Part shown: piece by piece, positions 1 through 64,000 of the stretch
How positions within the stretch are numbered: the stretch's first letter is position 1
Layout: every line of letters starts with the position of its first letter
Assembly: GCA_902825775.1 (NCBI GenBank)
Contig: CADECF010000013.1
Location: forward strand, 36,971 to 100,970
Direction of reading: 5' to 3'
DNA length: 64,000 nucleotides
Origin: an uncultured Lysobacteraceae bacterium
GTDB taxonomy: Bacteria > Pseudomonadota > Gammaproteobacteria > Xanthomonadales > Xanthomonadaceae
Notes under the pieces: generated by a model
Seen by the model: only the letters and a program-made list of their open reading frames with translations
Told to the model about the DNA's origin: nothing
Database searches by the model: none
Made by a program: the position numbers and the translations under genes

Positions 1-2
1 CA

Positions 3-1709
3 GGCCTGTATCGCGGCTTATGGCGTTTCGCCAGCGTGCCGGATCTGTGGAATATCGTGAAAGCCAGCGTGATCGGTTTGCTGGCGATCATGCTCGGCTT
101 GTTCATCTATAACCGGCTCGGGCAGGTGCCGCGCGCCGTGCTGCTGGCGTATCCCTTCGCGCTGGTCGGCCTGCTCGGAACGCCGCGCCTGCTGTATCGC
201 GCCTGGAAAGACAGCAGCAGCGAACGCTACGGCCGCAGCCCTGTGCGCACGCTCATCCTGGGTGCGGACGAGGCGGGCGATGCGCTGGTGCGCGACTTGC
301 GCCGTTCCGGCGCCTATCAGCCCGTGGGTTTTCTGGACGATGCGGCCAAGCTGCGCGGCAGCAAGTTGCACGGCGTGCCTGTGCTCGGCGCCATCGACGA
401 TGTGGTCGAAATCGCCAAAGAAACTTCGGCCAAATTGCTGGTGATCGCCATGCCGGCGGTCGAAGCCGCCGAGATGCAGCGCGTCGTCGCCGCTTGCGAA
501 CGTACCGGTCTGCCTTTCCGCACCGTGCCGCGCCTGGAAGACGTGCTGGTCGGCCGCTCGCTGCCCGGCGAGTTGAAGGAAGTCGCGATCGAAGATCTGC
601 TCGGACGCAAGCCCGTGTTGCCGGATTGGAAAGCGATCCGCGGCTGGCTCGGCGGGCGCTCGGTGATGGTGACCGGGGCCGGCGGTTCGATCGGTTCCGA
701 ACTTTGCCGCCAGTGCGCACGGCACGGCGCGCAGCGCGTCGCGTTGGTGGAAATCGACGAGCTCGCGCTGATGACCATGGAAGCCGAACTGCGCCGCGAT
801 TTTCCCAATCTGGAATGCATCGCTGTGCTCGGCGACTGCGGCGACCCGGCGGTGATCCGCCATGCGCTCGAACTGGCCCAGCCCGACGCGCTTTTCCACG
901 CGGCGGCGTACAAGCAAGTGCCGCTGCTCGAAGCGCAACTGCGCGAAGCGGTGCGCAACAACGTGCTGGCGACGGAAACCGTCGCCTCGGCTTGCCGCAA
1001 CGCCGACGTCGGCACTTTCGTGCTGATTTCCACCGACAAAGCGGTGGACCCGGCGAATGTGCTCGGCGCCAGCAAGCGCCTGGCCGAAATGGTCTGCCAG
1101 GCCATGGCGGTGCAGCGCAATACGCATTTCGTGACGGTGCGCTTCGGCAACGTGCTTGACTCGGCCGGCAGCGTCGTGCCGCTGTTCCGCGAACAGATCC
1201 GCGCAGGCGGCCCGGTCACCGTGACCGATGCCGAAGTCACGCGCTACTTCATGACGATCCCGGAAGCCTGCCAGCTGATCCTGCAGGCCGCCGCGATCGG
1301 TTCGCACGACGCCATCTACACGCTGGACATGGGCGAGCCGGTGCCGATCCGGCTGTTGGCCGAACAGATGATCCGCCTGGCCGGCAAACAGCCGGGCAAG
1401 GACATCGCGATCGTCTATACCGGCCTGCGTCCCGGCGAGAAATTGCACGAGACGTTGTTCCACGCCGACGAACGCTACCGGCAGACCGCGCATCCCAAGA
1501 TCCTGCAGGCCGAAGCGCGCAGCGTGGTTTCCGAGCAGGTGCTGGGCGCGTTGCGCGGCATGCGCGAGGCCTGCGTGCGCTACGACCAGGCCGCGCTCGG
1601 CGATGCCTTGCAACTGGCCGTCCCCGAATTCCTGCCGGCCGGCGAGCCGCAGGAACCGCAGGTGGCCACCATCGTCCGGTTCCCGGCACGCGATTCGCGG
1701 AGGATCTGA
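3..1709 (+). CDS. Nucleotide-sugar 4,6-dehydratase/epimerase, WbpM/CapD type (5' partial)
   Basis: Membrane-anchored NDP-sugar dehydratase/epimerase of the polysaccharide (O-antigen or capsule) pathway. The reading frame is open from base 3, so the gene is cut by the left edge; the first codons (GLYRGLWRFAS) match the N-terminal membrane region of the family. A remaining transmembrane segment, a CoA-binding-like Rossmann domain (about residues 80-180 of what is visible) and the catalytic short-chain dehydrogenase domain follow, with the nucleotide motif VTGAGGSIGSELCRQ and the STDKAVDP segment. About 568 residues remain of a usual ~640. galU starts 4 bases after the stop, so the two genes probably share a transcript for sugar-nucleotide supply. 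The exact sugar substrate cannot be read from the sequence. Confidence 0.9.
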   Translation, partial: GLYRGLWRFASVPDLWNIVKASVIGLLAIMLGLFIYNRLGQVPRAVLLAYPFALVGLLGTPRLLYRAWKDSSSERYGRSPVRTLILGADEAGDALVRDLRRSGAYQPVGFLDDAAKLRGSKLHGVPVLGAIDDVVEIAKETSAKLLVIAMPAVEAAEMQRVVAACERTGLPFRTVPRLEDVLVGRSLPGELKEVAIEDLLGRKPVLPDWKAIRGWLGGRSVMVTGAGGSIGSELCRQCARHGAQRVALVEIDELALMTMEAELRRDFPNLECIAVLGDCGDPAVIRHALELAQPDALFHAAAYKQVPLLEAQLREAVRNNVLATETVASACRNADVGTFVLISTDKAVDPANVLGASKRLAEMVCQAMAVQRNTHFVTVRFGNVLDSAGSVVPLFREQIRAGGPVTVTDAEVTRYFMTIPEACQLILQAAAIGSHDAIYTLDMGEPVPIRLLAEQMIRLAGKQPGKDIAIVYTGLRPGEKLHETLFHADERYRQTAHPKILQAEARSVVSEQVLGALRGMREACVRYDQAALGDALQLAVPEFLPAGEPQEPQVATIVRFPARDSRRI

Positions 1710-1713
1710 AGCA

Positions 1714-2610
1714 GTGCGACGTATCCGTAAGGCGGTATTCCCGGTGGCCGGCCATGGCACGCGTTTTCTCCCGGCCACCAAGACGGTTCCGAAGGAAATG
1801 CTGCCCATCGTGGATCGTCCGCTGATCCAGTACGCAGTCGACGAAGCGATCGAAGCCGGTTGCGACACGCTGATCTTCGTCACCAACCGCTACAAGCATG
1901 CGGTCGCCGATTATTTCGACAAGGCCTATGAACTCGAACACAAACTCGAGAAGGCCGGCAAACACGAACAGCTCGACCTGATCCGCAACGTATTGCCGGA
2001 AGGCGTGCGTGCGGTGTTCGTGACCCAGGCCGAAGCATTGGGCTTGGGGCATGCGGTGCTGTGCGCGAAACCCATCGTCGGCGACGAGCCGTTCGCGGTG
2101 CTGTTGCCGGACGACGTCATCTGGAACCGCGGTCCCGGCGCCCTCAAGCAGATGGCGGACTTGGCCGAAGCCAGCGATGCGAGCGTGATCGCGACCCAGG
2201 ATGTGCCGCGCGACCAGACCGGTAGCTACGGCATCGTTGCGACGGAGAGCTTTTCCGGCCGCAGCGGCCGCATCACGGCGATGGTCGAAAAACCGGAGCC
2301 GGAAGTAGCGCCTAGCACGTTGGCCGTGGTGGGCCGCTACATCCTGTCCGGCAGCATCTTCGACTTGCTCGAAAAGACGACGCCGGGCGCGGGCGGCGAG
2401 ATCCAACTCACCGATGCCATCCAGACGTTGCTCGCGCAGGAACCGGTGCTCGCATACAGGTTCAAAGGCACCCGTTTCGATTGCGGCACGCATCTGGGCC
2501 TGATCGAAGCCACCATCCGCTACGCGTTGGACCACGAGAAGCTCAGCGATGCGGCGGCGTTGTTGATGCAGAACGCGCTGAAGGAACTCGGCGTCATCGA
2601 GCTGGAGTAG
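1714..2610 (+). CDS. galU: UTP-glucose-1-phosphate uridylyltransferase
   Basis: Makes UDP-glucose from UTP and glucose-1-phosphate for surface polysaccharides. The 298-residue protein begins MRRIRKAVFPVAGHGTRFLP, the family N-terminus carrying the nucleotide-binding loop, followed by the KEMLPIVDRPLIQYAVDEA segment. The start is GTG at 1714, with GGAGG at 1699-1703; the upstream part of the open frame lies inside the preceding gene and is not used. It lies 4 bases downstream of the epimerase/dehydratase gene, which fits a polysaccharide precursor operon. Length is normal for the family. Confidence 0.95.
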   Translation: MRRIRKAVFPVAGHGTRFLPATKTVPKEMLPIVDRPLIQYAVDEAIEAGCDTLIFVTNRYKHAVADYFDKAYELEHKLEKAGKHEQLDLIRNVLPEGVRAVFVTQAEALGLGHAVLCAKPIVGDEPFAVLLPDDVIWNRGPGALKQMADLAEASDASVIATQDVPRDQTGSYGIVATESFSGRSGRITAMVEKPEPEVAPSTLAVVGRYILSGSIFDLLEKTTPGAGGEIQLTDAIQTLLAQEPVLAYRFKGTRFDCGTHLGLIEATIRYALDHEKLSDAAALLMQNALKELGVIELE

Positions 2611-2616
2611 CGCGCG

Positions 2617-2952
2617 ATGGCCGAACCCATCGAGTGGGCCGATTTCGAAAAGATCCTGATCTGCGCAGGCACGGTATTGAAAGCCGAGGCGTTTCCGGAA
2701 GCCCGCAAACCCGCTTGGAAAGTGTGGGTCGATTTCGGTCCGTTCGGCATCAAGAAAACCAGCGCGCAGATCAAATCGCTGTATTCGGCCGAGGAGCTGA
2801 TCGGCCGGCAAGTGGTGGGCGTGATCAATTTTCCGCCCAAGCAGATCGGGCCGTTCGAATCCGAATTCCTGCTGACCGGATTTCCGACCGAGGACGGCGT
2901 GGTGCTGACCGCCATCGAGCGGCCGGTGCCCAACGGCACGCGATTGGCTTAA
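2617..2952 (+). CDS. csaA: CsaA-like tRNA-binding domain protein
   Basis: Small 111-residue OB-fold protein of the tRNA-binding (CsaA/YgjH) family, related to the EMAP/Trbp111 domain that grips structured RNA. Visible family features are the WADFEKILICAGTVLKAEAF opening, the conserved FGIKKTSAQI stretch and the C-terminal PNGTRLA end. CsaA has been linked to protein export and chaperone activity in Bacillus, but its role in gammaproteobacteria is not settled. It starts 6 bases after galU and may be read from the same transcript. A hairpin repeat follows the stop. Confidence 0.85.
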   Translation: MAEPIEWADFEKILICAGTVLKAEAFPEARKPAWKVWVDFGPFGIKKTSAQIKSLYSAEELIGRQVVGVINFPPKQIGPFESEFLLTGFPTEDGVVLTAIERPVPNGTRLA

Positions 2953-2992
2953 TGCCGCATGGAAATGTTCGCCGCTGCGCCCGGCTTCTGGC

Positions 2993-3075
2993 TTTGTGGG
3001 AGCGGCTTCAGCCGCGAGCTTTTAATCCCATATCGCGAATGAGAAGAGCTCGCGGCTGAAGCCGCTCCCACAAAG
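2993..3075. repeat. REP-like inverted repeat, family A (GTGGGAGCGGC)
   Basis: Long inverted repeat with arms TTTGTGGGAGCGGCTTCAGC... and its complement, separated by a short variable loop. It lies between the convergent csaA-like gene and fadA, so it may also stop transcription from both sides. Six more members of this family lie in the window. Confidence 0.9.
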
Positions 3076-3122
3076 TCAAAAGCCAATGCAGCGAAGCAAG
3101 CTCCGCTCTACGCAAGCGAAAG

Positions 3123-4328
3123 TCAGAGCGCTTCGAAAATACCCGCCGCGCCCATGCCGGTGCCGATGCACATCGTCACCATGCCGTACTTCTGCTTCCG
3201 CCGGCGCATGCCGTGGACGATCGTCGCGGTCCGCACCGCGCCGGTGGCGCCGAGCGGGTGGCCCAGCGCGATCGCGCCGCCGAGCGGATTGACCTTCGAC
3301 GGATCCAGGCCGCTGTCGCGGATCACCGCCAGCGCCTGCGCGGCGAAGGCTTCGTTGAGTTCGATCCAGTCGAGCTGGTCTTTCGTCAGCCCGGCCTGCT
3401 TCAGCGCTTTCGGAATCGCGGCGATCGGGCCGATGCCCATCACTTCCGGACGCACGCCGGCGACCGAGAACGAAACCAAACGCGCCAGCGGCGTCAGCCC
3501 GTAATCCTTGATCGCCTGTTCCGAAGCCAGCAGCACGCCGGCCGCGCCGTCGCTCATCTGCGACGAATTGCCGGCGGTGACGGTGCCGCCGAACTGGCCG
3601 TTACGGAACACCGGCCGCAGTTTCGCGAGCCCGTCGGCGGAACTGTCCGGGCGCGGGCCTTCGTCGTTTTCGACCAGTTGTTTGCGCAGCTGCACGACAT
3701 TGCCGACCAGGTCGGGAACATGCGAAACGACTTCGTACGGCGTGATCTCGCTCTTGAATTCGCCGGTCTGGATCGCCGCGATCGCTTTCTGGTGAGAGGC
3801 CAGCGCGAACGCGTCCTGGTCTTCGCGCGAAACCTTCCATTCCTCCGCCACTTTCTCAGCGGTGATGCCCATGCCGTAAGCGATGGCGACGTGGTCGTTC
3901 TTGAACACGTTCGGGCTCAACGCGACCTTATTGCCCATCATCGGCACCATCGACATCGATTCGGTGCCGCCGGCCAACACCAGGTCGGCATTGCCGAGCC
4001 GGATCTGGTCGGCCGCCAGCGCCACGGCCTGCAGGCCGGACGAGCAGAAGCGGTTGATCGTCTGCGCCGCGACCGTATCCGGCAGGCCGGCCAGCAGCAC
4101 GCCGATGCGGGCCACGTTCATGCCTTGCTCGCCTTCGGGCATCGCGCAGCCGATGATCGCGTCGTCGATGCGGCTCAGGTCGATGCCCGGCGCTTGCGCG
4201 ACCACGGCTTTCAACACGTGCGCCAGCATGTCGTCCGGACGCGTGTTGCGGAACACGCCTTTGGGTGCCTTGCCGACCGGGGTGCGGGTGGCGGCGACGA
4301 TGTAGGCGTCTTGGATTTGGCGGGTCAT
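3123..4328 (-). CDS. fadA: Acetyl-CoA C-acyltransferase (3-ketoacyl-CoA thiolase)
   Basis: Thiolase of 401 residues that cleaves 3-ketoacyl-CoA with CoA in the last step of beta-oxidation. The acyl-accepting cysteine is C95 in NRFCSSGLQA. The C-terminal base motifs are present as GGAIALGHPLGATG and CIGTGMGAAG. It is the last gene of the minus-strand operon TetR regulator-fadN-fadA; a family A repeat (4350-4430) lies in the 111-base gap to fadN. The partner enzyme is of FadN type, so FadA of the fadNA pair is the best name; a degradative acetoacetyl-CoA thiolase role cannot be excluded. Confidence 0.88.
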   Translation of the reverse strand: MTRQIQDAYIVAATRTPVGKAPKGVFRNTRPDDMLAHVLKAVVAQAPGIDLSRIDDAIIGCAMPEGEQGMNVARIGVLLAGLPDTVAAQTINRFCSSGLQAVALAADQIRLGNADLVLAGGTESMSMVPMMGNKVALSPNVFKNDHVAIAYGMGITAEKVAEEWKVSREDQDAFALASHQKAIAAIQTGEFKSEITPYEVVSHVPDLVGNVVQLRKQLVENDEGPRPDSSADGLAKLRPVFRNGQFGGTVTAGNSSQMSDGAAGVLLASEQAIKDYGLTPLARLVSFSVAGVRPEVMGIGPIAAIPKALKQAGLTKDQLDWIELNEAFAAQALAVIRDSGLDPSKVNPLGGAIALGHPLGATGAVRTATIVHGMRRRKQKYGMVTMCIGTGMGAAGIFEAL

Positions 4329-4349
4329 GGCGATTCTCTCTAGTTGCTC

Positions 4350-4430
4350 TTTGTGGGAGCGGCTTCAGCCGCGAGCTCTTGTGGCCGGGAGTCTTGTGGG
4401 AAAGCTCGCGGCTGAAGCCGCTCCCACAAG
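4350..4430. repeat. REP-like inverted repeat, family A, between fadN and fadA
   Basis: Same arms as the element at 2993-3075, here inside a probable operon. On the transcript it would form a hairpin between fadN and fadA, which could stabilise the upstream message or lower fadA expression. That effect is inferred. Confidence 0.9.
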
Positions 4431-4439
4431 AACAAAGCA

Positions 4440-6812
4440 TCAGTTGCGGAGCGGCTTGCCGGTCTTCAGCATGTGCGCGATGCGCTCCTGCGTTTTCGGC
4501 TGCTGCGCCAGTTCGACGAAATGCTGACGTTCGAGCTTGAGCAGCCATTCCTCGTCGACCAGCGCGCCGCGGTCGATCTCGCCGCCGCACAGCACGGTGG
4601 CGATGCGGGTGGCGATCTCGTAGTCGTATTCGCTGATGAAGCGGCCTTCGAGCATGTTGACAAGCATCATCTTGAAGGTGGCGATGCCGACGTCGCCGGC
4701 CACTGCGATCCGACGCGCGGGCAGCGGCGGACGGTAGCCGCTTTCGGCCAGCGCCAGCGCCTGCTGCTTGGCCACGTAGAGAAGCTCGTAGGCGTTGAAC
4801 ACCACTTTGTCGGTGTCGCGCAGCAGCCCCAGTTCCTGCGCTTCGACGGCGGACGTGGATACCTTCGCCATCGCCACGGTCTCGAAATAACGCTTGAGCT
4901 GGGCGAACACGTCGCCGCCAGCACCAGCAGCGTGCGAAGCGCGTACCGCGATTTCCTTCAAACCGCCGCCCGCAGGCAGCAGACCGACACCGGCTTCGAC
5001 CAAGCCGATATAGCTCTCGAGACCCGCCACGGTTTTCGCGCTGTGCATCTGGAATTCGCAACCGCCGCCTAGCGCCAGGCCGCGCACCGCGGCCACTACC
5101 GGCACCAACGCGTACTTGATGCGCTGGCTGGTGGCCTGGAAGTTGGCGACCATGCCTTCGAAGCCTTTCACGTCGCCGGCCTGCAGCAGGCCGAGCGCGC
5201 CGGCCAGATCGGCGCCGGCGGAGAAGGGCTCCTTCTGCTGCCAGATCACCAGGCCCTTGAAATCTTTCTCGGCGCGCGAAACGGCTTCCTGCAAGCCGTT
5301 CAACACGTGGTCCGAAACGGTATTCATCTTGGTCTTGAACGAGACCACGGCGATGCCGTCGTTGTCGGTCCACATCCGCACGCCTTCGTTCTCGAACACC
5401 GTGTCGCCCTGCGCGAACGACTCGCCCAGCAGCGGATCGGGGAAACGCTGGCGTTGATACACGGGCAGGGCGGAGCGCGGCAGTTTCGCGTTCTTGACCG
5501 GGCTGTAGCTGCCCTCGGCCGCATGCACGCCTTCGCGGCCGTCGAATACCCAATCGGGCAGCGGCGCGCTGCTCATCGCCTTGCCGGCGACGATGTCGTC
5601 GGCGATCCACTGCGCCACCTGTTTCCAGCCGGCGGCCTGCCAGGTCTCGAACGGACCCAGCGACCAGCCGTAACCCCAGCGGATGGCCAGGTCGACGTCG
5701 CGCGCCGTCTCGGCGATATCGGCCAGGTGGTAAGCGCTGTAATGGAACAGGTCGCGGAACACCGACCACAGGAACTGCGCCTGCGGATGCTGGCTTTCGC
5801 GCAGCTTGGCGAATTTCTCGGCCGGGTTCTTGATCTTGAGGATATCGACCACTTCCGGCGCAGCGGTGCCGGTGGCGACCTTGTAATCCTGCGATTTCAG
5901 GTCGAGTACCTGGATGTCCTTGCCGACCTTGCGGAAGATGCCCGCGCCGGTCTTCTGGCCCAGCGCGCCCTTGGCGATCAGCGCTTCGAGCCACTTCGGC
6001 GACTTGAAGTACTTGTGCCAGGGATCGTCGGGCAGCGTGTCGGCCATGGTCTTGATGACGTGCGCCATCGTGTCCAGGCCGACCACGTCGGAGGTGCGGT
6101 ACGTAGCGGATTTCGGTCGGCCGATCAGCGGGCCGGTGATCGCATCGGCTTCGTCGAAGCCCAGCTTGTACTCGGCGGTGTGGTGGGCCGTGGCCAGGAT
6201 CGAGAACACGCCGATGCGGTTGCCGATGAAGTTCGGGGTGTCCTTGGCGTACACCACGCCCTTGCCGAGCGTGGTGGTGAGGAAGGTTTCCAGGCCCGCC
6301 AGCACGGATTTGTCGGTGGTCTTGGCCGGGATCAGCTCGGCCAGGTGCATGTAGCGCGGCGGGTTGAAGAAATGCACGCCGCAGAAGCGATGGCGCAATT
6401 GTTCCGGCAGTACTTCGGCCAGTTTGTTGATGCCCAGGCCCGAGGTATTGCTGGCCAGTACGGTGTGGTCGGCCACGAACGGGGCGATCTTCTTGTACAG
6501 GTCCTGCTTCCAGTCCATCCGTTCGGCGATGGCTTCGATGATCAGGTCGCAGCTGCGCAATTGTTCCAGGCCATTCTCGTAGTTAGCCGGCACGATCGCC
6601 TCGGCCAGCGCCTTGCTGGCGAGCGGAGCGGGGCTGAGTTTGCCCAGGTTGGCGATGGCCTTCAGCACGATGCCGTTCGGGCCGCCTTCTTTTGCCGGCA
6701 GGTCGAACAGCACCGTGTCCACGCCGGCATTGGTCAGGTGCGCGGCGATCTGGGCGCCCATGACGCCGGCGCCGAGTACCGCGGCGCGGCGGACAAGTAA
6801 TTTCTCAGACAT
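4440..6812 (-). CDS. fadN: FadN-type 3-hydroxyacyl-CoA dehydrogenase/enoyl-CoA hydratase
   Basis: Bifunctional beta-oxidation enzyme of 790 residues. The NAD-binding dehydrogenase comes first (VLGAGVMGAQIAAHLTNAG, residues 12-30) and the enoyl-CoA hydratase (crotonase) fold is C-terminal (about 480-670, with the oxyanion region RGLALGGGCEFQMHSA). This order is the reverse of E. coli FadB/FadJ and matches Bacillus FadN, which is also about 789 residues. The start is ATG at 6812 (MSEKLLVRRAA); the open frame continues upstream but overlaps the TetR gene. Control by the adjacent TetR protein is likely. Confidence 0.9.
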   Translation of the reverse strand: MSEKLLVRRAAVLGAGVMGAQIAAHLTNAGVDTVLFDLPAKEGGPNGIVLKAIANLGKLSPAPLASKALAEAIVPANYENGLEQLRSCDLIIEAIAERMDWKQDLYKKIAPFVADHTVLASNTSGLGINKLAEVLPEQLRHRFCGVHFFNPPRYMHLAELIPAKTTDKSVLAGLETFLTTTLGKGVVYAKDTPNFIGNRIGVFSILATAHHTAEYKLGFDEADAITGPLIGRPKSATYRTSDVVGLDTMAHVIKTMADTLPDDPWHKYFKSPKWLEALIAKGALGQKTGAGIFRKVGKDIQVLDLKSQDYKVATGTAAPEVVDILKIKNPAEKFAKLRESQHPQAQFLWSVFRDLFHYSAYHLADIAETARDVDLAIRWGYGWSLGPFETWQAAGWKQVAQWIADDIVAGKAMSSAPLPDWVFDGREGVHAAEGSYSPVKNAKLPRSALPVYQRQRFPDPLLGESFAQGDTVFENEGVRMWTDNDGIAVVSFKTKMNTVSDHVLNGLQEAVSRAEKDFKGLVIWQQKEPFSAGADLAGALGLLQAGDVKGFEGMVANFQATSQRIKYALVPVVAAVRGLALGGGCEFQMHSAKTVAGLESYIGLVEAGVGLLPAGGGLKEIAVRASHAAGAGGDVFAQLKRYFETVAMAKVSTSAVEAQELGLLRDTDKVVFNAYELLYVAKQQALALAESGYRPPLPARRIAVAGDVGIATFKMMLVNMLEGRFISEYDYEIATRIATVLCGGEIDRGALVDEEWLLKLERQHFVELAQQPKTQERIAHMLKTGKPLRN

Positions 6813-6862
6813 TTCTGCTATCCGTATGATTGAAAAGGATGTACGGGACTGTCTACGCAGGC

Positions 6863-7483
6863 TTATGCGGCGCTCAAGCCGGATGCGGCGAAGCGCACCA
6901 GCTCGCGTGCCGCGCGCTGGCAATGCGCCTGGTCGCTGCCGCCGGCCATGCGCTTGTTGTGGCCGAAGTCGGCCATCGCATAGGTCAATGCGCCGGCGAT
7001 GAAATCCAACCGCCAGGCCAGCGTGTCGCGCGCCAGCTCCGGCAGGCAGGCGGCCATGGCCTTGGAGAATTCGCGCATCACGTGGCCGTAGTGCTCGGAC
7101 ACGAACTGACGCAGGCGTTCGTCTTTTTCCGCGTACGCACGGGCCAGCACGCGCACGAAGGCCGAGCCGCCCTGGCGGTCCAGGCTCAATGCTAGGGCAG
7201 GTTCGATGAAGGCGGCCAGCACGGCGTGAAGATCGCCGGGGGACTGCTCGCGTGCGGTTTTCAGTGCGCTCAATCGGCGCTCCGACAGCTCGTCCAGGCG
7301 GCGCCGGAACACTTCGTTGATCAGGTTTTCCTTGCTGCCGAAGTGGTAATTGACCGCGGCGATGTTGACGTCGGCACGGCTGGTGACTTCGCGCAGCGAC
7401 GTGCCGGCGAAGCCCTGCTGGGCGAACAGCGACTCGGCCGCGCCGAGAATGCGGTCCTTGGTGTTGAAGTGGGCGCCAGCCAT
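6863..7483 (-). CDS. TetR-family regulator of the fad operon
   Basis: Transcriptional regulator of 206 residues with an N-terminal TetR helix-turn-helix (DRILGAAESLFAQQGFAGTS ... VNYHFGSKENL, residues about 8-55) and a helical ligand-binding C-terminal half. The start is ATG at 7483, preceded by GGAGGAT at 7490-7496; a longer open frame upstream is not needed. It is first in a minus-strand operon with fadN and fadA (51-base gap), so a fatty-acyl-CoA-responsive repressor of PsrA/FadR type is inferred. A palindrome at 7513-7530 lies just upstream and is a good candidate operator. Confidence 0.88.
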   Translation of the reverse strand: MAGAHFNTKDRILGAAESLFAQQGFAGTSLREVTSRADVNIAAVNYHFGSKENLINEVFRRRLDELSERRLSALKTAREQSPGDLHAVLAAFIEPALALSLDRQGGSAFVRVLARAYAEKDERLRQFVSEHYGHVMREFSKAMAACLPELARDTLAWRLDFIAGALTYAMADFGHNKRMAGGSDQAHCQRAARELVRFAASGLSAA

Positions 7484-7512
7484 GGCGAGATCCTCCGGCT
7501 TCAAATAGACGA

Positions 7513-7530
7513 TTCAAACGGTTGCTTGAA
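7513..7530 (-). promoter_or_regulatory. Candidate TetR operator
   Basis: Dyad TTCAA-N8-TTGAA centred about 38 bases upstream of the TetR start codon. On the minus strand it falls between a possible -35 (TTGTTC) and -10 (GTCTAT). The core resembles the CAAAC-GTTTG type of site used by PsrA-like regulators. Autoregulation is inferred. Confidence 0.4.
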
Positions 7531-7728
7531 CAATGCCCGATCCGGCCGCAACGGTCAATGGGCCCGAAACCGGCCACGGAGCGGTATACGGCTCGTGATG
7601 CATCCGTTAAAATTCCCTTCGAAAGTGTGTCTAACCCCGCGTCCGCACGCGGATTTTCGTGATAACCTCGGGTCTGTTCAGCTGGCAATGGGGCGGCTGA
7701 AGGCCCACGCACCCTGGAGTTCATCCAC

Positions 7729-8154
7729 ATGGCGCTGGAGCGCACCCTGTCGATCGTCAAACCCGATGCCGTCGCCAAGAACGTCGTCGGCGAAATCTAT
7801 TCGCGTTTCGAAAAAGCCGGCCTGAAGATCGCGGCCGCGAAAATGAAGCATCTGTCGCGCAAAGAAGCCGAAGGTTTCTATGCGGTGCATCGCGAGCGTC
7901 CGTTCTTCAACGCGCTGGTCGAATTCATGTCGTCGGGCCCGGTGATGATCCAAGTGCTCGAAGGCGAGGGCGCCGTGCTCAAGAACCGCGAGCTGATGGG
8001 CGCCACCAATCCGAAGGACGCAGCGCCGGGCACCATCCGCGCCGACTTCGCCGACTCTATCGATGCGAACGCCGTGCACGGTTCGGACGCTGCGGAAACC
8101 GCTGCGGTCGAGATCGCGTATTTCTTCCCGTCCACCGACGTGTACGCGCGCTGA
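7729..8154 (+). CDS. ndk: Nucleoside-diphosphate kinase
   Basis: Transfers the gamma phosphate between NTPs and NDPs through a phosphohistidine. The 141-residue protein has the family start [20 protein letters not shown] and the active-site motif NAVHGSDA with the catalytic histidine. GGAG at 7714-7717 sits about 11 bases before the ATG. rlmN follows after 7 bases, suggesting joint transcription. No rho-independent terminator is visible between them. Confidence 0.97.
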
Positions 8155-8161
8155 TATCGAC

Positions 8162-9320
<1,159 letters not shown>

Positions 9321-9334
<14 letters not shown>

Positions 9335-10139
9335 TGCCGGGCTGACCCTGCTCCTCGCGACGACGGCCTTGCCGGCGTGCAGCCGCCTGACGTTCGTCAA
9401 ACCCGATTACAGCAAGACCGAATACAAGCAGACCCAGGATCCGGTGGTCGCGCACGACAGCGATGCGGTCAAGCAGCGCATCGCCGCCCGCGAGCGGATC
9501 GGCCTGGCCACCAACCGACTGCAAAGCGGCGACTGGGATGCGGCCGAACGCGAGGCGCGCGCCGCCTTGAAACAGGATCCGCAATCGGCGGACGCCAACA
9601 CCCTGATGGCGGTCATCGAAAACCATCGCGGCCACAGCGCCCAGGCCGGTGGCTACTACAAGCGGGCTGCCGAGGTCGCGTCCAACAGCGGTCCCGAGCT
9701 CAATAATTACGGTGCCTGGCTGTGCGGCAACGGCCAGGCAGCCGAGGCGTTGGGCTGGTTCGACCGCGCGATCGCCGCGCCCAACTACTCGCGCGTGGAT
9801 TCGGCGCTGGCCAACGCCGGCTCGTGCGCCGTGCAAGTGGGGCAGAACGATCGCGCCGAGCGCTACCTGCGCCTGGCGATGAAGCGCGACCCGGGCAACT
9901 CGGTCGCTTTGGGAGCGATGGCCGAATTGTCGTACGCCAACGGCGACTACTTCGAAGCGCGCGCGTTTTCCGAGCGCCGGCTCGGTGCCGCACCGGCGAA
10001 TGCCTCTGCGTTGCTACTGGCGTCACAAATCGAAAATAAACTCGGCGACAGGGCTGCCGCCGATCGTTACGTTCGCCGGCTGAGGCAGGAGTTCCCTAAG
10101 GCCGGCGCCGCGAACGCTGTGGAAACCCGACAACCATGA
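9321..10139 (+). CDS. pilW: Type IV pilus biogenesis/stability lipoprotein PilW (PilF)
   Basis: Outer-membrane TPR lipoprotein that helps the PilQ secretin assemble for type IV pili. The 272-residue product has an N-terminal signal with a lipobox-like ALPACS, followed by tandem TPR helices (for example [19 protein letters not shown] and the [19 protein letters not shown] unit). It overlaps rlmN by 14 bases and rodZ by the ATGA at 10136-10139. The position between rlmN and rodZ is the usual one for pilF/pilW. Confidence 0.9.
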
Positions 10140-10954
10140 CCAGCCAAGACCATTTCATCGCCCAGCCGGCACCGACCGGTTGCGGCATCCGCCTGCGCCA
10201 TGCGCGCGAAGCCGCGGGCCTGCGTATCGAAGACGTCGCCACACGCTTGAAGATGCCGATTCGCGTCGTCCAGGCCCTGGAAAACGACGATTGGGAGCGC
10301 GCAGGCGCCGCCGTGTTCGTCCGCGGCCAATTGCGCAGCTACGCCAAGCTGCTCGGCATCCGCATCGACGACGCCATCGAAATGGCCGGCGTGCGCCAGA
10401 TCGAGCCGTCGGAAATCGTCAGCCACGTCCACACGCCGCCGTTGCAGCGGCTGTTCGAACAGACCGCGCGCCGGCTGGTGTACGTGGTGATGACCGCGGT
10501 GATCGTGGTGCCGGTATGGATGATGGCCACGCGCGGCCCGCTCGGCTTGCCGAGCCAGAACGATACGACCGGCCTGGATGCGCCCGCCCGCCCGCAGCCG
10601 GCTCAAACCGCGTCCAATGCCCCGGCACAGGCGCGCGAGCGCGCGCCGATGGTGGCCTCGCTGGCGCCGCCGATGGCTTCGCAGCCCGCACCCGCCGCGG
10701 CGCTGAAGCTACGCATGAACGGCGACAGCTGGATGGAAGTGGTGGCCCCCGATGGCCGCCGGCTCGAACAAGGTCTGCTGCCGGCCGGCACCGAACTCAG
10801 CTATGGCCACGGCGAAGTGGCACGCATGGTGATCGGCAACGCATCCGCCGTGGAAGTGCTGAAAAGCGGCCAGATCGTCGATACCGAACCTTTCCGCCGC
10901 GCCAACGTCGCGCGCTTTACGGTATCCTCTGACGGCTCCCTCGCGCCCGAATGA
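10136..10954 (+). CDS. rodZ: RodZ-like cytoskeletal helix-turn-helix membrane protein
   Basis: Bitopic inner-membrane protein linking MreB to the elongation machinery. The 272 residues comprise an N-terminal HTH (GIRLRHAREAAGLRIEDVAT ... VQALENDDWE, about 16-75), a transmembrane helix (LVYVVMTAVIVVPVWMMA, about 117-134), a Pro/Ala-rich linker and a C-terminal DUF4115 domain (from LRMNGDSWMEVVAPDGRRLE). Its ATG overlaps the pilW stop. ispG, which often follows rodZ in related genomes, is not present here; a hairpin terminator follows instead. Confidence 0.9.
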   Translation: MTSQDHFIAQPAPTGCGIRLRHAREAAGLRIEDVATRLKMPIRVVQALENDDWERAGAAVFVRGQLRSYAKLLGIRIDDAIEMAGVRQIEPSEIVSHVHTPPLQRLFEQTARRLVYVVMTAVIVVPVWMMATRGPLGLPSQNDTTGLDAPARPQPAQTASNAPAQARERAPMVASLAPPMASQPAPAAALKLRMNGDSWMEVVAPDGRRLEQGLLPAGTELSYGHGEVARMVIGNASAVEVLKSGQIVDTEPFRRANVARFTVSSDGSLAPE

Positions 10955-11013
10955 GCTCGTGGCGGCCTGCCGGCCGCCGCCTGATCCGTCGAAGGGGCGC
11001 TAGCCCGAACCGT

Positions 11014-11042
11014 CGACCCGCCTGTCGGGTCGCTTCCTTTTT
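11014..11042 (+). terminator. Rho-independent terminator after rodZ
   Basis: Stem CGACCCG/CGGGTCG with a 5-base loop, followed by CTTCCTTTTT. It separates rodZ from yfgM, so yfgM would need its own promoter or read-through. Confidence 0.6.
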
Positions 11043-11077
11043 GAACGGCCTGCGCATAGCCGCAGGCGAGAGAACGC

Positions 11078-11710
11078 ATGGCGATCGACGACCTGCTCAA
11101 CGAGCACGAACAAAGCGAACGAGTCCGCAGCTGGCTGCAGAAGAACGCCCTAGGCCTGATCGGCGGCGTCGCCCTGGGCCTGGGCCTGATTGCCGGCTGG
11201 CAATGGTGGCAGAAGCGCCAGCACGACGATCGCGTCGGCGCCGGCGAAAATTACGCCGCGGCCATCAAGACCATGGGCACCGATGCGGCCAAGGCCAAGA
11301 CGGCGGTAGCCGCGCTCCCGGCCCGCAGCGAATACGCAGCGCTCGCCGCACTGCAACTGGCCAAGACGCAAGTCGATGCCGATCAGCGCGACGCCGCCAT
11401 GGCTACGCTGCGCGCCATCAAGACCGATGATGCCGCCATCGCCGGCGTAGCCAACGAACGGCTGGCGCGCCTGCTCACCGATAGCGGCAAGCCGCAGGAT
11501 GCATTGAAGCTGCTGGGCGATGCGCAAGGCGCCGGCGCCTGGGAAGCCAAGGGCGATGCCCACAAAGCCCTGTCGCAACTGGATGCCGCACGCGACGCCT
11601 ACGCCAAGGCCTTGTCGCAGCTCGATGCGGGTTCGCCCGATCGCCGCCTGCTTGAACTCAAGCTGACCGATGCCGGCGGCACACCCTCCAATCCGGATAG
11701 CAAGACCTGA
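11078..11710 (+). CDS. yfgM: YfgM-like ancillary SecYEG translocon subunit
   Basis: Membrane-anchored periplasmic TPR protein that associates with SecYEG and the PpiD chaperone. The 210-residue protein has the family opening AIDDLLNEHEQSERVRSWLQ, one transmembrane helix (ALGLIGGVALGLGLIAGWQW, about 24-43) and a helical TPR-like C-terminal domain. The order yfgM-bamB-der is conserved in gammaproteobacteria. bamB begins 55 bases downstream. Confidence 0.9.
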   Translation: MAIDDLLNEHEQSERVRSWLQKNALGLIGGVALGLGLIAGWQWWQKRQHDDRVGAGENYAAAIKTMGTDAAKAKTAVAALPARSEYAALAALQLAKTQVDADQRDAAMATLRAIKTDDAAIAGVANERLARLLTDSGKPQDALKLLGDAQGAGAWEAKGDAHKALSQLDAARDAYAKALSQLDAGSPDRRLLELKLTDAGGTPSNPDSKT

Positions 11711-11765
11711 GACACTGGCGGCCACTCACGGCGCCGCCGGCGTCCGATGCAAGGAATACCGATCG

Positions 11766-12971
11766 ATGATCCAAGCCCAGTCACAGCCAGGCGCCACGCC
11801 CAGATTCGCTTTGCTCAAGCGCGCCGCCATCGCCGGCCTCATGGTGCTGGCCCTCGGCGGCTGCAACACCATCAAGGGTTGGTTCGGCGGCAATAAGGAC
11901 AAGCAGTCCGAGCCGGCCGAACTCACCGATTTCACCGCCAGCGCCACCGTATCCAAACTATGGTCGGTGCAGGCCGGCAAGGGCGAACAGCGCCTGGGCG
12001 TGCGGCAACGTCCGGCCGTGGCCGATGGCCGCGTCTATGCGGCGGCGGTCGAAGGCGGCGTGCGTGCGTTCGATCTGCACACCGGCAAGTCGGTCTGGCA
12101 CTACGAATCCGAACTGCCGTTGAGCGGCGGCCCGGGTGCCGGCGAAGGTCTGGTCGTGATCGGCAGCCTTGAAGGCGATGTGATCGCGCTCGACGCCGCC
12201 ACCGGCGCCGAAAAGTGGAAGGCCAAGGTCAGCAACGAAGTGATCGCCGCACCGGCGGTCGGCAACGGCATGGTGTTCGTGCATGCCAACGATGGCCGCG
12301 TCAGCGCGTTCGATGCGGCCACCGGCGAGCGGCGCTGGTTCTGGACCAAGGAACTGCCGGTGCTGACCGTACGCGGCAATGCCGCGCCGACGGTCGGGCC
12401 GGGTTACCTGTTCGTGGGCAACGACGACGGCACCGTCACCGCATTGTCGATGAGCGACGGTTCCGAGCTCTGGTCGCAGGCGGTCGGGCAGGCCGAAGGC
12501 CGTAGCGAACTGGAACGCATGTCCGACGTGGATGGCTCCGCGATCCTGGACGGCAGCACGCTCTACGCCACCAGCTACAAGAAGCAGACGCTGGCGATCG
12601 ACGCGCCGAGCGGGCGCCCGCTATGGACCAAGGACAACGGCGGCGTCGGCGGCCTGGGCCTGGGCAGCGACCGTCTGGTCGTGTCCGATCCGGGCGGCAC
12701 GGTGTGGGCCCTGGACCGTTCCACCGGCGCGGCGATGTGGCAGCAGGCCGCGCTCGTACGCCGCAATCTGAGCGCCCCGGCGGTGCAGGGCGACTACGCG
12801 GTGGTCGGCGATTTCGACGGCTATCTGCACTGGCTCAAACTGTCCGACGGCACTCTGGCGGCGCGCGAGCGCGTCGGCGGCGAGTCCGTATTGGCGCAGC
12901 CGGTGGTGGTCGACGGCATCCTGATCGCCCAGAACACAGACGGCGAGCTGACCGCTTTCCAGGTCAAATAA
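11766..12971 (+). CDS. bamB: Outer membrane assembly lipoprotein BamB
   Basis: Lipoprotein of the BAM complex that inserts beta-barrel proteins. The 401 residues begin at ATG 11766 with an N-terminal signal ending in a lipobox (LALGGCNTIKGWF), followed by an eight-bladed PQQ-type propeller with repeats such as VIALDAATGAEKWKAKV and VSAFDAATGERRWFW. Codons upstream of 11766 in the frame are not part of the gene. A strong terminator follows at 13003-13044. Confidence 0.95.
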   Translation: MIQAQSQPGATPRFALLKRAAIAGLMVLALGGCNTIKGWFGGNKDKQSEPAELTDFTASATVSKLWSVQAGKGEQRLGVRQRPAVADGRVYAAAVEGGVRAFDLHTGKSVWHYESELPLSGGPGAGEGLVVIGSLEGDVIALDAATGAEKWKAKVSNEVIAAPAVGNGMVFVHANDGRVSAFDAATGERRWFWTKELPVLTVRGNAAPTVGPGYLFVGNDDGTVTALSMSDGSELWSQAVGQAEGRSELERMSDVDGSAILDGSTLYATSYKKQTLAIDAPSGRPLWTKDNGGVGGLGLGSDRLVVSDPGGTVWALDRSTGAAMWQQAALVRRNLSAPAVQGDYAVVGDFDGYLHWLKLSDGTLAARERVGGESVLAQPVVVDGILIAQNTDGELTAFQVK

Positions 12972-13002
12972 CCGCATTCCAGCCGCTAAAGATGGCTCAA
13001 TG

Positions 13003-13044
13003 CGATGGCCCCGGGTAGTCTCGCTGCCCGGGGCCATCGTTTTT
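13003..13044 (+). terminator. Rho-independent terminator after bamB
   Basis: Perfect 13-bp stem (13003-13015 with 13027-13039, core GGCCCCGGG) and a TTTTT tail. It ends the yfgM-bamB transcript before der. Confidence 0.85.
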
Positions 13045-13088
13045 CGCTTCCTCTTCCGATCCCATCCTGAAATTCAGACGCTGAACGT

Positions 13089-14489
13089 ATGTTGCCGCTA
13101 GTCGCTCTTGTGGGTCGCCCGAATGTCGGCAAGTCGACGCTGTTCAACGCGTTGACCCGCAGCCGCGACGCGTTGGTGCACGACGAACCCGGCGTGACCC
13201 GCGATCGCCACTACGGCGTCTGCCGCCTGGACGAGGCGCGGCCTTTCGTCGTCGTCGATACCGGCGGCATCGCCGGCGTCGACGAGGGCCTGGCCGGCGC
13301 GACCGCGCGCCAGGCGCGCGCGGCGGCCGAAGAAGCCGATCTGGTGCTGTTCGTGGTCGACGGCCGCGAAGGCGCCTCTTCGCTCGACGACGACATCCTG
13401 CGTTGGCTGCGCAAAAGCGCGCGGCCGACTTTCCTGGTGGTCAACAAGACCGACGGCCTCGACGCGCGCGCCGCGCTGGCCGAATTCTCGCGTTACGGTT
13501 TCAGCGATGTGTTCGCGATCTCGTCGGCGCACCGGCAGGGCATCGACGAGCTGCTAGCCCACGTGCTCGCCCGTCTGCCGGCCGATGGCGACGCCGAGAT
13601 CCTGGACGACGATCCCGAGCGCGTGCGCATCGCCTTCGTCGGCCGCCCGAACGTGGGCAAATCGACGCTGGTCAACCGCATCCTCGGCGAAGAACGCATG
13701 ATCGCGTCGGAAGTCGCCGGCACCACGCGCGATTCGATCGCAGTGGACCTGGAACGCGACGGCCGCAAATACCGGCTGGTGGATACCGCCGGCATCCGCC
13801 GCAAGTCGAAAGTCGAAGAAGCCGTCGAAACGTTTTCGATCATCAAGACCTTGCAGGCGATCGAGCACTGCCAGGTCGCGGTGATCATGCTCGACGCCAA
13901 CGAAGGCGTCACCGACCAGGACGCCAGCGTATTGGGCGCCGTGCTCGATGCCGGCCGCGCCCTGGTGCTGGCCGTCAACAAATGGGACGGCCTGAGCACG
14001 TATCAGCGCGAACAGGTCGAAGGCCTGCTGTCGCGCAAGCTCAGCTTCGTGACCTGGGCCGAGGCGGTGCGGATCAGCGCCAAGCACGGTTCCGGCCTGC
14101 GCGAACTGTTCCGCGCAGTGCACCGTGCGCATGCCTCGGCGACGCGGACGTTCAGCACTTCCGAGGTGACCAAAGCGATGGAAATCGCTTACGAAACCAA
14201 CCCGCCGCCGGTGGTGCGCGGCCATGTCGCCAAACTGCGTTTCGCCCATGCGGGCGGCGAGAATCCGCCGACGTTCATCGTCCACGGCACGCGCCTGCGT
14301 ACATTGACCGATACTTACAAGCGCTATCTCGAGAATTTCTTCCGCAAGCGCTTCAAGCTGGTCGGCACGCCGGTGCGCTTCGTGTTCAAGGAAGGCGAGA
14401 ATCCCTATAAAGACAAGAAGAACGTGCTGACCGAACGCCAGGTGGCGAAGAAGAAGCGCCTTATCCGGCATGTCAAACGCAATAAATAA
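13089..14489 (+). CDS. der: Ribosome biogenesis GTPase Der (EngA)
   Basis: Essential double GTPase that matures the 50S subunit. The 466-residue protein has two G domains, each with a P-loop GRPNVGKST (residues about 8-16 and 185-193), G3 motifs DTGGIAG and DTAGIRR, and NKxD motifs (NKTDGL, NKWDGL). The C-terminal KH-like domain ends in a basic tail ([13 protein letters not shown]). It starts 45 bases after the bamB terminator. A family B repeat follows the stop. Confidence 0.97.
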
Positions 14490-14501
14490 ACACGCCGCAT
14501 T

Positions 14502-14572
14502 TTGTAGAGTCGAGCTTGCTCGACTGCTTTCCGGGTCCGGCAAGCGCAGTCGAGCAAGCTCGGCTCTACGAA
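14502..14572. repeat. REP-like inverted repeat, family B (TGTAGAGTCGAGC)
   Basis: Imperfect hairpin of arms TTTGTAGAGTCGAGCTTGCT and its complement around a ~15-base loop, between der and mobA. It resembles the GTAG-type REPs described in Stenotrophomonas maltophilia. A second member is at 17646-17721. Confidence 0.85.
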
Positions 14573-14584
14573 GCTGATCGTTCG

Positions 14585-15154
14585 ATGCGCGAACCGATCA
14601 CGCTTGGAATCCTGGCCGGCGGCCGCGCCACCCGGCTCGGCGGGGCCGACAAGGCCTGGCTGCAGCGCGACGGCCGGCCGCAGGTGCTGCGTCTGGCCGA
14701 TCGTTTCGCGACGCTGGCCGATACCGTGCTGGTCAGCGCCAACCGCGATGCGGCTCGCTACGCCGAACACGGTTTGCATGCGGTAGCCGACCGCGTGCTC
14801 GGCATCGGCCCGCTGGGCGGACTCGATGCGCTTGCGCAGGCCTGCGCGACGGCATGGCTGCTGACGTTGCCCATCGATATCGTTTCTTTCGACGATCGCC
14901 TGCTGCCCGCACTCCGCGAGGCGGGCGACGCAGGCGCCTATGCCGTGGACGAAGACGGCATGCAGCCGCTGATCGCACTGTGGCCTACGTTGGCGCTACG
15001 CGATGCGATCGCCAGAGCCATCGATTCGGACGACTACGCCATCCAGTCCTTGCAACGCCGGCTGGCCATGGCCCGCGTGCGGTTCCCGGGCGTACGCTTC
15101 GGCAACCTCAACACGCCGGACGATCTGGCGGCAGCCGGTTTCGATGCCCCATGA
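14585..15154 (+). CDS. mobA: Molybdenum cofactor guanylyltransferase
   Basis: Adds GMP to Mo-molybdopterin to form the guanine dinucleotide cofactor. The 189-residue protein begins at ATG 14585 (MREPITLGILAGGRATRLGG), with the nucleotidyltransferase loop LAGGRATRLGG and a following lysine (GADKAW). Upstream codons in the frame belong to the family B repeat and are excluded. It overlaps moeA by ATGA at 15151-15154. Confidence 0.93.
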   Translation: MREPITLGILAGGRATRLGGADKAWLQRDGRPQVLRLADRFATLADTVLVSANRDAARYAEHGLHAVADRVLGIGPLGGLDALAQACATAWLLTLPIDIVSFDDRLLPALREAGDAGAYAVDEDGMQPLIALWPTLALRDAIARAIDSDDYAIQSLQRRLAMARVRFPGVRFGNLNTPDDLAAAGFDAP

Positions 15155-16368
15155 GCGATTTTCCGTCCCGCATTTCCTTCGAAGAAGCCCGCGCCATCGT
15201 CGAGCGCGTCGCCGCCGAGCGGCGTTTGTCCGCCGAACAGGTCGCCTTGCCGCGCGCGCATGGCCGCGTGCTGACGCAGGACGTGATCGCGGCGATCCCG
15301 CTGCCGCCGTTCGACAATTCGGCGATGGACGGCTTTGCCTTGCGTCATGCCGATCTGGGCGGCGACGGCGACACGGCATTGCGTCTGGTCGGCGAACAGT
15401 TCGCCGGCGTGTCGCTGGACCTGCGCATCGAAGCGGATCAATGCTCGCGGATCACCACCGGCGCGCCGATGCCGCTCGGCGCGGATACTGTCGCGATGAA
15501 AGAGAACACGCGCTTGGAAGGCGATCGCGTGCGCGTGCTGTCCGCACCCAAGCCCGGCGCCCACGTGCGCCGTGCGGGCGAGGACACGGCTATCGGCGAT
15601 CGAGTGCTGCAGGCCGGTCAACCGCTGACGCCTTCGCGCATCGCGCTGGCGGCCAGCGTGGGCCTGGCCAGTATCGACGTCGCGCAACGGCCGACGGTGG
15701 CGGTGTTCACTACCGGCGACGAGCTGGTCGAGCCGGGAATGCCGCTGCAGCCCGGCCAGATCTACAACTCCAACCGCGAATTGCTGATGGGTCTGCTGCG
15801 CGCCGACGGTTTGGAGCCCACCGCGTGGCCGACCTTGCCGGACGATCCGGCGCGCATCGAATCGATGCTGCGCGACGCGGTGCAGGCATTCGACGTCGTG
15901 ATCACCTGCGGCGCGGTGTCGGCGGGAGAGAAGGACCACATTCCGGCCCTGCTGCAGTCGCGAGGCCGCGTGCATTTCTGGAAGGTGCGCATGCGTCCGG
16001 GCATGCCGCTGTTGTTCGGCGAGCTGGAGCGCGCGCTGTTCCTGGGCTTGCCGGGCAATCCGGTATCGGTGCTGGCGACGTATCTGACACTGGGTCGTGT
16101 CCTCGTCGACGGCTTGCAGGGCAGGGCGGAATCGCGGCCGCGCTTTTTCGCTAAATTGTCCGCGCCTTGGCGCAAGATGCATGAGCGGCTCGAATTCCTG
16201 CGCGGGCGGCTGCAGTCCGCTTCCGATGGCAGCCTGCATGTTCAGCCCAATCCCGCGGATGGTTCGCACCGCATGCGCGCGGCCGCCGATAGCGATGCGC
16301 TGATCGTGTTGCCGGAGCAGTTGTCGGAATATGCGGCTGGTGGCGTGGTCGAAGTGCTGCCTTATTGA
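15151..16368 (+). CDS. moeA: Molybdopterin molybdenumtransferase
   Basis: Inserts molybdate into adenylated molybdopterin. The 405-residue protein shows the family segments PPFDNSAMDGFAL, TTGAPMPLGADTVAMKEN, the MoCF-type nucleotide fold FTTGDELVEPG ... NSNRELL, and LPGNPVSVLATY near the C-terminus. The start is ATG 15151, coupled to the mobA stop. moeB follows after a gap containing a family C hairpin (16393-16424). Confidence 0.95.
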   Translation: MSDFPSRISFEEARAIVERVAAERRLSAEQVALPRAHGRVLTQDVIAAIPLPPFDNSAMDGFALRHADLGGDGDTALRLVGEQFAGVSLDLRIEADQCSRITTGAPMPLGADTVAMKENTRLEGDRVRVLSAPKPGAHVRRAGEDTAIGDRVLQAGQPLTPSRIALAASVGLASIDVAQRPTVAVFTTGDELVEPGMPLQPGQIYNSNRELLMGLLRADGLEPTAWPTLPDDPARIESMLRDAVQAFDVVITCGAVSAGEKDHIPALLQSRGRVHFWKVRMRPGMPLLFGELERALFLGLPGNPVSVLATYLTLGRVLVDGLQGRAESRPRFFAKLSAPWRKMHERLEFLRGRLQSASDGSLHVQPNPADGSHRMRAAADSDALIVLPEQLSEYAAGGVVEVLPY

Positions 16369-16392
16369 GGTCGGCAGCAAGACCCCCTCTCA

Positions 16393-16424
16393 CCCGTCAT
16401 CCCAGCTTTCGCTGGGATGACGGG
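16393..16424. repeat. Inverted repeat, family C (CCGTCATCCCAGC)
   Basis: Perfect 14-bp arms CCCGTCATCCCAGC/GCTGGGATGACGGG with a TTTC loop between moeA and moeB. Related copies are at 18839-18868 and 21455-21554. Confidence 0.9.
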
Positions 16425-16500
16425 TAGGGGCCTGGTGTGGAACAGAGCGGACTACACCGACATCTGAAAATGCACGGCTTTGGCGCGATAATCCCCCCTT

Positions 16501-17634
16501 ATGAGCATCACCGAAATCAGCCCTCGCGAAGCGCGCGAACGCCAGTCTCACGGCGCCATCCTGATCGACGTCCGCGAAGAACACGAACGCGCGCTCGGCA
16601 TGGCCCAGGCCGCACGCGGCATCGCCAAGGCCGCACTCGAATCCGATCCGTCCGCGCATCTGCCGCGACGCGACGCTGAGATCCTGCTGATCTGCCAATC
16701 CGGGGCTCGTTCGCTGCAGGCGGCTGCTGCATTGCAGGCGCAAGGCTATGCGCATGCCGTTTCCGTGCAAGGCGGCACCACGCGCTGGATCGCGGAGGGT
16801 TTGCCGGTGTCCGAGCCCGTGCCGGACATCGATGCCGATTTCCACGACCGCTATTCGCGCCACCTGCGCCTGCCCGAAGTCGGCGCCGAAGGCCAGAAGA
16901 AACTCGAAGCCGCGCACGTGCTACTGGTCGGCGCCGGCGGGCTCGGTTCGCCGGCCGCGTTCTACCTCGCCGCCGCGGGCGTGGGCACGATCCGCCTCGC
17001 CGACGACGACGTGATAGATCGCAGCAACCTGCAGCGGCAGATCCTGCATACCGATGCACGGATCGGCGTCGGCAAAGTGGAATCCGCGGCGGCGACGCTA
17101 TCGGCGCTGAATCCGCGCGTCGTCATCGAGGCCGTCGCAGAACGCATCACCAGCGGCAACGTCGAACGCCTGCTCGATGGCGTCGACGTGGTCATCGACG
17201 GCGCCGACAATTTTCCGGCGCGCTACCTGCTCAACGACGCTTGCGTGAAATTGGGCAAGCCGCTGATTTACGGCGCGGTGCATCGTTTCGAAGGCCAGGC
17301 GAGCGTGTTCGATGCCGGCCGCCATCGCGGCACAGCGCCCTGCTATCGCTGCCTGTTCCCGGAACCGCCGCCACCCGAGGCGGCGCCGAACTGCGCCGAA
17401 GCCGGCGTACTCGGCGTGCTGCCCGGCGTGATCGGACTATTGCAGGCGACCGAGGCCATCAAGCTGATCCTTGGCATCGGCGAGCCGCTCAGCGGCCGCC
17501 TGCTGCATTTCGATGCGCTCTCGATGCGGTTCCGCGAAACGCGTTTGTCGCCCGATCCGGATTGCGCCGTTTGCGCATCCGGAAGGCCGTTCCCCGGTTA
17601 CATCGATTACGCCGCATTCTGCGCCGGCGCATGA
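16501..17634 (+). CDS. moeB: Rhodanese-MoeB fusion, molybdopterin-synthase adenylyltransferase
   Basis: Activates the C-terminus of MoaD by adenylation. The 377-residue protein joins an N-terminal rhodanese domain (about 1-105; active-site loop ICQSGARS with the sulfur-accepting cysteine) to a C-terminal E1-like ThiF/MoeB domain (LLVGAGGLGSPAAFYLAAAG, residues about 141-160; DDDVIDRSNLQRQILH; NCAEAGVLGVLPGVIG). The rhodanese-first order is the reverse of eukaryotic MOCS3. The fused sulfurtransferase could supply the sulfur for MoaD thiocarboxylate, which is inferred. It completes a mobA-moeA-moeB group. Confidence 0.92.
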   Translation: MSITEISPREARERQSHGAILIDVREEHERALGMAQAARGIAKAALESDPSAHLPRRDAEILLICQSGARSLQAAAALQAQGYAHAVSVQGGTTRWIAEGLPVSEPVPDIDADFHDRYSRHLRLPEVGAEGQKKLEAAHVLLVGAGGLGSPAAFYLAAAGVGTIRLADDDVIDRSNLQRQILHTDARIGVGKVESAAATLSALNPRVVIEAVAERITSGNVERLLDGVDVVIDGADNFPARYLLNDACVKLGKPLIYGAVHRFEGQASVFDAGRHRGTAPCYRCLFPEPPPPEAAPNCAEAGVLGVLPGVIGLLQATEAIKLILGIGEPLSGRLLHFDALSMRFRETRLSPDPDCAVCASGRPFPGYIDYAAFCAGA

Positions 17635-17645
17635 CCTTGCTTTTC

Positions 17646-17721
17646 TTTGTAGAGCGGGGCTTGCTCCGCTGCTTCTGCTTTTTGCCTTCAAAGAGCAGCG
17701 GAGCAAGCCCCGCCCTACAAA
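17646..17721. repeat. REP-like inverted repeat, family B
   Basis: Arms TTTGTAGAGCGGGGCTTGCT and complement around a ~25-base loop, between the convergent moeB and alpha/beta hydrolase genes. It may act as a bidirectional transcription stop. Confidence 0.85.
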
Positions 17722-17730
17722 GCGGAGAGG

Positions 17731-18507
17731 CTACCTGGCGATGAACTCCGACAAGGCTTTTCCGTATGCAGGATCGGAGCCCAGGTCGTTATGTCCCGCA
17801 CCGCGAATCGCGACCACCTGCGGCGCCGAGCGCAACGACGCGATCAGGCGGTCGGTGCTGGCTGCCGGGATGACTTCGTCCTCGTCCGCGCGGATCACCA
17901 GCAGCGGGCTCGCGTAATCGCGCAGATAGCGCGACGATTCGTAACGATCGGTGGACAGCCAACGCACCGGCAACCAGCGATAGTGGTACTGACCGACCTC
18001 GGCGAGGCTGTCGAACGGTGTGATCAAGGCCAGCTTGGCCACTGGTCGCTTCGATGCGACATAGCTGGCCACACCGCTGCCCAGGCTGCGGCCGATCGCT
18101 GCGACCTGCGACGATGGATGCTGCGATTGCGCCTTGTCGAATACGGCTAGCGCCTCGCCCAGCAACGCGGCCTCGCTGGGCTCGCCGCCGCTGGCGCCGT
18201 AGCCGCGATACGCCACCAGATAAACCGTGTGTTCGGGAAACCAGCGCTGGAAATCCGCACGATTGCCCTCGATGCGTTCGCCGTTGCCGCCGAAATACAC
18301 GATCGCGCGCGGCTTGCCCGGATTGATTAGCCAGCCGCGCAGGACGACGCCTTCGCGTTCGATGGCGAAATCGGTTTCGGCGGCGTCGATGCGGGTGAAT
18401 TGCGGGAAATACATCATCTCGCGTTGCTTGAAGTACATCAGCCCGCAAATGCCCGCATAACCGAGCGCGAGCAGGGCGAGCGGGATCCAGATGGATTTGG
18501 GTATCAA
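17731..18507 (-). CDS. Membrane-anchored alpha/beta hydrolase
   Basis: Serine hydrolase of 258 residues with an N-terminal membrane anchor ([20 protein letters not shown]) and an alpha/beta hydrolase fold related to the BEM46/YqkD group. Visible features are the oxyanion region [12 protein letters not shown], the nucleophile elbow GRSLGSG, the acid in [10 protein letters not shown] and the histidine in GAGHNDL. The likely start is TTG at 18507, which overlaps the upstream stop as TTGA and keeps the anchor; no ATG lies before the anchor. Substrate unknown. It is probably coupled to the DUF1244 gene upstream. Confidence 0.82.
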
Positions 18508-18821
18508 GCCGCACCCGCCCGCGGATGCGCGCGTTGCGCGGCCTCGAAAGCGGCCAATTGATCGGGCGTGGCGTCTTTCTGGTGTGTCGCCTTCCACTCG
18601 GCGAAGGGCATGCCGTAGACCGCTTCGCGGGATTCGTCCTTGGTCATGGCGATGCCGCGCGCTTCGGCGGCTTCCCGGTACCAGTCGGACAGGCAGTTGC
18701 GGCAGAAGCCGGCGAGGATCATCAGGTCGATGTTCTGCACATCGGCGCGTTCGGCCATCAGGTGCCGCAGCAGGCGACGGAAGGCGGCGGCTTCGAGGAG
18801 GGTGGTGTCGTGGTCGGTCAT
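18504..18821 (-). CDS. DUF1244 family protein
   Basis: Small (105-residue) cytosolic protein of the DUF1244 family, recognised from the conserved block [19 protein letters not shown], with two cysteines, and the following [11 protein letters not shown]. The function is unknown. ATG 18821 is chosen because the alternative start 24 bases upstream lies inside a family C hairpin. Its stop overlaps the TTG start of the downstream hydrolase. Confidence 0.8.
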
Positions 18822-18838
18822 GGCGGCGTACCAGTAAT

Positions 18839-18868
18839 CCGTCATCCCAGCTTTCGCTGGGATGACGG
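18839..18868. repeat. Inverted repeat, family C
   Basis: Perfect arms CCGTCATCCCAGC/GCTGGGATGACGG with a TTTC loop, in the divergent gap between the DUF1244 gene and folD. Confidence 0.9.
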
Positions 18869-18917
18869 AACGGGGAGAATACGAAGTTCGACTCTAACGC
18901 AGCCCAATCCTCACCGC

Positions 18918-19781
18918 ATGACCGCAAAGATCCTCGACGGCAAACGCATCGCCGATGACCTGCTCGACGGCCTCAAACGCCGGGTCGACGCGCGCGTAGC
19001 TGCCGGCAAGGCGCGGCCCGGGCTGGCGGTGGTGCTGGTCGGCGGCGATCCGGCTTCGCAGTCCTACGTGCGCAACAAGCGCCGCGCGGCGGAGAAAGTG
19101 GGCATCCGCGCGCTGGATTACGATTTCCCGGCCGGAGCGACCGAAGCCGAACTGCTCGAACTGATCGATCGCCTGAACGCCGATCCGGCCGTGCACGGCA
19201 TCCTGGTGCAACTGCCGCTGCCTGGCATCCCCGACGCCACGCGGCTGATCCATCGCATCGATCCGCGCAAGGACGTCGATGGCTTCCACCCAGAAAATGT
19301 CGGTCACCTGGCCCTGCGCCAGTTCGGCCTGCGTCCTTGCACGCCGCGCGGCATCACCACGCTGCTGGCCTACACCGACCAGCCGGTGCGCGGACAGTCG
19401 GCGACCATTGTCGGGGTCAGCAACCACGTCGGCCGGCCGATGGCGCTGGAATTGCTGATTGCAGGCTGCACGGTCACCAGTTGCCACAAATTCACCCCGT
19501 CGGACGTGCTGCGCCGGCATGTAGGCGAGGCGGACATCCTGGTAGTCGCGGTCGGCCGGCCGCGGCTGATTCCGGGCGAGTGGGTCAAGCCCGGGGCAGT
19601 GGTGATCGATGTGGGCATCAACCGGCTCGAAGACGGCCGCCTGGTCGGCGATGTCGGCTTTGCCGAGGCCGCAGAACGCGCCAGCTGGATCACGCCGGTG
19701 CCGGGCGGGGTAGGGCCCATGACGGTGGCGACCTTGATGCAGAACACCCTGGAGGCCGCCGAGGCTGCCGACGCGGAATGA
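18918..19781 (+). CDS. folD: Methylenetetrahydrofolate dehydrogenase/cyclohydrolase
   Basis: Bifunctional one-carbon enzyme interconverting methylene-, methenyl- and formyl-tetrahydrofolate. The 287-residue protein starts at ATG 18918 ([20 protein letters not shown]). It has the [15 protein letters not shown] segment with the active-site Tyr and Lys, the NADP site [15 protein letters not shown] and the C-terminal [16 protein letters not shown] signature. The upstream codons of the frame overlap the divergent DUF1244 gene. A family A repeat follows. Confidence 0.95.
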
Positions 19782-19787
19782 CGCTGT

Positions 19788-19897
19788 TCGTGGGAGCGGC
19801 TTCAGCCGCGAGCTTTTTCAGTCCCGACAGGCGCAGCCGGGACTGAAAGCCCCTCCCGCAGGATCAAGAGCTCGCGGCTGAAGCCGCTCCCACAAAA
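19788..19897. repeat. REP-like element, family A, with internal secondary hairpin
   Basis: Outer arms CGTGGGAGCGGCTTCAGCC and complement. The ~55-base centre itself contains a smaller dyad (CAGTCCCG ... CGGGACTG). It lies between folD and guaB. Confidence 0.85.
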
Positions 19898-19975
19898 GCG
19901 CTCCTGCATGTGCGGCAGCGCACAAGAGAGGGCGTCTCAGGGTACAATGACGCGCTTCTCCCCTCCGGACCGCCC

Positions 19976-21433
19976 ATGCTGCGTATCCAGGCTGAAGCGC
20001 TCACCTACGACGACGTATCCCTCGTCCCCGCGCATTCCACCGTCCTGCCCAAGGACGTCTCGCTCGCGACACGTCTTACCCGCGACCTGCGCCTGACTTT
20101 GCCCATCGTGTCCGCCGCCATGGACACCGTCACCGAGTCGCGGCTGGCCATTACCATGGCCCAGCTCGGCGGCATCGGCATCATCCACAAAAACTTGTCG
20201 CTTGAGCAGCAGGCGGCCGAAGTCGCCCGGGTCAAGAAATTCGAAGCCGGCGTGATCCGCGAGCCGTTCACCGTCGGTCCCGGGACCACTATCGGCGAAG
20301 TGCTCAAACTCACCCGCGCGCGCAACATCTCCGGCGTGCCGGTGGTGGATGGCGGACAACTGGTCGGCATCGTCACCGGGCGCGACATGCGCTTCGAGAC
20401 CAAGCTCGACGATCCGGTCCGCCACATCATGACCAAGAAGGAACGCCTCATCACCGTGCGCGAAGGCGCCAGCGACGAGGAAGTGCTGCAACTGCTGCAC
20501 AAGCACCGCATCGAAAAAGTCCTCGTGGTCAACGACGGCTTCGAGCTGCGCGGCCTGATCACGGTCAAGGACATCCAGAAGGCGCGCGACAATCCCAACG
20601 CCGCGAAAGACTCGTCCGAACGCCTGCTGGTCGGCGCCGCGGTCGGCGTCGGCGGCGATACCGAGCAGCGCATCGAAGCGCTCGCCGCGGCAGGCGTGGA
20701 CGTGGTGATCGTCGATACCGCGCACGGCCATTCGCAAGGCGTGATCGATCGCGTCGCCTGGACCAAGAAGCGCTTCCCGCAATTGCAGGTGATCGGCGGC
20801 AACATCGTCACCGGCGATGCGGCGCTGGCGTTGATGGACGCGGGCGCGGACGCGGTGAAAGTCGGCGTCGGCCCCGGTTCGATCTGCACTACGCGGATAG
20901 TGGCTGGCGTCGGCGTGCCGCAGGTCACGGCGGTGTCGATGGTGGCCGAGGCATTGCAGGACCGCATTCCGCTGATCGCGGACGGCGGCATCCGTTATTC
21001 GGGCGACATCGGCAAGGCGATCGTCGCCGGCGCGTCCACGGTGATGGTCGGCGGCCTGTTCGCCGGCACCGAGGAATCGCCGGGCGAGACCGAACTGTTC
21101 CAGGGCCGCAGCTACAAGAGCTATCGCGGCATGGGTTCGCTCGGCGCGATGGAGAAGGGGTCGAAGGACCGCTATTTCCAGGACGCTAGCGATGCCGACA
21201 AGCTGGTGCCGGAAGGCATCGAAGGCCGCGTGCCGTATCGCGGACCGTTGAGCAACGTGGTCCACCAGCTCGCCGGCGGCCTGCGCGCCACGATGGGTTA
21301 TGTGGGCTGCGCGACCATCGAAGAGATGCGCGTCAAGCCGTCGTTCGTGAAAGTCACGGGCGCAGGGCAACGCGAGAGCCATGTGCATGACGTGCAGATC
21401 ACCAAGGAACCGCCGAACTATCGGATGGGTTGA
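19976..21433 (+). CDS. guaB: Inosine-5'-monophosphate dehydrogenase
   Basis: NAD-dependent oxidation of IMP to XMP, the committed step of GMP synthesis. The 485-residue protein starts at ATG 19976 ([20 protein letters not shown]). It has a CBS pair in the middle (about 95-200), the catalytic loop [15 protein letters not shown] with the active cysteine, and the flap segment KGSKDRYFQ. guaA follows 159 bases downstream, separated by a composite family C hairpin. Confidence 0.97.
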
Positions 21434-21454
21434 GAAAGGCGGCGGATATATCAG

Positions 21455-21554
21455 CCGTCATCCCAGCGAAAGCTGGGACCCAACTTGATCTTGTCTTTCG
21501 CTTTCTTGGTTTCGTCGCAAAGCAAAATGGGTCCCAGCTTTCGCTGGGATGACG
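21455..21554. repeat. Composite inverted repeat, family C, between guaB and guaA
   Basis: Two divergent family C units (CCGTCATCCCAGCGAAAGCTGGG and CCCAGCTTTCGCTGGGATGACG) flank about 50 bases, so the whole 100-base block can fold as one long hairpin. It lies in the transcribed spacer of a likely guaBA operon. Confidence 0.85.
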
Positions 21555-21592
21555 AACGGGTAGTCACCACCAGAGATATGCAAAGCAACAAC

Positions 21593-23161
21593 ATGACCGA
21601 CCTGCATAGCGACAAGATCCTCATCCTCGACTTCGGCGCCCAGTACACCCAACTGATCGCCCGACGCATCCGCGAGATCGGCGTCTACTGCGAAATCTGG
21701 GCCTGGGATCATGATCCGGCCGAAATCGCGAAATTCGGCGCGAAGGGCATCATTCTGTCCGGCGGCCCCGAATCGACGACCGAGCACGGTTCGCCCTGCG
21801 CCGCGCAGGAAGTCTTCGACAGCGGCCTGCCATTGCTCGGCATCTGCTACGGCATGCAGACCATGGCCAAGCAGCTCGGCGGCGAGACCGAATCGGCCGA
21901 TTCGCGCGAATACGGCCATGCCGAAGTGCAACTGGTCGCCGCGGACCGTTTGTTCGAAGGAATGAAGGATCATCCCGGCTCGCCGCCGCGCCTGGACGTA
22001 TGGATGAGCCACGGCGACCACGTGTCGCAGGCGCCGCCCGATTTCACCGTCACCGCCAAGACCGACCGCGTACCCGTCGCCGCGTTCGCCAACGACGACA
22101 AACGCTGGTACGGCGTGCAGTTCCATCCCGAAGTCACCCATACCAAATCCGGCCTGGAAATCCTGCGCCGTTTCGTGGTCGACATCTGCGGCTGCGAAAC
22201 CTTGTGGACCGCCGCCAACATCATCGAAGACCAGATCGCGCGCGTGCGCGAGCAGGTCGGTTCCGATGAGGTCATTCTCGGCTTGTCCGGCGGCGTCGAC
22301 TCGTCCGTCGTCGCTGCGCTGCTGCACAAGGCCATCGGCGACAAACTGACCTGCGTCTTCGTCGATACCGGCCTGCTGCGCTGGCAGGAAGGCGACCAGG
22401 TGATGGCGATGTTCGCCGAGCATATGGGCGTCAAAGTGATCCGCGTCGATGCCCACGAACGCTATTTCGAGAAATTGAAAGGCGTCGCCGATCCGGAAGC
22501 CAAGCGCAAGATCATCGGCAACTTGTTCGTCGATATCTTCGACGAGGAATCGCACAAGCTGGCCAACGCCAAATGGTTGGCGCAAGGCACGATCTATCCG
22601 GACGTGATCGAGTCGGCCGGCAGCAAGACCGGCAAGGCGCACGTCATCAAGAGCCACCACAACGTCGGCGGTCTGCCCGAGACGATGAAGCTGGGCTTGG
22701 TCGAACCGTTGCGCGAATTGTTCAAGGACGAAGTGCGGCGCCTGGGCGTCGAACTCGGACTGCCGCGCGAGATGGTGTATCGCCATCCGTTCCCGGGTCC
22801 CGGTCTGGGCGTGCGCATCCTGGGCGAGGTGAAACCCGAATACGCAGAACTGCTGGCCAAGGCCGATGCGATTTTCATCGAAGAATTGCGCAAAGCCGAT
22901 CTGTACGACAAGACCAGCCAGGCCTTCGCCGTGTTCCTGCCGGTGAAGTCGGTGGGCGTGGTGGGCGACGCGCGTGCCTACGAATGGGTGATCGCGCTGC
23001 GCGCGGTCGAGACCATCGACTTCATGACCGCGCATTGGGCGCATCTGCCTTACGACTTCCTGGGGCGTGTTTCCAACCGGATCATCAACGAGCTGCGCGG
23101 CGTTTCCCGCGTGGTTTACGACATCAGCGGCAAGCCGCCGGCTACGATCGAGTGGGAATGA
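21593..23161 (+). CDS. guaA: GMP synthase (glutamine-hydrolysing)
   Basis: Converts XMP to GMP using glutamine. The 522-residue protein has a class I amidotransferase domain (nucleophile loop GICYGMQ, and FHPEVTH with the His/Glu pair), an ATP-pyrophosphatase domain ([15 protein letters not shown]) and the C-terminal dimerisation domain ending [11 protein letters not shown] 21593 ([20 protein letters not shown]) matches the xanthomonad start; an in-frame ATG 15 bases upstream is possible. Downstream, 23162-23364 contains no gene that I can recognise. Confidence 0.96.
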
Positions 23162-23364
23162 AATCAGGCCCTTAGGGGGCTATCGCTACGTATACGTGAC
23201 GGTATCGCCGACCGGTAGCGTAAATCCGCTTGATGTCGCGGCAATGGCTTCTCACCGTCGATAGGCGAGCGTGATCTTCCTGCCAACACGGGTCGTCGCG
23301 AGTGCCGAAAGGCCGATGCCGCAAACTAGGGAATAAGGTCCTGCCGCGGACAAACCGGTCGGTG

Positions 23365-24468
23365 TCATTTTCCTAATTCAACAAAATAAACTTGCCTATT
23401 GTTCCGCTTTTCCGCGCCGGACTTCGCCGCCATTGTCAGCTCGCGATATTGGATCTTGGTCAAGAGTTGGCCGAGTTTTGGAAAACCGCGTGCTGCGGCA
23501 TTGGCCTTCTCCATGTCGCCCGGAGATGCCTGGATCCGGGTGAGGTCGTATCCGGTCAGCGCGCAATTCACCTGATCGCCTTTGATGCGTTCGCAACCCT
23601 TTGCGGTGAAGCTGGCAGCAGGATTTTCGGCAAATAAGCCATCGACCAGCAAAATTTCTCCGGGCTTTGCCGTGAACGACGCAAAAGGCGTTGCGAGCGT
23701 CGCTTGGACTTCAAGGCCGTTCACCTCCACTTTTTTTGTCGTTTCAACATACCCAGCGGCTCGACTCTGGCTGGTCACGTTATCCGTATAAGTGCCCCAT
23801 TGTACGCAGTGGTCGCTTCCGGCTATCACCATCGAGCAATAGTTGGATTTCACCGCGTCAGTGACATAGGCGGCATTGCGCCATTCCTGACCCTTTTCAT
23901 ATTCGGGGAATTTGGTTTCCCTGAAAGATACCTGCCCGATTCTGGACGCTCCGCCTGTGCCGCTGCTTGCGCCTGCTTGCGGAGCGCGTGTCCGGGGCAG
24001 CTTATAACTCGTGCCGGTAATGGCATAGGTTCCCGGGGCGACGATATAGGTCATATACCGCGTGCCGCCTGACACGAAACTGTAAAAAGAGCGGTCGAGT
24101 TCACCGCTTTTGAAATCCGAGTCGTTCCCAACGGTGAAAAAATTTCCAGGCCGTTGCCCTTTCCAAACAGAGGTGGATGTCCGGTCGGTTACGTATGTCC
24201 CCGTCCTGCTGGACGTATATAGCGCGCTGTTATCGATCATTGCGTCTTTATTGGGATATTTATGGTCAAGATTGATCGTTGCGGTGACGACTATGCTCAT
24301 CCCGTTCTGAAGAGCGTCCAAAAAAAGCTGGTCGGTCATCGCGGCATTTAGAGCCGCGTCCGACGGCTTCTTTTTCGCATGAACAGGCATGGCTACACAC
24401 GTCATCATTGCCGCAACGGCGACCCAACCACAAAATCGTGACGCAACACCGGAATGGATTTTCGTCAT
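23365..24468 (-). CDS. Secreted protein of unknown function
   Basis: I do not recognise this 367-residue protein. It has a clear signal peptide (WVAVAAMMTCVAMPVHA, cleavage near residue 31), so it should be exported. The mature part is rich in Thr, Ser and Tyr (for example NSALYTSSRTGTYVTDRTST) and has a serine/glycine linker (AGASSGTGGAS). Isolated cysteines near residues 213, 221, 297 and 306 could pair. The middle section (YIVAPGTYAITG ... ILLVDGLFAEN) reads as beta strands. The gene is visibly less GC-rich than its neighbours and stands alone next to a decayed mobile-element gene, so acquisition by transfer is plausible. Confidence 0.7.
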   Translation of the reverse strand: MTKIHSGVASRFCGWVAVAAMMTCVAMPVHAKKKPSDAALNAAMTDQLFLDALQNGMSIVVTATINLDHKYPNKDAMIDNSALYTSSRTGTYVTDRTSTSVWKGQRPGNFFTVGNDSDFKSGELDRSFYSFVSGGTRYMTYIVAPGTYAITGTSYKLPRTRAPQAGASSGTGGASRIGQVSFRETKFPEYEKGQEWRNAAYVTDAVKSNYCSMVIAGSDHCVQWGTYTDNVTSQSRAAGYVETTKKVEVNGLEVQATLATPFASFTAKPGEILLVDGLFAENPAASFTAKGCERIKGDQVNCALTGYDLTRIQASPGDMEKANAAARGFPKLGQLLTKIQYRELTMAAKSGAEKRNNRQVYFVELGK

Positions 24469-24619
24469 AAGGCGCCCCCGAGTTTGAAGTAAAGTTTTAC
24501 GATATCAGACTCCGTGCGCTGCACCAGGGGCTGTCACAACGTTCGCGGTGGCTATGGATCCACCTTTTGCGGCCTTCATCGTCAGACCAGCCGCTGTTCT
24601 TCAACCGACGGGCTTTACG

Positions 24620-24754
24620 ATGAGCGCGTCGCACAAGTTGCGGCTGGGGCCGCTGCCGAAGACCGAGAACATCAAGTTGATGCGCGCAGACCTACGGCGA
24701 GACGGTCGATGCGACGATGCTGGTTGGTAATGGCCTATGTCGGTGCGTAGTGCG
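24620..24754 (+). pseudogene. Decayed DUF2274-like gene (ICE/conjugation remnant)
   Basis: The first 20 codons (MSASHKLRLGPLPKTENIKL) match the start of DUF2274 proteins, which sit next to trbI in integrative conjugative elements. After about 24680 the homology continues in the +1 frame as AQTYGETVDATMLV (24684-24725), the middle of the same family. The residues normally lying between the two pieces are missing. The gene therefore seems broken by an internal deletion and frameshift. Identification rests on remembered family sequences, not on a search; the downstream limit is approximate. Confidence 0.5.
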
Positions 24755-24895
24755 GCCTGATGCATATCTCTCAATGAATACAATGATTTGAGCGGATGTC
24801 TTAAAAAATTTATGAGCAGGGTCGATTTTCGAAAAGCTCGCTCGTCGTTCAGATGAGAGACGCCAATGGGGCGAGCTCAAACCAGGAGAAAGACG

Positions 24896-25321
24896 ATGCG
24901 AGTCATGGTGTTTGTCAAAGCCGCCGAAGTCGGCGATGTGAACGCTCCCACGCCCGAAGATCTCGAGGCGTTCGCCGCCATGGACCGGTTCACCGAAGAG
25001 CTGGTCAAGGCCGGCGTCTTCGTGGCCGCAGCGGGCCTGAAGAACGGCGCGGAAGCCAAGCGGATCACCTTCGATGGGACCGAGCTTGCGATCGTCGACG
25101 GACCGTTCGCCGAGAGCAAAGAAATGGTCGCCGGCTTCTCGATTTGGCAGGTCCGGGATATGAACGAAGCCCTGGCCTGGACGAAGCGCGCACCGATGAC
25201 GGCGGGCAGCATAGTGGAAATCCTGCCGTTCTATGAGGCCGAGGATCTGGCCGAATTCGTGACGCCCGAGGAGCTCGCGACGCCCCGCAGCGGCGAGCGC
25301 GGGAAGCTCGGCGTCGCCTGA
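24896..25321 (+). CDS. YciI-like (YCII/DGPF domain) protein
   Basis: A 141-residue protein of the YCII-related family, with the signature VDGPFAESKEMVAGFSIWQV. The family is often found with ECF sigma factors; no catalytic role is established. ATG 24896 (MRVMVFVKAAEV) is preceded by AGGAG at 24884-24888. It is a single-gene unit here, between the DUF2274 remnant and a convergent DUF3237 gene. Confidence 0.82.
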   Translation: MRVMVFVKAAEVGDVNAPTPEDLEAFAAMDRFTEELVKAGVFVAAAGLKNGAEAKRITFDGTELAIVDGPFAESKEMVAGFSIWQVRDMNEALAWTKRAPMTAGSIVEILPFYEAEDLAEFVTPEELATPRSGERGKLGVA

Positions 25322-25411
25322 CATCGAACGGGCCAGGCTCATCGCGCGCTTGGCCCGGGTCGTGCGGTCCCGAATCTGTCGCGCAGGGATTTCCAAGTGC
25401 CGCGAGCGGGA

Positions 25412-25870
25412 TCAGAGGATCTCGTGCACTTCGTATCCCACGCCGCCGGGCGTACGGCCGCCTATGGCCACCGCAACAATGCCGTTGATCCAGCCATACT
25501 TGGCCGCAGCCGTTTCGAAGTAGGGCGTAGTGCGCAGGTAGTATTCCGTGCGGTCCACAAGCTCGCCCCGGACGAGGCGATCGTCGACTTCGGGCGATGC
25601 GCGGCGAACGCCCCGATACGTCATCAGGATCCGCTCGTCGTCGTCGGTGACGAGCAGCAGGCGCACATCCTGCTGGTAGGTGCCGTCCGATCTGGCCAGC
25701 AACAGATCCGACCCAATGAGCGGAGAAACGCTGCCTCTCAGCCGGTCGCCCTCGAAAGAGCCGCCCGACACCGGAAAGATGCGCCGCCCGCCCGCCGGCG
25801 TTCTTCCGAGTTCGATGGTCGGGTGCAAGCCGAGGATTAGGTTGAACAAGTGGCGGGATTCCAGCGGCAT
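25412..25870 (-). CDS. DUF3237 (UPF0311) family protein
   Basis: A 152-residue protein of the DUF3237 family, seen in the segments GGRRIFPVSGGSFEGDRLRG, LLVTDDDERILMTYRGVR and the end YEVHEIL. The fold is a beta barrel of unknown function. It is divergent from a LysR regulator (97-base gap), the usual arrangement of a LysR target, so control by that regulator is inferred. Confidence 0.82.
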   Translation of the reverse strand: MPLESRHLFNLILGLHPTIELGRTPAGGRRIFPVSGGSFEGDRLRGSVSPLIGSDLLLARSDGTYQQDVRLLLVTDDDERILMTYRGVRRASPEVDDRLVRGELVDRTEYYLRTTPYFETAAAKYGWINGIVAVAIGGRTPGGVGYEVHEIL

Positions 25871-25967
25871 GGGCGACTCCTGACAAAATGGCGAGCGCCC
25901 ACATTGCCATCGGCTTTCATGCGCGTAAAACGCGTATTTCTAGCGACGACCACAAGGATTTCTTGAG

Positions 25968-26840
25968 ATGCGCCCTTCATTGGAATCGCTGCGGATATTC
26001 GCCGAGTGCGTCAGAGCGGGCAGCTTCGCTGCGGCCGCCGAAAACCTGTTTCTCACCTCCGCTGCCGTCAGCCTGAGGATTCGCACGCTCGAGGGCGAGC
26101 TGGGCAAGGCTCTGTTCTTGCGCCGGGGTCCGAAAGTCACGCCGACGAGCGCAGCGCTGGCGCTGGCGGCGCGCATCGATCGGGCGATAAGCGAAATCGA
26201 CTCGGCACTGGGCGAGTTCCATCGCGCCGGGCCTCTCATCCGGATCACCGCGCCGCCGAGCTTCGCATCGCGTTGGCTGGTACCGCGCTTGGCGCGGTAT
26301 CAATCCGACCATCCCGACGTCGCCATCGAACTGGATGTGTCCATGGACATCCGCTCGAAAGACGCCTTCGACGTCGCCATCCGCACCGGCACCGGATCCT
26401 GGCCGGGGTTCGACGCGCGCGCGCTTTTTCCGGTCGATTTGACGCCGATGCTGTCGCCGGCGCTGGCCGATCGCCACCGTCTCGCGCAAGCCTCCGATCT
26501 GGCGGGATTGGTGTTGCTGCCTCACCCGGCGTGGCCGCAATGGCTGCAGGAGACGGGCGGTGCGAGCGACTACCCATTTCGTTACTCGACGATCGAATAT
26601 CCGAACCACGAGTTCAATGCCGATGCGGCCGTCGCTGGAGAAGGCGTCGCGCTGCTTCCACGGAGCTTGTTCGAGTCCATGCTGGAAGAGCGCCGACTTT
26701 CGGCGCCGTTCGACCGTGCGCTGGCCGGCGACTGGCATTTCGCCTTGCTTCACGCCGGGGAAACGCGCCGGGAACCGATGGCATTCGTGGATTGGCTTTG
26801 TGCCGAGGTCGAGCTCGAACGCGGCACCCGCTCTTCGTAG
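25968..26840 (+). CDS. LysR-family transcriptional regulator
   Basis: A 290-residue LysR protein with an N-terminal winged HTH (SLESLRIFAECVRAGSFAAA ... SLRIRTLEGELGKALFLRRG, about 4-62) and a periplasmic-binding-protein-like effector domain (from IRITAPPSFASRWLVPRLAR). The effector domain resembles the GcvA group. It is divergent from the DUF3237 gene, its likely target. A family A repeat follows the stop. Confidence 0.88.
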   Translation: MRPSLESLRIFAECVRAGSFAAAAENLFLTSAAVSLRIRTLEGELGKALFLRRGPKVTPTSAALALAARIDRAISEIDSALGEFHRAGPLIRITAPPSFASRWLVPRLARYQSDHPDVAIELDVSMDIRSKDAFDVAIRTGTGSWPGFDARALFPVDLTPMLSPALADRHRLAQASDLAGLVLLPHPAWPQWLQETGGASDYPFRYSTIEYPNHEFNADAAVAGEGVALLPRSLFESMLEERRLSAPFDRALAGDWHFALLHAGETRREPMAFVDWLCAEVELERGTRSS

Positions 26841-26957
26841 GAGTGGCTTCGGCCGCGAGCTCTTGATCCTGCTTCAAAAGCCATCGCCCCTGCGAAAGAG
26901 GGAGCCAACGTACAGTCGGGCAAAAAAGCTCGCGGCTGAAGCCGCTCCTACGAAGAG
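26831..26957. repeat. REP-like element, family A (GTAGGAGTGGC variant)
   Basis: Arms CTCTTCGTAGGAGTGGCTTC and near-complement at 26930-26957, with a longer centre (about 75 bases). It overlaps the last codons of the LysR gene, so the hairpin supplies its stop region. Confidence 0.8.
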
Positions 26958-27003
26958 CCGTGCTCGCTGCGTCGACAGGACGCTCGTATTGCTGAAATTA
27001 GTA

Positions 27004-27032
27004 TTGACTAATCAATAAGTATATACTAATAT
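27004..27032 (+). promoter_or_regulatory. Promoter/operator of ArsR-SRPBCC pair
   Basis: TTGACT (27004-27009), a 17-base spacer and TAATAT (27027-27032) form a near-consensus sigma70 promoter. An inverted repeat ATTAGTAT (26997-27004)/ATACTAAT (27023-27030) and an inner dyad TTGACTAATCAA overlap it, as expected for an autorepressor site. The -10 ends 6 bases before the ATG at 27039, so the transcript is probably leaderless. Confidence 0.7.
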
Positions 27033-27038
27033 GGCGGC

Positions 27039-27368
27039 ATGCCTGAAGCCGCCGCCCTCAATACCGTGATGCGAGCGCTCGCCGACCCCACTCGGCGCGC
27101 CGTGTATGAACGCATCGTCGGCTCGGACGAGATCACCGTCGCCGAACTCACCCGCGGCAGCGGCGTGACCCAGGGCGCCGTATCCCAGCATCTGAAATCC
27201 CTGAAGCAGGCCGGCCTCGTCGCCGAACGGCCGGAAGGGCGGAACGTGTATTACCGCGCCCAACCGGCGGGACTAGCGCCGCTGGTCGACTGGATGGGCC
27301 ACTACGGCGTGTTCTGGCGCGAACGCTTCGCCGACTTGCGCAATCTTTTGAAGGAGATCGATCCATGA
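27039..27368 (+). CDS. ArsR-family repressor (SRPBCC-linked type)
   Basis: A 109-residue winged-helix repressor with the ArsR recognition helix region TQGAVSQHLKSLKQAGLVAE (about 49-68). It has no cysteine, so it is not a thiolate metal sensor like classical ArsR. It overlaps the SRPBCC gene by ATGA at 27365-27368, a common pairing in which the repressor controls itself and the downstream lipid-binding-fold protein. Confidence 0.88.
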   Translation: MPEAAALNTVMRALADPTRRAVYERIVGSDEITVAELTRGSGVTQGAVSQHLKSLKQAGLVAERPEGRNVYYRAQPAGLAPLVDWMGHYGVFWRERFADLRNLLKEIDP

Positions 27369-27847
27369 ACGACGCCGCGTTGGAAGCCGGTACCCACGAC
27401 ATCGTGGTCGACGAAGTCTTTCCGCATGCGCCGGAAACGATCTGGAAAACGCTGACCAGCGGCGAGCTGATGGCGCGCTGGATCATGCCCCCGAGCGGCT
27501 TCGAGCCCGTGCCCGGGAAGCGCTTCACCTTCCAGACCGACCCGGCTGGGGAGTGGGACGGCGTCATCCACTGCCAGGTGCTAGATGTGGTTCCGAACGA
27601 GCGTTTCGCGTACGCCTGGAAAGGCGGGCACGAGAGCAATCGCGGTTACGGCTCCAGGCTGGAGACGATCGTGACCTGGACGCTGACGCGGGTCGCGGAC
27701 GGAACGCGGTTGCGCCTGGTCCATTCGGGCTTCGTGCTGCCGAAGAACGATACCGCCTACAAGAGCATGAGCGAAGGCTGGAAGAAGGTCGTCGGCAACC
27801 TCGACGCCATCGCAACCGAACAAGACGCCTCGGAAACCTCGCACTGA
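27365..27847 (+). CDS. SRPBCC (AHSA1-like) domain protein
   Basis: A 160-residue START-like protein of the AHSA1 group (HDIVVDEVFPHAPETIWKTL ... PASGF-like PPSGFEPVPGKRFTF, and the C-terminal helix SEGWKKVVGNLDAI). The fold encloses a hydrophobic ligand cavity; the ligand is unknown. Coupled to the ArsR gene by a 4-base overlap. The GFA gene starts 40 bases later. Confidence 0.86.
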   Translation: MNDAALEAGTHDIVVDEVFPHAPETIWKTLTSGELMARWIMPPSGFEPVPGKRFTFQTDPAGEWDGVIHCQVLDVVPNERFAYAWKGGHESNRGYGSRLETIVTWTLTRVADGTRLRLVHSGFVLPKNDTAYKSMSEGWKKVVGNLDAIATEQDASETSH

Positions 27848-27887
27848 TACGCGCCCAAGGCGCTTCATTCCTCTGGAGGAATTTGCA

Positions 27888-28304
27888 ATGAGCGATGCTT
27901 ACACGGGCGGTTGTGCCTGCGGCGCGGTCCGCTACGAAATCGCGGATGAGCCGATGTTCATGAACGAATGCCAATGCCGCGATTGCCAGCTGAGGAGCGG
28001 CACGGGGCACGGTTCCTACTTGAGTTTCCCCAGCCGGGAACGAGCGAAGGTGAGCGGCGAAGCCAAGCATTGGAAGGTCGTCGCCGACAACGGCAACGTC
28101 AAAAATCACGCGTTCTGCGCCGAATGCGGCTCGCCTGTGTACCTGACCTTCTCTTACATGCCGGAGGTGTTCACCATCCATGCGGGCAGCCTGGACGATC
28201 CGGGCCGATACCGACCGCAGGCCGTGACTTACGCCGTGCGCGGCCATGCCTGGGACCCTTTGGATCCGGCTCTGACGAAGTTCCAGAAGATGCCTACCGG
28301 CTGA
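27888..28304 (+). CDS. GFA family (glutathione-dependent formaldehyde-activating-like) protein
   Basis: A 138-residue zinc protein of the GFA family. Zinc ligands are visible as GGCACGAVRYE, ECQCRDCQ and FCAECGSPVY. The family name comes from the glutathione-formaldehyde enzyme, but most members have unknown substrates. GGAGG at 27873-27877 precedes the ATG. It probably extends the ArsR-SRPBCC operon. Confidence 0.87.
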   Translation: MSDAYTGGCACGAVRYEIADEPMFMNECQCRDCQLRSGTGHGSYLSFPSRERAKVSGEAKHWKVVADNGNVKNHAFCAECGSPVYLTFSYMPEVFTIHAGSLDDPGRYRPQAVTYAVRGHAWDPLDPALTKFQKMPTG

Positions 28305-28378
28305 AAAATGCGGGTCGGTTAGCGATCGCCGCCGCCGGCAGCGCGGTACCATTGCGCAAGTATCTTCGGAGAAATGCG

Positions 28379-28894
28379 ATGGCGCTTTCGCTTTACGAAA
28401 TTTCCGTCCCGGCACTGATCCGCGGTTTGGAAAACCTGTCCCACCAGATCGATAAGGCTGTCGCCCACGCGTGCGAACATGCCAATGACGATGCCGAGTA
28501 CGTCCAGGCACGGCTCGCGCCGGATATGCTGACGCTCGCCGGCCAAGTGCAGCGCGCCAGCGACACCGCCAAGTTCGGCGGCGCACGGCTCTCGCAAAGC
28601 CAGGCGCCGGGTTTCGAGGACGAGGAAGCCACGCTCGAGGATCTCAAGGTCCGCATCGCCAAGACCATCGCCTATCTCCAGAGCGTGCAAGCCGACAGCG
28701 TGGACGGCGGCGAGAAGCGCGAGATCCGTTTCAAGGCCGGTCCGCGCGAGTTGTCCTTCATCGGCGAAGACTATGTGCGCAACTTCATGCTGCCCAATTT
28801 CTATTTCCATCTGACCACGGCTTACGGGCTGCTGCGACACAAGGGCGTGCCGCTGGGCAAGTTGGATTATCTCGGCGATATCCAAGCGGCCTGA
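28379..28894 (+). CDS. DUF1993 family protein
   Basis: A 171-residue DUF1993 protein, a four-helix DinB-like fold, recognised by MALSLYEISVPALIRGLENL and the C-terminal NFYFHLTTAYGLLRHKGVPLGK block. Function unknown. ATG 28379 follows GGAGA at 28368-28372; upstream codons overlap the GFA gene. Its stop overlaps the tadA start (TGATG). Confidence 0.85.
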   Translation: MALSLYEISVPALIRGLENLSHQIDKAVAHACEHANDDAEYVQARLAPDMLTLAGQVQRASDTAKFGGARLSQSQAPGFEDEEATLEDLKVRIAKTIAYLQSVQADSVDGGEKREIRFKAGPRELSFIGEDYVRNFMLPNFYFHLTTAYGLLRHKGVPLGKLDYLGDIQAA

Positions 28895-29397
28895 TGTCCG
28901 CGCCAGAAGCCATGGAAACGCCCGAACAGCGCGATCTGCGCTGGATGCGCCATGCCTTGGCGCTGGCCGATCGCGCCGAACATGAAGACGACGAAATCCC
29001 GGTCGGCGCCGTGCTCGTCGATGCGTCCGGCAATGCGGTCGGAGAAGGCTGGAACCGCAACATCGCCGAAAGCGATCCTGCCGCTCATGCGGAGATCGTG
29101 GCGATGCGACAGGCGGGCAGGGCGCTGTCCAATCATCGTCTGATCGGCTGCACGTTGTACGTGACGCTGGAACCCTGCGCGATGTGCGCGATGGCGATGG
29201 TGCATGCGCGCGTGGCGCGAGTGGTGTACGCAGCGTCCGACCCGAAGACCGGCGCGGCGGGCAGCGTATTCGACCTGCTCGCCGACCCGCGGCATAACCA
29301 TCGCGTGGAAGTGGTCGGCGGCGTGCTCGCGGACGATGCGGGTTCGCGGCTGACGAACTATTTCCGCCGCAAACGCGGCAAGCCGCCACTAGCCTGA
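28894..29397 (+). CDS. tadA: tRNA-specific adenosine deaminase
   Basis: Deaminates A34 of tRNA-Arg(ACG) to inosine. The 167-residue protein has the zinc-binding deaminase motifs HAE (H65, E67) and PCAMC (C95, C98). It starts within the DUF1993 stop, which suggests translational coupling. A family D repeat follows. Confidence 0.95.
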   Translation: MSAPEAMETPEQRDLRWMRHALALADRAEHEDDEIPVGAVLVDASGNAVGEGWNRNIAESDPAAHAEIVAMRQAGRALSNHRLIGCTLYVTLEPCAMCAMAMVHARVARVVYAASDPKTGAAGSVFDLLADPRHNHRVEVVGGVLADDAGSRLTNYFRRKRGKPPLA

Positions 29398-29401
29398 TGC
29401 T

Positions 29402-29512
29402 GCTGTTCCCCCCTTTGAAAAAAGGGAGTAGGGGGATTTGCTCTTGCTCTTCTGCCGATGGCATCAAAAGCAAATCCCCCTCAATCCCCCTTTTTCAAAG
29501 GGGGAGGAACAG
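29402..29512. repeat. Inverted repeat, family D (GCTGTTCCCCCCTTTGAAAA)
   Basis: Terminal arms GCTGTTCCCCCCTTTG and its complement, with inner arms around GGGGGATTTGCT. It lies between the convergent tadA and DUF2721 genes. This copy has an undisturbed centre, unlike the copy at 37819-38004. Confidence 0.85.
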
Positions 29513-29515
29513 CGG

Positions 29516-30040
29516 TTAGCCCGGTCGATCGGTTTCTGGCTCCGCCTGCGCATCCGCATGCTGCTCGCGCTTGCGCATCCGCGCGATCGCATGGCGATGA
29601 TCCATCTCTTCGTTGATCGCGCTGATCGCCAGCGTGGATTCCCGCGCCAGGCACAGGCTGGCTGCGAACAAGGCAAGCACGCCTAGCACCGCGAGCAAGG
29701 TCGGCAGCATCCCGAAGCGGTAGCCGACGAAGGCGTCGACGGCGACGCTCAGGCTGGTGCCGACGAAGCAGCTGATCGCGCCGTACAGCAGCTGGCTTCC
29801 GCGCAAAATCATCACCGTGCGGCGGCGCTGGATCACGATGCGCTGTTCGAGCACGCCGCGGTACTCCGGATCCGACGTGTCCTCGAGCTCTTTCAGGATC
29901 GTACGCAGCCGGTCGATGATCCGCGACAGACGATTGTTCGCCGACATCAGCAGCGACGCGGTCGCTGTCAGGAAGAACGCGGGCGCGAGCATCGCGGTCA
30001 GGACCGCGTAATGGGCGAAGGCGGCGGCGTTCTGGGGCAT
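29516..30040 (-). CDS. DUF2721 family membrane protein
   Basis: A 174-residue inner-membrane protein with three predicted helices (MLAPAFFLTATASLLMSAN; LLYGAISCFVGTSLSVAVDA; LLAVLGVLALFAASLCLA) and a basic cytosolic loop containing NNRLSRIIDRLRTI, the conserved core of DUF2721. The C-terminal tail is charged. Function unknown. It diverges from orn with a 60-base gap. Confidence 0.85.
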   Translation of the reverse strand: MPQNAAAFAHYAVLTAMLAPAFFLTATASLLMSANNRLSRIIDRLRTILKELEDTSDPEYRGVLEQRIVIQRRRTVMILRGSQLLYGAISCFVGTSLSVAVDAFVGYRFGMLPTLLAVLGVLALFAASLCLARESTLAISAINEEMDHRHAIARMRKREQHADAQAEPETDRPG

Positions 30041-30100
30041 GGCGATAGCGGGTGAGGGCGCTGCGCTATGATGCCGCGACCCGGGGTCGACTGCGAGCTT

Positions 30101-30679
30101 ATGACGTCAATATCCGAAAACGATGGCCGCCTGATCTGGATCGACCTGGAAATGACCGGGCTCGATACCGACAACGATTCGATCCTCGAGATCGCCACCG
30201 TGGTCACCGACTCGCAGCTCAACGTGCTGGCCGAAGGCCCGGAATTCGCTATTTCCCACCCGTTGGCCGCGCTCGAAGCGATGGACGACTGGAATCGCGC
30301 CCAGCACGGCAAGTCCGGGTTGTGGAGGCGGGTGCTCGAACAAGGCGTCGCGATGGCCGAGGCCGAACGCAGCACGCTGGAATTCCTGCAGCGCTGGCTC
30401 AACCCCAGGCAATCGCCGATGTGCGGCAACTCGATATGCCAGGACCGGCGTTTCCTGCACCGGCAGATGCCGGCGCTGGAGAAGTTCTTCCACTACCGCA
30501 ACCTCGACGTCAGCACGGTCAAGGAACTGGCGCGGCGCTGGGCGCCGGCGGTATTGGCCGGCGTCAGCAAGCATGCTGCGCATACCGCGCTGAGCGACGT
30601 GCGCGATTCGATCGAAGAATTGCGCCATTACCGGCAGGCGATGGGCCGGTTCTCCGGCAATCGCGATAACGGCGCATAG
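30101..30679 (+). CDS. orn: Oligoribonuclease
   Basis: 3'-5' exonuclease that degrades 2-5-mer RNA and pGpG. The 192-residue protein has the DEDDh motifs: [12 protein letters not shown], the middle aspartate region [13 protein letters not shown] and the C-terminal [17 protein letters not shown] 30101 is chosen over an in-frame ATG 33 bases upstream because the family starts here. A family A repeat follows. Confidence 0.95.
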
Positions 30680-30696
30680 CCGCGCCGACCTATGTT

Positions 30697-30769
30697 TTTG
30701 TGGGAGCGGCTTTAGCCGCGAGCTTTTGATCTTGCTGGAAAAAGCTCGCGGCTAAAGCCGCTCCCACAA
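30697..30769. repeat. REP-like inverted repeat, family A (GGCTTTAGCC variant)
   Basis: Arms TTTGTGGGAGCGGCTTTAGC and complement with a short loop, between the convergent orn and ppsA genes. Confidence 0.9.
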
Positions 30770-30782
30770 CAGTCGATTGGCG

Positions 30783-33155
30783 TCAGGACGCTTTGGACTT
30801 GGCCAGGCGCAACCAAGTATCGACCACGGTATCCGGATTCAGCGATACCGACTCGATGCCTTCCTGCATCAGCCATTCGGCCAGATCCGGATGGTCGCTC
30901 GGCCCCTGTCCGCAGATGCCGACATACTTGCCTTTGGCCCGCGCCGACTTGATCGCCAGCGACAACAGCTTCTTCACCGCCGGATCGCGTTCGTCGAACA
31001 AGTGCGCGACGATGCTCGAATCGCGGTCCAGGCCGAGCGTGAGCTGGGTCAGGTCGTTGGAACCGATCGAGAAGCCGTCGAAGATCTCTAGGAACTCGTC
31101 GGCCAACAGCGCGTTCGACGGCACTTCGCACATCATGATGATCTTGAGCCCGTCCTTGCCCTGTTCCAAACCGTTCTTCTTCAGCACTTCGACGACCTTG
31201 CGGCCTTCGTCGAGCGTGCGCACGAACGGAATCATCACCCACAGGTTGTCCAGGCCCATCTCGTTGCGCACCTTGCGCACGGCCTTGCATTCGAGCGCGA
31301 ACGCATCGGCGAACGAAGCATCGACGTAGCGGCTGGCGCCGCGGAAGCCGATCATCGGATTTTCTTCGTGCGGTTCGAAATTGCCGCCGCCGATCAGGTT
31401 GGCGTATTCGTTGGATTTGAAATCGGACAGGCGCACGATCACCGGATGCGGCGCCACCGACGCGGTCAGCGTCGCGATGCCTTCGGCCAGGCGGTCGACG
31501 TAGAAACTGACCGGATCGGCATAGCCGGCGGTCTTGGCGTCGATCTTCTTCCTGGTCTCGGCGTCCTGCTTGTCGTACTGCAGCAGCGCGTTCGGATGCA
31601 CGCCGATGTGCGCGGCGATGATCATTTCCAGGCGCGCCAGGCCGATGCCGGCGTTGGGCAGCATCGCGAAGTCGAACGCGCGTTCCGGGTTGGCCACGTT
31701 CATCATGATCTTGAGCGGCGCCGGCGGCATCGATGCCAGGTCGGTGGTGATGCGTTCGAACGGCAGCGAGCCGGCATAGATGTAGCCGGTATCGCCTTCC
31801 GAGCAGCTGACGGTGACTTCGCTGCCGTCCGCGATCAGATCCAGCGCATTGCCGGTGCCGACCACGGCCGGCACGCCGAGCTCGCGCGCGATGATCGCCG
31901 CGTGGCAGGTGCGCCCGCCGCGATTGGTGACGATGGCGGCAGCGCGCTTCATCACCGGCTCCCAATCCGGGTCGGTCATGTCGGCCACCAGCACGTCGCC
32001 GGGCTGTACGCGGCTCATGTCGTCCAGGCTACGCACCACGCGCGCCACGCCGCTGCCGATCTTCTGGCCGATGGCGCGGCCTTCGGCGACCACTTCGCCG
32101 CGCTTCTCGAGATGGAAACGTTCGATCTGGGTGGCATGGCCGCGCGATTTCACCGTTTCCGGACGCGCCTGCACGATGAAGAGTTTTCCGCTGACGCCGT
32201 CTTTGGCCCACTCGATATCCATCGGCCGCTGATAGTGCTTTTCGATCACCAGCGCCTGCTTGGCCAGTTCGTGCACATCCTCGTCGCTGATCGAGAACTT
32301 GTTGCGCAACTCCGCCGGCGTGTCCTCGTTGCGTACGCGCTCGTCGGGTTTGTCGGAATAGACCATGCGGATCTGCTTGGCGCCGAGCGAGCGGCGCAGG
32401 ATCGCCGGTTTGCCCTTCAGCAGTGTCGGCTTGTAGACGTAGAACTCGTCCGGATTCACCGCGCCTTGCACGACGTTCTCGCCCAGGCCGTAGCTCGAGG
32501 TGATGAAGACCACTTCGCGGAAGCCCGATTCGGTGTCCAGCGTGAACAGCACGCCCGACGAGCCGACATCCGAACGTACCATCAGCTGCACGCCTGCGGA
32601 CAGGAACACATCCTCGTGCTTGAAGCCGTGATGCACGCGATAAGCGATGGCGCGGTCGTTGTAGAGGCTGGCGAAGACTTCCTTCACCTTGCGCACCACG
32701 TCGTCCTCGCCGGTGACGTTGAGGAAGGTTTCCTGCTGGCCGGCGAAGCTGGCGTCGGGCAGGTCCTCGGCGGTGGCCGAGGAGCGGACCGCGACTGCGA
32801 TTTCTCCGCCCCCGTTCTCCGAGCTCAGCTTCTTGTAGGCGGTGCGGATATCGGCATCCAGGCCCGGCTGCAGGGGCGCATCGATCACCCAACCGCGGAT
32901 TTCGGCGCCGGCGGCGTTCAGCGCGGGCACGTCCTCCACATCCAGCGTCGCCAGGCGGTCGAAAATGCGCTGGTGCAGGTTGTTATGGGCGATGAAATCC
33001 TTGAAGGCGTCGGCTGTGGTCGCGTAGCCGCCCGGTACCGAGACGCCCAGCTTGGCCAGATTGCCGATCATCTCGCCCAGCGATGAGTTTTTGCCGCCCA
33101 CTTGGGCGAGGTCGGTCAGACGCAGGTCGTGCAGCCACAGGATGTTGGTGCTCAA
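30783..33155 (-). CDS. ppsA: Phosphoenolpyruvate synthase
   Basis: Makes PEP from pyruvate and ATP for gluconeogenesis. The 790-residue protein has the N-terminal ATP-grasp domain ([15 protein letters not shown] ... [20 protein letters not shown]), the swivelling phosphohistidine domain ([17 protein letters not shown]) and a C-terminal PEP-binding barrel ([28 protein letters not shown]). The start is best placed at TTG 33155, with GGAG 8 bases upstream; GTG 33164 is an alternative. It is divergent from ppsR, its regulator. Confidence 0.95.
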
Positions 33156-33273
33156 AACGGGCACTCCAATTCGGAATACGGGCGAGGGGAGGGCGGGCAA
33201 GGCCGGCCGAAGTTGTTATTTTAGCAACCCGGCCCGCCGCGGCGCTCATCACGGTTCAGGAAAACGTTTACGC

Positions 33274-34095
33274 ATGTCTATGACGCGCCCGGTTTTCTAC
33301 GTTTCCGACGGCACCGGCATCACCGCCGAGACCATCGGCCACAGCCTGCTGACCCAGTTCACGGACCACCGCTTCGTCACCGACCGCATCCCGTTCGTGG
33401 ATACGCCGGAGCGGGCGCGCGAAATCGCCGGCCGCATCCGCGATATCGGCCTTTCGCACGGCACGCGCCCGATCGTGATCAATTCCTGCGTGGATCCCGA
33501 GCTTTCGGCGCTGGTGGCCGAGAGCGGGGCGCTGATGCTGGACATCTTCGCGCCGTTCATCGAGCCGATGGAGCGCGAATTGGGCACCCAGCGCCTCTCG
33601 CGCGTGGGCCAGGCGCATGGCATGGCCGATTTCGAGACTTATCACAAGCGCATCAACGCGATGAATTTCGCGCTGACCCACGACGACGGCATCGCGATCA
33701 ATTACGACGAGGCGGAGGTGATCCTGGTGGCCGTCTCGCGCGCCGGCAAGACGCCGACCTGCGTTTATCTGGCGCTGCATTACGGCATCAAGGCCGCCAA
33801 CTATCCGTTGACCGAGGAAGACCTCGAACACGACCGGCTGCCGGCGCGGCTGCGCCCTTACCGCCAGAAGCTGTTCGGGCTGACGATCGACCCGATCCGG
33901 CTGCAGCAGATCCGGCAGGAACGCCGCCCCAATTCACGTTACGCGCAACTGGAGACCTGCAAGCGCGAAGTGGCGGCCGCCGAAGCGCTGTTCCGCGCCG
34001 AGCGCATTCCGGTGCTCAGCACTACCCATACTTCGATCGAGGAAATCGCCAGCAAGGTGCTGACGACGCTGGATCTGCACAGGGAGATGTACTGA
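33274..34095 (+). CDS. ppsR: PEP synthase regulatory kinase/pyrophosphorylase
   Basis: Bifunctional ADP-dependent kinase and phosphate-dependent pyrophosphorylase that switches PpsA off and on by threonine phosphorylation (DUF299 family). The 273-residue protein has the opening [19 protein letters not shown] and the P-loop [13 protein letters not shown] 33274 ([10 protein letters not shown]) is chosen from family starts. The divergent 118-base gap to ppsA allows joint control. Confidence 0.93.
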
Positions 34096-34103
34096 ACCGC
34101 CTT

Positions 34104-34255
34104 TCGTAGGGGCGGCTTTTTGTAGGAGCGGCTTGTGGGAGCGGCTTTAGCCGCGAGCTTTTCCATGCCGAAGCAGGATCAAGAGCTCGCGGCTAAAGCC
34201 GCTCCCACAAGCCGCTCCCACAAAGCCGCTCCCTACAAAAAAGCGGCCCCACAAA
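34104..34255. repeat. Nested REP-like repeats, family A
   Basis: A central unit (GTGGGAGCGGCTTTAGCC arms, 34135-34210) is bracketed by further partial arms on both sides: GTAGGGGCGGC, GTAGGAGCGGC on the left and GCCGCTCCCAC, GCCGCTCCCTAC, GCGGCCCCAC on the right. The arms are stacked like nested insertions. Confidence 0.8.
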
Positions 34256-34257
34256 CG

Positions 34258-34286
34258 GAAAAGGCCGCCCAAAGGCGGCCTTTATT
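34258..34286 (+). terminator. Rho-independent terminator
   Basis: Stem AAAGGCCGCC/GGCGGCCTTT with a CAAA loop and a U-rich tail. It closes the ppsR transcript after the nested repeats. Confidence 0.75.
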
Positions 34287-34372
34287 CGTTTCGCGAAGGA
34301 CTCCTAAGTTACCGTCGCCGCGCCTTTTCGTCAATGCTGCCGCATGCAGGATTTCGCGTGTAGCATCGGCCC

Positions 34373-34858
34373 ATGCCCACCGCCATCGTCCGCAGCAAAC
34401 GCATTCCCAAACTCAGCCGTTTCGGCTGGCTGATGGGGCTGTATGCGGAAAATCACGGCAAGCTCACGCGCCTGTTCGAACCGGGCGACCTGGATGCCGG
34501 CAGTTACCTGTCGAGCATCGGCGACGGATTGGATCTGCGGCTCGATGTCATCGAACAGCATCGCTTCACCGTGGAGCTGCGCCTGACGTATGCGATGTGC
34601 GATCCGCTCACCGGCGAGCCCGATCCGTCCGCGTTCGTGCGCCTGTACCGCGACGCGCGCCAGGCCGAGGCCACGCATTGCTATGTCGGACGCCGCTGGC
34701 AGGACGTGATCGGCATGTATCCGCCGCCGGCCGAGGTGATCGGCCACCGCCTGCGCATGAACACCTTCCTGGGCAAATGGCTGGACTACCTGGCCGAACG
34801 CGGACACGGCGTGGCGACGTTGCGCGCGGCCGAGGCGCTGGAGCGTGCGGCTTCCTGA
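34373..34858 (+). CDS. DUF1249 (YqiB-like) family protein
   Basis: A 161-residue cytosolic protein of the DUF1249 family, recognised by LSRFGWLMGLYAENHGKLTRL and the end region RMNTFLGKWLDYLAERGH. Function unknown. It is a single-gene unit after the ppsR terminator; a 72-bp perfect palindrome follows at 34941. Confidence 0.82.
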   Translation: MPTAIVRSKRIPKLSRFGWLMGLYAENHGKLTRLFEPGDLDAGSYLSSIGDGLDLRLDVIEQHRFTVELRLTYAMCDPLTGEPDPSAFVRLYRDARQAEATHCYVGRRWQDVIGMYPPPAEVIGHRLRMNTFLGKWLDYLAERGHGVATLRAAEALERAAS

Positions 34859-34940
34859 GCCGGTATTACGTCCGCCTCAGTCTTCTCGACAGTCACGGTC
34901 GTTGTACTGACCGACGTGGTTGTCGTCACGGACACTCAAG

Positions 34941-35012
34941 GCTGTCATCCCGAACGCAGTGAGGGATCTGCTTGCCGGCAAGCAGATCCCTCACTGCGTT
35001 CGGGATGACAGC
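34941..35012. repeat. Perfect 72-bp palindrome, family E (GTCATCCCGAACGCAGTGAG)
   Basis: Two 36-base arms that are exact reverse complements with no spacer, beginning GCTGTCATCCCGAACGCAGT. T-rich stretches follow on the right. It lies between the convergent DUF1249 and serine hydrolase genes. Confidence 0.95.
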
Positions 35013-35049
35013 TATTTTTCTGGATGACAACCATTTTTTCGGGCGACGG

Positions 35050-36567
35050 CTATTTTTCCGGCTGCCGCTCCAACTCCACCCAATACGGAAACATCGCCAT
35101 GCTTTCCGACGTCTTGCGCCAGGCCACGATCTCGCCATCCATGCGATCGCCGCGCAGCTTGAGCCCGAGCGAAAGTTGATTCAAGCGCTCGCGGAGCGTA
35201 TCCGGGCTGCCGACGTCGCCGTGGCTCTCGCCCGACACCACACCGTCGATCAGGCCGAAATCGGCGATCGGCTGCGGCGTACCGTTCCCGACCGACAACG
35301 TGCCCTTCGAGGCGTCGTCGATGCTCAGCACCACCGGTAAGCGCTTGCCTTGCGCGAGCATCGTGCCGGCCCAGCGGCCCGCATAGTTTTTCGTCGGTTT
35401 CAGCGGCAGCAGAGGCGGGTTCGGCGGATTCGGAATGCCCTGCCAATCGGGAATCGCCGTGCGCAGCATGCGATCGCGCACGCCTTCGATGAACGACGGC
35501 CCGCCGCGGCGATTGCTCAGCACGATGCAAGCCACGCCGGCCGACGGCACCAATACGAATTCGCCTTTGACGCCCGACTGGCCGCCGCCGTGATACAGCA
35601 CTTCGGCGCGGCCGGGCTGGCGCAGCACTTGCCAGCCCATGCCGTAATAAAAGCCGCCGGGCGCGACTACGGTTTCGGGCCGGTGCAATTCGTTCAGATG
35701 CGCCTTGTCGAGGATCATCGCGGAAGCGTCGAGGCCTTCGCCGCCCAGATGCAGCATGGCGAAACGCGCCAAGTCGTGCGCGCTGGCATACAGCTCGCCG
35801 GAACCGGGCGTGGCGGTCAGATAGAACGGCAGCGCTTTGCCGTCGTCCGCATAGCGCACGGCCATTTCCTTGCGGCGCGACAGATCGGTGTCGAAGAAAC
35901 TGTCGTCCATGCCCAACGGGCGCAGCACGCGGTCGTGCAGGTATCGCCCGAATTCCTGCTGCGAGCGGCGCGCCACGATCTCGGCCAAGATGCCCATCGC
36001 GAGATTCGAGTATTCGTAGCGTTCGCCGACCGGCGCGACCAGCCGGCCGTAATCGCGCACCAGTTCGGCGATGCCGGGTTGCACCGCGTCGCCGCCCTCG
36101 GGGTACATCGCGAAGAAAGTCGGCAGCCCGGACGAGTGCGTGGCCAGGCGGCGCAGCGTGGCTTGCCGCGACGGTCCGTTCGCGTCGACGATCTTCTCCG
36201 CACCCAGATAGTCGTTGGCGGGCTTATCGACATCCAGCTTGCCTGCCGCGGCGAGCGTCATCAGTGCCGTGGTCGTGAATGGTTTGGTGGTGGACGCGAC
36301 CGAGAACGCGGTATGCGCGGTGGCCGGCCGCCGCGCTTCGCGATCGGCCCAGCCGAAGCCTTCCTGCCAGACGATCTTGCCGTGCCGTACGAGCGCTACC
36401 GATACGCCGGTGAGCCTGCCGGCGGCGATCTCGGCTTCGATGTCCGAGCGGATCGATGCGTACGGATCGGGTGGAGGAGTTTCGGCGGCGAAGGACGTCG
36501 CGCATGCCGTCGCGCAAAAGAGGATGCAAAGCACGCGCAGCCTGCGCGCAGCACGGATCGACAGCAT
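35050..36567 (-). CDS. Serine hydrolase, beta-lactamase (class C/PBP4*-like) family
   Basis: Exported 505-residue protein with a signal peptide (LRVLCILFCATACATSFA) and a beta-lactamase/D-Ala-D-Ala peptidase fold. The catalytic motifs are STTK (S92-K95), YSN (186-188) and HGG in VLYHGGGQSG. A ~120-residue C-terminal lipocalin-like extension follows (from KPTKNYAGRWAGTML). The substrate is unknown; esterase or peptidase activity is as likely as beta-lactamase activity. It precedes two tRNA genes on the same strand. Confidence 0.85.
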   Translation of the reverse strand: MLSIRAARRLRVLCILFCATACATSFAAETPPPDPYASIRSDIEAEIAAGRLTGVSVALVRHGKIVWQEGFGWADREARRPATAHTAFSVASTTKPFTTTALMTLAAAGKLDVDKPANDYLGAEKIVDANGPSRQATLRRLATHSSGLPTFFAMYPEGGDAVQPGIAELVRDYGRLVAPVGERYEYSNLAMGILAEIVARRSQQEFGRYLHDRVLRPLGMDDSFFDTDLSRRKEMAVRYADDGKALPFYLTATPGSGELYASAHDLARFAMLHLGGEGLDASAMILDKAHLNELHRPETVVAPGGFYYGMGWQVLRQPGRAEVLYHGGGQSGVKGEFVLVPSAGVACIVLSNRRGGPSFIEGVRDRMLRTAIPDWQGIPNPPNPPLLPLKPTKNYAGRWAGTMLAQGKRLPVVLSIDDASKGTLSVGNGTPQPIADFGLIDGVVSGESHGDVGSPDTLRERLNQLSLGLKLRGDRMDGEIVAWRKTSESMAMFPYWVELERQPEK

Positions 36568-36659
36568 CGATACGTTTCCTTGGGTTGCGGTGCGTTACCG
36601 CTTACCCATGGGATGCGTCAGCATGCGTCTGCGTTTAAAAAACGCATGCGGCGAAGCGG

Positions 36660-36689
36660 AAAAAAGAAGGGCCCGGTTGCCCGAGCCCT
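36660..36689 (-). terminator. Rho-independent terminator of the tRNA operon
   Basis: On the minus strand, stem AGGGCTCGG/CCGGGCCCT with a short loop is followed by TCTTTTTT. It lies directly downstream of tRNA-Glu. Confidence 0.7.
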
Positions 36690-36706
36690 GAAGAAGCTGA
36701 AAAAGT

Positions 36707-36782
36707 TGGCGTCCCCACGGGGATTCGAACCCCGGTCGCTACCGTGAAAGGGTAATGTCCTAGGCCTCTAGACGATGGGGAC
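36707..36782 (-). tRNA. tRNA-Glu(TTC)
   Basis: A 76-base cloverleaf on the minus strand with acceptor GTCCCC/GGGGAC, anticodon loop CCTTTCACG (anticodon TTC), T-arm GGTTCGAATCC and an encoded GCCA end. It is second in a tRNA-Ala/tRNA-Glu pair. Confidence 0.95.
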
Positions 36783-36836
36783 GCTGTGTAACCGGTGACG
36801 ACGGCGAGGCTGCCGTACGTATCCTTCTGAAACTTT

Positions 36837-36912
36837 TGGTGGAGCCAGGCGGGATCGAACCGCCGACCTCCTGCATGCCATGCAGGCGCTCTCCCAGCTG
36901 AGCTATGGCCCC
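36837..36912 (-). tRNA. tRNA-Ala(GGC)
   Basis: A 76-base cloverleaf on the minus strand with D-arm ATAGCTCAGCTGGGAGAGC, anticodon loop CATGGCATG (anticodon GGC), T-arm GGTTCGATCC and an encoded ACCA end. Probably co-transcribed with tRNA-Glu 54 bases downstream. Confidence 0.95.
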
Positions 36913-36962
36913 ACGGGCTGGAAAGCGCGAAATTTTAACGGGCCGGGTTTCATAGCGTCAAG

Positions 36963-38030
36963 CTAAAACCAGAATCGGACGCCGGCGACCCACTGGCCCT
37001 GGCTGCGATCGCCCCCGGCCGCTTCCGCCATATCGGCGGTCGCGCCGAATTTCCGGGACCGGACGTAGCCCAGATAAGGCGCGAATTGCCGGCGGATTTC
37101 GTAGCGCAGGCGCAAACCGAACTCGACATCGCTCAAACCCTCGCCGATGCCGTTCTCCGGATCGTCGCGGGAATAGAGGTTGGCCTCCAGTTTGGGCTGC
37201 AGGATCAGCCGATTGGTCAGCAGCAGCTCGTATTCGGCCTCGGCGCGCGCCGCCAGCCGACCGGATTCGCCGATGTAGGCGGTCGCGGCCACCTCGAATT
37301 TGTACGGCGCGAGTCCTTGGACGCCGAAGGCCGCCCAGTCGCGCGAGCGCGCCTGGCCGATATCGTGGCGCACGCCGAACATCGCATCCCACCACGGGCC
37401 GGCGGCGTGGCCCCAGAGCAGTTCGACATCGCCATGCTCGGTGCGGCCATCGCGGCGTTCTCCTTCGCTGCGCAGCCAGAGCCGGTTGTCGACGCGGCCG
37501 AGCCAGCCGCGCAGGTTCCAAGCCGTGCCGGTTTCATCGCCGTCTTCGGCACGATCGAGGGATGGGCGTTGCCATTCCAACTCGTCGAACTGCAGCATGC
37601 CGATCACTGGGTCGTCGTCCATGTGGTCGCGCATGTCCATGCCGTGCATATCGGGGAACGCGGCCGCACGTTCCTCCGCGGTGGGCGGGGGCAGTGGAGT
37701 AGGGGAGGCGGGCTTCGCTTTCTCTGCATTCCGTTCAGGCGGGGCGATTTGCGACATGTCATGGCCTTCGTGCTGCGCGAAAGCAGGCAACGCGAAACAC
37801 ATCAACATCAGCAGACCCGCTGTTCCCCCCTTTGAAAAAGGGGGGCAGGGGGGATTTGCTTTTGCTCTCTGTAAGAGCGGCTTCAGCCGCGAGCTTTTGA
37901 TGTTCGACAGGCGATCGAAGAGCTCGCGGCTGAAGCCGCTCCCACGAAAAGCAAGGCCAAAAGCAAATCCCCCCTGGCCCCCCTTTTTCAAAGGGGGGAA
38001 CAGCACAGGCAGCGAGCGCGAGCGGTTCAT
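36963..38030 (-). CDS. copB: Copper resistance outer-membrane protein CopB (signal region interrupted by repeats)
   Basis: Outer-membrane beta-barrel of the CopB family that helps sequester or export copper. The barrel part is normal (RLWLRSEGER, VQGLAPYKFEV, LLLTNRLILQPK, LRLRYEIRRQFAPYLG, ending GVRFWF), with a Met/His-rich N-terminal stretch (EGHDMSQ, MHGMDMRDHM). The start overlaps the copA stop (ATGA at 38027-38030). Residues 10-70 are encoded by a family D repeat with a family A repeat nested in it. The reading frame stays open, leaving MNRSRSLPV and the hydrophobic core GLLMLMCFALPAFAQ about 60 residues apart. Whether export still works is uncertain; an internal start near the core is possible. 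Confidence 0.85.
   Translation of the reverse strand: MNRSRSLPVLFPPLKKGGQGGFAFGLAFRGSGFSRELFDRLSNIKSSRLKPLLQRAKANPPCPPFSKGGTAGLLMLMCFALPAFAQHEGHDMSQIAPPERNAEKAKPASPTPLPPPTAEERAAAFPDMHGMDMRDHMDDDPVIGMLQFDELEWQRPSLDRAEDGDETGTAWNLRGWLGRVDNRLWLRSEGERRDGRTEHGDVELLWGHAAGPWWDAMFGVRHDIGQARSRDWAAFGVQGLAPYKFEVAATAYIGESGRLAARAEAEYELLLTNRLILQPKLEANLYSRDDPENGIGEGLSDVEFGLRLRYEIRRQFAPYLGYVRSRKFGATADMAEAAGGDRSQGQWVAGVRFWF
37819..38004. repeat. Family D repeat with nested family A repeat, inside copB
   Basis: Outer arms GCTGTTCCCCCCTTTGAAAA and complement match the element at 29402-29512. Its centre is replaced by a family A unit (37870-37946, AGAGCGGCTTCAGCC arms). The whole block is 186 bases, a multiple of three. 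Confidence 0.9.
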
Positions 38031-39808
38031 GCATCCACCCGCACTTCGCGGAACATCCCAAGCTCCATATGCAGCAGCATGTGGCAGTGGTAAGCCCAGC
38101 GGCCCAGCGCATCGGCAGTGACGCGATAACTGCGGATATGGCCCGGCGGCACGCTGACGGTGTGTTTGCGCACGTGGAACTCGCCGTCGGCGTTTTCCAG
38201 ATCGCTCCACAGGCCGTGCAGGTGGATCGGATGTTCCATCATCGTGTCGTTGACCAGCACGATGCGGACGCGCTCGCCGTAGTTGAGCCGTATCGGATCG
38301 GCCTTGGAGAACGGAATGCCGTCGAAACCCCAGGTATAACGCTCCATATTGCCGGTAAGATGCAATTCGATCTCGCGGCCCGGTTCGCGGCCATCGGGAT
38401 CGGCGAACGTGCTTTTCAGGTCCGCGTAGCTCAGCACGCGGCGGCCGTTGCCGCGCAGGCCGATGCCGGGATCGTCGAGCGCGCGCGACGGCGTCATCGT
38501 CTGCATGTCGACCGCAGGATTGCCGGTTTCGCTGGCCGGATGCGCGATCATCGCGCCTCCGCCCATATCGTGGCCCGCGTGCTGCATCGGCATTTTCATG
38601 TCGGCGCCGCAGCCGCCTTCCATGCCTTTCATCTGCGACATGTCGTGGCCGCTGTGGTCCATCGCTTTCATCCCCATCATGCCGCCGTGGCCCATGTCCT
38701 GCATGGTCAGGATCGGGCGCGGATCCAGCGGCGGCACGTCCGACTCCAAGCCGGTGCGCGGCGACAGCGTGGCGCGCGCATAACCGCCGCGATCCATCGA
38801 TTGCGCGAAGATCGTGTACGGCTGGTCTGCGGGTTCGACGATCACGTCCAAGGTTTCGGCGACGCCGATGCGGAATTCATCGACGCTCACCGGATGCACC
38901 GGCTGGCCGTCGGCGGCGACTACCGTCATCTTCAGCCCGGGGATGCGTACATCGAAAAACGTCATCGCCGAGCCGTTGATGAAACGCAGGCGCACCCGCT
39001 CCCCGCGTTCGAACAAGGCAGTCCAGTTGGCCGCCGGCGGTGCGCCGTTGATGAGATAGGTGTAGGTGAGGGCGGTGACGTCGGCCAGGTCGGTCGGGCT
39101 CATCCGCATCCGGCCCCAGGCCTTGCGGTCGGCGACGGCGGCATCGAAGCCGTCGCGTTCGGCATCGCGGAAGAAGTCGCCGACGGTGCGCTTGTGCAGG
39201 TTGTAGTAGTCCGACTGCTTGCGCAGTTTGCGGACGATGGCATGCGGGTCTTCGTCGCTCCAGTCCGAAAGCAGGATCACGTGGTCGCGGTCGGCGGCGA
39301 CGGGATCCGGCTCCCGCGGATCGATCACGATCGCGCCGTACACGCCGACCGCTTCCTGCAGGCTGCTGTGGGCGTGATACCAGTAGGTGCCCGCCTGGCG
39401 TAAGTGGAAGCGGTACAAATGGCTTTCGCCGGGTGCGATGCCGTGGAAGCTCAGCCCCGGCACGCCGTCCATGTTGGCCGGCAGCAGGATGCCGTGCCAA
39501 TGCAACGAAGTGTCCTCGCGCAGGCGGTTGGCCACGCGCAGCTCGACCGTATCGCCTTCGCGCCAGCGCAGCGTCGGTGCGGGCAGCGTGCCGTTGACGG
39601 TTTTGGCCCAGGCCGGTTTGCCGGTGAGATTCACCGGGCTCGCACCGATGGACAACTCGAAGCGGGTGCCGCGCAGTTCCGGTACGACGGGCGCTGCGGG
39701 ATTCTGGGCGCGGCTGCGGTCGGGCCATGCCGCCAGCAGCGGCAGCGCGGCCAAACCGGTGACGAACTGCCGGCGCTCGGTATCGAATCGATATCGCTTA
39801 TTAGTCAT
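38027..39808 (-). CDS. copA: Copper resistance multicopper oxidase CopA
   Basis: Periplasmic multicopper oxidase of 593 residues exported by Tat (ERRQFVTGLAALPLLAAW). Copper ligands are seen in HWHGILLPANMDG, WYHAHSS, HPIHLHGLW and the C-terminal HCHMLLHMELGMF. A Met/His-rich insert (MQDMGHGGMMGMKAMDHSGH) lies near residue 360-400. ATG 39808 is preferred because it places the twin arginine normally; earlier codons overlap cueR. It lies 4 bases after cueR and overlaps copB, forming one operon. Confidence 0.93.
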   Translation of the reverse strand: MTNKRYRFDTERRQFVTGLAALPLLAAWPDRSRAQNPAAPVVPELRGTRFELSIGASPVNLTGKPAWAKTVNGTLPAPTLRWREGDTVELRVANRLREDTSLHWHGILLPANMDGVPGLSFHGIAPGESHLYRFHLRQAGTYWYHAHSSLQEAVGVYGAIVIDPREPDPVAADRDHVILLSDWSDEDPHAIVRKLRKQSDYYNLHKRTVGDFFRDAERDGFDAAVADRKAWGRMRMSPTDLADVTALTYTYLINGAPPAANWTALFERGERVRLRFINGSAMTFFDVRIPGLKMTVVAADGQPVHPVSVDEFRIGVAETLDVIVEPADQPYTIFAQSMDRGGYARATLSPRTGLESDVPPLDPRPILTMQDMGHGGMMGMKAMDHSGHDMSQMKGMEGGCGADMKMPMQHAGHDMGGGAMIAHPASETGNPAVDMQTMTPSRALDDPGIGLRGNGRRVLSYADLKSTFADPDGREPGREIELHLTGNMERYTWGFDGIPFSKADPIRLNYGERVRIVLVNDTMMEHPIHLHGLWSDLENADGEFHVRKHTVSVPPGHIRSYRVTADALGRWAYHCHMLLHMELGMFREVRVDA

Positions 39809-39812
39809 CTGG

Positions 39813-40223
39813 TTACGATGACTTCTTGATGTCGTGAGCCAAAACGGCATCGACGATCGGGCAGCCGTGGACAGTGCCCGTCCCGGAGCATTCCTTCACC
39901 AACCGGCCCAGGCTGTCGCGCATGGCGGCCAGTTGGGCGATTTTTTGTTCGATGTCGTCGAGCCGGTGCTTGGCCAGCGCCAGCACTTCGGCGCGCTCGC
40001 CTTGGTCGTCGGATGCGAGCCGCAGCAGTTCACGGGTTTCATCCAAAGTGAAGCCTAAGGCCTTGGCGCGCCTTATGAAAAGCAGGGTATCGACATCCTG
40101 TTCGCCGAATACTCGGTAGCCGGATTCAGTACGCGAGGCCGCGGGTAGCAGTTGTAGACGTTCATAAAGCCGCACGGTGTCTATGCCAACACCGGCTTTT
40201 GCGGCGATTTGTCCGATCCGCAT
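39813..40223 (-). CDS. cueR: MerR-family copper regulator (CueR-like)
   Basis: A 136-residue MerR-type activator: N-terminal winged HTH (MRIGQIAAKAGVGIDTVRLY), dimerisation helix, and a C-terminal metal loop with C112 and C121 (ECSGTGTVHGCP). Position 77 is not cysteine, consistent with a monovalent-ion (Cu/Ag) sensor instead of a divalent one. It heads the cueR-copA-copB operon and is preceded by a MerR-type operator at 40258-40279. Confidence 0.9.
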   Translation of the reverse strand: MRIGQIAAKAGVGIDTVRLYERLQLLPAASRTESGYRVFGEQDVDTLLFIRRAKALGFTLDETRELLRLASDDQGERAEVLALAKHRLDDIEQKIAQLAAMRDSLGRLVKECSGTGTVHGCPIVDAVLAHDIKKSS

Positions 40224-40250
40224 GAAGGTCCGCTCAGTAGAGAGGCGGTT

Positions 40251-40282
40251 AGTGTGCACCCTGGACCCGACTCCAGGGTCAA
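40251..40282 (-). promoter_or_regulatory. MerR-type promoter of the cueR-copA-copB operon
   Basis: On the minus strand, TTGACC (-35, 40282-40277) and a weak -10 (CACACT) are separated by about 20 bases. The spacer contains the dyad ACCCTGGA/TCCAGGGT (40258-40265 and 40272-40279). A stretched spacer with a central dyad is the hallmark of MerR activation. Confidence 0.65.
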
Positions 40283-40489
40283 CGGCGATGGCGTGTCGGC
40301 TCGTCGCGCGCAAGAACGAGCGGATCGTAAATCGATCGAAAAGCGGTGCCGCAGATCGCCATCCTTCCGCCTATCGCCACTGCGGCGCCCCGACCAATGT
40401 TAGCGGTCGGTCGCCCACATTTCTCCATGTCGATGGAAGCGTGACCGCCTCCACACTGCGCGCCCCTTTGAGTGTGCGAGCAGCCCCCG

Positions 40490-42355
40490 ATGAATCCACG
40501 CCATCTTCGATCCACCACTGCGGAACGCCGCGGTCCGTCACTTCGTACGCTTTGTGTGTTCGCTGCGTTGTTCGTATCGAACCATGCGATGGCAGGCGAT
40601 GCCTGCGTCATGGCCGCAACCGGCCCGCTCCCGCCGAGTACAGGCGTCGCCGATGCGAACAGCAACGCCTTGGCTTGCGGCAGTGCGGTGGCAGGCGGTG
40701 CGAGCAGCGTCGCGCTGGGCGGCAGCGCTCAGGCGCAGGGAGCGAGCGCGATCGCGGTCGGCGGTGCGGCAGGCGCCTTCGCCGAACAAGGCATTGCGAT
40801 CGGCGGCGGATCCGAGGCCGGCAGCTTCGGAAATCCCGACGGAATTTCGGGCGCTATCGCTATCGGCAACAGCGCGGGCGCTTTCGGCGGAGGCAGCGTC
40901 GCGATCGGCGTCAACAGCGAAACGCTGAACCCGAACGCGGTCGCGGTGGGCGCGGGCAGCAACGCTTTGAACGAAGGCACGGTCGCCATCGGCGACGCGG
41001 CGGTGTCCACCGGAGAATTCTCGTTGGCGATCGGCAGCACGGCCAACGCGGTCGGCAACAATTCCGTGGCATTGGGCGATTCGAGTTCCGTCACCGGTGC
41101 GAATGCCGTCGCGATAGGCAGCGGCGCCAATGTCAATGCCCCCAACAGCATCGCGATCGGCGCATCTAGCAACGCTGCAAGCAACGACAGCGTAGCGTTG
41201 GGAACCGATGCGAGCACGGAACAGGATTTCGCCACGGCGTTGGGCACCAATAGCTTGGCAGCGGGATTGAACAGCACCGCGACGGGTTTCCGCAGCAGCG
41301 CCGTAGGCGAAGGCAGCATCGCGCAGGGCGCTCTGAGCAACGCCGAAGGCGCAGGCAGCGTCGCGGTCGGTGGTGCGTTCGATCGCAATGGAGACGCCAT
41401 CATCGCGGACGACGAGCGCACGTTGGCCAACGGGAAATTCTCAACCGCCGTCGGCAGCGGATCGCAGGCATTGGCTACCAATTCGACGGCGAACGGCTGG
41501 CTAGCCAATGCGGCCGAAGGCAACAGCACCGCGATCGGCGCCAACAGCGACGCCACGCAGCAAGGAGCGACCGCGCTCGGTGCGGGCTCCCAGGCGGTAG
41601 GCGAGGGCAGTACGGCAGTCGGCGGTCAAACGGTTTTCGGTGCTAATAGCGACAAGCTCGCAACGACGGTTGCCTCGGGCAAATTCGGCACCGCATTCGG
41701 CGCTGGCGCGCAGGCGACGGGTTCGGTCAATGCGACCGCGAACGGTTGGCTGGCAAACGCCAGTCAGGACAACACGACCAGTTTGGGCGCGAACAGCGCC
41801 GCAAGCGCGACGGGCGCAACCGCCATCGGCCGTGCAGCGAACGCTTCGGCAGCTAACAGCGTGGCTTTGGGCACCGGTTCGATCGCCGATCGGGTCAACA
41901 CCGTATCGGTAGGCGCGGCCGGATCCGAACGCCAGGTCGCCAACGTCGCCGACGGCACGCAGGCCACTGACGCTGCGAACGTGCGCCAGGTGCAGTCGGG
42001 CGATGCGGAGACATTGAGCCAGGCGAACGCGTACACCGACCAGCGCGTGCTCGAAGTGGCAAACGCGGACGTCGAGGCGTTGCGTCGGGACATCGACGAC
42101 CGTTTCTACCAGCAGGACCGCCGCACGGACCGGGTCGGTGCGATGAGCACCGCCATGATCCAGATGACCGCCAACGCGGCCAACAGCACCGGTACGCGCG
42201 GACGGCTCGCCGTCGGTGCCGGCTTCATGGGCGACGAACAAGCCGTTTCGATCGGCTACGGAAAACGCCTCAGCGAACGCACCTCGTTTACCTTGGGCGG
42301 CGCATTCAGCGGCGATGAAACTACCGCAGGTATCGGTTTCGGCGTGGACTTGTAA
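40490..42355 (+). CDS. Trimeric autotransporter adhesin (YadA-like)
   Basis: Type Vc adhesin of 621 residues. After a signal peptide (RTLCVFAALFVSNHAMA) comes a long head made of about two dozen YadA-type repeats such as NAVAIGSGANVNAPNSIAIG. A neck (GSERQVANVADGTQATDAAN), a short coiled coil (YTDQRVLEVANADVEALRRD) and the C-terminal membrane anchor ending TTAGIGFGVDL follow. The head makes up almost the whole passenger and the stalk is very short. The calcium-binding-like DRNGDAIIADDE insert (near residue 305) is unusual. A terminator follows. Confidence 0.92.
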   Translation: MNPRHLRSTTAERRGPSLRTLCVFAALFVSNHAMAGDACVMAATGPLPPSTGVADANSNALACGSAVAGGASSVALGGSAQAQGASAIAVGGAAGAFAEQGIAIGGGSEAGSFGNPDGISGAIAIGNSAGAFGGGSVAIGVNSETLNPNAVAVGAGSNALNEGTVAIGDAAVSTGEFSLAIGSTANAVGNNSVALGDSSSVTGANAVAIGSGANVNAPNSIAIGASSNAASNDSVALGTDASTEQDFATALGTNSLAAGLNSTATGFRSSAVGEGSIAQGALSNAEGAGSVAVGGAFDRNGDAIIADDERTLANGKFSTAVGSGSQALATNSTANGWLANAAEGNSTAIGANSDATQQGATALGAGSQAVGEGSTAVGGQTVFGANSDKLATTVASGKFGTAFGAGAQATGSVNATANGWLANASQDNTTSLGANSAASATGATAIGRAANASAANSVALGTGSIADRVNTVSVGAAGSERQVANVADGTQATDAANVRQVQSGDAETLSQANAYTDQRVLEVANADVEALRRDIDDRFYQQDRRTDRVGAMSTAMIQMTANAANSTGTRGRLAVGAGFMGDEQAVSIGYGKRLSERTSFTLGGAFSGDETTAGIGFGVDL

Positions 42356-42388
42356 GCCGGGCACCGATAGCCGCCGCCGTGAATAAGC

Positions 42389-42417
42389 AAAAACCCCGCG
42401 AAGGCGGGGTTTTTGTT
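42389..42417 (+). terminator. Rho-independent terminator after the adhesin gene
   Basis: Stem AAAAACCCCGC/GCGGGGTTTTT with a 4-base loop and T-rich tail. Confidence 0.88.
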
Positions 42418-42498
42418 TAGTGTCCGATTCCATAACGGCGCTTCCGACGAAAACTAATAAAAACAGCTACTTAGAAATATAGGGGTACAGATTTGCGG

Positions 42499-42527
42499 TT
42501 GACGCGGCGGACAGAAGTCTGTATCCC
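42499..42527 (+). promoter_or_regulatory. Promoter of the tns operon
   Basis: TTGACG (42499-42504), a 17-base spacer and TATCCC (42522-42527), followed by GGAGGG at 42545-42550 and the ATG at 42558. Confidence 0.5.
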
Positions 42528-42557
42528 TTTCTGCGGGTCAAACCGGAGGGCACGCTC

Positions 42558-43214
42558 ATGGTCGACGCCGGTCCGCAGTTCAAGCCGCGGAAGATCAGCG
42601 ACGCCGAGTTCCGGCGCTCAAATGTTTTTGTGGCTTGGTCCGGGAAGGTCGGGCGCCAGGTTCAGCTGATAGGCCCGAACCAGTACGACGCCTGGCTATT
42701 GATCGAGTTCGGCCCTGACGTCGCTTGGCTTTGCGAGCGGCCGCCGATCTATATCGAACTACTGCCCCTAGAGGGCAAGCGACGCCCCCTCCATTTCTGG
42801 GTGCGCCAACGCTCCGGCAAGCAGTTCGGCGTAGTGCTTTATGACGTGGCGCTCGCCCGGGACAAGGCTTGCCCTCTCGATCTGCTCAAGCGGTCGATCG
42901 AGGCGTCCAAACTGAAATGCGAGATATGGCAGGCGGCTGATATTCGCAGTCGTACGACCTATGTGCGCAATCTCAAGGAACTGCAGCCGTTCGTTGCCAT
43001 GGAGCAGTCCTCGGACGAACAATTGGCCACATCACTCGTGGCTCATCTAGAACGGGTCAAAACGGCCAGTTGGTCGGAGCTGATGACGCTATTCGCGTCC
43101 CGGTTTGAGGGGGTCGTGAACATGGAAATTGCCCGGTTGATCCACGCGGGACGAGTGACGGCCAATCTCGGAGACCACGCATTGGCCTCCAATACGGTGT
43201 TGAGCCTGCCATGA
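42558..43214 (+). CDS. TnsA-like transposition protein, probably degenerate nuclease
   Basis: A 218-residue protein at the tnsA position. Its middle part (ELLPLEGKRRPLHFWVRQRS) aligns by eye with the TnsA nuclease core, in which an aspartate and a Glu-x-Lys pair bind metal. Here the aspartate place is histidine (LHF) and the Glu-x-Lys is replaced by VVLYD, so the nuclease is probably inactive or strongly altered. The C-terminal half (SWSELMTLFASRFEGVVNME) looks like a winged helix. It overlaps tnsB by ATGA. The assignment rests mainly on gene order and this weak match. Confidence 0.6.
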   Translation: MVDAGPQFKPRKISDAEFRRSNVFVAWSGKVGRQVQLIGPNQYDAWLLIEFGPDVAWLCERPPIYIELLPLEGKRRPLHFWVRQRSGKQFGVVLYDVALARDKACPLDLLKRSIEASKLKCEIWQAADIRSRTTYVRNLKELQPFVAMEQSSDEQLATSLVAHLERVKTASWSELMTLFASRFEGVVNMEIARLIHAGRVTANLGDHALASNTVLSLP

Positions 43215-45097
43215 GCATCGCCGAACGCTTGGCGATTGCCCCGGAACTTCGGGATACGACCAAGTGGGACAAACCGCGCGAGTCGGACATCCCGAAGGAC
43301 GACCTCGAGGAATACCGGCGCCGGAAAAAAGCCGTAACGGCTTACCTCAATGGCACGCCGTTTGCCACGATCGAAAAGGATCACGGTTACTCCAAGAGCC
43401 AGATCTACCGGATGCTTGATCGATGCCTCACCGCTCGGCCAAACGGAACGATGTATGGATTTCATGCGCTAATTCCAGGCGCCTCAATTGCCCCTTATAA
43501 GCGCAAGTCGCCGGTCAACCCTGAACTAGCGGCGCAGACCAAAGGCTTGGCTGGGGCCTTCATGCAGCTCATGGCCGAGCATGAAATTCTGTACCGATAT
43601 GTGGAGAAGCACGCCCTTAATTCGGGAGGAAAATCAGCTGCGGTCATTGCCAAGGCGATTCGCGCAGAGTTTCTAAAGAAATGCGCCAAGGTTCGCGCCC
43701 CTAACCAGTACCCATTCAATACGGATGATCAGGGCGCTCGTGCGCTCGTGCGCTTCATCGATCGAATGCGCGAGGATCACTATGCGACGAAGAACGGGAA
43801 TGAAGAGGAAAGCGCTGGCGCTTTTGAGCAGCCACTAACAGCTCAGCCTTCGGGGGCGCAGCAGTTGCGGCCTTTTGAAGAAACCGAACATGACGGTCAT
43901 AACGGCGATTTCTATTTTGTCATCAAGGCGCGCGGGCGACGCGGGGAATGGATTTATACAACCCCGATGCGCTTGTGGCTGTTGATTCTGATTGATCGTG
44001 CCAGCCGAGCCATCCTGGGATATTCGTATCGATTGGGAAGTACGAACTATCCAGCGATTTCCGTTATGCGCTCGTTCGTGCATGCCATGACTCCGTGGAA
44101 ACAGAAGGAGCTGACATTGCCCCATTTGGCCTATAAAGAAGGGGCGGGGTTTCCATCGGGTGTGGCGCCTCGAGCCCATGGCCGTCTGATAGACCTGGTG
44201 TGCTTTGATGGTGCCAAGGCCAATACTGCGAAAGTCACGATGCGCGGCCTCACTACGGTGCTGGGGGCCACGATCAATTACGGCCGCGTGCGATTTCCTA
44301 TTGCCCGCCCGTTTATCGAACGCCTGAATCAGACACTGGAAACCCATGGGTTCCGTCGTCTACCAATCGGCTTTAATCCAAAGGGGCCTAAGGAAGAAAG
44401 GGAGCGAGCGCTGAAGGCCGCCAGCGAGCATGCCGTCACCATAGATGAATTGGAGCAAGTGATCGACGTCATGCTGGCCAACAGCAATGCGGATCCACAC
44501 GAAGATTTGGTCAACCGCAGCCCTAATGAGTACATCCGTATGTGGGACAGCCAGACCGTGTCACCGCTTCGGCGCATCGAAAACCCGGAAGAGCTTTCAC
44601 AACGGCTTTTGCGCTTGGAGTACATCAAGACGATTCGTGGTGGAGGCGAGTCCCATCGTGCGCCATACATCGAACTTTGGGGTGCCCGCTACACGAATGA
44701 CGTGCTGCAGAAGATGAAGGATTCGATCGGCAAGAAGGTGCGCATCATCGTCGATATTGACGGGGACATTCGTTTGATTCGCGCGTACTTTCGAAGGGGA
44801 AGCAAGGAGCTTCCGCTTGGGATTCTGAAGGCAGGGCCACCTTGGCATCTTACGCCGCATACGCTGGAGCAACGGCAGCTTGTTAGACGGGCCCACAAGG
44901 TCAGCAAACTTGTGGTCAAGCCAGGTACCGACATGATGCAGACGTTCAAGCAGGTGCGGCAGCGTGAGGCACAAGAACGCAAGTCAGCCACGAATCAGTT
45001 GGTTAAGGCTGGCAAAATCGGAGAGCCTCAGGCGCACAACCGCGAACGCGATGCCAAGGCGCGAATCGCGAAGACGGACTGGATAAAGCTCAAATAG
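43211..45097 (+). CDS. TnsB/TniA-like DDE transposase
   Basis: A 628-residue transposase of the Mu/Tn7/Tn5053 rve superfamily. N-terminal HTH (TIEKDHGYSKSQIYRMLDRC, about 53-72) is followed by the integrase core (MRLWLLILIDRASRAILGYS). Candidate catalytic residues are D228 (TEHDGHNGD), D333 (VCFDGAKAN) and E370 (RPFIERLNQTL), the last two 37 residues apart as expected. The C-terminus is basic and would bind DNA and TnsC. Translationally coupled to the TnsA-like gene; tnsC starts 14 bases downstream. Confidence 0.85.
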   Translation: MSIAERLAIAPELRDTTKWDKPRESDIPKDDLEEYRRRKKAVTAYLNGTPFATIEKDHGYSKSQIYRMLDRCLTARPNGTMYGFHALIPGASIAPYKRKSPVNPELAAQTKGLAGAFMQLMAEHEILYRYVEKHALNSGGKSAAVIAKAIRAEFLKKCAKVRAPNQYPFNTDDQGARALVRFIDRMREDHYATKNGNEEESAGAFEQPLTAQPSGAQQLRPFEETEHDGHNGDFYFVIKARGRRGEWIYTTPMRLWLLILIDRASRAILGYSYRLGSTNYPAISVMRSFVHAMTPWKQKELTLPHLAYKEGAGFPSGVAPRAHGRLIDLVCFDGAKANTAKVTMRGLTTVLGATINYGRVRFPIARPFIERLNQTLETHGFRRLPIGFNPKGPKEERERALKAASEHAVTIDELEQVIDVMLANSNADPHEDLVNRSPNEYIRMWDSQTVSPLRRIENPEELSQRLLRLEYIKTIRGGGESHRAPYIELWGARYTNDVLQKMKDSIGKKVRIIVDIDGDIRLIRAYFRRGSKELPLGILKAGPPWHLTPHTLEQRQLVRRAHKVSKLVVKPGTDMMQTFKQVRQREAQERKSATNQLVKAGKIGEPQAHNRERDAKARIAKTDWIKLK

Positions 45098-45111
45098 CAA
45101 GGGGACAGAAG

Positions 45112-46056
45112 ATGCACCCGGTAGAGCTCGACACCTACGTCATGCCGACTAACGCATTGGAAGACTTCGTCAATGTGTGCGTTGGTTGGATCAACTCGAA
45201 TGTCGTTGGCGCACTGGTGCCTGGACTTCAGCGCATCGGCAAGAGCTTCGCCGTGGAATACTTCTTGGCGAATTACCGTAAATGGCTAGGCAACTCTGTT
45301 GGCGTCGTCTCAGCCGAAGTTCTGTATCACAAGGCGGGAATTTCAGAAGGTGCCTTTTGGGGCGATCTGTTGAGTTCAATAAAGCGGCCGACAACAAAGC
45401 GCAGGCCGGAAGAGCGGCGGGCACTGTTCGTTGGAAGGTTGATCGAAGTAGGGTCCCGTTCCGAGAAGAAGAAGGTCGTCGTCTTTCTGGATGAAGCCCA
45501 GCTATTGGACGACTCTTTATTCAAATTGCTAATCGGCGTCCACAACGAAATGTGGCGCATTTACAAGATCAAGTGCCTCTGGATATTGGTTGGACAGCCG
45601 GAATTGGAGACTGTGGTTTCCACCTTCATTGCCGAAGGCAAGCGGCAGATCGTAGGCCGTTTCATGACGGACACCTACATGTTCCTGCCGCTAACCGGCA
45701 TTACGGATTTCGAGGCCGCGGTGGAATGCTACGACCTTCACTTGCATCATCCGATCGGCGGTCCATCCTTTACTGCGCACTTTGCGCCCATACCTTGGGC
45801 CGCAGGCTATCGACTGGCATCTGATGCCGATGTCATCTACGGACGTATCGCTCAAGCGCGCACCGACAATGGATTGCCCGAAGGGCAGGGCATGACCATG
45901 CAGGGGTTTACGACCCTGATGAACCATATTTTGATCCACCTGTTGCCGAATCTGAAACCTGGCGAACACTTGAATCAGGATGACATCGACAAAGCTATCG
46001 TTGCTACGAACTGCATGATCTTCGAGCAGCAGGAAGCGCTGCTGGCGACCGCGTGA
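45112..46056 (+). CDS. TnsC/TniB-like AAA+ transposition ATPase
   Basis: A 314-residue AAA+ ATPase with Walker A GLQRIGKS (38-45) and Walker B VVVFLDEAQLL (D127, E128). The sensor segment CLWILVGQPELE matches TniB/TnsC proteins that select the target and activate the transposase. It is closer in size to TniB than to Tn7 TnsC (~555 residues). GGGGAC at 45101-45106 precedes the ATG. No TnsD/TniQ gene follows, which is unusual. Confidence 0.85.
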   Translation: MHPVELDTYVMPTNALEDFVNVCVGWINSNVVGALVPGLQRIGKSFAVEYFLANYRKWLGNSVGVVSAEVLYHKAGISEGAFWGDLLSSIKRPTTKRRPEERRALFVGRLIEVGSRSEKKKVVVFLDEAQLLDDSLFKLLIGVHNEMWRIYKIKCLWILVGQPELETVVSTFIAEGKRQIVGRFMTDTYMFLPLTGITDFEAAVECYDLHLHHPIGGPSFTAHFAPIPWAAGYRLASDADVIYGRIAQARTDNGLPEGQGMTMQGFTTLMNHILIHLLPNLKPGEHLNQDDIDKAIVATNCMIFEQQEALLATA

Positions 46057-46114
46057 TTAAAGCTCATCTTTAAGCGCGAGTGAGGAATTTCAGTTTGGGG
46101 CCATCTCTCTAGAT

Positions 46115-46900
46115 TCAGAATGCGCTTAACGGTTGCGCCTTCACACGCGCATGGCAGAGCAATGCCTCTTCGCTTGGTCTGCTTGTCCAATAAAGCGCTC
46201 CTAGGCCACTCGCCCATTGGACAATGGCTCGCCCTAATGCGTTTTCCGGAAGAGGGTTTGTCGGCGCAAACGAACAGTTCGACCAGGCGCCACTTGCCAC
46301 GGACGCGGCGCGGCGCTTGAGCTCCTTGTAGATGCCGTCACGTAGACCATCGGCTTGAAGTCCATTTTGCATTGCCATGGAAGCGCCGCGACGGACCGCA
46401 GCCCACCCGCAGTAGCGCCATTGGGCTATGGTCAGTGCAGATCCAGGACCTTCGCGATAGGCGAAGGCTAGATCTTGTGCCCAATCGGCGGCAAATCGAT
46501 GCTTCACCAACTGCTGCTCGAAGTACCTCTCCGCCTCAGCCGGGGCCAAATCCGACCAAAGGCGCAGTCCTACTGCGACTGTGAAATCAGTTTGTTCTAG
46601 CGTGTCGAAGTAATCATCAAGGGCTTCCAGCAGCCGCGCTGGTTCATAGACAGTCCACGCCAGCCGCCACTGCAGTCCTTCGATCGGTGTGTTCTGAGCG
46701 TCCTGCTTGAACTCCCATCGCATTTCCGGCCATGGCACTTCGATCACGCCATGGTCTTGCAGCAATGCCATCACCACAAGTGACATGCGCTTGGTCGGAG
46801 CGATCGGCAGCCGGCGCGCCTGACCGGTCAAGAGCGCCCAGAGGTAAAGGCAGCCCTGCAACCCGAGCTCATCGACAGTAGCAGGAGCGGGTGATGCCAT
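46115..46900 (-). CDS. Protein of unknown function next to the tns module
   Basis: I do not recognise this 261-residue protein. It is soluble, mostly helical, with many tryptophans (MRWEFKQDAQN, IAQWRYCGWAAVRRGA) and no signal peptide or membrane helix. It is convergent to tnsC (58-base gap) and divergent from an XRE regulator (96-base gap), so it may be controlled by that regulator. It lacks the N-terminal zinc-finger pattern of TniQ/TnsD. It could be cargo or an accessory or targeting factor of the element; the sequence does not decide. Confidence 0.65.
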   Translation of the reverse strand: MASPAPATVDELGLQGCLYLWALLTGQARRLPIAPTKRMSLVVMALLQDHGVIEVPWPEMRWEFKQDAQNTPIEGLQWRLAWTVYEPARLLEALDDYFDTLEQTDFTVAVGLRLWSDLAPAEAERYFEQQLVKHRFAADWAQDLAFAYREGPGSALTIAQWRYCGWAAVRRGASMAMQNGLQADGLRDGIYKELKRRAASVASGAWSNCSFAPTNPLPENALGRAIVQWASGLGALYWTSRPSEEALLCHARVKAQPLSAF

Positions 46901-46996
46901 GAGCGCAAGTGGGAGTCGTTGTAAGGTAGCTAAGGATAACTTAGTATTCAGAACCCGGGTACTCCGCCATCCTTAAGCCCTTCTTAGGGGAGGGCG

Positions 46997-47344
46997 GTGG
47001 TGACGCGGACGACACAACACCCAGTATTTGCGTTGAGGTTGGCCCAGGCACGGAAACGCGCTGGCCTGTCGCAGCGCCAGCTCGGTGTATTGGCGGACTT
47101 GGACCCGACCGTGGCCTCACCTCGCATCAACCAGTACGAACGCGGCAAGCACGAGCCCCAGCTCAAGACCGCCAAGCGCCTAGCCGAAGTGCTGGGTATT
47201 CCGCCTGCATTCCTTTACACCGACGACGACGTGCTGGCCGAATTGCTACTGCGCTGGAACGACCTGACGCTCCGCCAGAAAAAGAACCTGCTCAAGCAGG
47301 CTGAAACGGCATCGCCGGCGAAACGGTCACGCAAAGCCGAGTAG
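46997..47344 (+). CDS. XRE-family HTH regulator
   Basis: A 115-residue regulator with a Cro/C1-type HTH (FALRLAQARKRAGLSQRQLG ... INQYERGKHEPQLKTAKRLA, about 11-62) and a basic tail (SPAKRSRKAE). The GTG start at 46997 is preceded by AGGGGAGGG. It is divergent from the orphan 261-residue gene and lies just before the ars operon. It may control the orphan gene. Confidence 0.82.
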   Translation: MVTRTTQHPVFALRLAQARKRAGLSQRQLGVLADLDPTVASPRINQYERGKHEPQLKTAKRLAEVLGIPPAFLYTDDDVLAELLLRWNDLTLRQKKNLLKQAETASPAKRSRKAE

Positions 47345-47418
47345 GGCGGTTTCGCCCGTGGGATCAGGCCGCCCCCCATACCGATCGCCTTAGACCCGAT
47401 GGGCCGGAATCTTGCGCA

Positions 47419-47456
47419 TTGACATATTTCTATATTTCCGGAAATATAGAAATATG
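47419..47456 (+). promoter_or_regulatory. arsR promoter/operator, perfect 34-bp palindrome
   Basis: TTGACA (47419-47424), a 17-base spacer and AAATAT (47442-47447) form the promoter. Bases 47423-47456 are a perfect palindrome (half site CATATTTCTATATTTCC) that covers the -10 and the arsR ATG at 47454. ArsR bound here would block RNA polymerase. Transcription should start at or next to the ATG. Confidence 0.8.
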
Positions 47457-47795
47457 AAGAGTGAATCAGCCGTCTCTGCCCTCAATGCCCTGAGTCACGA
47501 AACACGTCTGGCCGCGTTCCGTGCCTTGGTCCAGGCCGGCCCTGACGGACTGGCCGTGGGTGAGCTTCGCGAGCGGCTGGACACCCCCGCCGCCACGCTG
47601 ACCGCGCACCTCAATGTGCTGCGGGCAGCCGCGCTCGTCCACGACCAGCGCGAGGGCAGGGTCATCCGCGTGCGCGCGAACTATCTGCAAATGAACGCCT
47701 TGCTTGCCTATCTCACCGAGAACTGCTGCGCCGGCACCGTGAGTTGCGATCCCGTCGCCGCATGCACCCCCAAGAAAACAGGAGCCCGCGCATGA
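47454..47795 (+). CDS. arsR: Arsenic-responsive repressor ArsR
   Basis: A 113-residue winged-helix repressor. Its As(III) site is C-terminal (C91, C92, C98 in ENCCAGTVSCDP), the spacing known from the Acidithiobacillus-type ArsR, and not in the recognition helix as in the plasmid R773 type. ATG 47454 lies inside the operator palindrome and has no Shine-Dalgarno, so a leaderless mRNA is likely. It overlaps arsI by ATGA. Confidence 0.93.
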   Translation: MKSESAVSALNALSHETRLAAFRALVQAGPDGLAVGELRERLDTPAATLTAHLNVLRAAALVHDQREGRVIRVRANYLQMNALLAYLTENCCAGTVSCDPVAACTPKKTGARA

Positions 47796-48280
47796 ACCGC
47801 TTCCACGTCCACCTGAATGTGTCCGACCTTGCCGCAAGCGTGCGCTTCTATTCGGAGTTGTTTGCGGCACAACCCACCGTCCTCAAGACCGACTACGCCA
47901 AGTGGATGCTTGAGGACCCACTGGTGAACTTCGCGATCTCCAACACTGGCCGCGCGCCGGGCATCGACCATCTGGGCTTCCAGGTCGAGAGCCCCGAGGC
48001 GTTGTCAGCCATTGGTGAGCGTCTGGACGCGGCTGGTGGCGCCGTGGTGCCGGAGGAGGCCACGATCTGCTGTTACGCACAGTCGGACAAGCTGTGGACT
48101 GAAGACCCGCAGGGCACGCGCTGGGAAACCTTCCGAACGGTAGGCGAGGCAACAACCTATTACGCCGGGGATGCGCCCTGCGCGACGGATGGCGCCGCTT
48201 GCAGCCCCGATGTGTCCTCGATGAAGCCACGCCCGGAGCAGGCGACGTCCTGTTGCGCACCACAATCCGGTTGCTGCTGA
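47792..48280 (+). CDS. arsI: ArsI/CadI-family metalloenzyme (C-As lyase-like)
   Basis: Vicinal-oxygen-chelate protein of 162 residues. ArsI enzymes cleave the C-As bond of trivalent organoarsenicals. Candidate metal ligands are His at the N-terminus (MNRFHVHLNVSD), H60 (GIDHLGF) and E112 (TRWETF). The vicinal thiol pair that binds As(III) is present as C93-C94 (ATICCYAQ). A cysteine-rich tail (TSCCAPQSGCC) follows. The family also contains CadI-type proteins, so substrate is not certain. Confidence 0.85.
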   Translation: MNRFHVHLNVSDLAASVRFYSELFAAQPTVLKTDYAKWMLEDPLVNFAISNTGRAPGIDHLGFQVESPEALSAIGERLDAAGGAVVPEEATICCYAQSDKLWTEDPQGTRWETFRTVGEATTYYAGDAPCATDGAACSPDVSSMKPRPEQATSCCAPQSGCC

Positions 48281-48302
48281 TCTCTGCCCTTGGAACCCCG
48301 TC

Positions 48303-48791
48303 ATGACTGAACAACGCGTTTTCAACACGCTCTTCTTGTGCACCGGCAATTCGGCACGCAGCCAGATGGCCGAAGCCCTGCTCAATCACATGGGCAAAGA
48401 CCGTTTCCGTGCCTACAGCGCAGGCAGCACACCTGCCCTTTCGGTGCAGCCATTGGCCATCAAGCTCATTGCGGACCTGGGGTTGAATACTTCGGAACTG
48501 CGTCCCAAGCGCTGGGATGAGTTCGCGGCTCCCGAGGCGCCGCAGATGGATTTCATCATTACCGTCTGCGACAACGTCGCCGGCGAAACATGTCCCGTCT
48601 GGGCAGGCCACCCGGCGCTCGCGCATTGGGGCGTGCCGGATCCGGCGAAGAACCCCACCGATCCGAAGGGATTCAAGGATGCCTGGCTCACCTTGCGTCG
48701 TCGGGTAGAGCTCTTGTTGGCGTTACCACTGGAAAAGCTCGACCACCTGGCACGCGAGCAAGCCTTGCGCCTCATCGGGAAGGAAGTCTGA
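48303..48791 (+). CDS. arsC: Arsenate reductase, LMW phosphatase type (first copy)
   Basis: Reduces arsenate to arsenite. The 162-residue protein has the low-molecular-weight phosphatase loop CTGNSARS (C13-S20) and two further cysteines, C88 and C96 (TVCDNVAGETCP), placed like the disulfide cascade of thioredoxin-coupled ArsC. The C-terminal helix is longer than in the second copy. It lies 22 bases after arsI and 3 bases before the second arsC. Confidence 0.88.
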   Translation: MTEQRVFNTLFLCTGNSARSQMAEALLNHMGKDRFRAYSAGSTPALSVQPLAIKLIADLGLNTSELRPKRWDEFAAPEAPQMDFIITVCDNVAGETCPVWAGHPALAHWGVPDPAKNPTDPKGFKDAWLTLRRRVELLLALPLEKLDHLAREQALRLIGKEV

Positions 48792-48794
48792 CCC

Positions 48795-49178
48795 ATGAAG
48801 CGCGTTTTGTTCGTGTGCGTAGAAAACTCAAACCGCAGCCAGATGGCCGAAGCCTTCGCACACCTCTACGGCGGTGATCAGGTCGAGGCGTTGAGCGCTG
48901 GCTCCAAGCCTTCCGGCCAGATCAACCCGAAAGCCGTCCGCTTCATGGCCGAATTGGACTATGACTTGTCGACGCACGCGTCGAAGTCGCTGGACGAGAT
49001 CGACGGTGCATTCGACGCCGTCATCACCATGGGCTGTGGCGACAACTGTCCTTGGGTACCCGCGAAGCGGCGCGAGGACTGGGCGCTGCCCGATCCGAAG
49101 CACTTCGATGACGACGGTTACCGGGCCGTGCGTGATGAGATAGCCGAACGCGTCAAGACGCTGCTGGCGGAACTCTGA
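48795..49178 (+). CDS. arsC: Arsenate reductase, LMW phosphatase type (second copy)
   Basis: A 127-residue arsenate reductase with the phosphate loop CVENSNRS (C8-S15) and the cysteine pair C81/C85 in GCGDNCPWVPAKRREDW. The sequence differs clearly from the upstream arsC, so this is not a recent tandem duplication; the two may use different reductants. The stop overlaps the aquaporin start (TGATG). Confidence 0.88.
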   Translation: MKRVLFVCVENSNRSQMAEAFAHLYGGDQVEALSAGSKPSGQINPKAVRFMAELDYDLSTHASKSLDEIDGAFDAVITMGCGDNCPWVPAKRREDWALPDPKHFDDDGYRAVRDEIAERVKTLLAEL

Positions 49179-49870
49179 TGGCGCTGCGCAAGAAGCTGCT
49201 GGCCGAGTTTCTCGGCACCACGCTGCTGCTCGCGTGCGTGGTGGGCTCCGGCATCATGGGCGTCAACCTATCCCAGGGGAATGATGCGATCGCGCTGCTC
49301 GCCAATGCCGGTGCAACTGCGGGCGTGTTGTACGTGCTGATCGCCGTGCTGGGACCGATCTCCGGCGCCCATTTCAATCCTGCGGTCACCCTGGTGATGC
49401 GCCTGCGTGGTGAACTGCGGACGCGCGATGCGATCGCCTATATCGGTGTGCAAGTGCTCGCGGCCATCGCCGGGGTGATGCTGGCCCATGCGATGTTCGA
49501 TCTGCCACTGCTGCAGCCGGGCACCCATGCGCGTACCGGTCAGGCACAGTGGCTGAGCGAAGCGGTCGCCACATTCGGACTGGTGCTGACAATCCTGCTG
49601 GGAATCCGCCATCGTCCCACCGCGATCCCGGCGCTGGTCGCCTGCTACATCTTCGCCGCCTACTGGTTCACCGCCAGCACGTCGTTCGCGAACCCTGCGG
49701 TGACGTTGGCGCGTTCGTTGACTCAAACGTTTGCGGGAATTCGTCCTGAAAATGTGGGTTTGTTCGTGGCCTCACAATGCGTCGGTGCACTCGCGGGATT
49801 GGCTATTTTGCGGTTTATCGAACGCCCGGCATCGAGTGGCATTGCATCCAACGAACAAGACGCTGCCTGA
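49178..49870 (+). CDS. aqpS: Aquaglyceroporin-like channel (AqpS-like) of the ars operon
   Basis: Major-intrinsic-protein channel of 230 residues with six membrane helices and both NPA boxes (FNPAVTL, ANPAVTLAR). In some ars operons such a channel lets arsenite leave the cell downhill after ArsC reduces arsenate. No ArsB or Acr3 pump gene is present in this operon, which supports that role here. It ends the ars operon; the copper operon starts 113 bases later. Confidence 0.87.
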   Translation: MALRKKLLAEFLGTTLLLACVVGSGIMGVNLSQGNDAIALLANAGATAGVLYVLIAVLGPISGAHFNPAVTLVMRLRGELRTRDAIAYIGVQVLAAIAGVMLAHAMFDLPLLQPGTHARTGQAQWLSEAVATFGLVLTILLGIRHRPTAIPALVACYIFAAYWFTASTSFANPAVTLARSLTQTFAGIRPENVGLFVASQCVGALAGLAILRFIERPASSGIASNEQDAA

Positions 49871-49900
49871 TGTGGCCAATGCTTGTTTGTCGGGACAAAC

Positions 49901-49919
49901 CCTTGACTATGGTCAAAGG
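49901..49919 (+). promoter_or_regulatory. Candidate operator upstream of the cop operon
   Basis: Near-palindrome CCTTGACTATGGTCAAAGG in the gap between aqpS and copL. It shares TTGACT and GTCAAAGG with the site before the second cueR (55470-55490). Regulation by CueR or by a CopL-dependent route is inferred. Confidence 0.45.
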
Positions 49920-49983
49920 ATTTTGGGGCGGCTATTCACGTTCTCTGTACACCTTGAGCATGTCGGCGGGTTAAAGTAAGGCC

Positions 49984-50412
49984 ATGTCCACCCGTGCCAT
50001 TCTGTTGCGCTTGTTGCTGTGCATTGCCTTGGTATTCAACGGGGCAGCCTCGGCCATGGCGTCTGTGCAGTTGATGCAAATGCACGCGGATGGACAGGGA
50101 ACGGCGAGCATTCCTGTCCCAACAATGGCGGACGCCGAACCTGCCATGCCGTGCCACCACAACGGACAGGCCTCGCACTCGCAAGACGCTGCCGACGCGG
50201 CAATGCCTTCCAAGGACAAGCAGCCCCACCAGGCACCCGATTGCTGCAAGTCGAGCACCTGTACCTGTGCGTGCGTTCATCAAGCCGCCGCCATGGTGCC
50301 AATGCTGGCTTTCCACGGAGTTGTGAGTCTTCATGGCAGTAGCGTCCGGCCGATGACCCTCGGCCATCCCACGCCGGCCTTACCCCATCTGATCCGACCT
50401 CCCATCGGCTAA
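49984..50412 (+). CDS. copL: CopL-like metal-binding regulatory protein
   Basis: Small exported protein (142 residues) with a signal peptide (LLRLLLCIALVFNGAASAMA) and a cysteine/histidine/methionine-rich mature part (MPCHHNGQASHSQD, DCCKSSTCTCACVHQ). In xanthomonads copL is the first gene of copLAB and is needed for copper-induced expression. Placement directly upstream of copA supports the call. Confidence 0.85.
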   Translation: MSTRAILLRLLLCIALVFNGAASAMASVQLMQMHADGQGTASIPVPTMADAEPAMPCHHNGQASHSQDAADAAMPSKDKQPHQAPDCCKSSTCTCACVHQAAAMVPMLAFHGVVSLHGSSVRPMTLGHPTPALPHLIRPPIG

Positions 50413-50526
50413 GTGTCCTTCGGCGCCCCCGGCGCCAGTTCGCTTGCGCGCGTCGTCCGTTCGACGCGCCAGCAGGCTGTGGCCCAGCGCTCGTGCTGGC
50501 CCGTTGACACTTCGATGGAGCTTCAC

Positions 50527-52416
50527 ATGTCTTCCGATGCTTTCGGCCGTAATGCCGACGGGTTGTCCAAGCCGTCGCGGCGGCGGTTCGTGCAGGGATT
50601 GGCCGCAGGCGGTGCTGTCGCCGGCCTCGGTTTCTGGCCAAAACTCAGTTGGGCACTGCAAGGCCCCGGCAACCCGAATGTCCTGTCGGGTACCGAATTC
50701 GACCTCACCATCGGTGAGACGCCGATGAATTTCACCGGACGCATGCGTCCAGCAGTCACCGTCAACGGATCGATTCCAGCGCCGCTGCTGCGCTGGCGCG
50801 AGGGCACGACGGTCAACCTGCGCGTGTCCAATGCACTGCCGGAAGGCTCGATTTTCGGCCATGAAACCTCGATCCATTGGCACGGCATCCTCTTGCCGGC
50901 CAACATGGATGGTGTACCGGGGTTGAGCTTCAACGGCATCCACCGGGGCGACGCTTACCAGTACCGATTTACGGTGAAGCAGGGTGGCACGTACTGGTAC
51001 CACAGCCATTCTGGATTCCAGGAACAGGCCGGACTCTACGGCCCGCTCATCATCGATCCGATCGAGCCCGAACCGTTCGCGTTTGATCGCGACTACGTGG
51101 TGATGTTGTCCGACTGGACCGACATGGATCCGACCCGGCTGTTCTCGCGCTTGAAGAAGATGTCGATGTACGACAACCACTACATGCGCACGGTCGGGGA
51201 TTTCCTGCGCGATGCCGAGCGCAATGGTCTCGCGACCACGATCGACGATCGCAAGATGTGGGGGCAAATGCGCATGTCGCCGACCGACCTGTCGGATGTC
51301 AACGCGAACACCTACACCTACCTGATGAACGGCACGACCTCGCTGGGCAACTGGACGGGCCTGTTCCGCTCCGGCGAGAAGATCCGCCTGCGCTTCATCA
51401 ATGGCTCGTCGATGACCCACTTCGACGTGCGGATTCCCGGCCTGAAGATGACCGTGGTGGCGGCGGACGGCCAGTACGTGCATCCGGTCACCATCGACGA
51501 GTTCCGCATCGCCACCGCCGAAACCTTCGACGTGATCGTCGAGCCGTCGGGGCAGGATGCCTTCACGATCTTTGCGCAGGACATGGGCCGCACCGGTTTC
51601 GTCGCCGGCACGCTGGCCGTGCGCGAAGGCTTGCGTGCGCCAATTCCGCCGGTCGATCCGCGCCCGTTGCTGACCATGCAGGACATGGGCATGGATCATG
51701 GAAGCATGGGCGGCATGGACATGTCCGGCGGCAAGGGCATGGAAATGAGCTGTGGCGCCAACATGGGAATGGCCGACATGGACCATGGCGCGATGGCGCA
51801 GGCATCGAAGCCGGCCAATGCCGATCCGCACGCCGGCCACGACATGGCCGCCATGAAAGACGGCGCGATGGCGGGGATGAACCACGAGGGCACGGTCACG
51901 CATCCGGCCAGCGAAACGCGCAACCCGCTGGTCGACAACCAGGCCATGGTGGTCAGCTCGCGGCTGGACGATCCGGGCATCGGTCTGCGCGACAACGGGC
52001 GCAAGGTTTTGAGCTACTCGATGCTCAAGAGCGCCTTCGACGATCCGGATGGGCGTGATCCTGGTCGCGAGATAGAACTGCACCTCACCGGCCACATGGA
52101 ACGCTTCGCCTGGGGCTTCAATGGGCAGAAGTTTTCGGACGTCGAACCGCTGCGTCTCAACTATGGCGAGCGCATGCGCATCGTGCTGGTCAACGACACG
52201 ATGATGACGCATCCGATCCACCTGCATGGCATGTGGAGCGATCTTGAGGACGATCAAGGCAACTTCCTCGTTCGCAAGCACACCATCGACATGCCTCCTG
52301 GTAGCAGGCGCAGTTATCGCGTGCGTGCCGACGCACTCGGCAGTTGGGCCTATCACTGCCATCTGCTCTATCACATGGAAGCGGGAATGATGCGCACCGT
52401 GAGGGTCGACGAATGA
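50527..52416 (+). CDS. copA: Copper resistance multicopper oxidase CopA (island copy)
   Basis: Periplasmic multicopper oxidase of 629 residues exported by Tat (SRRRFVQGLAAGGAVAGLGF). Copper ligands are visible in HWHGILLPANMDG, WYHSHSG, HPIHLHGMW and HCHLLYHMEAGMM. The Met-rich insert (MDHGSMGGMDMSGGKGMEMS, then MGMADMDHG) is longer than in the copy at 38027. ATG 50527 has GGAG 6 bases upstream. It overlaps copB by ATGA. Confidence 0.95.
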   Translation: MSSDAFGRNADGLSKPSRRRFVQGLAAGGAVAGLGFWPKLSWALQGPGNPNVLSGTEFDLTIGETPMNFTGRMRPAVTVNGSIPAPLLRWREGTTVNLRVSNALPEGSIFGHETSIHWHGILLPANMDGVPGLSFNGIHRGDAYQYRFTVKQGGTYWYHSHSGFQEQAGLYGPLIIDPIEPEPFAFDRDYVVMLSDWTDMDPTRLFSRLKKMSMYDNHYMRTVGDFLRDAERNGLATTIDDRKMWGQMRMSPTDLSDVNANTYTYLMNGTTSLGNWTGLFRSGEKIRLRFINGSSMTHFDVRIPGLKMTVVAADGQYVHPVTIDEFRIATAETFDVIVEPSGQDAFTIFAQDMGRTGFVAGTLAVREGLRAPIPPVDPRPLLTMQDMGMDHGSMGGMDMSGGKGMEMSCGANMGMADMDHGAMAQASKPANADPHAGHDMAAMKDGAMAGMNHEGTVTHPASETRNPLVDNQAMVVSSRLDDPGIGLRDNGRKVLSYSMLKSAFDDPDGRDPGREIELHLTGHMERFAWGFNGQKFSDVEPLRLNYGERMRIVLVNDTMMTHPIHLHGMWSDLEDDQGNFLVRKHTIDMPPGSRRSYRVRADALGSWAYHCHLLYHMEAGMMRTVRVDE

Positions 52417-53528
52417 AGACGACCATGTCACTCGCCCCCCTCGCTGCGGGCCTGCTGCTGGCATTCAATGCCGCCGCGCAGGACCACTCGCAACACCAGA
52501 TGCCGATGCCGCCGGCCACTCAGGATCATTCACAACATCAGATGCCGGCAATGCAGGACCACACGCAGCATCAGGTCAAGCCGAAAGCCAAGCCGAAGGT
52601 AAATCCAAAGCCCAAACCAAAGGCGAAGCCCGGCACCACGCCGAAGCCAAAGGCAACGACGCCTGCTGCACCGATGGATCACGCGGCGATGGGCCACGAG
52701 ATGCCGGCACAGGCGCCGGCCGCAATGGATCACGGCGCCATGGGACATGACGCCGCGCAACCGGTGCCGATGGATCATTCCGCGATGGGGCACGTCATGC
52801 CGCGCCCCGCAGACCAGCCCCTCACGCCAATTCCGATGTTGACGGATGAAGATCGCGCGGCTGCCGCGCCGCCACCGAACGATCATCCGGTGCACGACAA
52901 CAGCGTGCAGCACTATGTGCTGCTCAACCGCCTCGAAGGCTTCGATACCGACGATGGCACCGGCATGGCATGGGAAGGTCAAGCCTGGATCGGCACCGAT
53001 CTCAACAAGCTCTGGCTGCGCAGCGAAGGCGAGCGAGTCGGTGGGCACATTGAAGGCGCGGACCTTGAAGTCCTGTATGGCCGTGCATTCGCCCGCTGGT
53101 GGGATGTGGTGGGCGGCGTGCGCCACGATTTCAAGCCGGGCGCATCGCAGGACTTCGTCGCGATCGGCGTGCAGGGGCTGGCGCCATACAAGTTCGAAGT
53201 AGAGGCGACCGCGTACCTCGGCCAATCCGGCCAGACCGCGGCGCGCCTGGAGGCCGAATACGAAACGCTGCTGACCAACCGGTTGATCCTGCAGCCGCTG
53301 GTTGAAGTCAATTTCTACGGCAAGAACGACGAACGTCGCGGCATCGGTTCCGGCTTGAGCACCGCCGAGGCCGGGTTACGGCTTCGCTACGAAGTCACCC
53401 GGCAATTCGCGCCGTACATCGGCGTCGTTCGTGAGCATGCCTTCGGCCGCACCGCGGATTTCCGCCGTGCCGCCGGCGAAGACGTCAACGACACCCGCAT
53501 CGTCGCGGGCATCCGCATCTGGTTCTGA
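52413..53528 (+). CDS. copB: Copper resistance outer-membrane protein CopB (island copy)
   Basis: Outer-membrane copper protein of 371 residues with an intact signal peptide (SLAPLAAGLLLAFNAAAQ). A long His/Met-rich segment (DHSQHQMPMPPATQDHSQHQ) is interrupted by a Lys/Pro linker (VKPKAKPKVNPKPKPKAKPG). The CopB barrel (KLWLRSEGER, VQGLAPYKFEV, TNRLILQPLVE, ending AGIRIWF) follows. Compared with the chromosomal copy, the signal region carries no repeat insertion. Confidence 0.93.
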   Translation: MKTTMSLAPLAAGLLLAFNAAAQDHSQHQMPMPPATQDHSQHQMPAMQDHTQHQVKPKAKPKVNPKPKPKAKPGTTPKPKATTPAAPMDHAAMGHEMPAQAPAAMDHGAMGHDAAQPVPMDHSAMGHVMPRPADQPLTPIPMLTDEDRAAAAPPPNDHPVHDNSVQHYVLLNRLEGFDTDDGTGMAWEGQAWIGTDLNKLWLRSEGERVGGHIEGADLEVLYGRAFARWWDVVGGVRHDFKPGASQDFVAIGVQGLAPYKFEVEATAYLGQSGQTAARLEAEYETLLTNRLILQPLVEVNFYGKNDERRGIGSGLSTAEAGLRLRYEVTRQFAPYIGVVREHAFGRTADFRRAAGEDVNDTRIVAGIRIWF

Positions 53529-53542
53529 TCGGGGAGATCACC

Positions 53543-54412
53543 ATGCCATTCGTTACTCGAAAGTCCTTGCTCACGCTGAGCATCCTGTCCGGTGTCGCCC
53601 TCGTGGCGGCGGCCGGTTTCGTCTGGTCAGGCGTTTACAACATCGGCGCCGACGACACCCATACCCGGCCCGTGTATTCGGCGCTGCAAGCACTGCGCGA
53701 ACGCTCGATCGAGGTGCGCGCCAACAAGTTGCAACGACCTGCCGACCTCAGTGATCCGGCGCGCATTCGCCAGGGCGCTGGCAACTACAACGCCATGTGC
53801 ACCGGCTGCCATCTTGGCCCAGGCATGAAGGACACCGAACTGAGCAAGGGCCTGTATCCGGCGCCGCCGAATCTGAGCAAGGAGACGATCGATGCCGGCA
53901 AAGCCTTCTGGGTGATCAAACACGGCATCAAGGCGTCTGGCATGCCTGCTTGGGGCAAGAGCATGGAGGACGAGTACATCTGGAACATGGCGGCGTTCCT
54001 GCAGGCGCTGCCCAAGCTCACGCCCGAGCAATACCAAGCGCTCGTCGCCAGCAGTGGTGGACATTCGCATGGCGGCGGCGAGTCCGAGGGTCACGCGCAT
54101 GCCGAGGGTGGTGAGGACCATCACGACGAAGGCGATGCGAACGCCGAAGGCGAGGAGCACGACGCGATGGCGGGCATGCCGATGGATGAGTCCAAACCGC
54201 ACTCGCATCCTCCGGGCACGCCGCCGCACGACGATGCGCCCAAGGACATGAAGGCGCCGTCCGGTGAGGTGCACATCCATGCCGACGGCAAGAAGCACGT
54301 CCACGACGCACCGGCGCCTGCGACAGCCAAACCGGCCGCCGCCGACCCGCATGCCGGCATGGACATGCCCGAAACCGCACCGGCCAGCGATGGCCACGAT
54401 CACCAACACTGA
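53543..54412 (+). CDS. Cytochrome c with histidine-rich tail (copM-like position)
   Basis: A 289-residue exported cytochrome c: signal/anchor (LLTLSILSGVALVAAAGFVW), haem motif CTGCH (86-90) and a probable axial Met in SGMPAWG. The C-terminal ~115 residues form a His/Asp/Glu/Met-rich tail (GGHSHGGGESEGHAHAEGGE ... GHDHQH) that could bind copper. In xanthomonad cop operons a cytochrome-related gene (copM) follows copB; this gene occupies that place. Electron transfer to or from CopA is inferred. Confidence 0.82.
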   Translation: MPFVTRKSLLTLSILSGVALVAAAGFVWSGVYNIGADDTHTRPVYSALQALRERSIEVRANKLQRPADLSDPARIRQGAGNYNAMCTGCHLGPGMKDTELSKGLYPAPPNLSKETIDAGKAFWVIKHGIKASGMPAWGKSMEDEYIWNMAAFLQALPKLTPEQYQALVASSGGHSHGGGESEGHAHAEGGEDHHDEGDANAEGEEHDAMAGMPMDESKPHSHPPGTPPHDDAPKDMKAPSGEVHIHADGKKHVHDAPAPATAKPAAADPHAGMDMPETAPASDGHDHQH

Positions 54413-54429
54413 CCGGAGCCGTGAATCCC

Positions 54430-54912
54430 ATGATCCATCGAATCGTTTTCCTGACCCTGCTGGCCCTGCCATTTGCATCGCAGGCACATGACCCTGCGCA
54501 GCACGCGAAGGCCAATGCCCCTGCCATCGCCGCCGAAGCGAAGCCTGTGGTCGCGGCGGTGGACGCCTTCTCGACCGCGTTGCAGGCCGGTGACCTGAAA
54601 CGTGCCGGCACCTGGCTGGCCGACGATGTGCTGATCCTCGAAAGCGGCGGTGCCGAGCATTCGAAAGCCGAATACCTGGGCGGCCATGCGACGCACGATG
54701 CCGAGTTCCTGAAAGGCGCGCATGTGCAGTTGAAGCAGCGCACTGCCCAGGCGACAGGTGAACTGGCGTGGGTCGGCAGCGAAAGCGAGCTGCACACAAG
54801 CAAGGACGGCAAGCCGGTAACCATGTTGAGCACCGAAACGATGGTGCTTCGCCATACCGCGGACGGTTGGCGCATCGTCCATATCCATTGGTCCTCGCGG
54901 GCGAAGCGATGA
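54430..54912 (+). CDS. Secreted NTF2-like (DUF4440-type) protein
   Basis: A 160-residue protein with a signal peptide (VFLTLLALPFASQA) and an NTF2-like alpha+beta cone (VAAVDAFSTALQAGDLKRAG ... GWRIVHIHWSSRAKR). No catalytic residues can be assigned. The ATG at 54430 fits the GGAG at 54415-54418 better than the in-frame GTG 9 bases upstream. It overlaps the region in front of copG and is probably co-transcribed in the cop operon. Confidence 0.75.
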   Translation: MIHRIVFLTLLALPFASQAHDPAQHAKANAPAIAAEAKPVVAAVDAFSTALQAGDLKRAGTWLADDVLILESGGAEHSKAEYLGGHATHDAEFLKGAHVQLKQRTAQATGELAWVGSESELHTSKDGKPVTMLSTETMVLRHTADGWRIVHIHWSSRAKR

Positions 54913-54923
54913 GGAGGAAGGCC

Positions 54924-55439
54924 ATGTCGATGCATGCTGCAACGGCCGTACTGGTGCTGGGCGCCGTCGTTTCGCTGGGTGCTTGCGCCAAGCAGGCGCC
55001 GGTACCGGAACGCGCTGCAGAGGTCACGACCGAAGCTGCGCGAGTGCCCGCACCCGCTCAAGCGCTGCCACTTGTTGTCGTTCACAAGAGCCCGAGCTGC
55101 GGCTGCTGCGGCCTGTGGGTGGACCACATGCGCCAGGCTGGTTTCCAGGTCGAGGTGCGCGACGAGGACAACGTCAATCCGGTGAAGGAACGCGTGGGCG
55201 TGCCATATGGCAAGGGGGCGTGCCATACCGCCGAAGTGGCCGGCTATTTCATCGAAGGCCACGTGCCGGCCACGGACGTAAAGCGCCTGCTGGTCGAGAA
55301 GCCCGACGCCAAGGGACTGGTGCTTCCCGGGATGCCGATGGGGTCGCCCGGCATGGAAATGCCGGACGGGCACGCGGAGCCGTACACCGTCGAACTCGTT
55401 CGTCGGGACGGCACCACCGCAGCCTTTGCGGCGCACTGA
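54924..55439 (+). CDS. copG: CopG-like DUF411 copper-binding lipoprotein
   Basis: A 171-residue DUF411 protein with a lipobox-type signal (LGAVVSLGACAKQ) and the family metal motif SPSCGCCGLWVDHM followed by a conserved cysteine in GACHTAEV. CopG proteins of copper-resistance operons belong to DUF411 and bind copper through these cysteines. GAGGAGG at 54911-54917 precedes the ATG. It ends with a Met-rich segment (LPGMPMGSPGMEMPDGH). Confidence 0.87.
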   Translation: MSMHAATAVLVLGAVVSLGACAKQAPVPERAAEVTTEAARVPAPAQALPLVVVHKSPSCGCCGLWVDHMRQAGFQVEVRDEDNVNPVKERVGVPYGKGACHTAEVAGYFIEGHVPATDVKRLLVEKPDAKGLVLPGMPMGSPGMEMPDGHAEPYTVELVRRDGTTAAFAAH

Positions 55440-55469
55440 ACGCTCAGGATGAGCCCAATGCAAAAGGGC

Positions 55470-55501
55470 TTGACTCTGGACTTTAGTCAAAGGTGGAGAC
55501 T
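55470..55501 (+). promoter_or_regulatory. MerR-type promoter/operator of the second cueR
   Basis: TTGACT (55470-55475) and AGTCAA (55485-55490) form a dyad overlapping the -35. The likely -10 (GAGACT, 55496-55501) lies 20 bases downstream, a stretched spacer typical for MerR activators. Confidence 0.55.
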
Positions 55502-55530
55502 GGCGGCATCCCGTCACGAGAGGTCCCCCA

Positions 55531-55925
55531 ATGAAGATCGGTGAACTCGCCCAAAGCGCCGGTGTCCCCATCGACACCGTGCGCTACTACGAGCGGCAGG
55601 GCTTGCTGCCGGAGCCGCAACGCCAGCCGTCCGGCTACCGTCGCTACCAAACTGCGGATGTTCTGCGCCTGCGCTTCGTGCGTCGCGCCAAGGCGCTCGG
55701 CTTCACCTTGGAGGAGATCCGTGAACTGCTCGCGCTTTCGAGCCATCGCGAGGACGACATGGGCAGCCTCAAGGCAGCGGCCGAGCAGAAGCTCGCGGGC
55801 GTCGAAGCCAAGCTGGCGGAACTCGCTCGGATTCGCGACGGCCTCCGGACCCTGATCAAGGCGTGTCCGGGCCATGGCGCGCTGGACGCGTGCCCGATCC
55901 TGCACGCCCTGGATGAGGACGCCGC

Positions 55926-55929
<4 letters not shown>
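55531..55929 (+). CDS. cueR: MerR-family copper regulator (CueR-like, island copy)
   Basis: A 132-residue MerR activator with N-terminal HTH ([20 protein letters not shown]) and C-terminal metal loop C112-x8-C121 ([12 protein letters not shown]), the same spacing as in the chromosomal copy. There is no cysteine near position 77, which argues for Cu(I)/Ag(I) sensing. It overlaps the copper ATPase start by ATGA and has its own MerR-type promoter at 55470. Confidence 0.9.
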
Positions 55930-58547
<2,618 letters not shown>

Positions 58548-58572
58548 ACCTGATCCAACCGCAGGAGTTTCT

Positions 58573-58872
58573 ATGAAAACCGTTCTCCCAATGCTCGCCA
58601 TGCTGCTGTCGATGTCTGTCGGGAATGCGACGGCATCCCCGCAGGATGCCGGCCACGCGCATGATCACGCCGCCATGCAACAGCAGGTCATGGCTCCCTC
58701 TGCAGCAAAGCCGGATCCTGAATTCGTTGCGCTGGACAAGAACAAGGACGGCAAGATCGGCAAGGGCGAACTGCCTGCCAAGCACCCGTTGGCGCCGCAT
58801 TTCGGAATGCTCGACAGCAACCGCGATGGCAGCCTCAGTCCGGCCGAATTCGCCAAGCGTCACGCGATGTAA
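58573..58872 (+). CDS. Secreted EF-hand protein
   Basis: A 99-residue exported protein with a signal peptide (TVLPMLAMLLSMSVGNATA), a short His/Met segment (HAHDHAAMQQQVMAP) and two EF-hand loops (DKNKDGKIGKGE, DSNRDGSLSPAE). Calcium binding is probable; copper binding by the His-rich part is inferred from the operon. ATG 58573 is preceded by GCAGGAG. Confidence 0.82.
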   Translation: MKTVLPMLAMLLSMSVGNATASPQDAGHAHDHAAMQQQVMAPSAAKPDPEFVALDKNKDGKIGKGELPAKHPLAPHFGMLDSNRDGSLSPAEFAKRHAM

Positions 58873-58944
58873 CGGCCAGTCGTGATCTCCTCGCCGTGCC
58901 TGGAAAGATCGCAGGCACGGTGCGAGAAGCAACAGGAGGTCGTG

Positions 58945-59463
58945 ATGCAGACGCACACACAGCACCATGGTTCGGCCAAGCATTCAGGTATGAGGGGACC
59001 AGGCCACTATGGCCGCCTCGCGCTCATGATCGCGTTGTCGTTCCTCGCGATGTACATCCTGATGTACGCGATGGTCGACCGTCTGGAAAACGTCTACAAC
59101 AACGTCAACCAGTTCTACATGGCAGGTCTAATGGCGGCGCCGATGCTGGTACTTGAACTGGTGCTGATGGCGGGCATGTATCAAAACAAGCGCCTCAACG
59201 CCGCGTTGATTGCGGCTGGCCTTCTGGCCGCGGTGATCTTCTGGTGCTTGATTCGGCAACAGGGTGCCGTAACTGAGCATCAGTTCCTGCGCTCTATGAT
59301 CCCGCATCACGGCGGTGCCATCCTGATGTGCAAACAACTGCGGTCCAACGATCCTAAGATCGTCCGCCTTTGCGGGGAGATCAAGGCATCGCAAAAGACG
59401 GAAATCGCATTAATGAAGGCGCTATTGGCAGATCGGTCATCGACATCAGCAGCAGTCGAATGA
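58945..59463 (+). CDS. DUF305 family membrane protein
   Basis: A 172-residue protein with a His-rich N-terminus (MQTHTQHHGSAKH), three membrane helices (LALMIALSFLAMYILMYAM; FYMAGLMAAPMLVLELVLMA; AALIAAGLLAAVIFWCLI) and a C-terminal DUF305 fragment containing FLRSMIPHHGGAILMC, a likely metal-binding motif. Such proteins are frequent in copper islands. AGGAGGT at 58934-58940 fixes the start. Confidence 0.85.
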   Translation: MQTHTQHHGSAKHSGMRGPGHYGRLALMIALSFLAMYILMYAMVDRLENVYNNVNQFYMAGLMAAPMLVLELVLMAGMYQNKRLNAALIAAGLLAAVIFWCLIRQQGAVTEHQFLRSMIPHHGGAILMCKQLRSNDPKIVRLCGEIKASQKTEIALMKALLADRSSTSAAVE

Positions 59464-59481
59464 AGGTTGCATTGGGCGGAC

Positions 59482-61140
59482 ATGACGATGCGTGACGGTT
59501 TGCGGATCGCCTTGGCGCAGTTCGACTTTCCCGTGGGGGCCGTCGAGGCGAATGCCGCTCGGATTTCAGGGCTGATCGCTGAAGCGCGAGACCGTTATGC
59601 CGCCGACCTCGTGCTGTTCCCGGAGCTCAGCCTCAGCGGCTACCCGCCCGAAGACCTGCTGTTGCGGCCGCAGTTTCTAGCGGATTGCAAGGCCGCGATC
59701 TCGCGCATTGCCGGGGACGTCACTGGCATCGTCGCCGTTGTGGGCTGGCCGCAAGCTGCTGGTGCCGTTGTCTACAACGCGATCAGCGTGCTGCGTGATG
59801 GCGCGATCGCGGCAACCTACCGCAAGCGGGATCTGCCCAACTACGCCGTGTTCGATGAGCGGCGCTATTTTGCAATCGATCCCGACGGCGGGCCCTGCGT
59901 GTTCGATGTCAATGGTGTTGTAGTAGGCGCCTTGATCTGCCAGGACCTGTGGGGGATAGAGCCGACTTTTGAGACTGCCGCGGCTGGCGCGCAGATCATC
60001 CTGGTGCCCAATGCGTCGCCCTTCGAGCGCGACAAGCACGCCGAACGGGATGCGCTGCTCAGCGAGCGGGCACGCAGCAACCGGGTAGCGCTGGCCTATG
60101 TCAATGTAGTCGGTGGCCAAGACGCGATCGTGTTCGATGGCGCCTCGTTGCTGGCGGATGCCACGGGGCATGTGCACCCGGCAGCGGTGGCGTTCGAGGA
60201 GCACTGGCTCGTCGCCGATTACGACGCCACGGCGCGGGCCTTTTTCCCGGTCGCCTGGCCAGCGGAAACGGACGAAGGCCGCGATGCGGTGGCGTGGCGC
60301 GCTATTGTCCTGGGCCTGCGCGACTACTGCCGCAAAAACGGCTTCGACCGCGTTTGGATCGGATTGTCGGGTGGTTTGGATTCCGCGATGGTCCTGGCCA
60401 TGGCAGTCGATGCGCTAGGCGCCGAGCAGGTGACGGCTGTCCGGTTGCCGTCGCGATACACCGCCGATCTCTCGAATACGTTGGCCGCGGAGCAGTGCAC
60501 GGCGTTGGGCGTGCGTTTGCTGACCCTCCCCATCGAAGCCCCATTCCAAGGCTATCTCGGCGCGATCGACGAGATTTTTGCGGGGCGACCGGTGGATGTC
60601 ACCGAGGAGAACCTGCAGTCACGCACCCGTGGCACGTTGCTGATGGCCCTGAGCAACAAGTTGGGCGGATTGCTCCTGACCACCGGAAACAAGAGCGAAT
60701 ACGCCGTGGGCTACACCACCATCTATGGCGACATGTGCGGCGGCTACGCGCCGATCAAGGACCTGTACAAAACCGAGGTTTATGCCTTGGCGCGCTGGCG
60801 CAATGCAGTAGGTGGAGCCCCAGTGATTCCCTGGGCGGTGATCGAGCGGCCGCCCTCAGCCGAACTGCGGGAAAACCAGGAGGACCAGGATTCGCTACCG
60901 CCGTACGACGTGCTTGATGCGATCCTGTTTCGCCATGTCGACCAGGAACAATCGCGCGAAGAAATCGTTGCGGCCGGCTTCGCACCCGACATGGTCGATC
61001 ACGTGTTGCGCCTGGTGCGCGCCAGCGAATGGAAGCGCCAGCAAGCGGCACCTGGGCCGAAGATCTCGCGTCGCGCATTCGGCCGCGAACGCCGTTATCC
61101 GATCACGAACGGCTACGACGAGGTCGTGGCGCGCTCCTGA
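59482..61140 (+). CDS. nadE: Glutamine-dependent NAD+ synthetase
   Basis: Final step of NAD synthesis: amidation of NaAD with ammonia from glutamine. The 552-residue protein has an N-terminal nitrilase-type amidase (Glu in FPELSLSGYPPEDL, Lys in YRKRDLPNY, Cys in GALICQDLWG) and a C-terminal synthetase with the ATP loop SGGLDSAMVL. ATG 59482 or 59488 may be used. It lies between copper and Pb/Cd-type genes, an unusual place for a housekeeping enzyme; it may be a cargo copy. Its 3' end overlaps the convergent MerR gene by 28 bases. Confidence 0.93.
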   Translation: MTMRDGLRIALAQFDFPVGAVEANAARISGLIAEARDRYAADLVLFPELSLSGYPPEDLLLRPQFLADCKAAISRIAGDVTGIVAVVGWPQAAGAVVYNAISVLRDGAIAATYRKRDLPNYAVFDERRYFAIDPDGGPCVFDVNGVVVGALICQDLWGIEPTFETAAAGAQIILVPNASPFERDKHAERDALLSERARSNRVALAYVNVVGGQDAIVFDGASLLADATGHVHPAAVAFEEHWLVADYDATARAFFPVAWPAETDEGRDAVAWRAIVLGLRDYCRKNGFDRVWIGLSGGLDSAMVLAMAVDALGAEQVTAVRLPSRYTADLSNTLAAEQCTALGVRLLTLPIEAPFQGYLGAIDEIFAGRPVDVTEENLQSRTRGTLLMALSNKLGGLLLTTGNKSEYAVGYTTIYGDMCGGYAPIKDLYKTEVYALARWRNAVGGAPVIPWAVIERPPSAELRENQEDQDSLPPYDVLDAILFRHVDQEQSREEIVAAGFAPDMVDHVLRLVRASEWKRQQAAPGPKISRRAFGRERRYPITNGYDEVVARS

Positions 61141-61526
61141 GGCTGTCGTAGTGCGCCCAGGATCGCGCAACGGTCGCGTTCGCCGCCGGCGCACTGGGAA
61201 ATGACGCGTTCGAGTTCGGCGGCCATGTTGTTCAGTGCGCGGATACGGTCGCGAATGTCAGCCAGATGCTGGCGGGCAATGACATCGACGTCGCAACAGG
61301 ACATGGTCGGGTCGTCGTCGAGGCTCAGCAGGCTGCGGATCTCTTCCAGGCTGAAGCCGAGCTCGCGGCCGCGGCTGATGAAGCGCAGCCGGTCGACCTC
61401 GACAGGGCTGTATTCCCGGTAACCGCTGGCAGTGCGGGCCGGGGCGGGCATCAGGCCCGAACGCTCGTAGTAGCGGATGGTTTCCAGGTGGCAGCCGCTT
61501 GCCGTCGCCGCTTCACTGATTTTCAT
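61113..61526 (-). CDS. MerR-family Pb/Cd/Zn-type regulator (PbrR/CadR-like)
   Basis: A 137-residue MerR protein with HTH (MKISEAATASGCHLETIRYY) and the cysteine set of divalent-metal sensors: C77/C78 (MSCCDVD), C112 and C120 (QCAGGERDRCAIL). These correspond in place to the ligand cysteines of PbrR and CadR; which metal it prefers cannot be told. ATG 61526 has AAGGG about 8 bases upstream; ATG 61532 is also possible. It is divergent from the FTR1 gene and probably activates it. Confidence 0.87.
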   Translation of the reverse strand: MKISEAATASGCHLETIRYYERSGLMPAPARTASGYREYSPVEVDRLRFISRGRELGFSLEEIRSLLSLDDDPTMSCCDVDVIARQHLADIRDRIRALNNMAAELERVISQCAGGERDRCAILGALRQPQERATTSS

Positions 61527-61537
61527 TCGCATTGCCC

Positions 61538-61568
61538 TTGACCCTGTAGCAGCTACGGACTTTACGCT
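61538..61568 (+). promoter_or_regulatory. MerR-type promoter of the FTR1/CDF operon
   Basis: TTGACC (61538-61543), a 19-base spacer holding the dyad GTAGC-A-GCTAC (61546-61556), and TACGCT (61563-61568). The arrangement matches promoters activated by PbrR/CadR-type proteins. It lies between the divergent regulator and the permease gene. Confidence 0.7.
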
Positions 61569-61607
61569 GTGTCCCATGTGCGGCGCCAGCCTGGCGCCCT
61601 CCCATGG

Positions 61608-63566
61608 ATGCCCGCCACTGTGCGATTCGTAGCCCGACTCGGTTTGCTTCTATGTTTGGCCTGGACCATGGGCCTGGCGACGGTTCATGCCGAGACCGTC
61701 AATCCGCGCCAGACCTGGCAGCTGCTGGACTACATCGCCGTGGACTACGCCGGCGCGGTGCAGGGCGGAAAGGTAGTGGCGCAGGCGGAATACGCCGAGA
61801 TGCGCGAGTTCGCCGCGACCGTGCGGGCGCAGCTGGCGGCGCTGCCGACCACGCCGACCCAGCCGGATCTGATCGCACAGGCGGATCGCCTGACGGCGGC
61901 GGTAGAGGCCAAGGCTGAGGCAGGACAGGTCGCCGCGGCCGCCCACCAACTGGCCGACGCGCTGCTCAAGAGCTATCCGATCGCAGCGGTACCTTCCACG
62001 GCGCCCGATCCGGCTCGGGGTGCGCCGCTGTACGCGCAGCAATGCGCCGGCTGCCACGGCGCCTCGGGGCAGGGGGATGGGCCGCTGGCGGCCAGTCTGA
62101 ATCCACCTCCGATCAACTTCACCGATGCCGACCGCGCGGCGCGGCGCAGCCCGCTGGCGCTATATCAGGCGATCTCGCAGGGCATCCAGGGCACGGCCAT
62201 GACCGGCTTCACGCAGCTGTCGGATGCCGACCGCTGGGCACTGGCGTTTTACGTCGGTGGCCTCGCGTATCCGGAAGACGCGCGAGCGAAGGGCGAGATC
62301 CTGTGGCGCGACACCAAGGTGCCGCATCGTCGGATTCCGACTCTCGAATCCCTGACCCAGATCAGTGAAGCGGACCTCGCTGCCTCGCTCGGTGAGGCGC
62401 AGCAGGCTCAGGCGATCATCGCGTTCCTGCGTTCGCATCCACAGGCGGTCACAGCCCCGACCGCGGAAGCGAAGGATGATCCATTCGCACTGGCCCGCCA
62501 GCGCCTCGCGGGCAGCGTGCAGGCTTTTGCGGCGGGTGATGCCACGCAGGCCAAGGCCTTGGCCCTCTCGGCGTATCTGGATGGGGTCGAACCTGTCGAA
62601 CCGACGCTGGCGGCCCGTGATGGCGGCTTGATGCGCGAAATCGAAACCGCCATGAGTCAGTACCGCGCGCAACTCGGACGCCGTACTCCAGCCACCGAAG
62701 TGAGGGAACAGGCCGGCCGGATCAACAACCTGTTTGATCGCGCTGCCGGCGTGCTGCGGGACAGTCACACCGACAGCACGACCGCCTTCCTTGGCAGCTT
62801 CACCATCCTGTTGCGCGAAGGCCTCGAGGCCTTGCTGATCGTAATCGGCATGATTGCCTTCCTGCGCAAGGCAGAGCGACGCGAGGTGCTCCCTTACGTA
62901 CATGCGGGTTGGGTTGGCGCCTTGCTGGCCGGCGTGGTGACCTGGGCGATCGCCACCTATCTGGTCGGCGTGAGCGGGGCGAATCGCGAAGTCACCGAAG
63001 GTCTGTCGGCCCTGTTTGCGGCGGTCGTATTGCTGAGCGTCGGCATCTGGATGCATCAGAAGAGCCTGGCGGGACGCTGGCAACAGTACCTGCACGCCAA
63101 GATGTCCGCGGCGCTGACACGGCGCTCGGCGATCTTCCTGTTCTCGCTCGCCTTCATCGCGGTCTACCGCGAAGTATTCGAGACGATCCTGTTCTTCATC
63201 GCAATGTGGAGCGAGCACAACGGCGGCGCAATCGTCGCAGGATTGGTGGCCGGCAGCGCGGCGCTCGCCGCAATCGCGTATTGGATGCTGCGGATGAGCA
63301 AGCGCCTGCCGATCGGTCAGTTCTTCTCGATCAGTTCGATCCTGATTGCCGTGCTCGCAGTGGTGCTGGTCGGCAAGGGCATCGCCGCACTGCAGGAGGC
63401 GGGGTGGATCGGGCAGGCATTGGTCGCGGTGCCGCGGATCGACTGGCTCGGTGTGTATCCGTCCTGGCAATCGTTGTTGGCGCAGGTCGTGGTCGCTGTG
63501 ATCGCGGTCGGTGGCTTCTATCTCAATGCCCGTTCCTCGCGCGTACTGGCGCGCGTCACCAAGTGA
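61608..63566 (+). CDS. Cytochrome c-FTR1 permease fusion (PbrT-like)
   Basis: A 652-residue membrane protein. A signal peptide (LGLLLCLAWTMGLATVHA) is followed by a periplasmic domain with a c-type haem motif CAGCH (146-150) and then an FTR1-type iron/lead permease with two REXXE motifs (REGLE 403-407, REVFE 521-525) and about seven helices. PbrT of lead-resistance operons has this architecture and sits beside pbrR, as here. Uptake of Pb(II) or Fe is inferred. ATG 61608 is favoured because the predicted transcription start (~61575) excludes the earlier GTG. Confidence 0.87.
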   Translation: MPATVRFVARLGLLLCLAWTMGLATVHAETVNPRQTWQLLDYIAVDYAGAVQGGKVVAQAEYAEMREFAATVRAQLAALPTTPTQPDLIAQADRLTAAVEAKAEAGQVAAAAHQLADALLKSYPIAAVPSTAPDPARGAPLYAQQCAGCHGASGQGDGPLAASLNPPPINFTDADRAARRSPLALYQAISQGIQGTAMTGFTQLSDADRWALAFYVGGLAYPEDARAKGEILWRDTKVPHRRIPTLESLTQISEADLAASLGEAQQAQAIIAFLRSHPQAVTAPTAEAKDDPFALARQRLAGSVQAFAAGDATQAKALALSAYLDGVEPVEPTLAARDGGLMREIETAMSQYRAQLGRRTPATEVREQAGRINNLFDRAAGVLRDSHTDSTTAFLGSFTILLREGLEALLIVIGMIAFLRKAERREVLPYVHAGWVGALLAGVVTWAIATYLVGVSGANREVTEGLSALFAAVVLLSVGIWMHQKSLAGRWQQYLHAKMSAALTRRSAIFLFSLAFIAVYREVFETILFFIAMWSEHNGGAIVAGLVAGSAALAAIAYWMLRMSKRLPIGQFFSISSILIAVLAVVLVGKGIAALQEAGWIGQALVAVPRIDWLGVYPSWQSLLAQVVVAVIAVGGFYLNARSSRVLARVTK

Positions 63567-63576
63567 GGCCCCTGCA

Positions 63577-64000
63577 ATGAGCGACTGTGGTTGTCACGAC
63601 ACTGCTGCCACGCTGACCAAGAACAGCGACCACGCCCGTCGCCGGGTGCTGTGGACCGTGTTGGCGATCAATGTGCTGCTGTTCGCGGGTGAATTTGGTG
63701 CCGGCTGGTGGGCGGATTCCAGCGCGCTGCAGGCCGACTCGCTCGACAGTCTCGGTGATGCACTGGTCTACGTGCTAAGCCTGTGGGTGATCGGCGGCAC
63801 GCTGCGGCAGCGAACCAAGGCCGTGTTTCTGAAGGGCGGCATCCAGGCGCTGTTCGGTGTCGCGGTGCTGATCGAGGTCGGTCGACGCGCTTGGTTGGGG
63901 GCGGAGCCGGTCGCGCCGATCATGGCCATTGCGGCGGGCATTGCGCTCGTGGGCAATCTGATTTGTTTCGGATTGTTGACCCGCTTCCGCAGTGACGACA
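63577..64000 (+). CDS. CDF-family cation efflux protein (3' partial)
   Basis: The first 141 residues of a cation diffusion facilitator, open to the right edge. N-terminal cysteine/histidine motif (MSDCGCHD), then membrane helices; the second carries the transport-site type sequence SSALQADSLDSLGDAL. It starts 10 bases after the FTR1 gene, so both are probably induced together by the PbrR/CadR-like regulator. Efflux of Zn/Cd/Pb-type ions is inferred from the family. The C-terminal domain is outside the window. Confidence 0.85.
   Translation, partial: MSDCGCHDTAATLTKNSDHARRRVLWTVLAINVLLFAGEFGAGWWADSSALQADSLDSLGDALVYVLSLWVIGGTLRQRTKAVFLKGGIQALFGVAVLIEVGRRAWLGAEPVAPIMAIAAGIALVGNLICFGLLTRFRSDD

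Follow-up and report, generated by a model that had tools for sequence, protein, structure and literature searches.

The window, by which we mean the whole stretch of 64,000 nucleotides analysed, contains the left part of an element that, judged from its sequence, is a Tn7-like transposon with tnsABC at its left end and a length of 52 kb or more. The features of the locus are given below; those lying beyond the window on the same contig are given in window-equivalent positions.

40282–42420, no strand: left flank, outside the element, with an adhesin-like gene and an inverted repeat
40472–42355: adhesin-like gene in the left flank
42384–42419: terminator-like inverted repeat in the left flank
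42421–42557, plus strand: left transposon end, with a TGTCCG terminus and sites flanking the presumed tnsABC promoter (from the start of homology with the G024 element and a site scan)
42483–42494: presumed transposase site GGGTACAGATTT in the left end (site scan)
42515–42526: presumed transposase site GGATACAGACTT, inverted, in the left end (site scan)
42558–43214, plus strand: tnsA-like gene, 218 amino acids
43211–45097, plus strand: tnsB, DDE transposase, 628 amino acids
45112–46056, plus strand: tnsC, AAA+ ATPase, 314 amino acids
46115–46900, minus strand: orphan gene, function not assigned (no match to Pfam or NCBIfam families at E ≤ 1)
46997–47344, plus strand: HTH regulator, usually adjoining the orphan
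47412–64000, no strand: metal cargo inside the element, with arsenic, copper and lead-type genes
64001–64010: gap of 10 N bases, crossed by the element
To at least window-equivalent 94472 (contig end): element beyond the window, with RND efflux, RES and SAVED-HNH genes
Window-equivalent 86965–88104, minus strand: active tyrosine recombinase
Window-equivalent 90983–92338, plus strand: TniQ, outside the window on the same contig
Window-equivalent 92354–93364, minus strand: first dead tyrosine recombinase
Window-equivalent 93375–94415, minus strand: second dead tyrosine recombinase

The sequence TGTCCGATTCC at 42421, the position at which a preliminary description of the locus had placed the start of the module, is the exact left end of the element, and homology to a related element in Lysobacter selenitireducens (G024) starts there. 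Left of 40282, the sequence shows synteny with the region around dif in three congeners (G001, G002 and G003), in which the left-flank matches stop approximately 0.4, 5.2 and 3.1 kb from dif, respectively. The dif site is the XerC/XerD site in the replication terminus, where joined bacterial chromosomes are separated; its arms are named here by comparison with the dif of Escherichia coli. The right end of the element and its dif are absent from the assembly, both the contig and the genome having been searched. DNA of two congeners, used to seek the right flank, gave weak matches elsewhere only, and a 15-base end pattern was uninformative, occurring at 24 places in the genome with up to 2 mismatches versus 22 for a control.

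The three core genes are co-oriented on the plus strand, tnsA and tnsB overlapping by 4 bases and tnsB and tnsC being 14 bases apart, as previously described. The active-site residues then assigned to the DDE transposase, D228, D333 and E370, are all invariant in an alignment with three relatives (25–55% identity), and the identification of TnsC as an AAA+ ATPase with Walker motifs is borne out by the segments GLQRIGKS and VVVFLDEAQ and a match to AAA_22 (E = 2e-9). The window thus encodes both a TnsB DDE transposase and a TnsC AAA+ ATPase, as a Tn7-like transposon should. Two TnsA–TnsB fusions from a Tn7-like system are the top solved relatives of the TnsB profile (E = 6.5e-5 and 1.6e-4). Three things mark the first protein as TnsA-like: its position, its homology to a relative that is Pfam-positive, and weak best matches to Tn7 TnsA, which accounts for the two top solved relatives of its profile (E = 0.02); the Pfam-positive relative, a Klebsiella plasmid homologue approximately 21% identical, matches TnsA_N with E = 4e-12. 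In this TnsA subfamily the nuclease motif is not conserved in its E-x-K part, and the window copy has H for the preceding D. The same genome has a second tnsB-like gene on contig C20, distantly homologous (24%) and accompanied by a TniQ-like stretch of its own.

The list of open reading frames contains no TniQ within the 64-kb window, in agreement with the preliminary description, which had seen neither TniQ nor TnsD and had taken the element to lack them. A protein search placed tniQ in the right part of the element, beyond the window on the same contig, and the G024 element has TniQ at the same end. All 13 solved-structure matches of the TniQ family profile are TniQ or TnsD (best E = 2.9e-6). 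The Pfam TniQ model matched neither this protein nor anything else in the genome; a control was also silent, and no absence was concluded from this. Considered by itself, the window would fit an element that has no TniQ and finds its targets through the orphan at 46115 or TnsC alone, but TniQ lies at the right end both of this element and of the G024 one, and beside tnsC in G408, which makes such an arrangement highly implausible. The orphan is a frequent companion of the tns genes of relatives, albeit not a universal one. It was not found beside tnsC in G118 and G071, both inserted at dif (1.7 kb past tnsC was read in G118), and related genes adjoin a copper operon on a Xanthomonas plasmid, where no tns gene was found within approximately 8 kb. 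Rejected on these two grounds as a candidate, the orphan is probably not the target selector.

Next to tniQ are two catalytically dead tyrosine recombinases of 336 and 346 residues, from which the boxes seen in active relatives (Arg, His-x-x-Arg, His and Tyr) have been lost. A structural model of the dead recombinase (pLDDT 80.5) gave Cre or its derivative Tre as its nine best Foldseek matches, with low TM-scores (0.27–0.38) and none at E < 0.001, and its sequence profile had no solved recombinase among its matches. We infer that the N-terminal half is still recombinase-like and that the active site is lost. A putative partnership with TniQ shows in gene position: a dead recombinase adjoins TniQ near the right end in the genome of the window (G000) and in G118, G092, G024 and PR5, and in G408 tnsABC, tniQ (split over two frames) and the dead recombinase are contiguous, the last lying beside tniQ in a compact cluster. 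The gene is disrupted near its 5′ end in G024 and open in G092; none was detected anywhere in the 44.6-kb element of G071. With the dead recombinase as query, 369 genomes of the class yielded the genome of the window plus weaker tyrosine recombinases in four more, each of which resembles the active recombinase more closely than the dead one; by eye, those in G032 and G640 retain the active-site motifs. Several elements also carry the active tyrosine recombinase, from which the dead one probably arose.

A TniQ profile search at E up to 1e-10 identified 15 of 395 genomes, comprising seven close relatives (G000, G024, G092, G312, which is PR5, G118, G071 and G408) and eight distant ones (E = 1e-10 to 1e-15). 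The G024 element is complete on one contig, spanning 82,872 bp with tnsABC, metal cargo, TniQ and the dead recombinase, and GACTG on both sides of it forms a 5-bp target duplication; these two ends and the duplication uphold the earlier view of a Tn7-like module in one mobile unit with the metal genes to its right. Matching duplications of GTGTC, GCAAG and GACCG were found in G118, G071 and G092, respectively, so that TGT/ACA ends and 5-bp duplications occur together in four elements. The family ends read TGTCCG...CGGACA, with two to three presumed transposase sites of GGATAC type at the right end; two such sites lie within the last 70 bp in all five readable right ends, versus 0.03–0.06 in shuffled sequences.

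These right ends lie 48, 43, 43, 50 and 39 bp from a 28-bp dif in G024, G092, G118, G071 and G408, respectively, always on one side and with dif in the same orientation relative to the end. Mean column identity across the five sites is 0.91 in dif versus 0.51 and 0.54 in the two adjoining 70-bp stretches (0.50 being expected at random), and within 70 bp of the insertion sites dif alone is conserved. There is one dif-like match each in G024, G092, G118 and G071; G408 has a second with 3 mismatches. Counting against our reading, G408 also has a degenerate left end and no matching 5-bp duplication, and the congener G371 bears much the same left flank, running into dif. PR5 (L052), in which dif lies 38 bp from the expected end register and the terminal bases deviate, is excluded from the five. 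On this comparison of insertion sites, homing of the close relatives to dif is strongly supported.

Each of four elements has TGT/ACA ends of its own and a 5-bp duplication unlike the other three, so they inserted separately by TnsB-type transposition. The same observation argues against the dead recombinases being decayed integrase leftovers without a targeting role, with the association with dif inherited from an older integrative element, as does the finding that dead copies are open over 336–353 residues in five genomes with losses in common (the G024 copy being disrupted). In G032 and G029, active recombinase relatives do lie approximately 1.2 kb and 3.2 kb, respectively, from dif, as such an origin would suggest, and the one in G029 may belong to a tnsABC element; we nevertheless regard this origin as improbable.

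The claim of dif homing extends to the close subfamily and G068, not to all genomes found with the TniQ profile. A dif was found in seven of the eight distant TniQ genomes and was not found in G238. In G068, whose TnsB is approximately 29% identical, a first search for TGT/ACA ends gave none and a looser search gave TGG/CCA ends matching at 12 of 12 terminal bases, with CAATC on both sides of 39,326 bp. Its right end lies 49 bp from dif, on the opposite side of dif; its TniQ is long and a dead recombinase was not detected. In G239, dif lies 184 bp past a second TniQ, and neither strict nor looser searches found ends. In G371, G218, G229, G214 and G284, TniQ and dif are approximately 11 to 123 kb apart, dif being upstream (towards tnsA) each time, and the DNA around dif, read by eye, showed no element end. 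In G029, dif is approximately 73 kb downstream of TniQ and end searches resolved no ends.

We lean, with some reserve, towards a dif-homing Tn7-like family in which TniQ would be guided by the adjacent dead tyrosine recombinase. TnsB, with TnsA, would cut and join the DNA, TnsC would connect them to TniQ, and TniQ would be brought to dif by the adjoining dead recombinase, a targeting role that we infer by analogy. The active recombinase may resolve cointegrates, because part of the nuclease site is apparently missing from TnsA, and insertion beside an intact dif would spare chromosome-dimer resolution. The earlier suggestion of another targeting route may hold in spirit, in that TniQ's usual neighbour is a dead tyrosine recombinase and the landmark is dif; its premise failed, TniQ being present in the right part of the element, where the preliminary description had itself said that such a gene would count against it.

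G071 and G068 lie at dif with no dead recombinase detected, and the dead recombinase is therefore not the sole route to dif. G071 has an open 430-residue TniQ, and these two elements are what would be expected if the element sensed host XerC/XerD at dif, or if TniQ (or TnsB) read dif, the dead recombinase doing something else, such as regulating or blocking Xer. No insertion falls within the 28-bp dif, as though proteins bound there were being avoided, and IS1202-family dif hunters are described as encoding no extra protein and are suggested by the authors to contact XerC (PMC10132070). Against this stand the position of the dead recombinase beside TniQ in G000, G118, G092, G024 (disrupted), PR5 and G408, which suggests a job with TniQ, and the experimentally shown role of a dead recombinase as the selector in Tn6022 (PMC10293859). 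We give sensing of host Xer, or reading of dif by TniQ or TnsB, a smaller though appreciable chance.

Guidance by the dead recombinase has its closest parallel in Tn6022, in which TnsF, a catalytically dead relative of tyrosine recombinases, guides the element to comM, and Tsy, a TnsF homologue with an active site, is found elsewhere (PMC10293859). Both systems combine TnsA, TnsB, TnsC and TniQ with a dead recombinase relative that has an active homologue. TnsF has 498 residues with zinc fingers in its first 199 (PMC10293859), whereas the dead recombinases here have 336–353 residues and no visible zinc-finger motif (inspection of the two on the window contig showed no CxxC pair), and the right end here is beside dif, rather than at comM, in all five relatives with a readable right end. 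The words dif, XerC and XerD are absent as whole words from the main text of PMC10293859. IS1202-family ‘dif site hunters’ share a TnsB-like transposase, TGT/ACA ends, a 5-bp duplication and a fixed orientation beside dif (PMC10132070). They are single-gene insertion sequences of approximately 1.5 kb, such as the 1.5-kb ISAjo2, located 5 bp from the XerC site, in contrast to a large element with tnsA, tnsB, tnsC, tniQ and cargo (82,872 bp in the complete relative) that lies 39–50 bp off on the other side. Among the matches listed in literature searches of open-licence papers, no description of a Tn7-like element at dif was found, nor is one given in the available parts of PMC8649781, PMC12907356, PMC11472951, PMC8754128, PMC10132070 and PMC6464166.

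That the element’s own active tyrosine recombinase was duplicated and, with catalysis lost, became the selector for dif, in a previously undescribed Tn7-like family with dif as its attachment site, is a proposal to which we assign roughly even chances. If true, it would be a second independent case, with TnsF/Tsy, of Tn7 making a tyrosine recombinase a targeting protein, would suggest that coupling of TniQ to tyrosine recombinases is possible as a general arrangement and would make dif one more attachment site of Tn7-like transposons; G068, and probably G239, would then indicate either that homing to dif arose repeatedly or that it predates the dead recombinase. Since few sequences besides dif have to be retained by nearly all circular bacterial chromosomes, insertion beside it would offer a near-universal, harmless and replication-linked landing site, and a natural system for placing large DNA (about 40–80 kb) at a defined site. 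It would also link metal-resistance islands of Lysobacteraceae to the replication terminus.

Canonical Tn7-like elements with TniQ/TnsD share the core genes, ends, duplication, cargo and near-fixed distance from a safe attachment site; here, by contrast, tniQ and tnsABC lie at opposite ends of the element in G000 and G024, the landmark is dif and the TnsA nuclease motif is incomplete. Tn5053/Tn402 elements, the ‘res site hunters’, target plasmid res sites and likewise transpose into a site used by a site-specific recombinase, whereas the family described here uses chromosomal dif and encodes a TnsA-like protein.

The transposition module of the Tn7-like element consists of three co-oriented genes encoding a TnsA-like protein, a DDE transposase and an AAA+ ATPase, as the preliminary description had it, and D228, D333 and E370 of the transposase are invariant in an alignment with relatives of 25–55% identity. 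The element starts at 42421 with TGTCCGATTCC, immediately preceded by a terminator-like inverted repeat. That description also recognised no TniQ or TnsD and inferred another targeting route; the no-TniQ reading fails, as rightward extension of the contig, which continues 30.5 kb past the window's right edge, reveals a TniQ.

Features of the element and of a complete relative; cargo names are predicted and were assigned from protein family
42558–46056, co-directional: TnsA-like, DDE transposase and AAA+ ATPase genes (n = 3), the first two overlapping by 4 bases and the last two 14 bases apart
Window cargo: HTH_20 (ArsR-like) regulator, two LMWPc-family proteins (arsenate-reductase type), aquaporin-like channel
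Window cargo, continued: multicopper oxidase, CopB, heavy-metal P-type ATPase, NAD synthase, FTR1/cytochrome c protein
Cargo right of the window: RND efflux pump, RES protein, SAVED-HNH protein
90983–92338, numbered on past the window's right edge (window-equivalent): TniQ, 451 aa, with zinc-binding pattern and profile matches
Contig 415233–498104 of relative G024: complete element, 82,872 bp, ends TGTCCGC / GCGGACA, GACTG on both sides

Residues C111, C114, C132, H135, C143 and C146, which we take to be the TniQ zinc-binding pattern, are invariant in seven aligned proteins including this one, and a profile of the seven, compared with solved sequences, gave 13 distinct matches at E ≤ 1, all TniQ/TnsD (best E 2.9e-6). 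The best match among five genomes searched, 68% identical, is encoded at the far end of the element of G024 (Lysobacter selenitireducens 13A), whose order is left end, tnsA, tnsB, tnsC, orphan gene, HTH gene, cargo, active tyrosine recombinase, TniQ, a dead-recombinase gene with a disruption close to its 5' end, and right end. A 10-N scaffold gap at 64001–64010 falls inside the window's element, so its own linkage of left end to TniQ rests on the scaffold; G024 has no N in six stretches checked, from 396001 to 516000. The orphan–HTH pair (46115–47344) accompanies tnsABC in several genera and also adjoins copper genes on a Xanthomonas plasmid.

TniQ is followed by two tyrosine-recombinase-like genes, YR1 (336 aa) and YR2 (346 aa), 45% identical, and the contig ends 57 bases past the second. 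Over the N-terminal half, they and their single counterparts in four other genomes resemble the active recombinases that several of these elements carry, but the Arg, His-x-x-Arg, His and Tyr boxes of the latter are missing. A YR2 structure model (pLDDT 80.5, built from six sequences) has as its nine best Foldseek matches only Cre or its derivative Tre (E 1.5e-3 to 1.5e-2). Active recombinases occur in the source genome and in four of six close relatives (G024, G118, G071 and G408); none was seen in G092 and PR5 as far as these were read.

A scan of genome contigs found six TniQ relatives, five of which have dif, the XerC/XerD site of the replication terminus, in one constant orientation right after the recombinase/TniQ end; in G024 this is the sole dif-like site found. 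In the sixth, G408 (Xanthomonas sp. LMG 31884), tnsABC, tniQ and the dead recombinase are contiguous, and the right end lies at dif ~56 kb beyond them; no matching 5-bp duplication was seen at its two ends. The right end is separated from the 28-bp dif by 48, 43, 43, 50 and 39 bp in G024, G092, G118, G071 and G408, respectively, PR5 being left out of these counts (n = 5) for its deviating terminal bases. Five bases at the left end match the right side in G118 (GTGTC), G071 (GCAAG; 44,642 bp, single contig) and G092 (GACCG), the two ends lying on separate contigs in G118 and G092. The right ends of G024 and G092 look alike, whereas their flanks and 5-bp duplications differ, indicating separate insertions. 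Within 70 bp at five sites conservation is confined to dif, part of the upstream 70 bp being transposon end. Judged from these alignments, the target of the close subfamily is dif; comparison with relatives establishes, at the sequence level, the ends, the duplication, the dif landmark, its constant side in the close subfamily and the conserved TniQ.

DNA left of the window's element lies near dif in three congeners (G001, G002 and G003), the matches ending ~0.4, 5.2 and 3.1 kb from it, respectively, and homology searches of these genomes gave no TnsB or TniQ match. No dif was found in the source assembly at ≤3 mismatches, as expected were the site to follow directly on the contig's broken end. 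We infer that the window's own element, too, would sit at dif.

On the favoured reading the dead recombinase would recognise dif, with TniQ acting as a bridge. Tn6022 follows the same logic, the likeness being a dead tyrosine recombinase as targeting partner: its selector TnsF is already known, with an active homologue in Tsy (Faure et al., PMC10293859). The chief rival is that TniQ contacts host XerC/XerD or itself reads dif, and the main doubt about recognition by the dead recombinase comes from G071, with an open TniQ and no dead recombinase detected. A distant element in G068 (C1 ~295.4–334.8 kb, stretches L105 and L132; TnsB ~29%, 39,326 bp) is likewise at dif, having a long TniQ and no detected dead recombinase; it has TGGCTGCGCGCC ends and a CAATC duplication, its right end lying 49 bp from dif on the side opposite to the close subfamily. 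Another, in G239 (C18 ~66–105 kb, stretches L108 and L128), carries tnsB-tnsC-orphan at one end; at the other are two TniQ-like proteins in tandem, with dif 184 bp past the second. Its ends were sought and not found. Insertion sequences that hunt dif are known in the IS1202 family (PMC10132070). The open-licence literature searched yielded no description of a Tn7-like element at dif with a dead-recombinase selector.

TnsA of this subfamily lacks the E-x-K stretch, part of the nuclease motif, that a Klebsiella homologue has. At a guess, this loss would favour cointegrates, which the element's active recombinase could conceivably resolve. Klebsiella grimontii pNY3A (L004) carries tnsABC and a protein of 506 aa alignable with the TniQ set; neighbouring genes bear the annotations nucleotidyltransferase, ThiF, Mov34 and SAVED, a CBASS-like cargo.

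In G032 (L119:9405–11664; no tns gene detected in L119) and G029 (L123:4866–9138), an active tyrosine recombinase adjoining a KfrA-like DNA-binding gene lies ~1.2 and 3.2 kb away from dif, respectively, possibly a separate element type integrating at dif. Within the cargo right of the window, the protein combining a SAVED domain with an HNH nuclease (L002:1622–2914, window-equivalent 85622–86914) is likely an anti-phage effector, and the RES-domain protein (L001:17318–18052) is a possible toxin. Copies of a repeat (at most ~85 bp), in either orientation, lie at window ~37875–37949 and ~3.0, 4.3, 19.8, 26.9, 30.7 and 34.1 kb, and also on contig C20.
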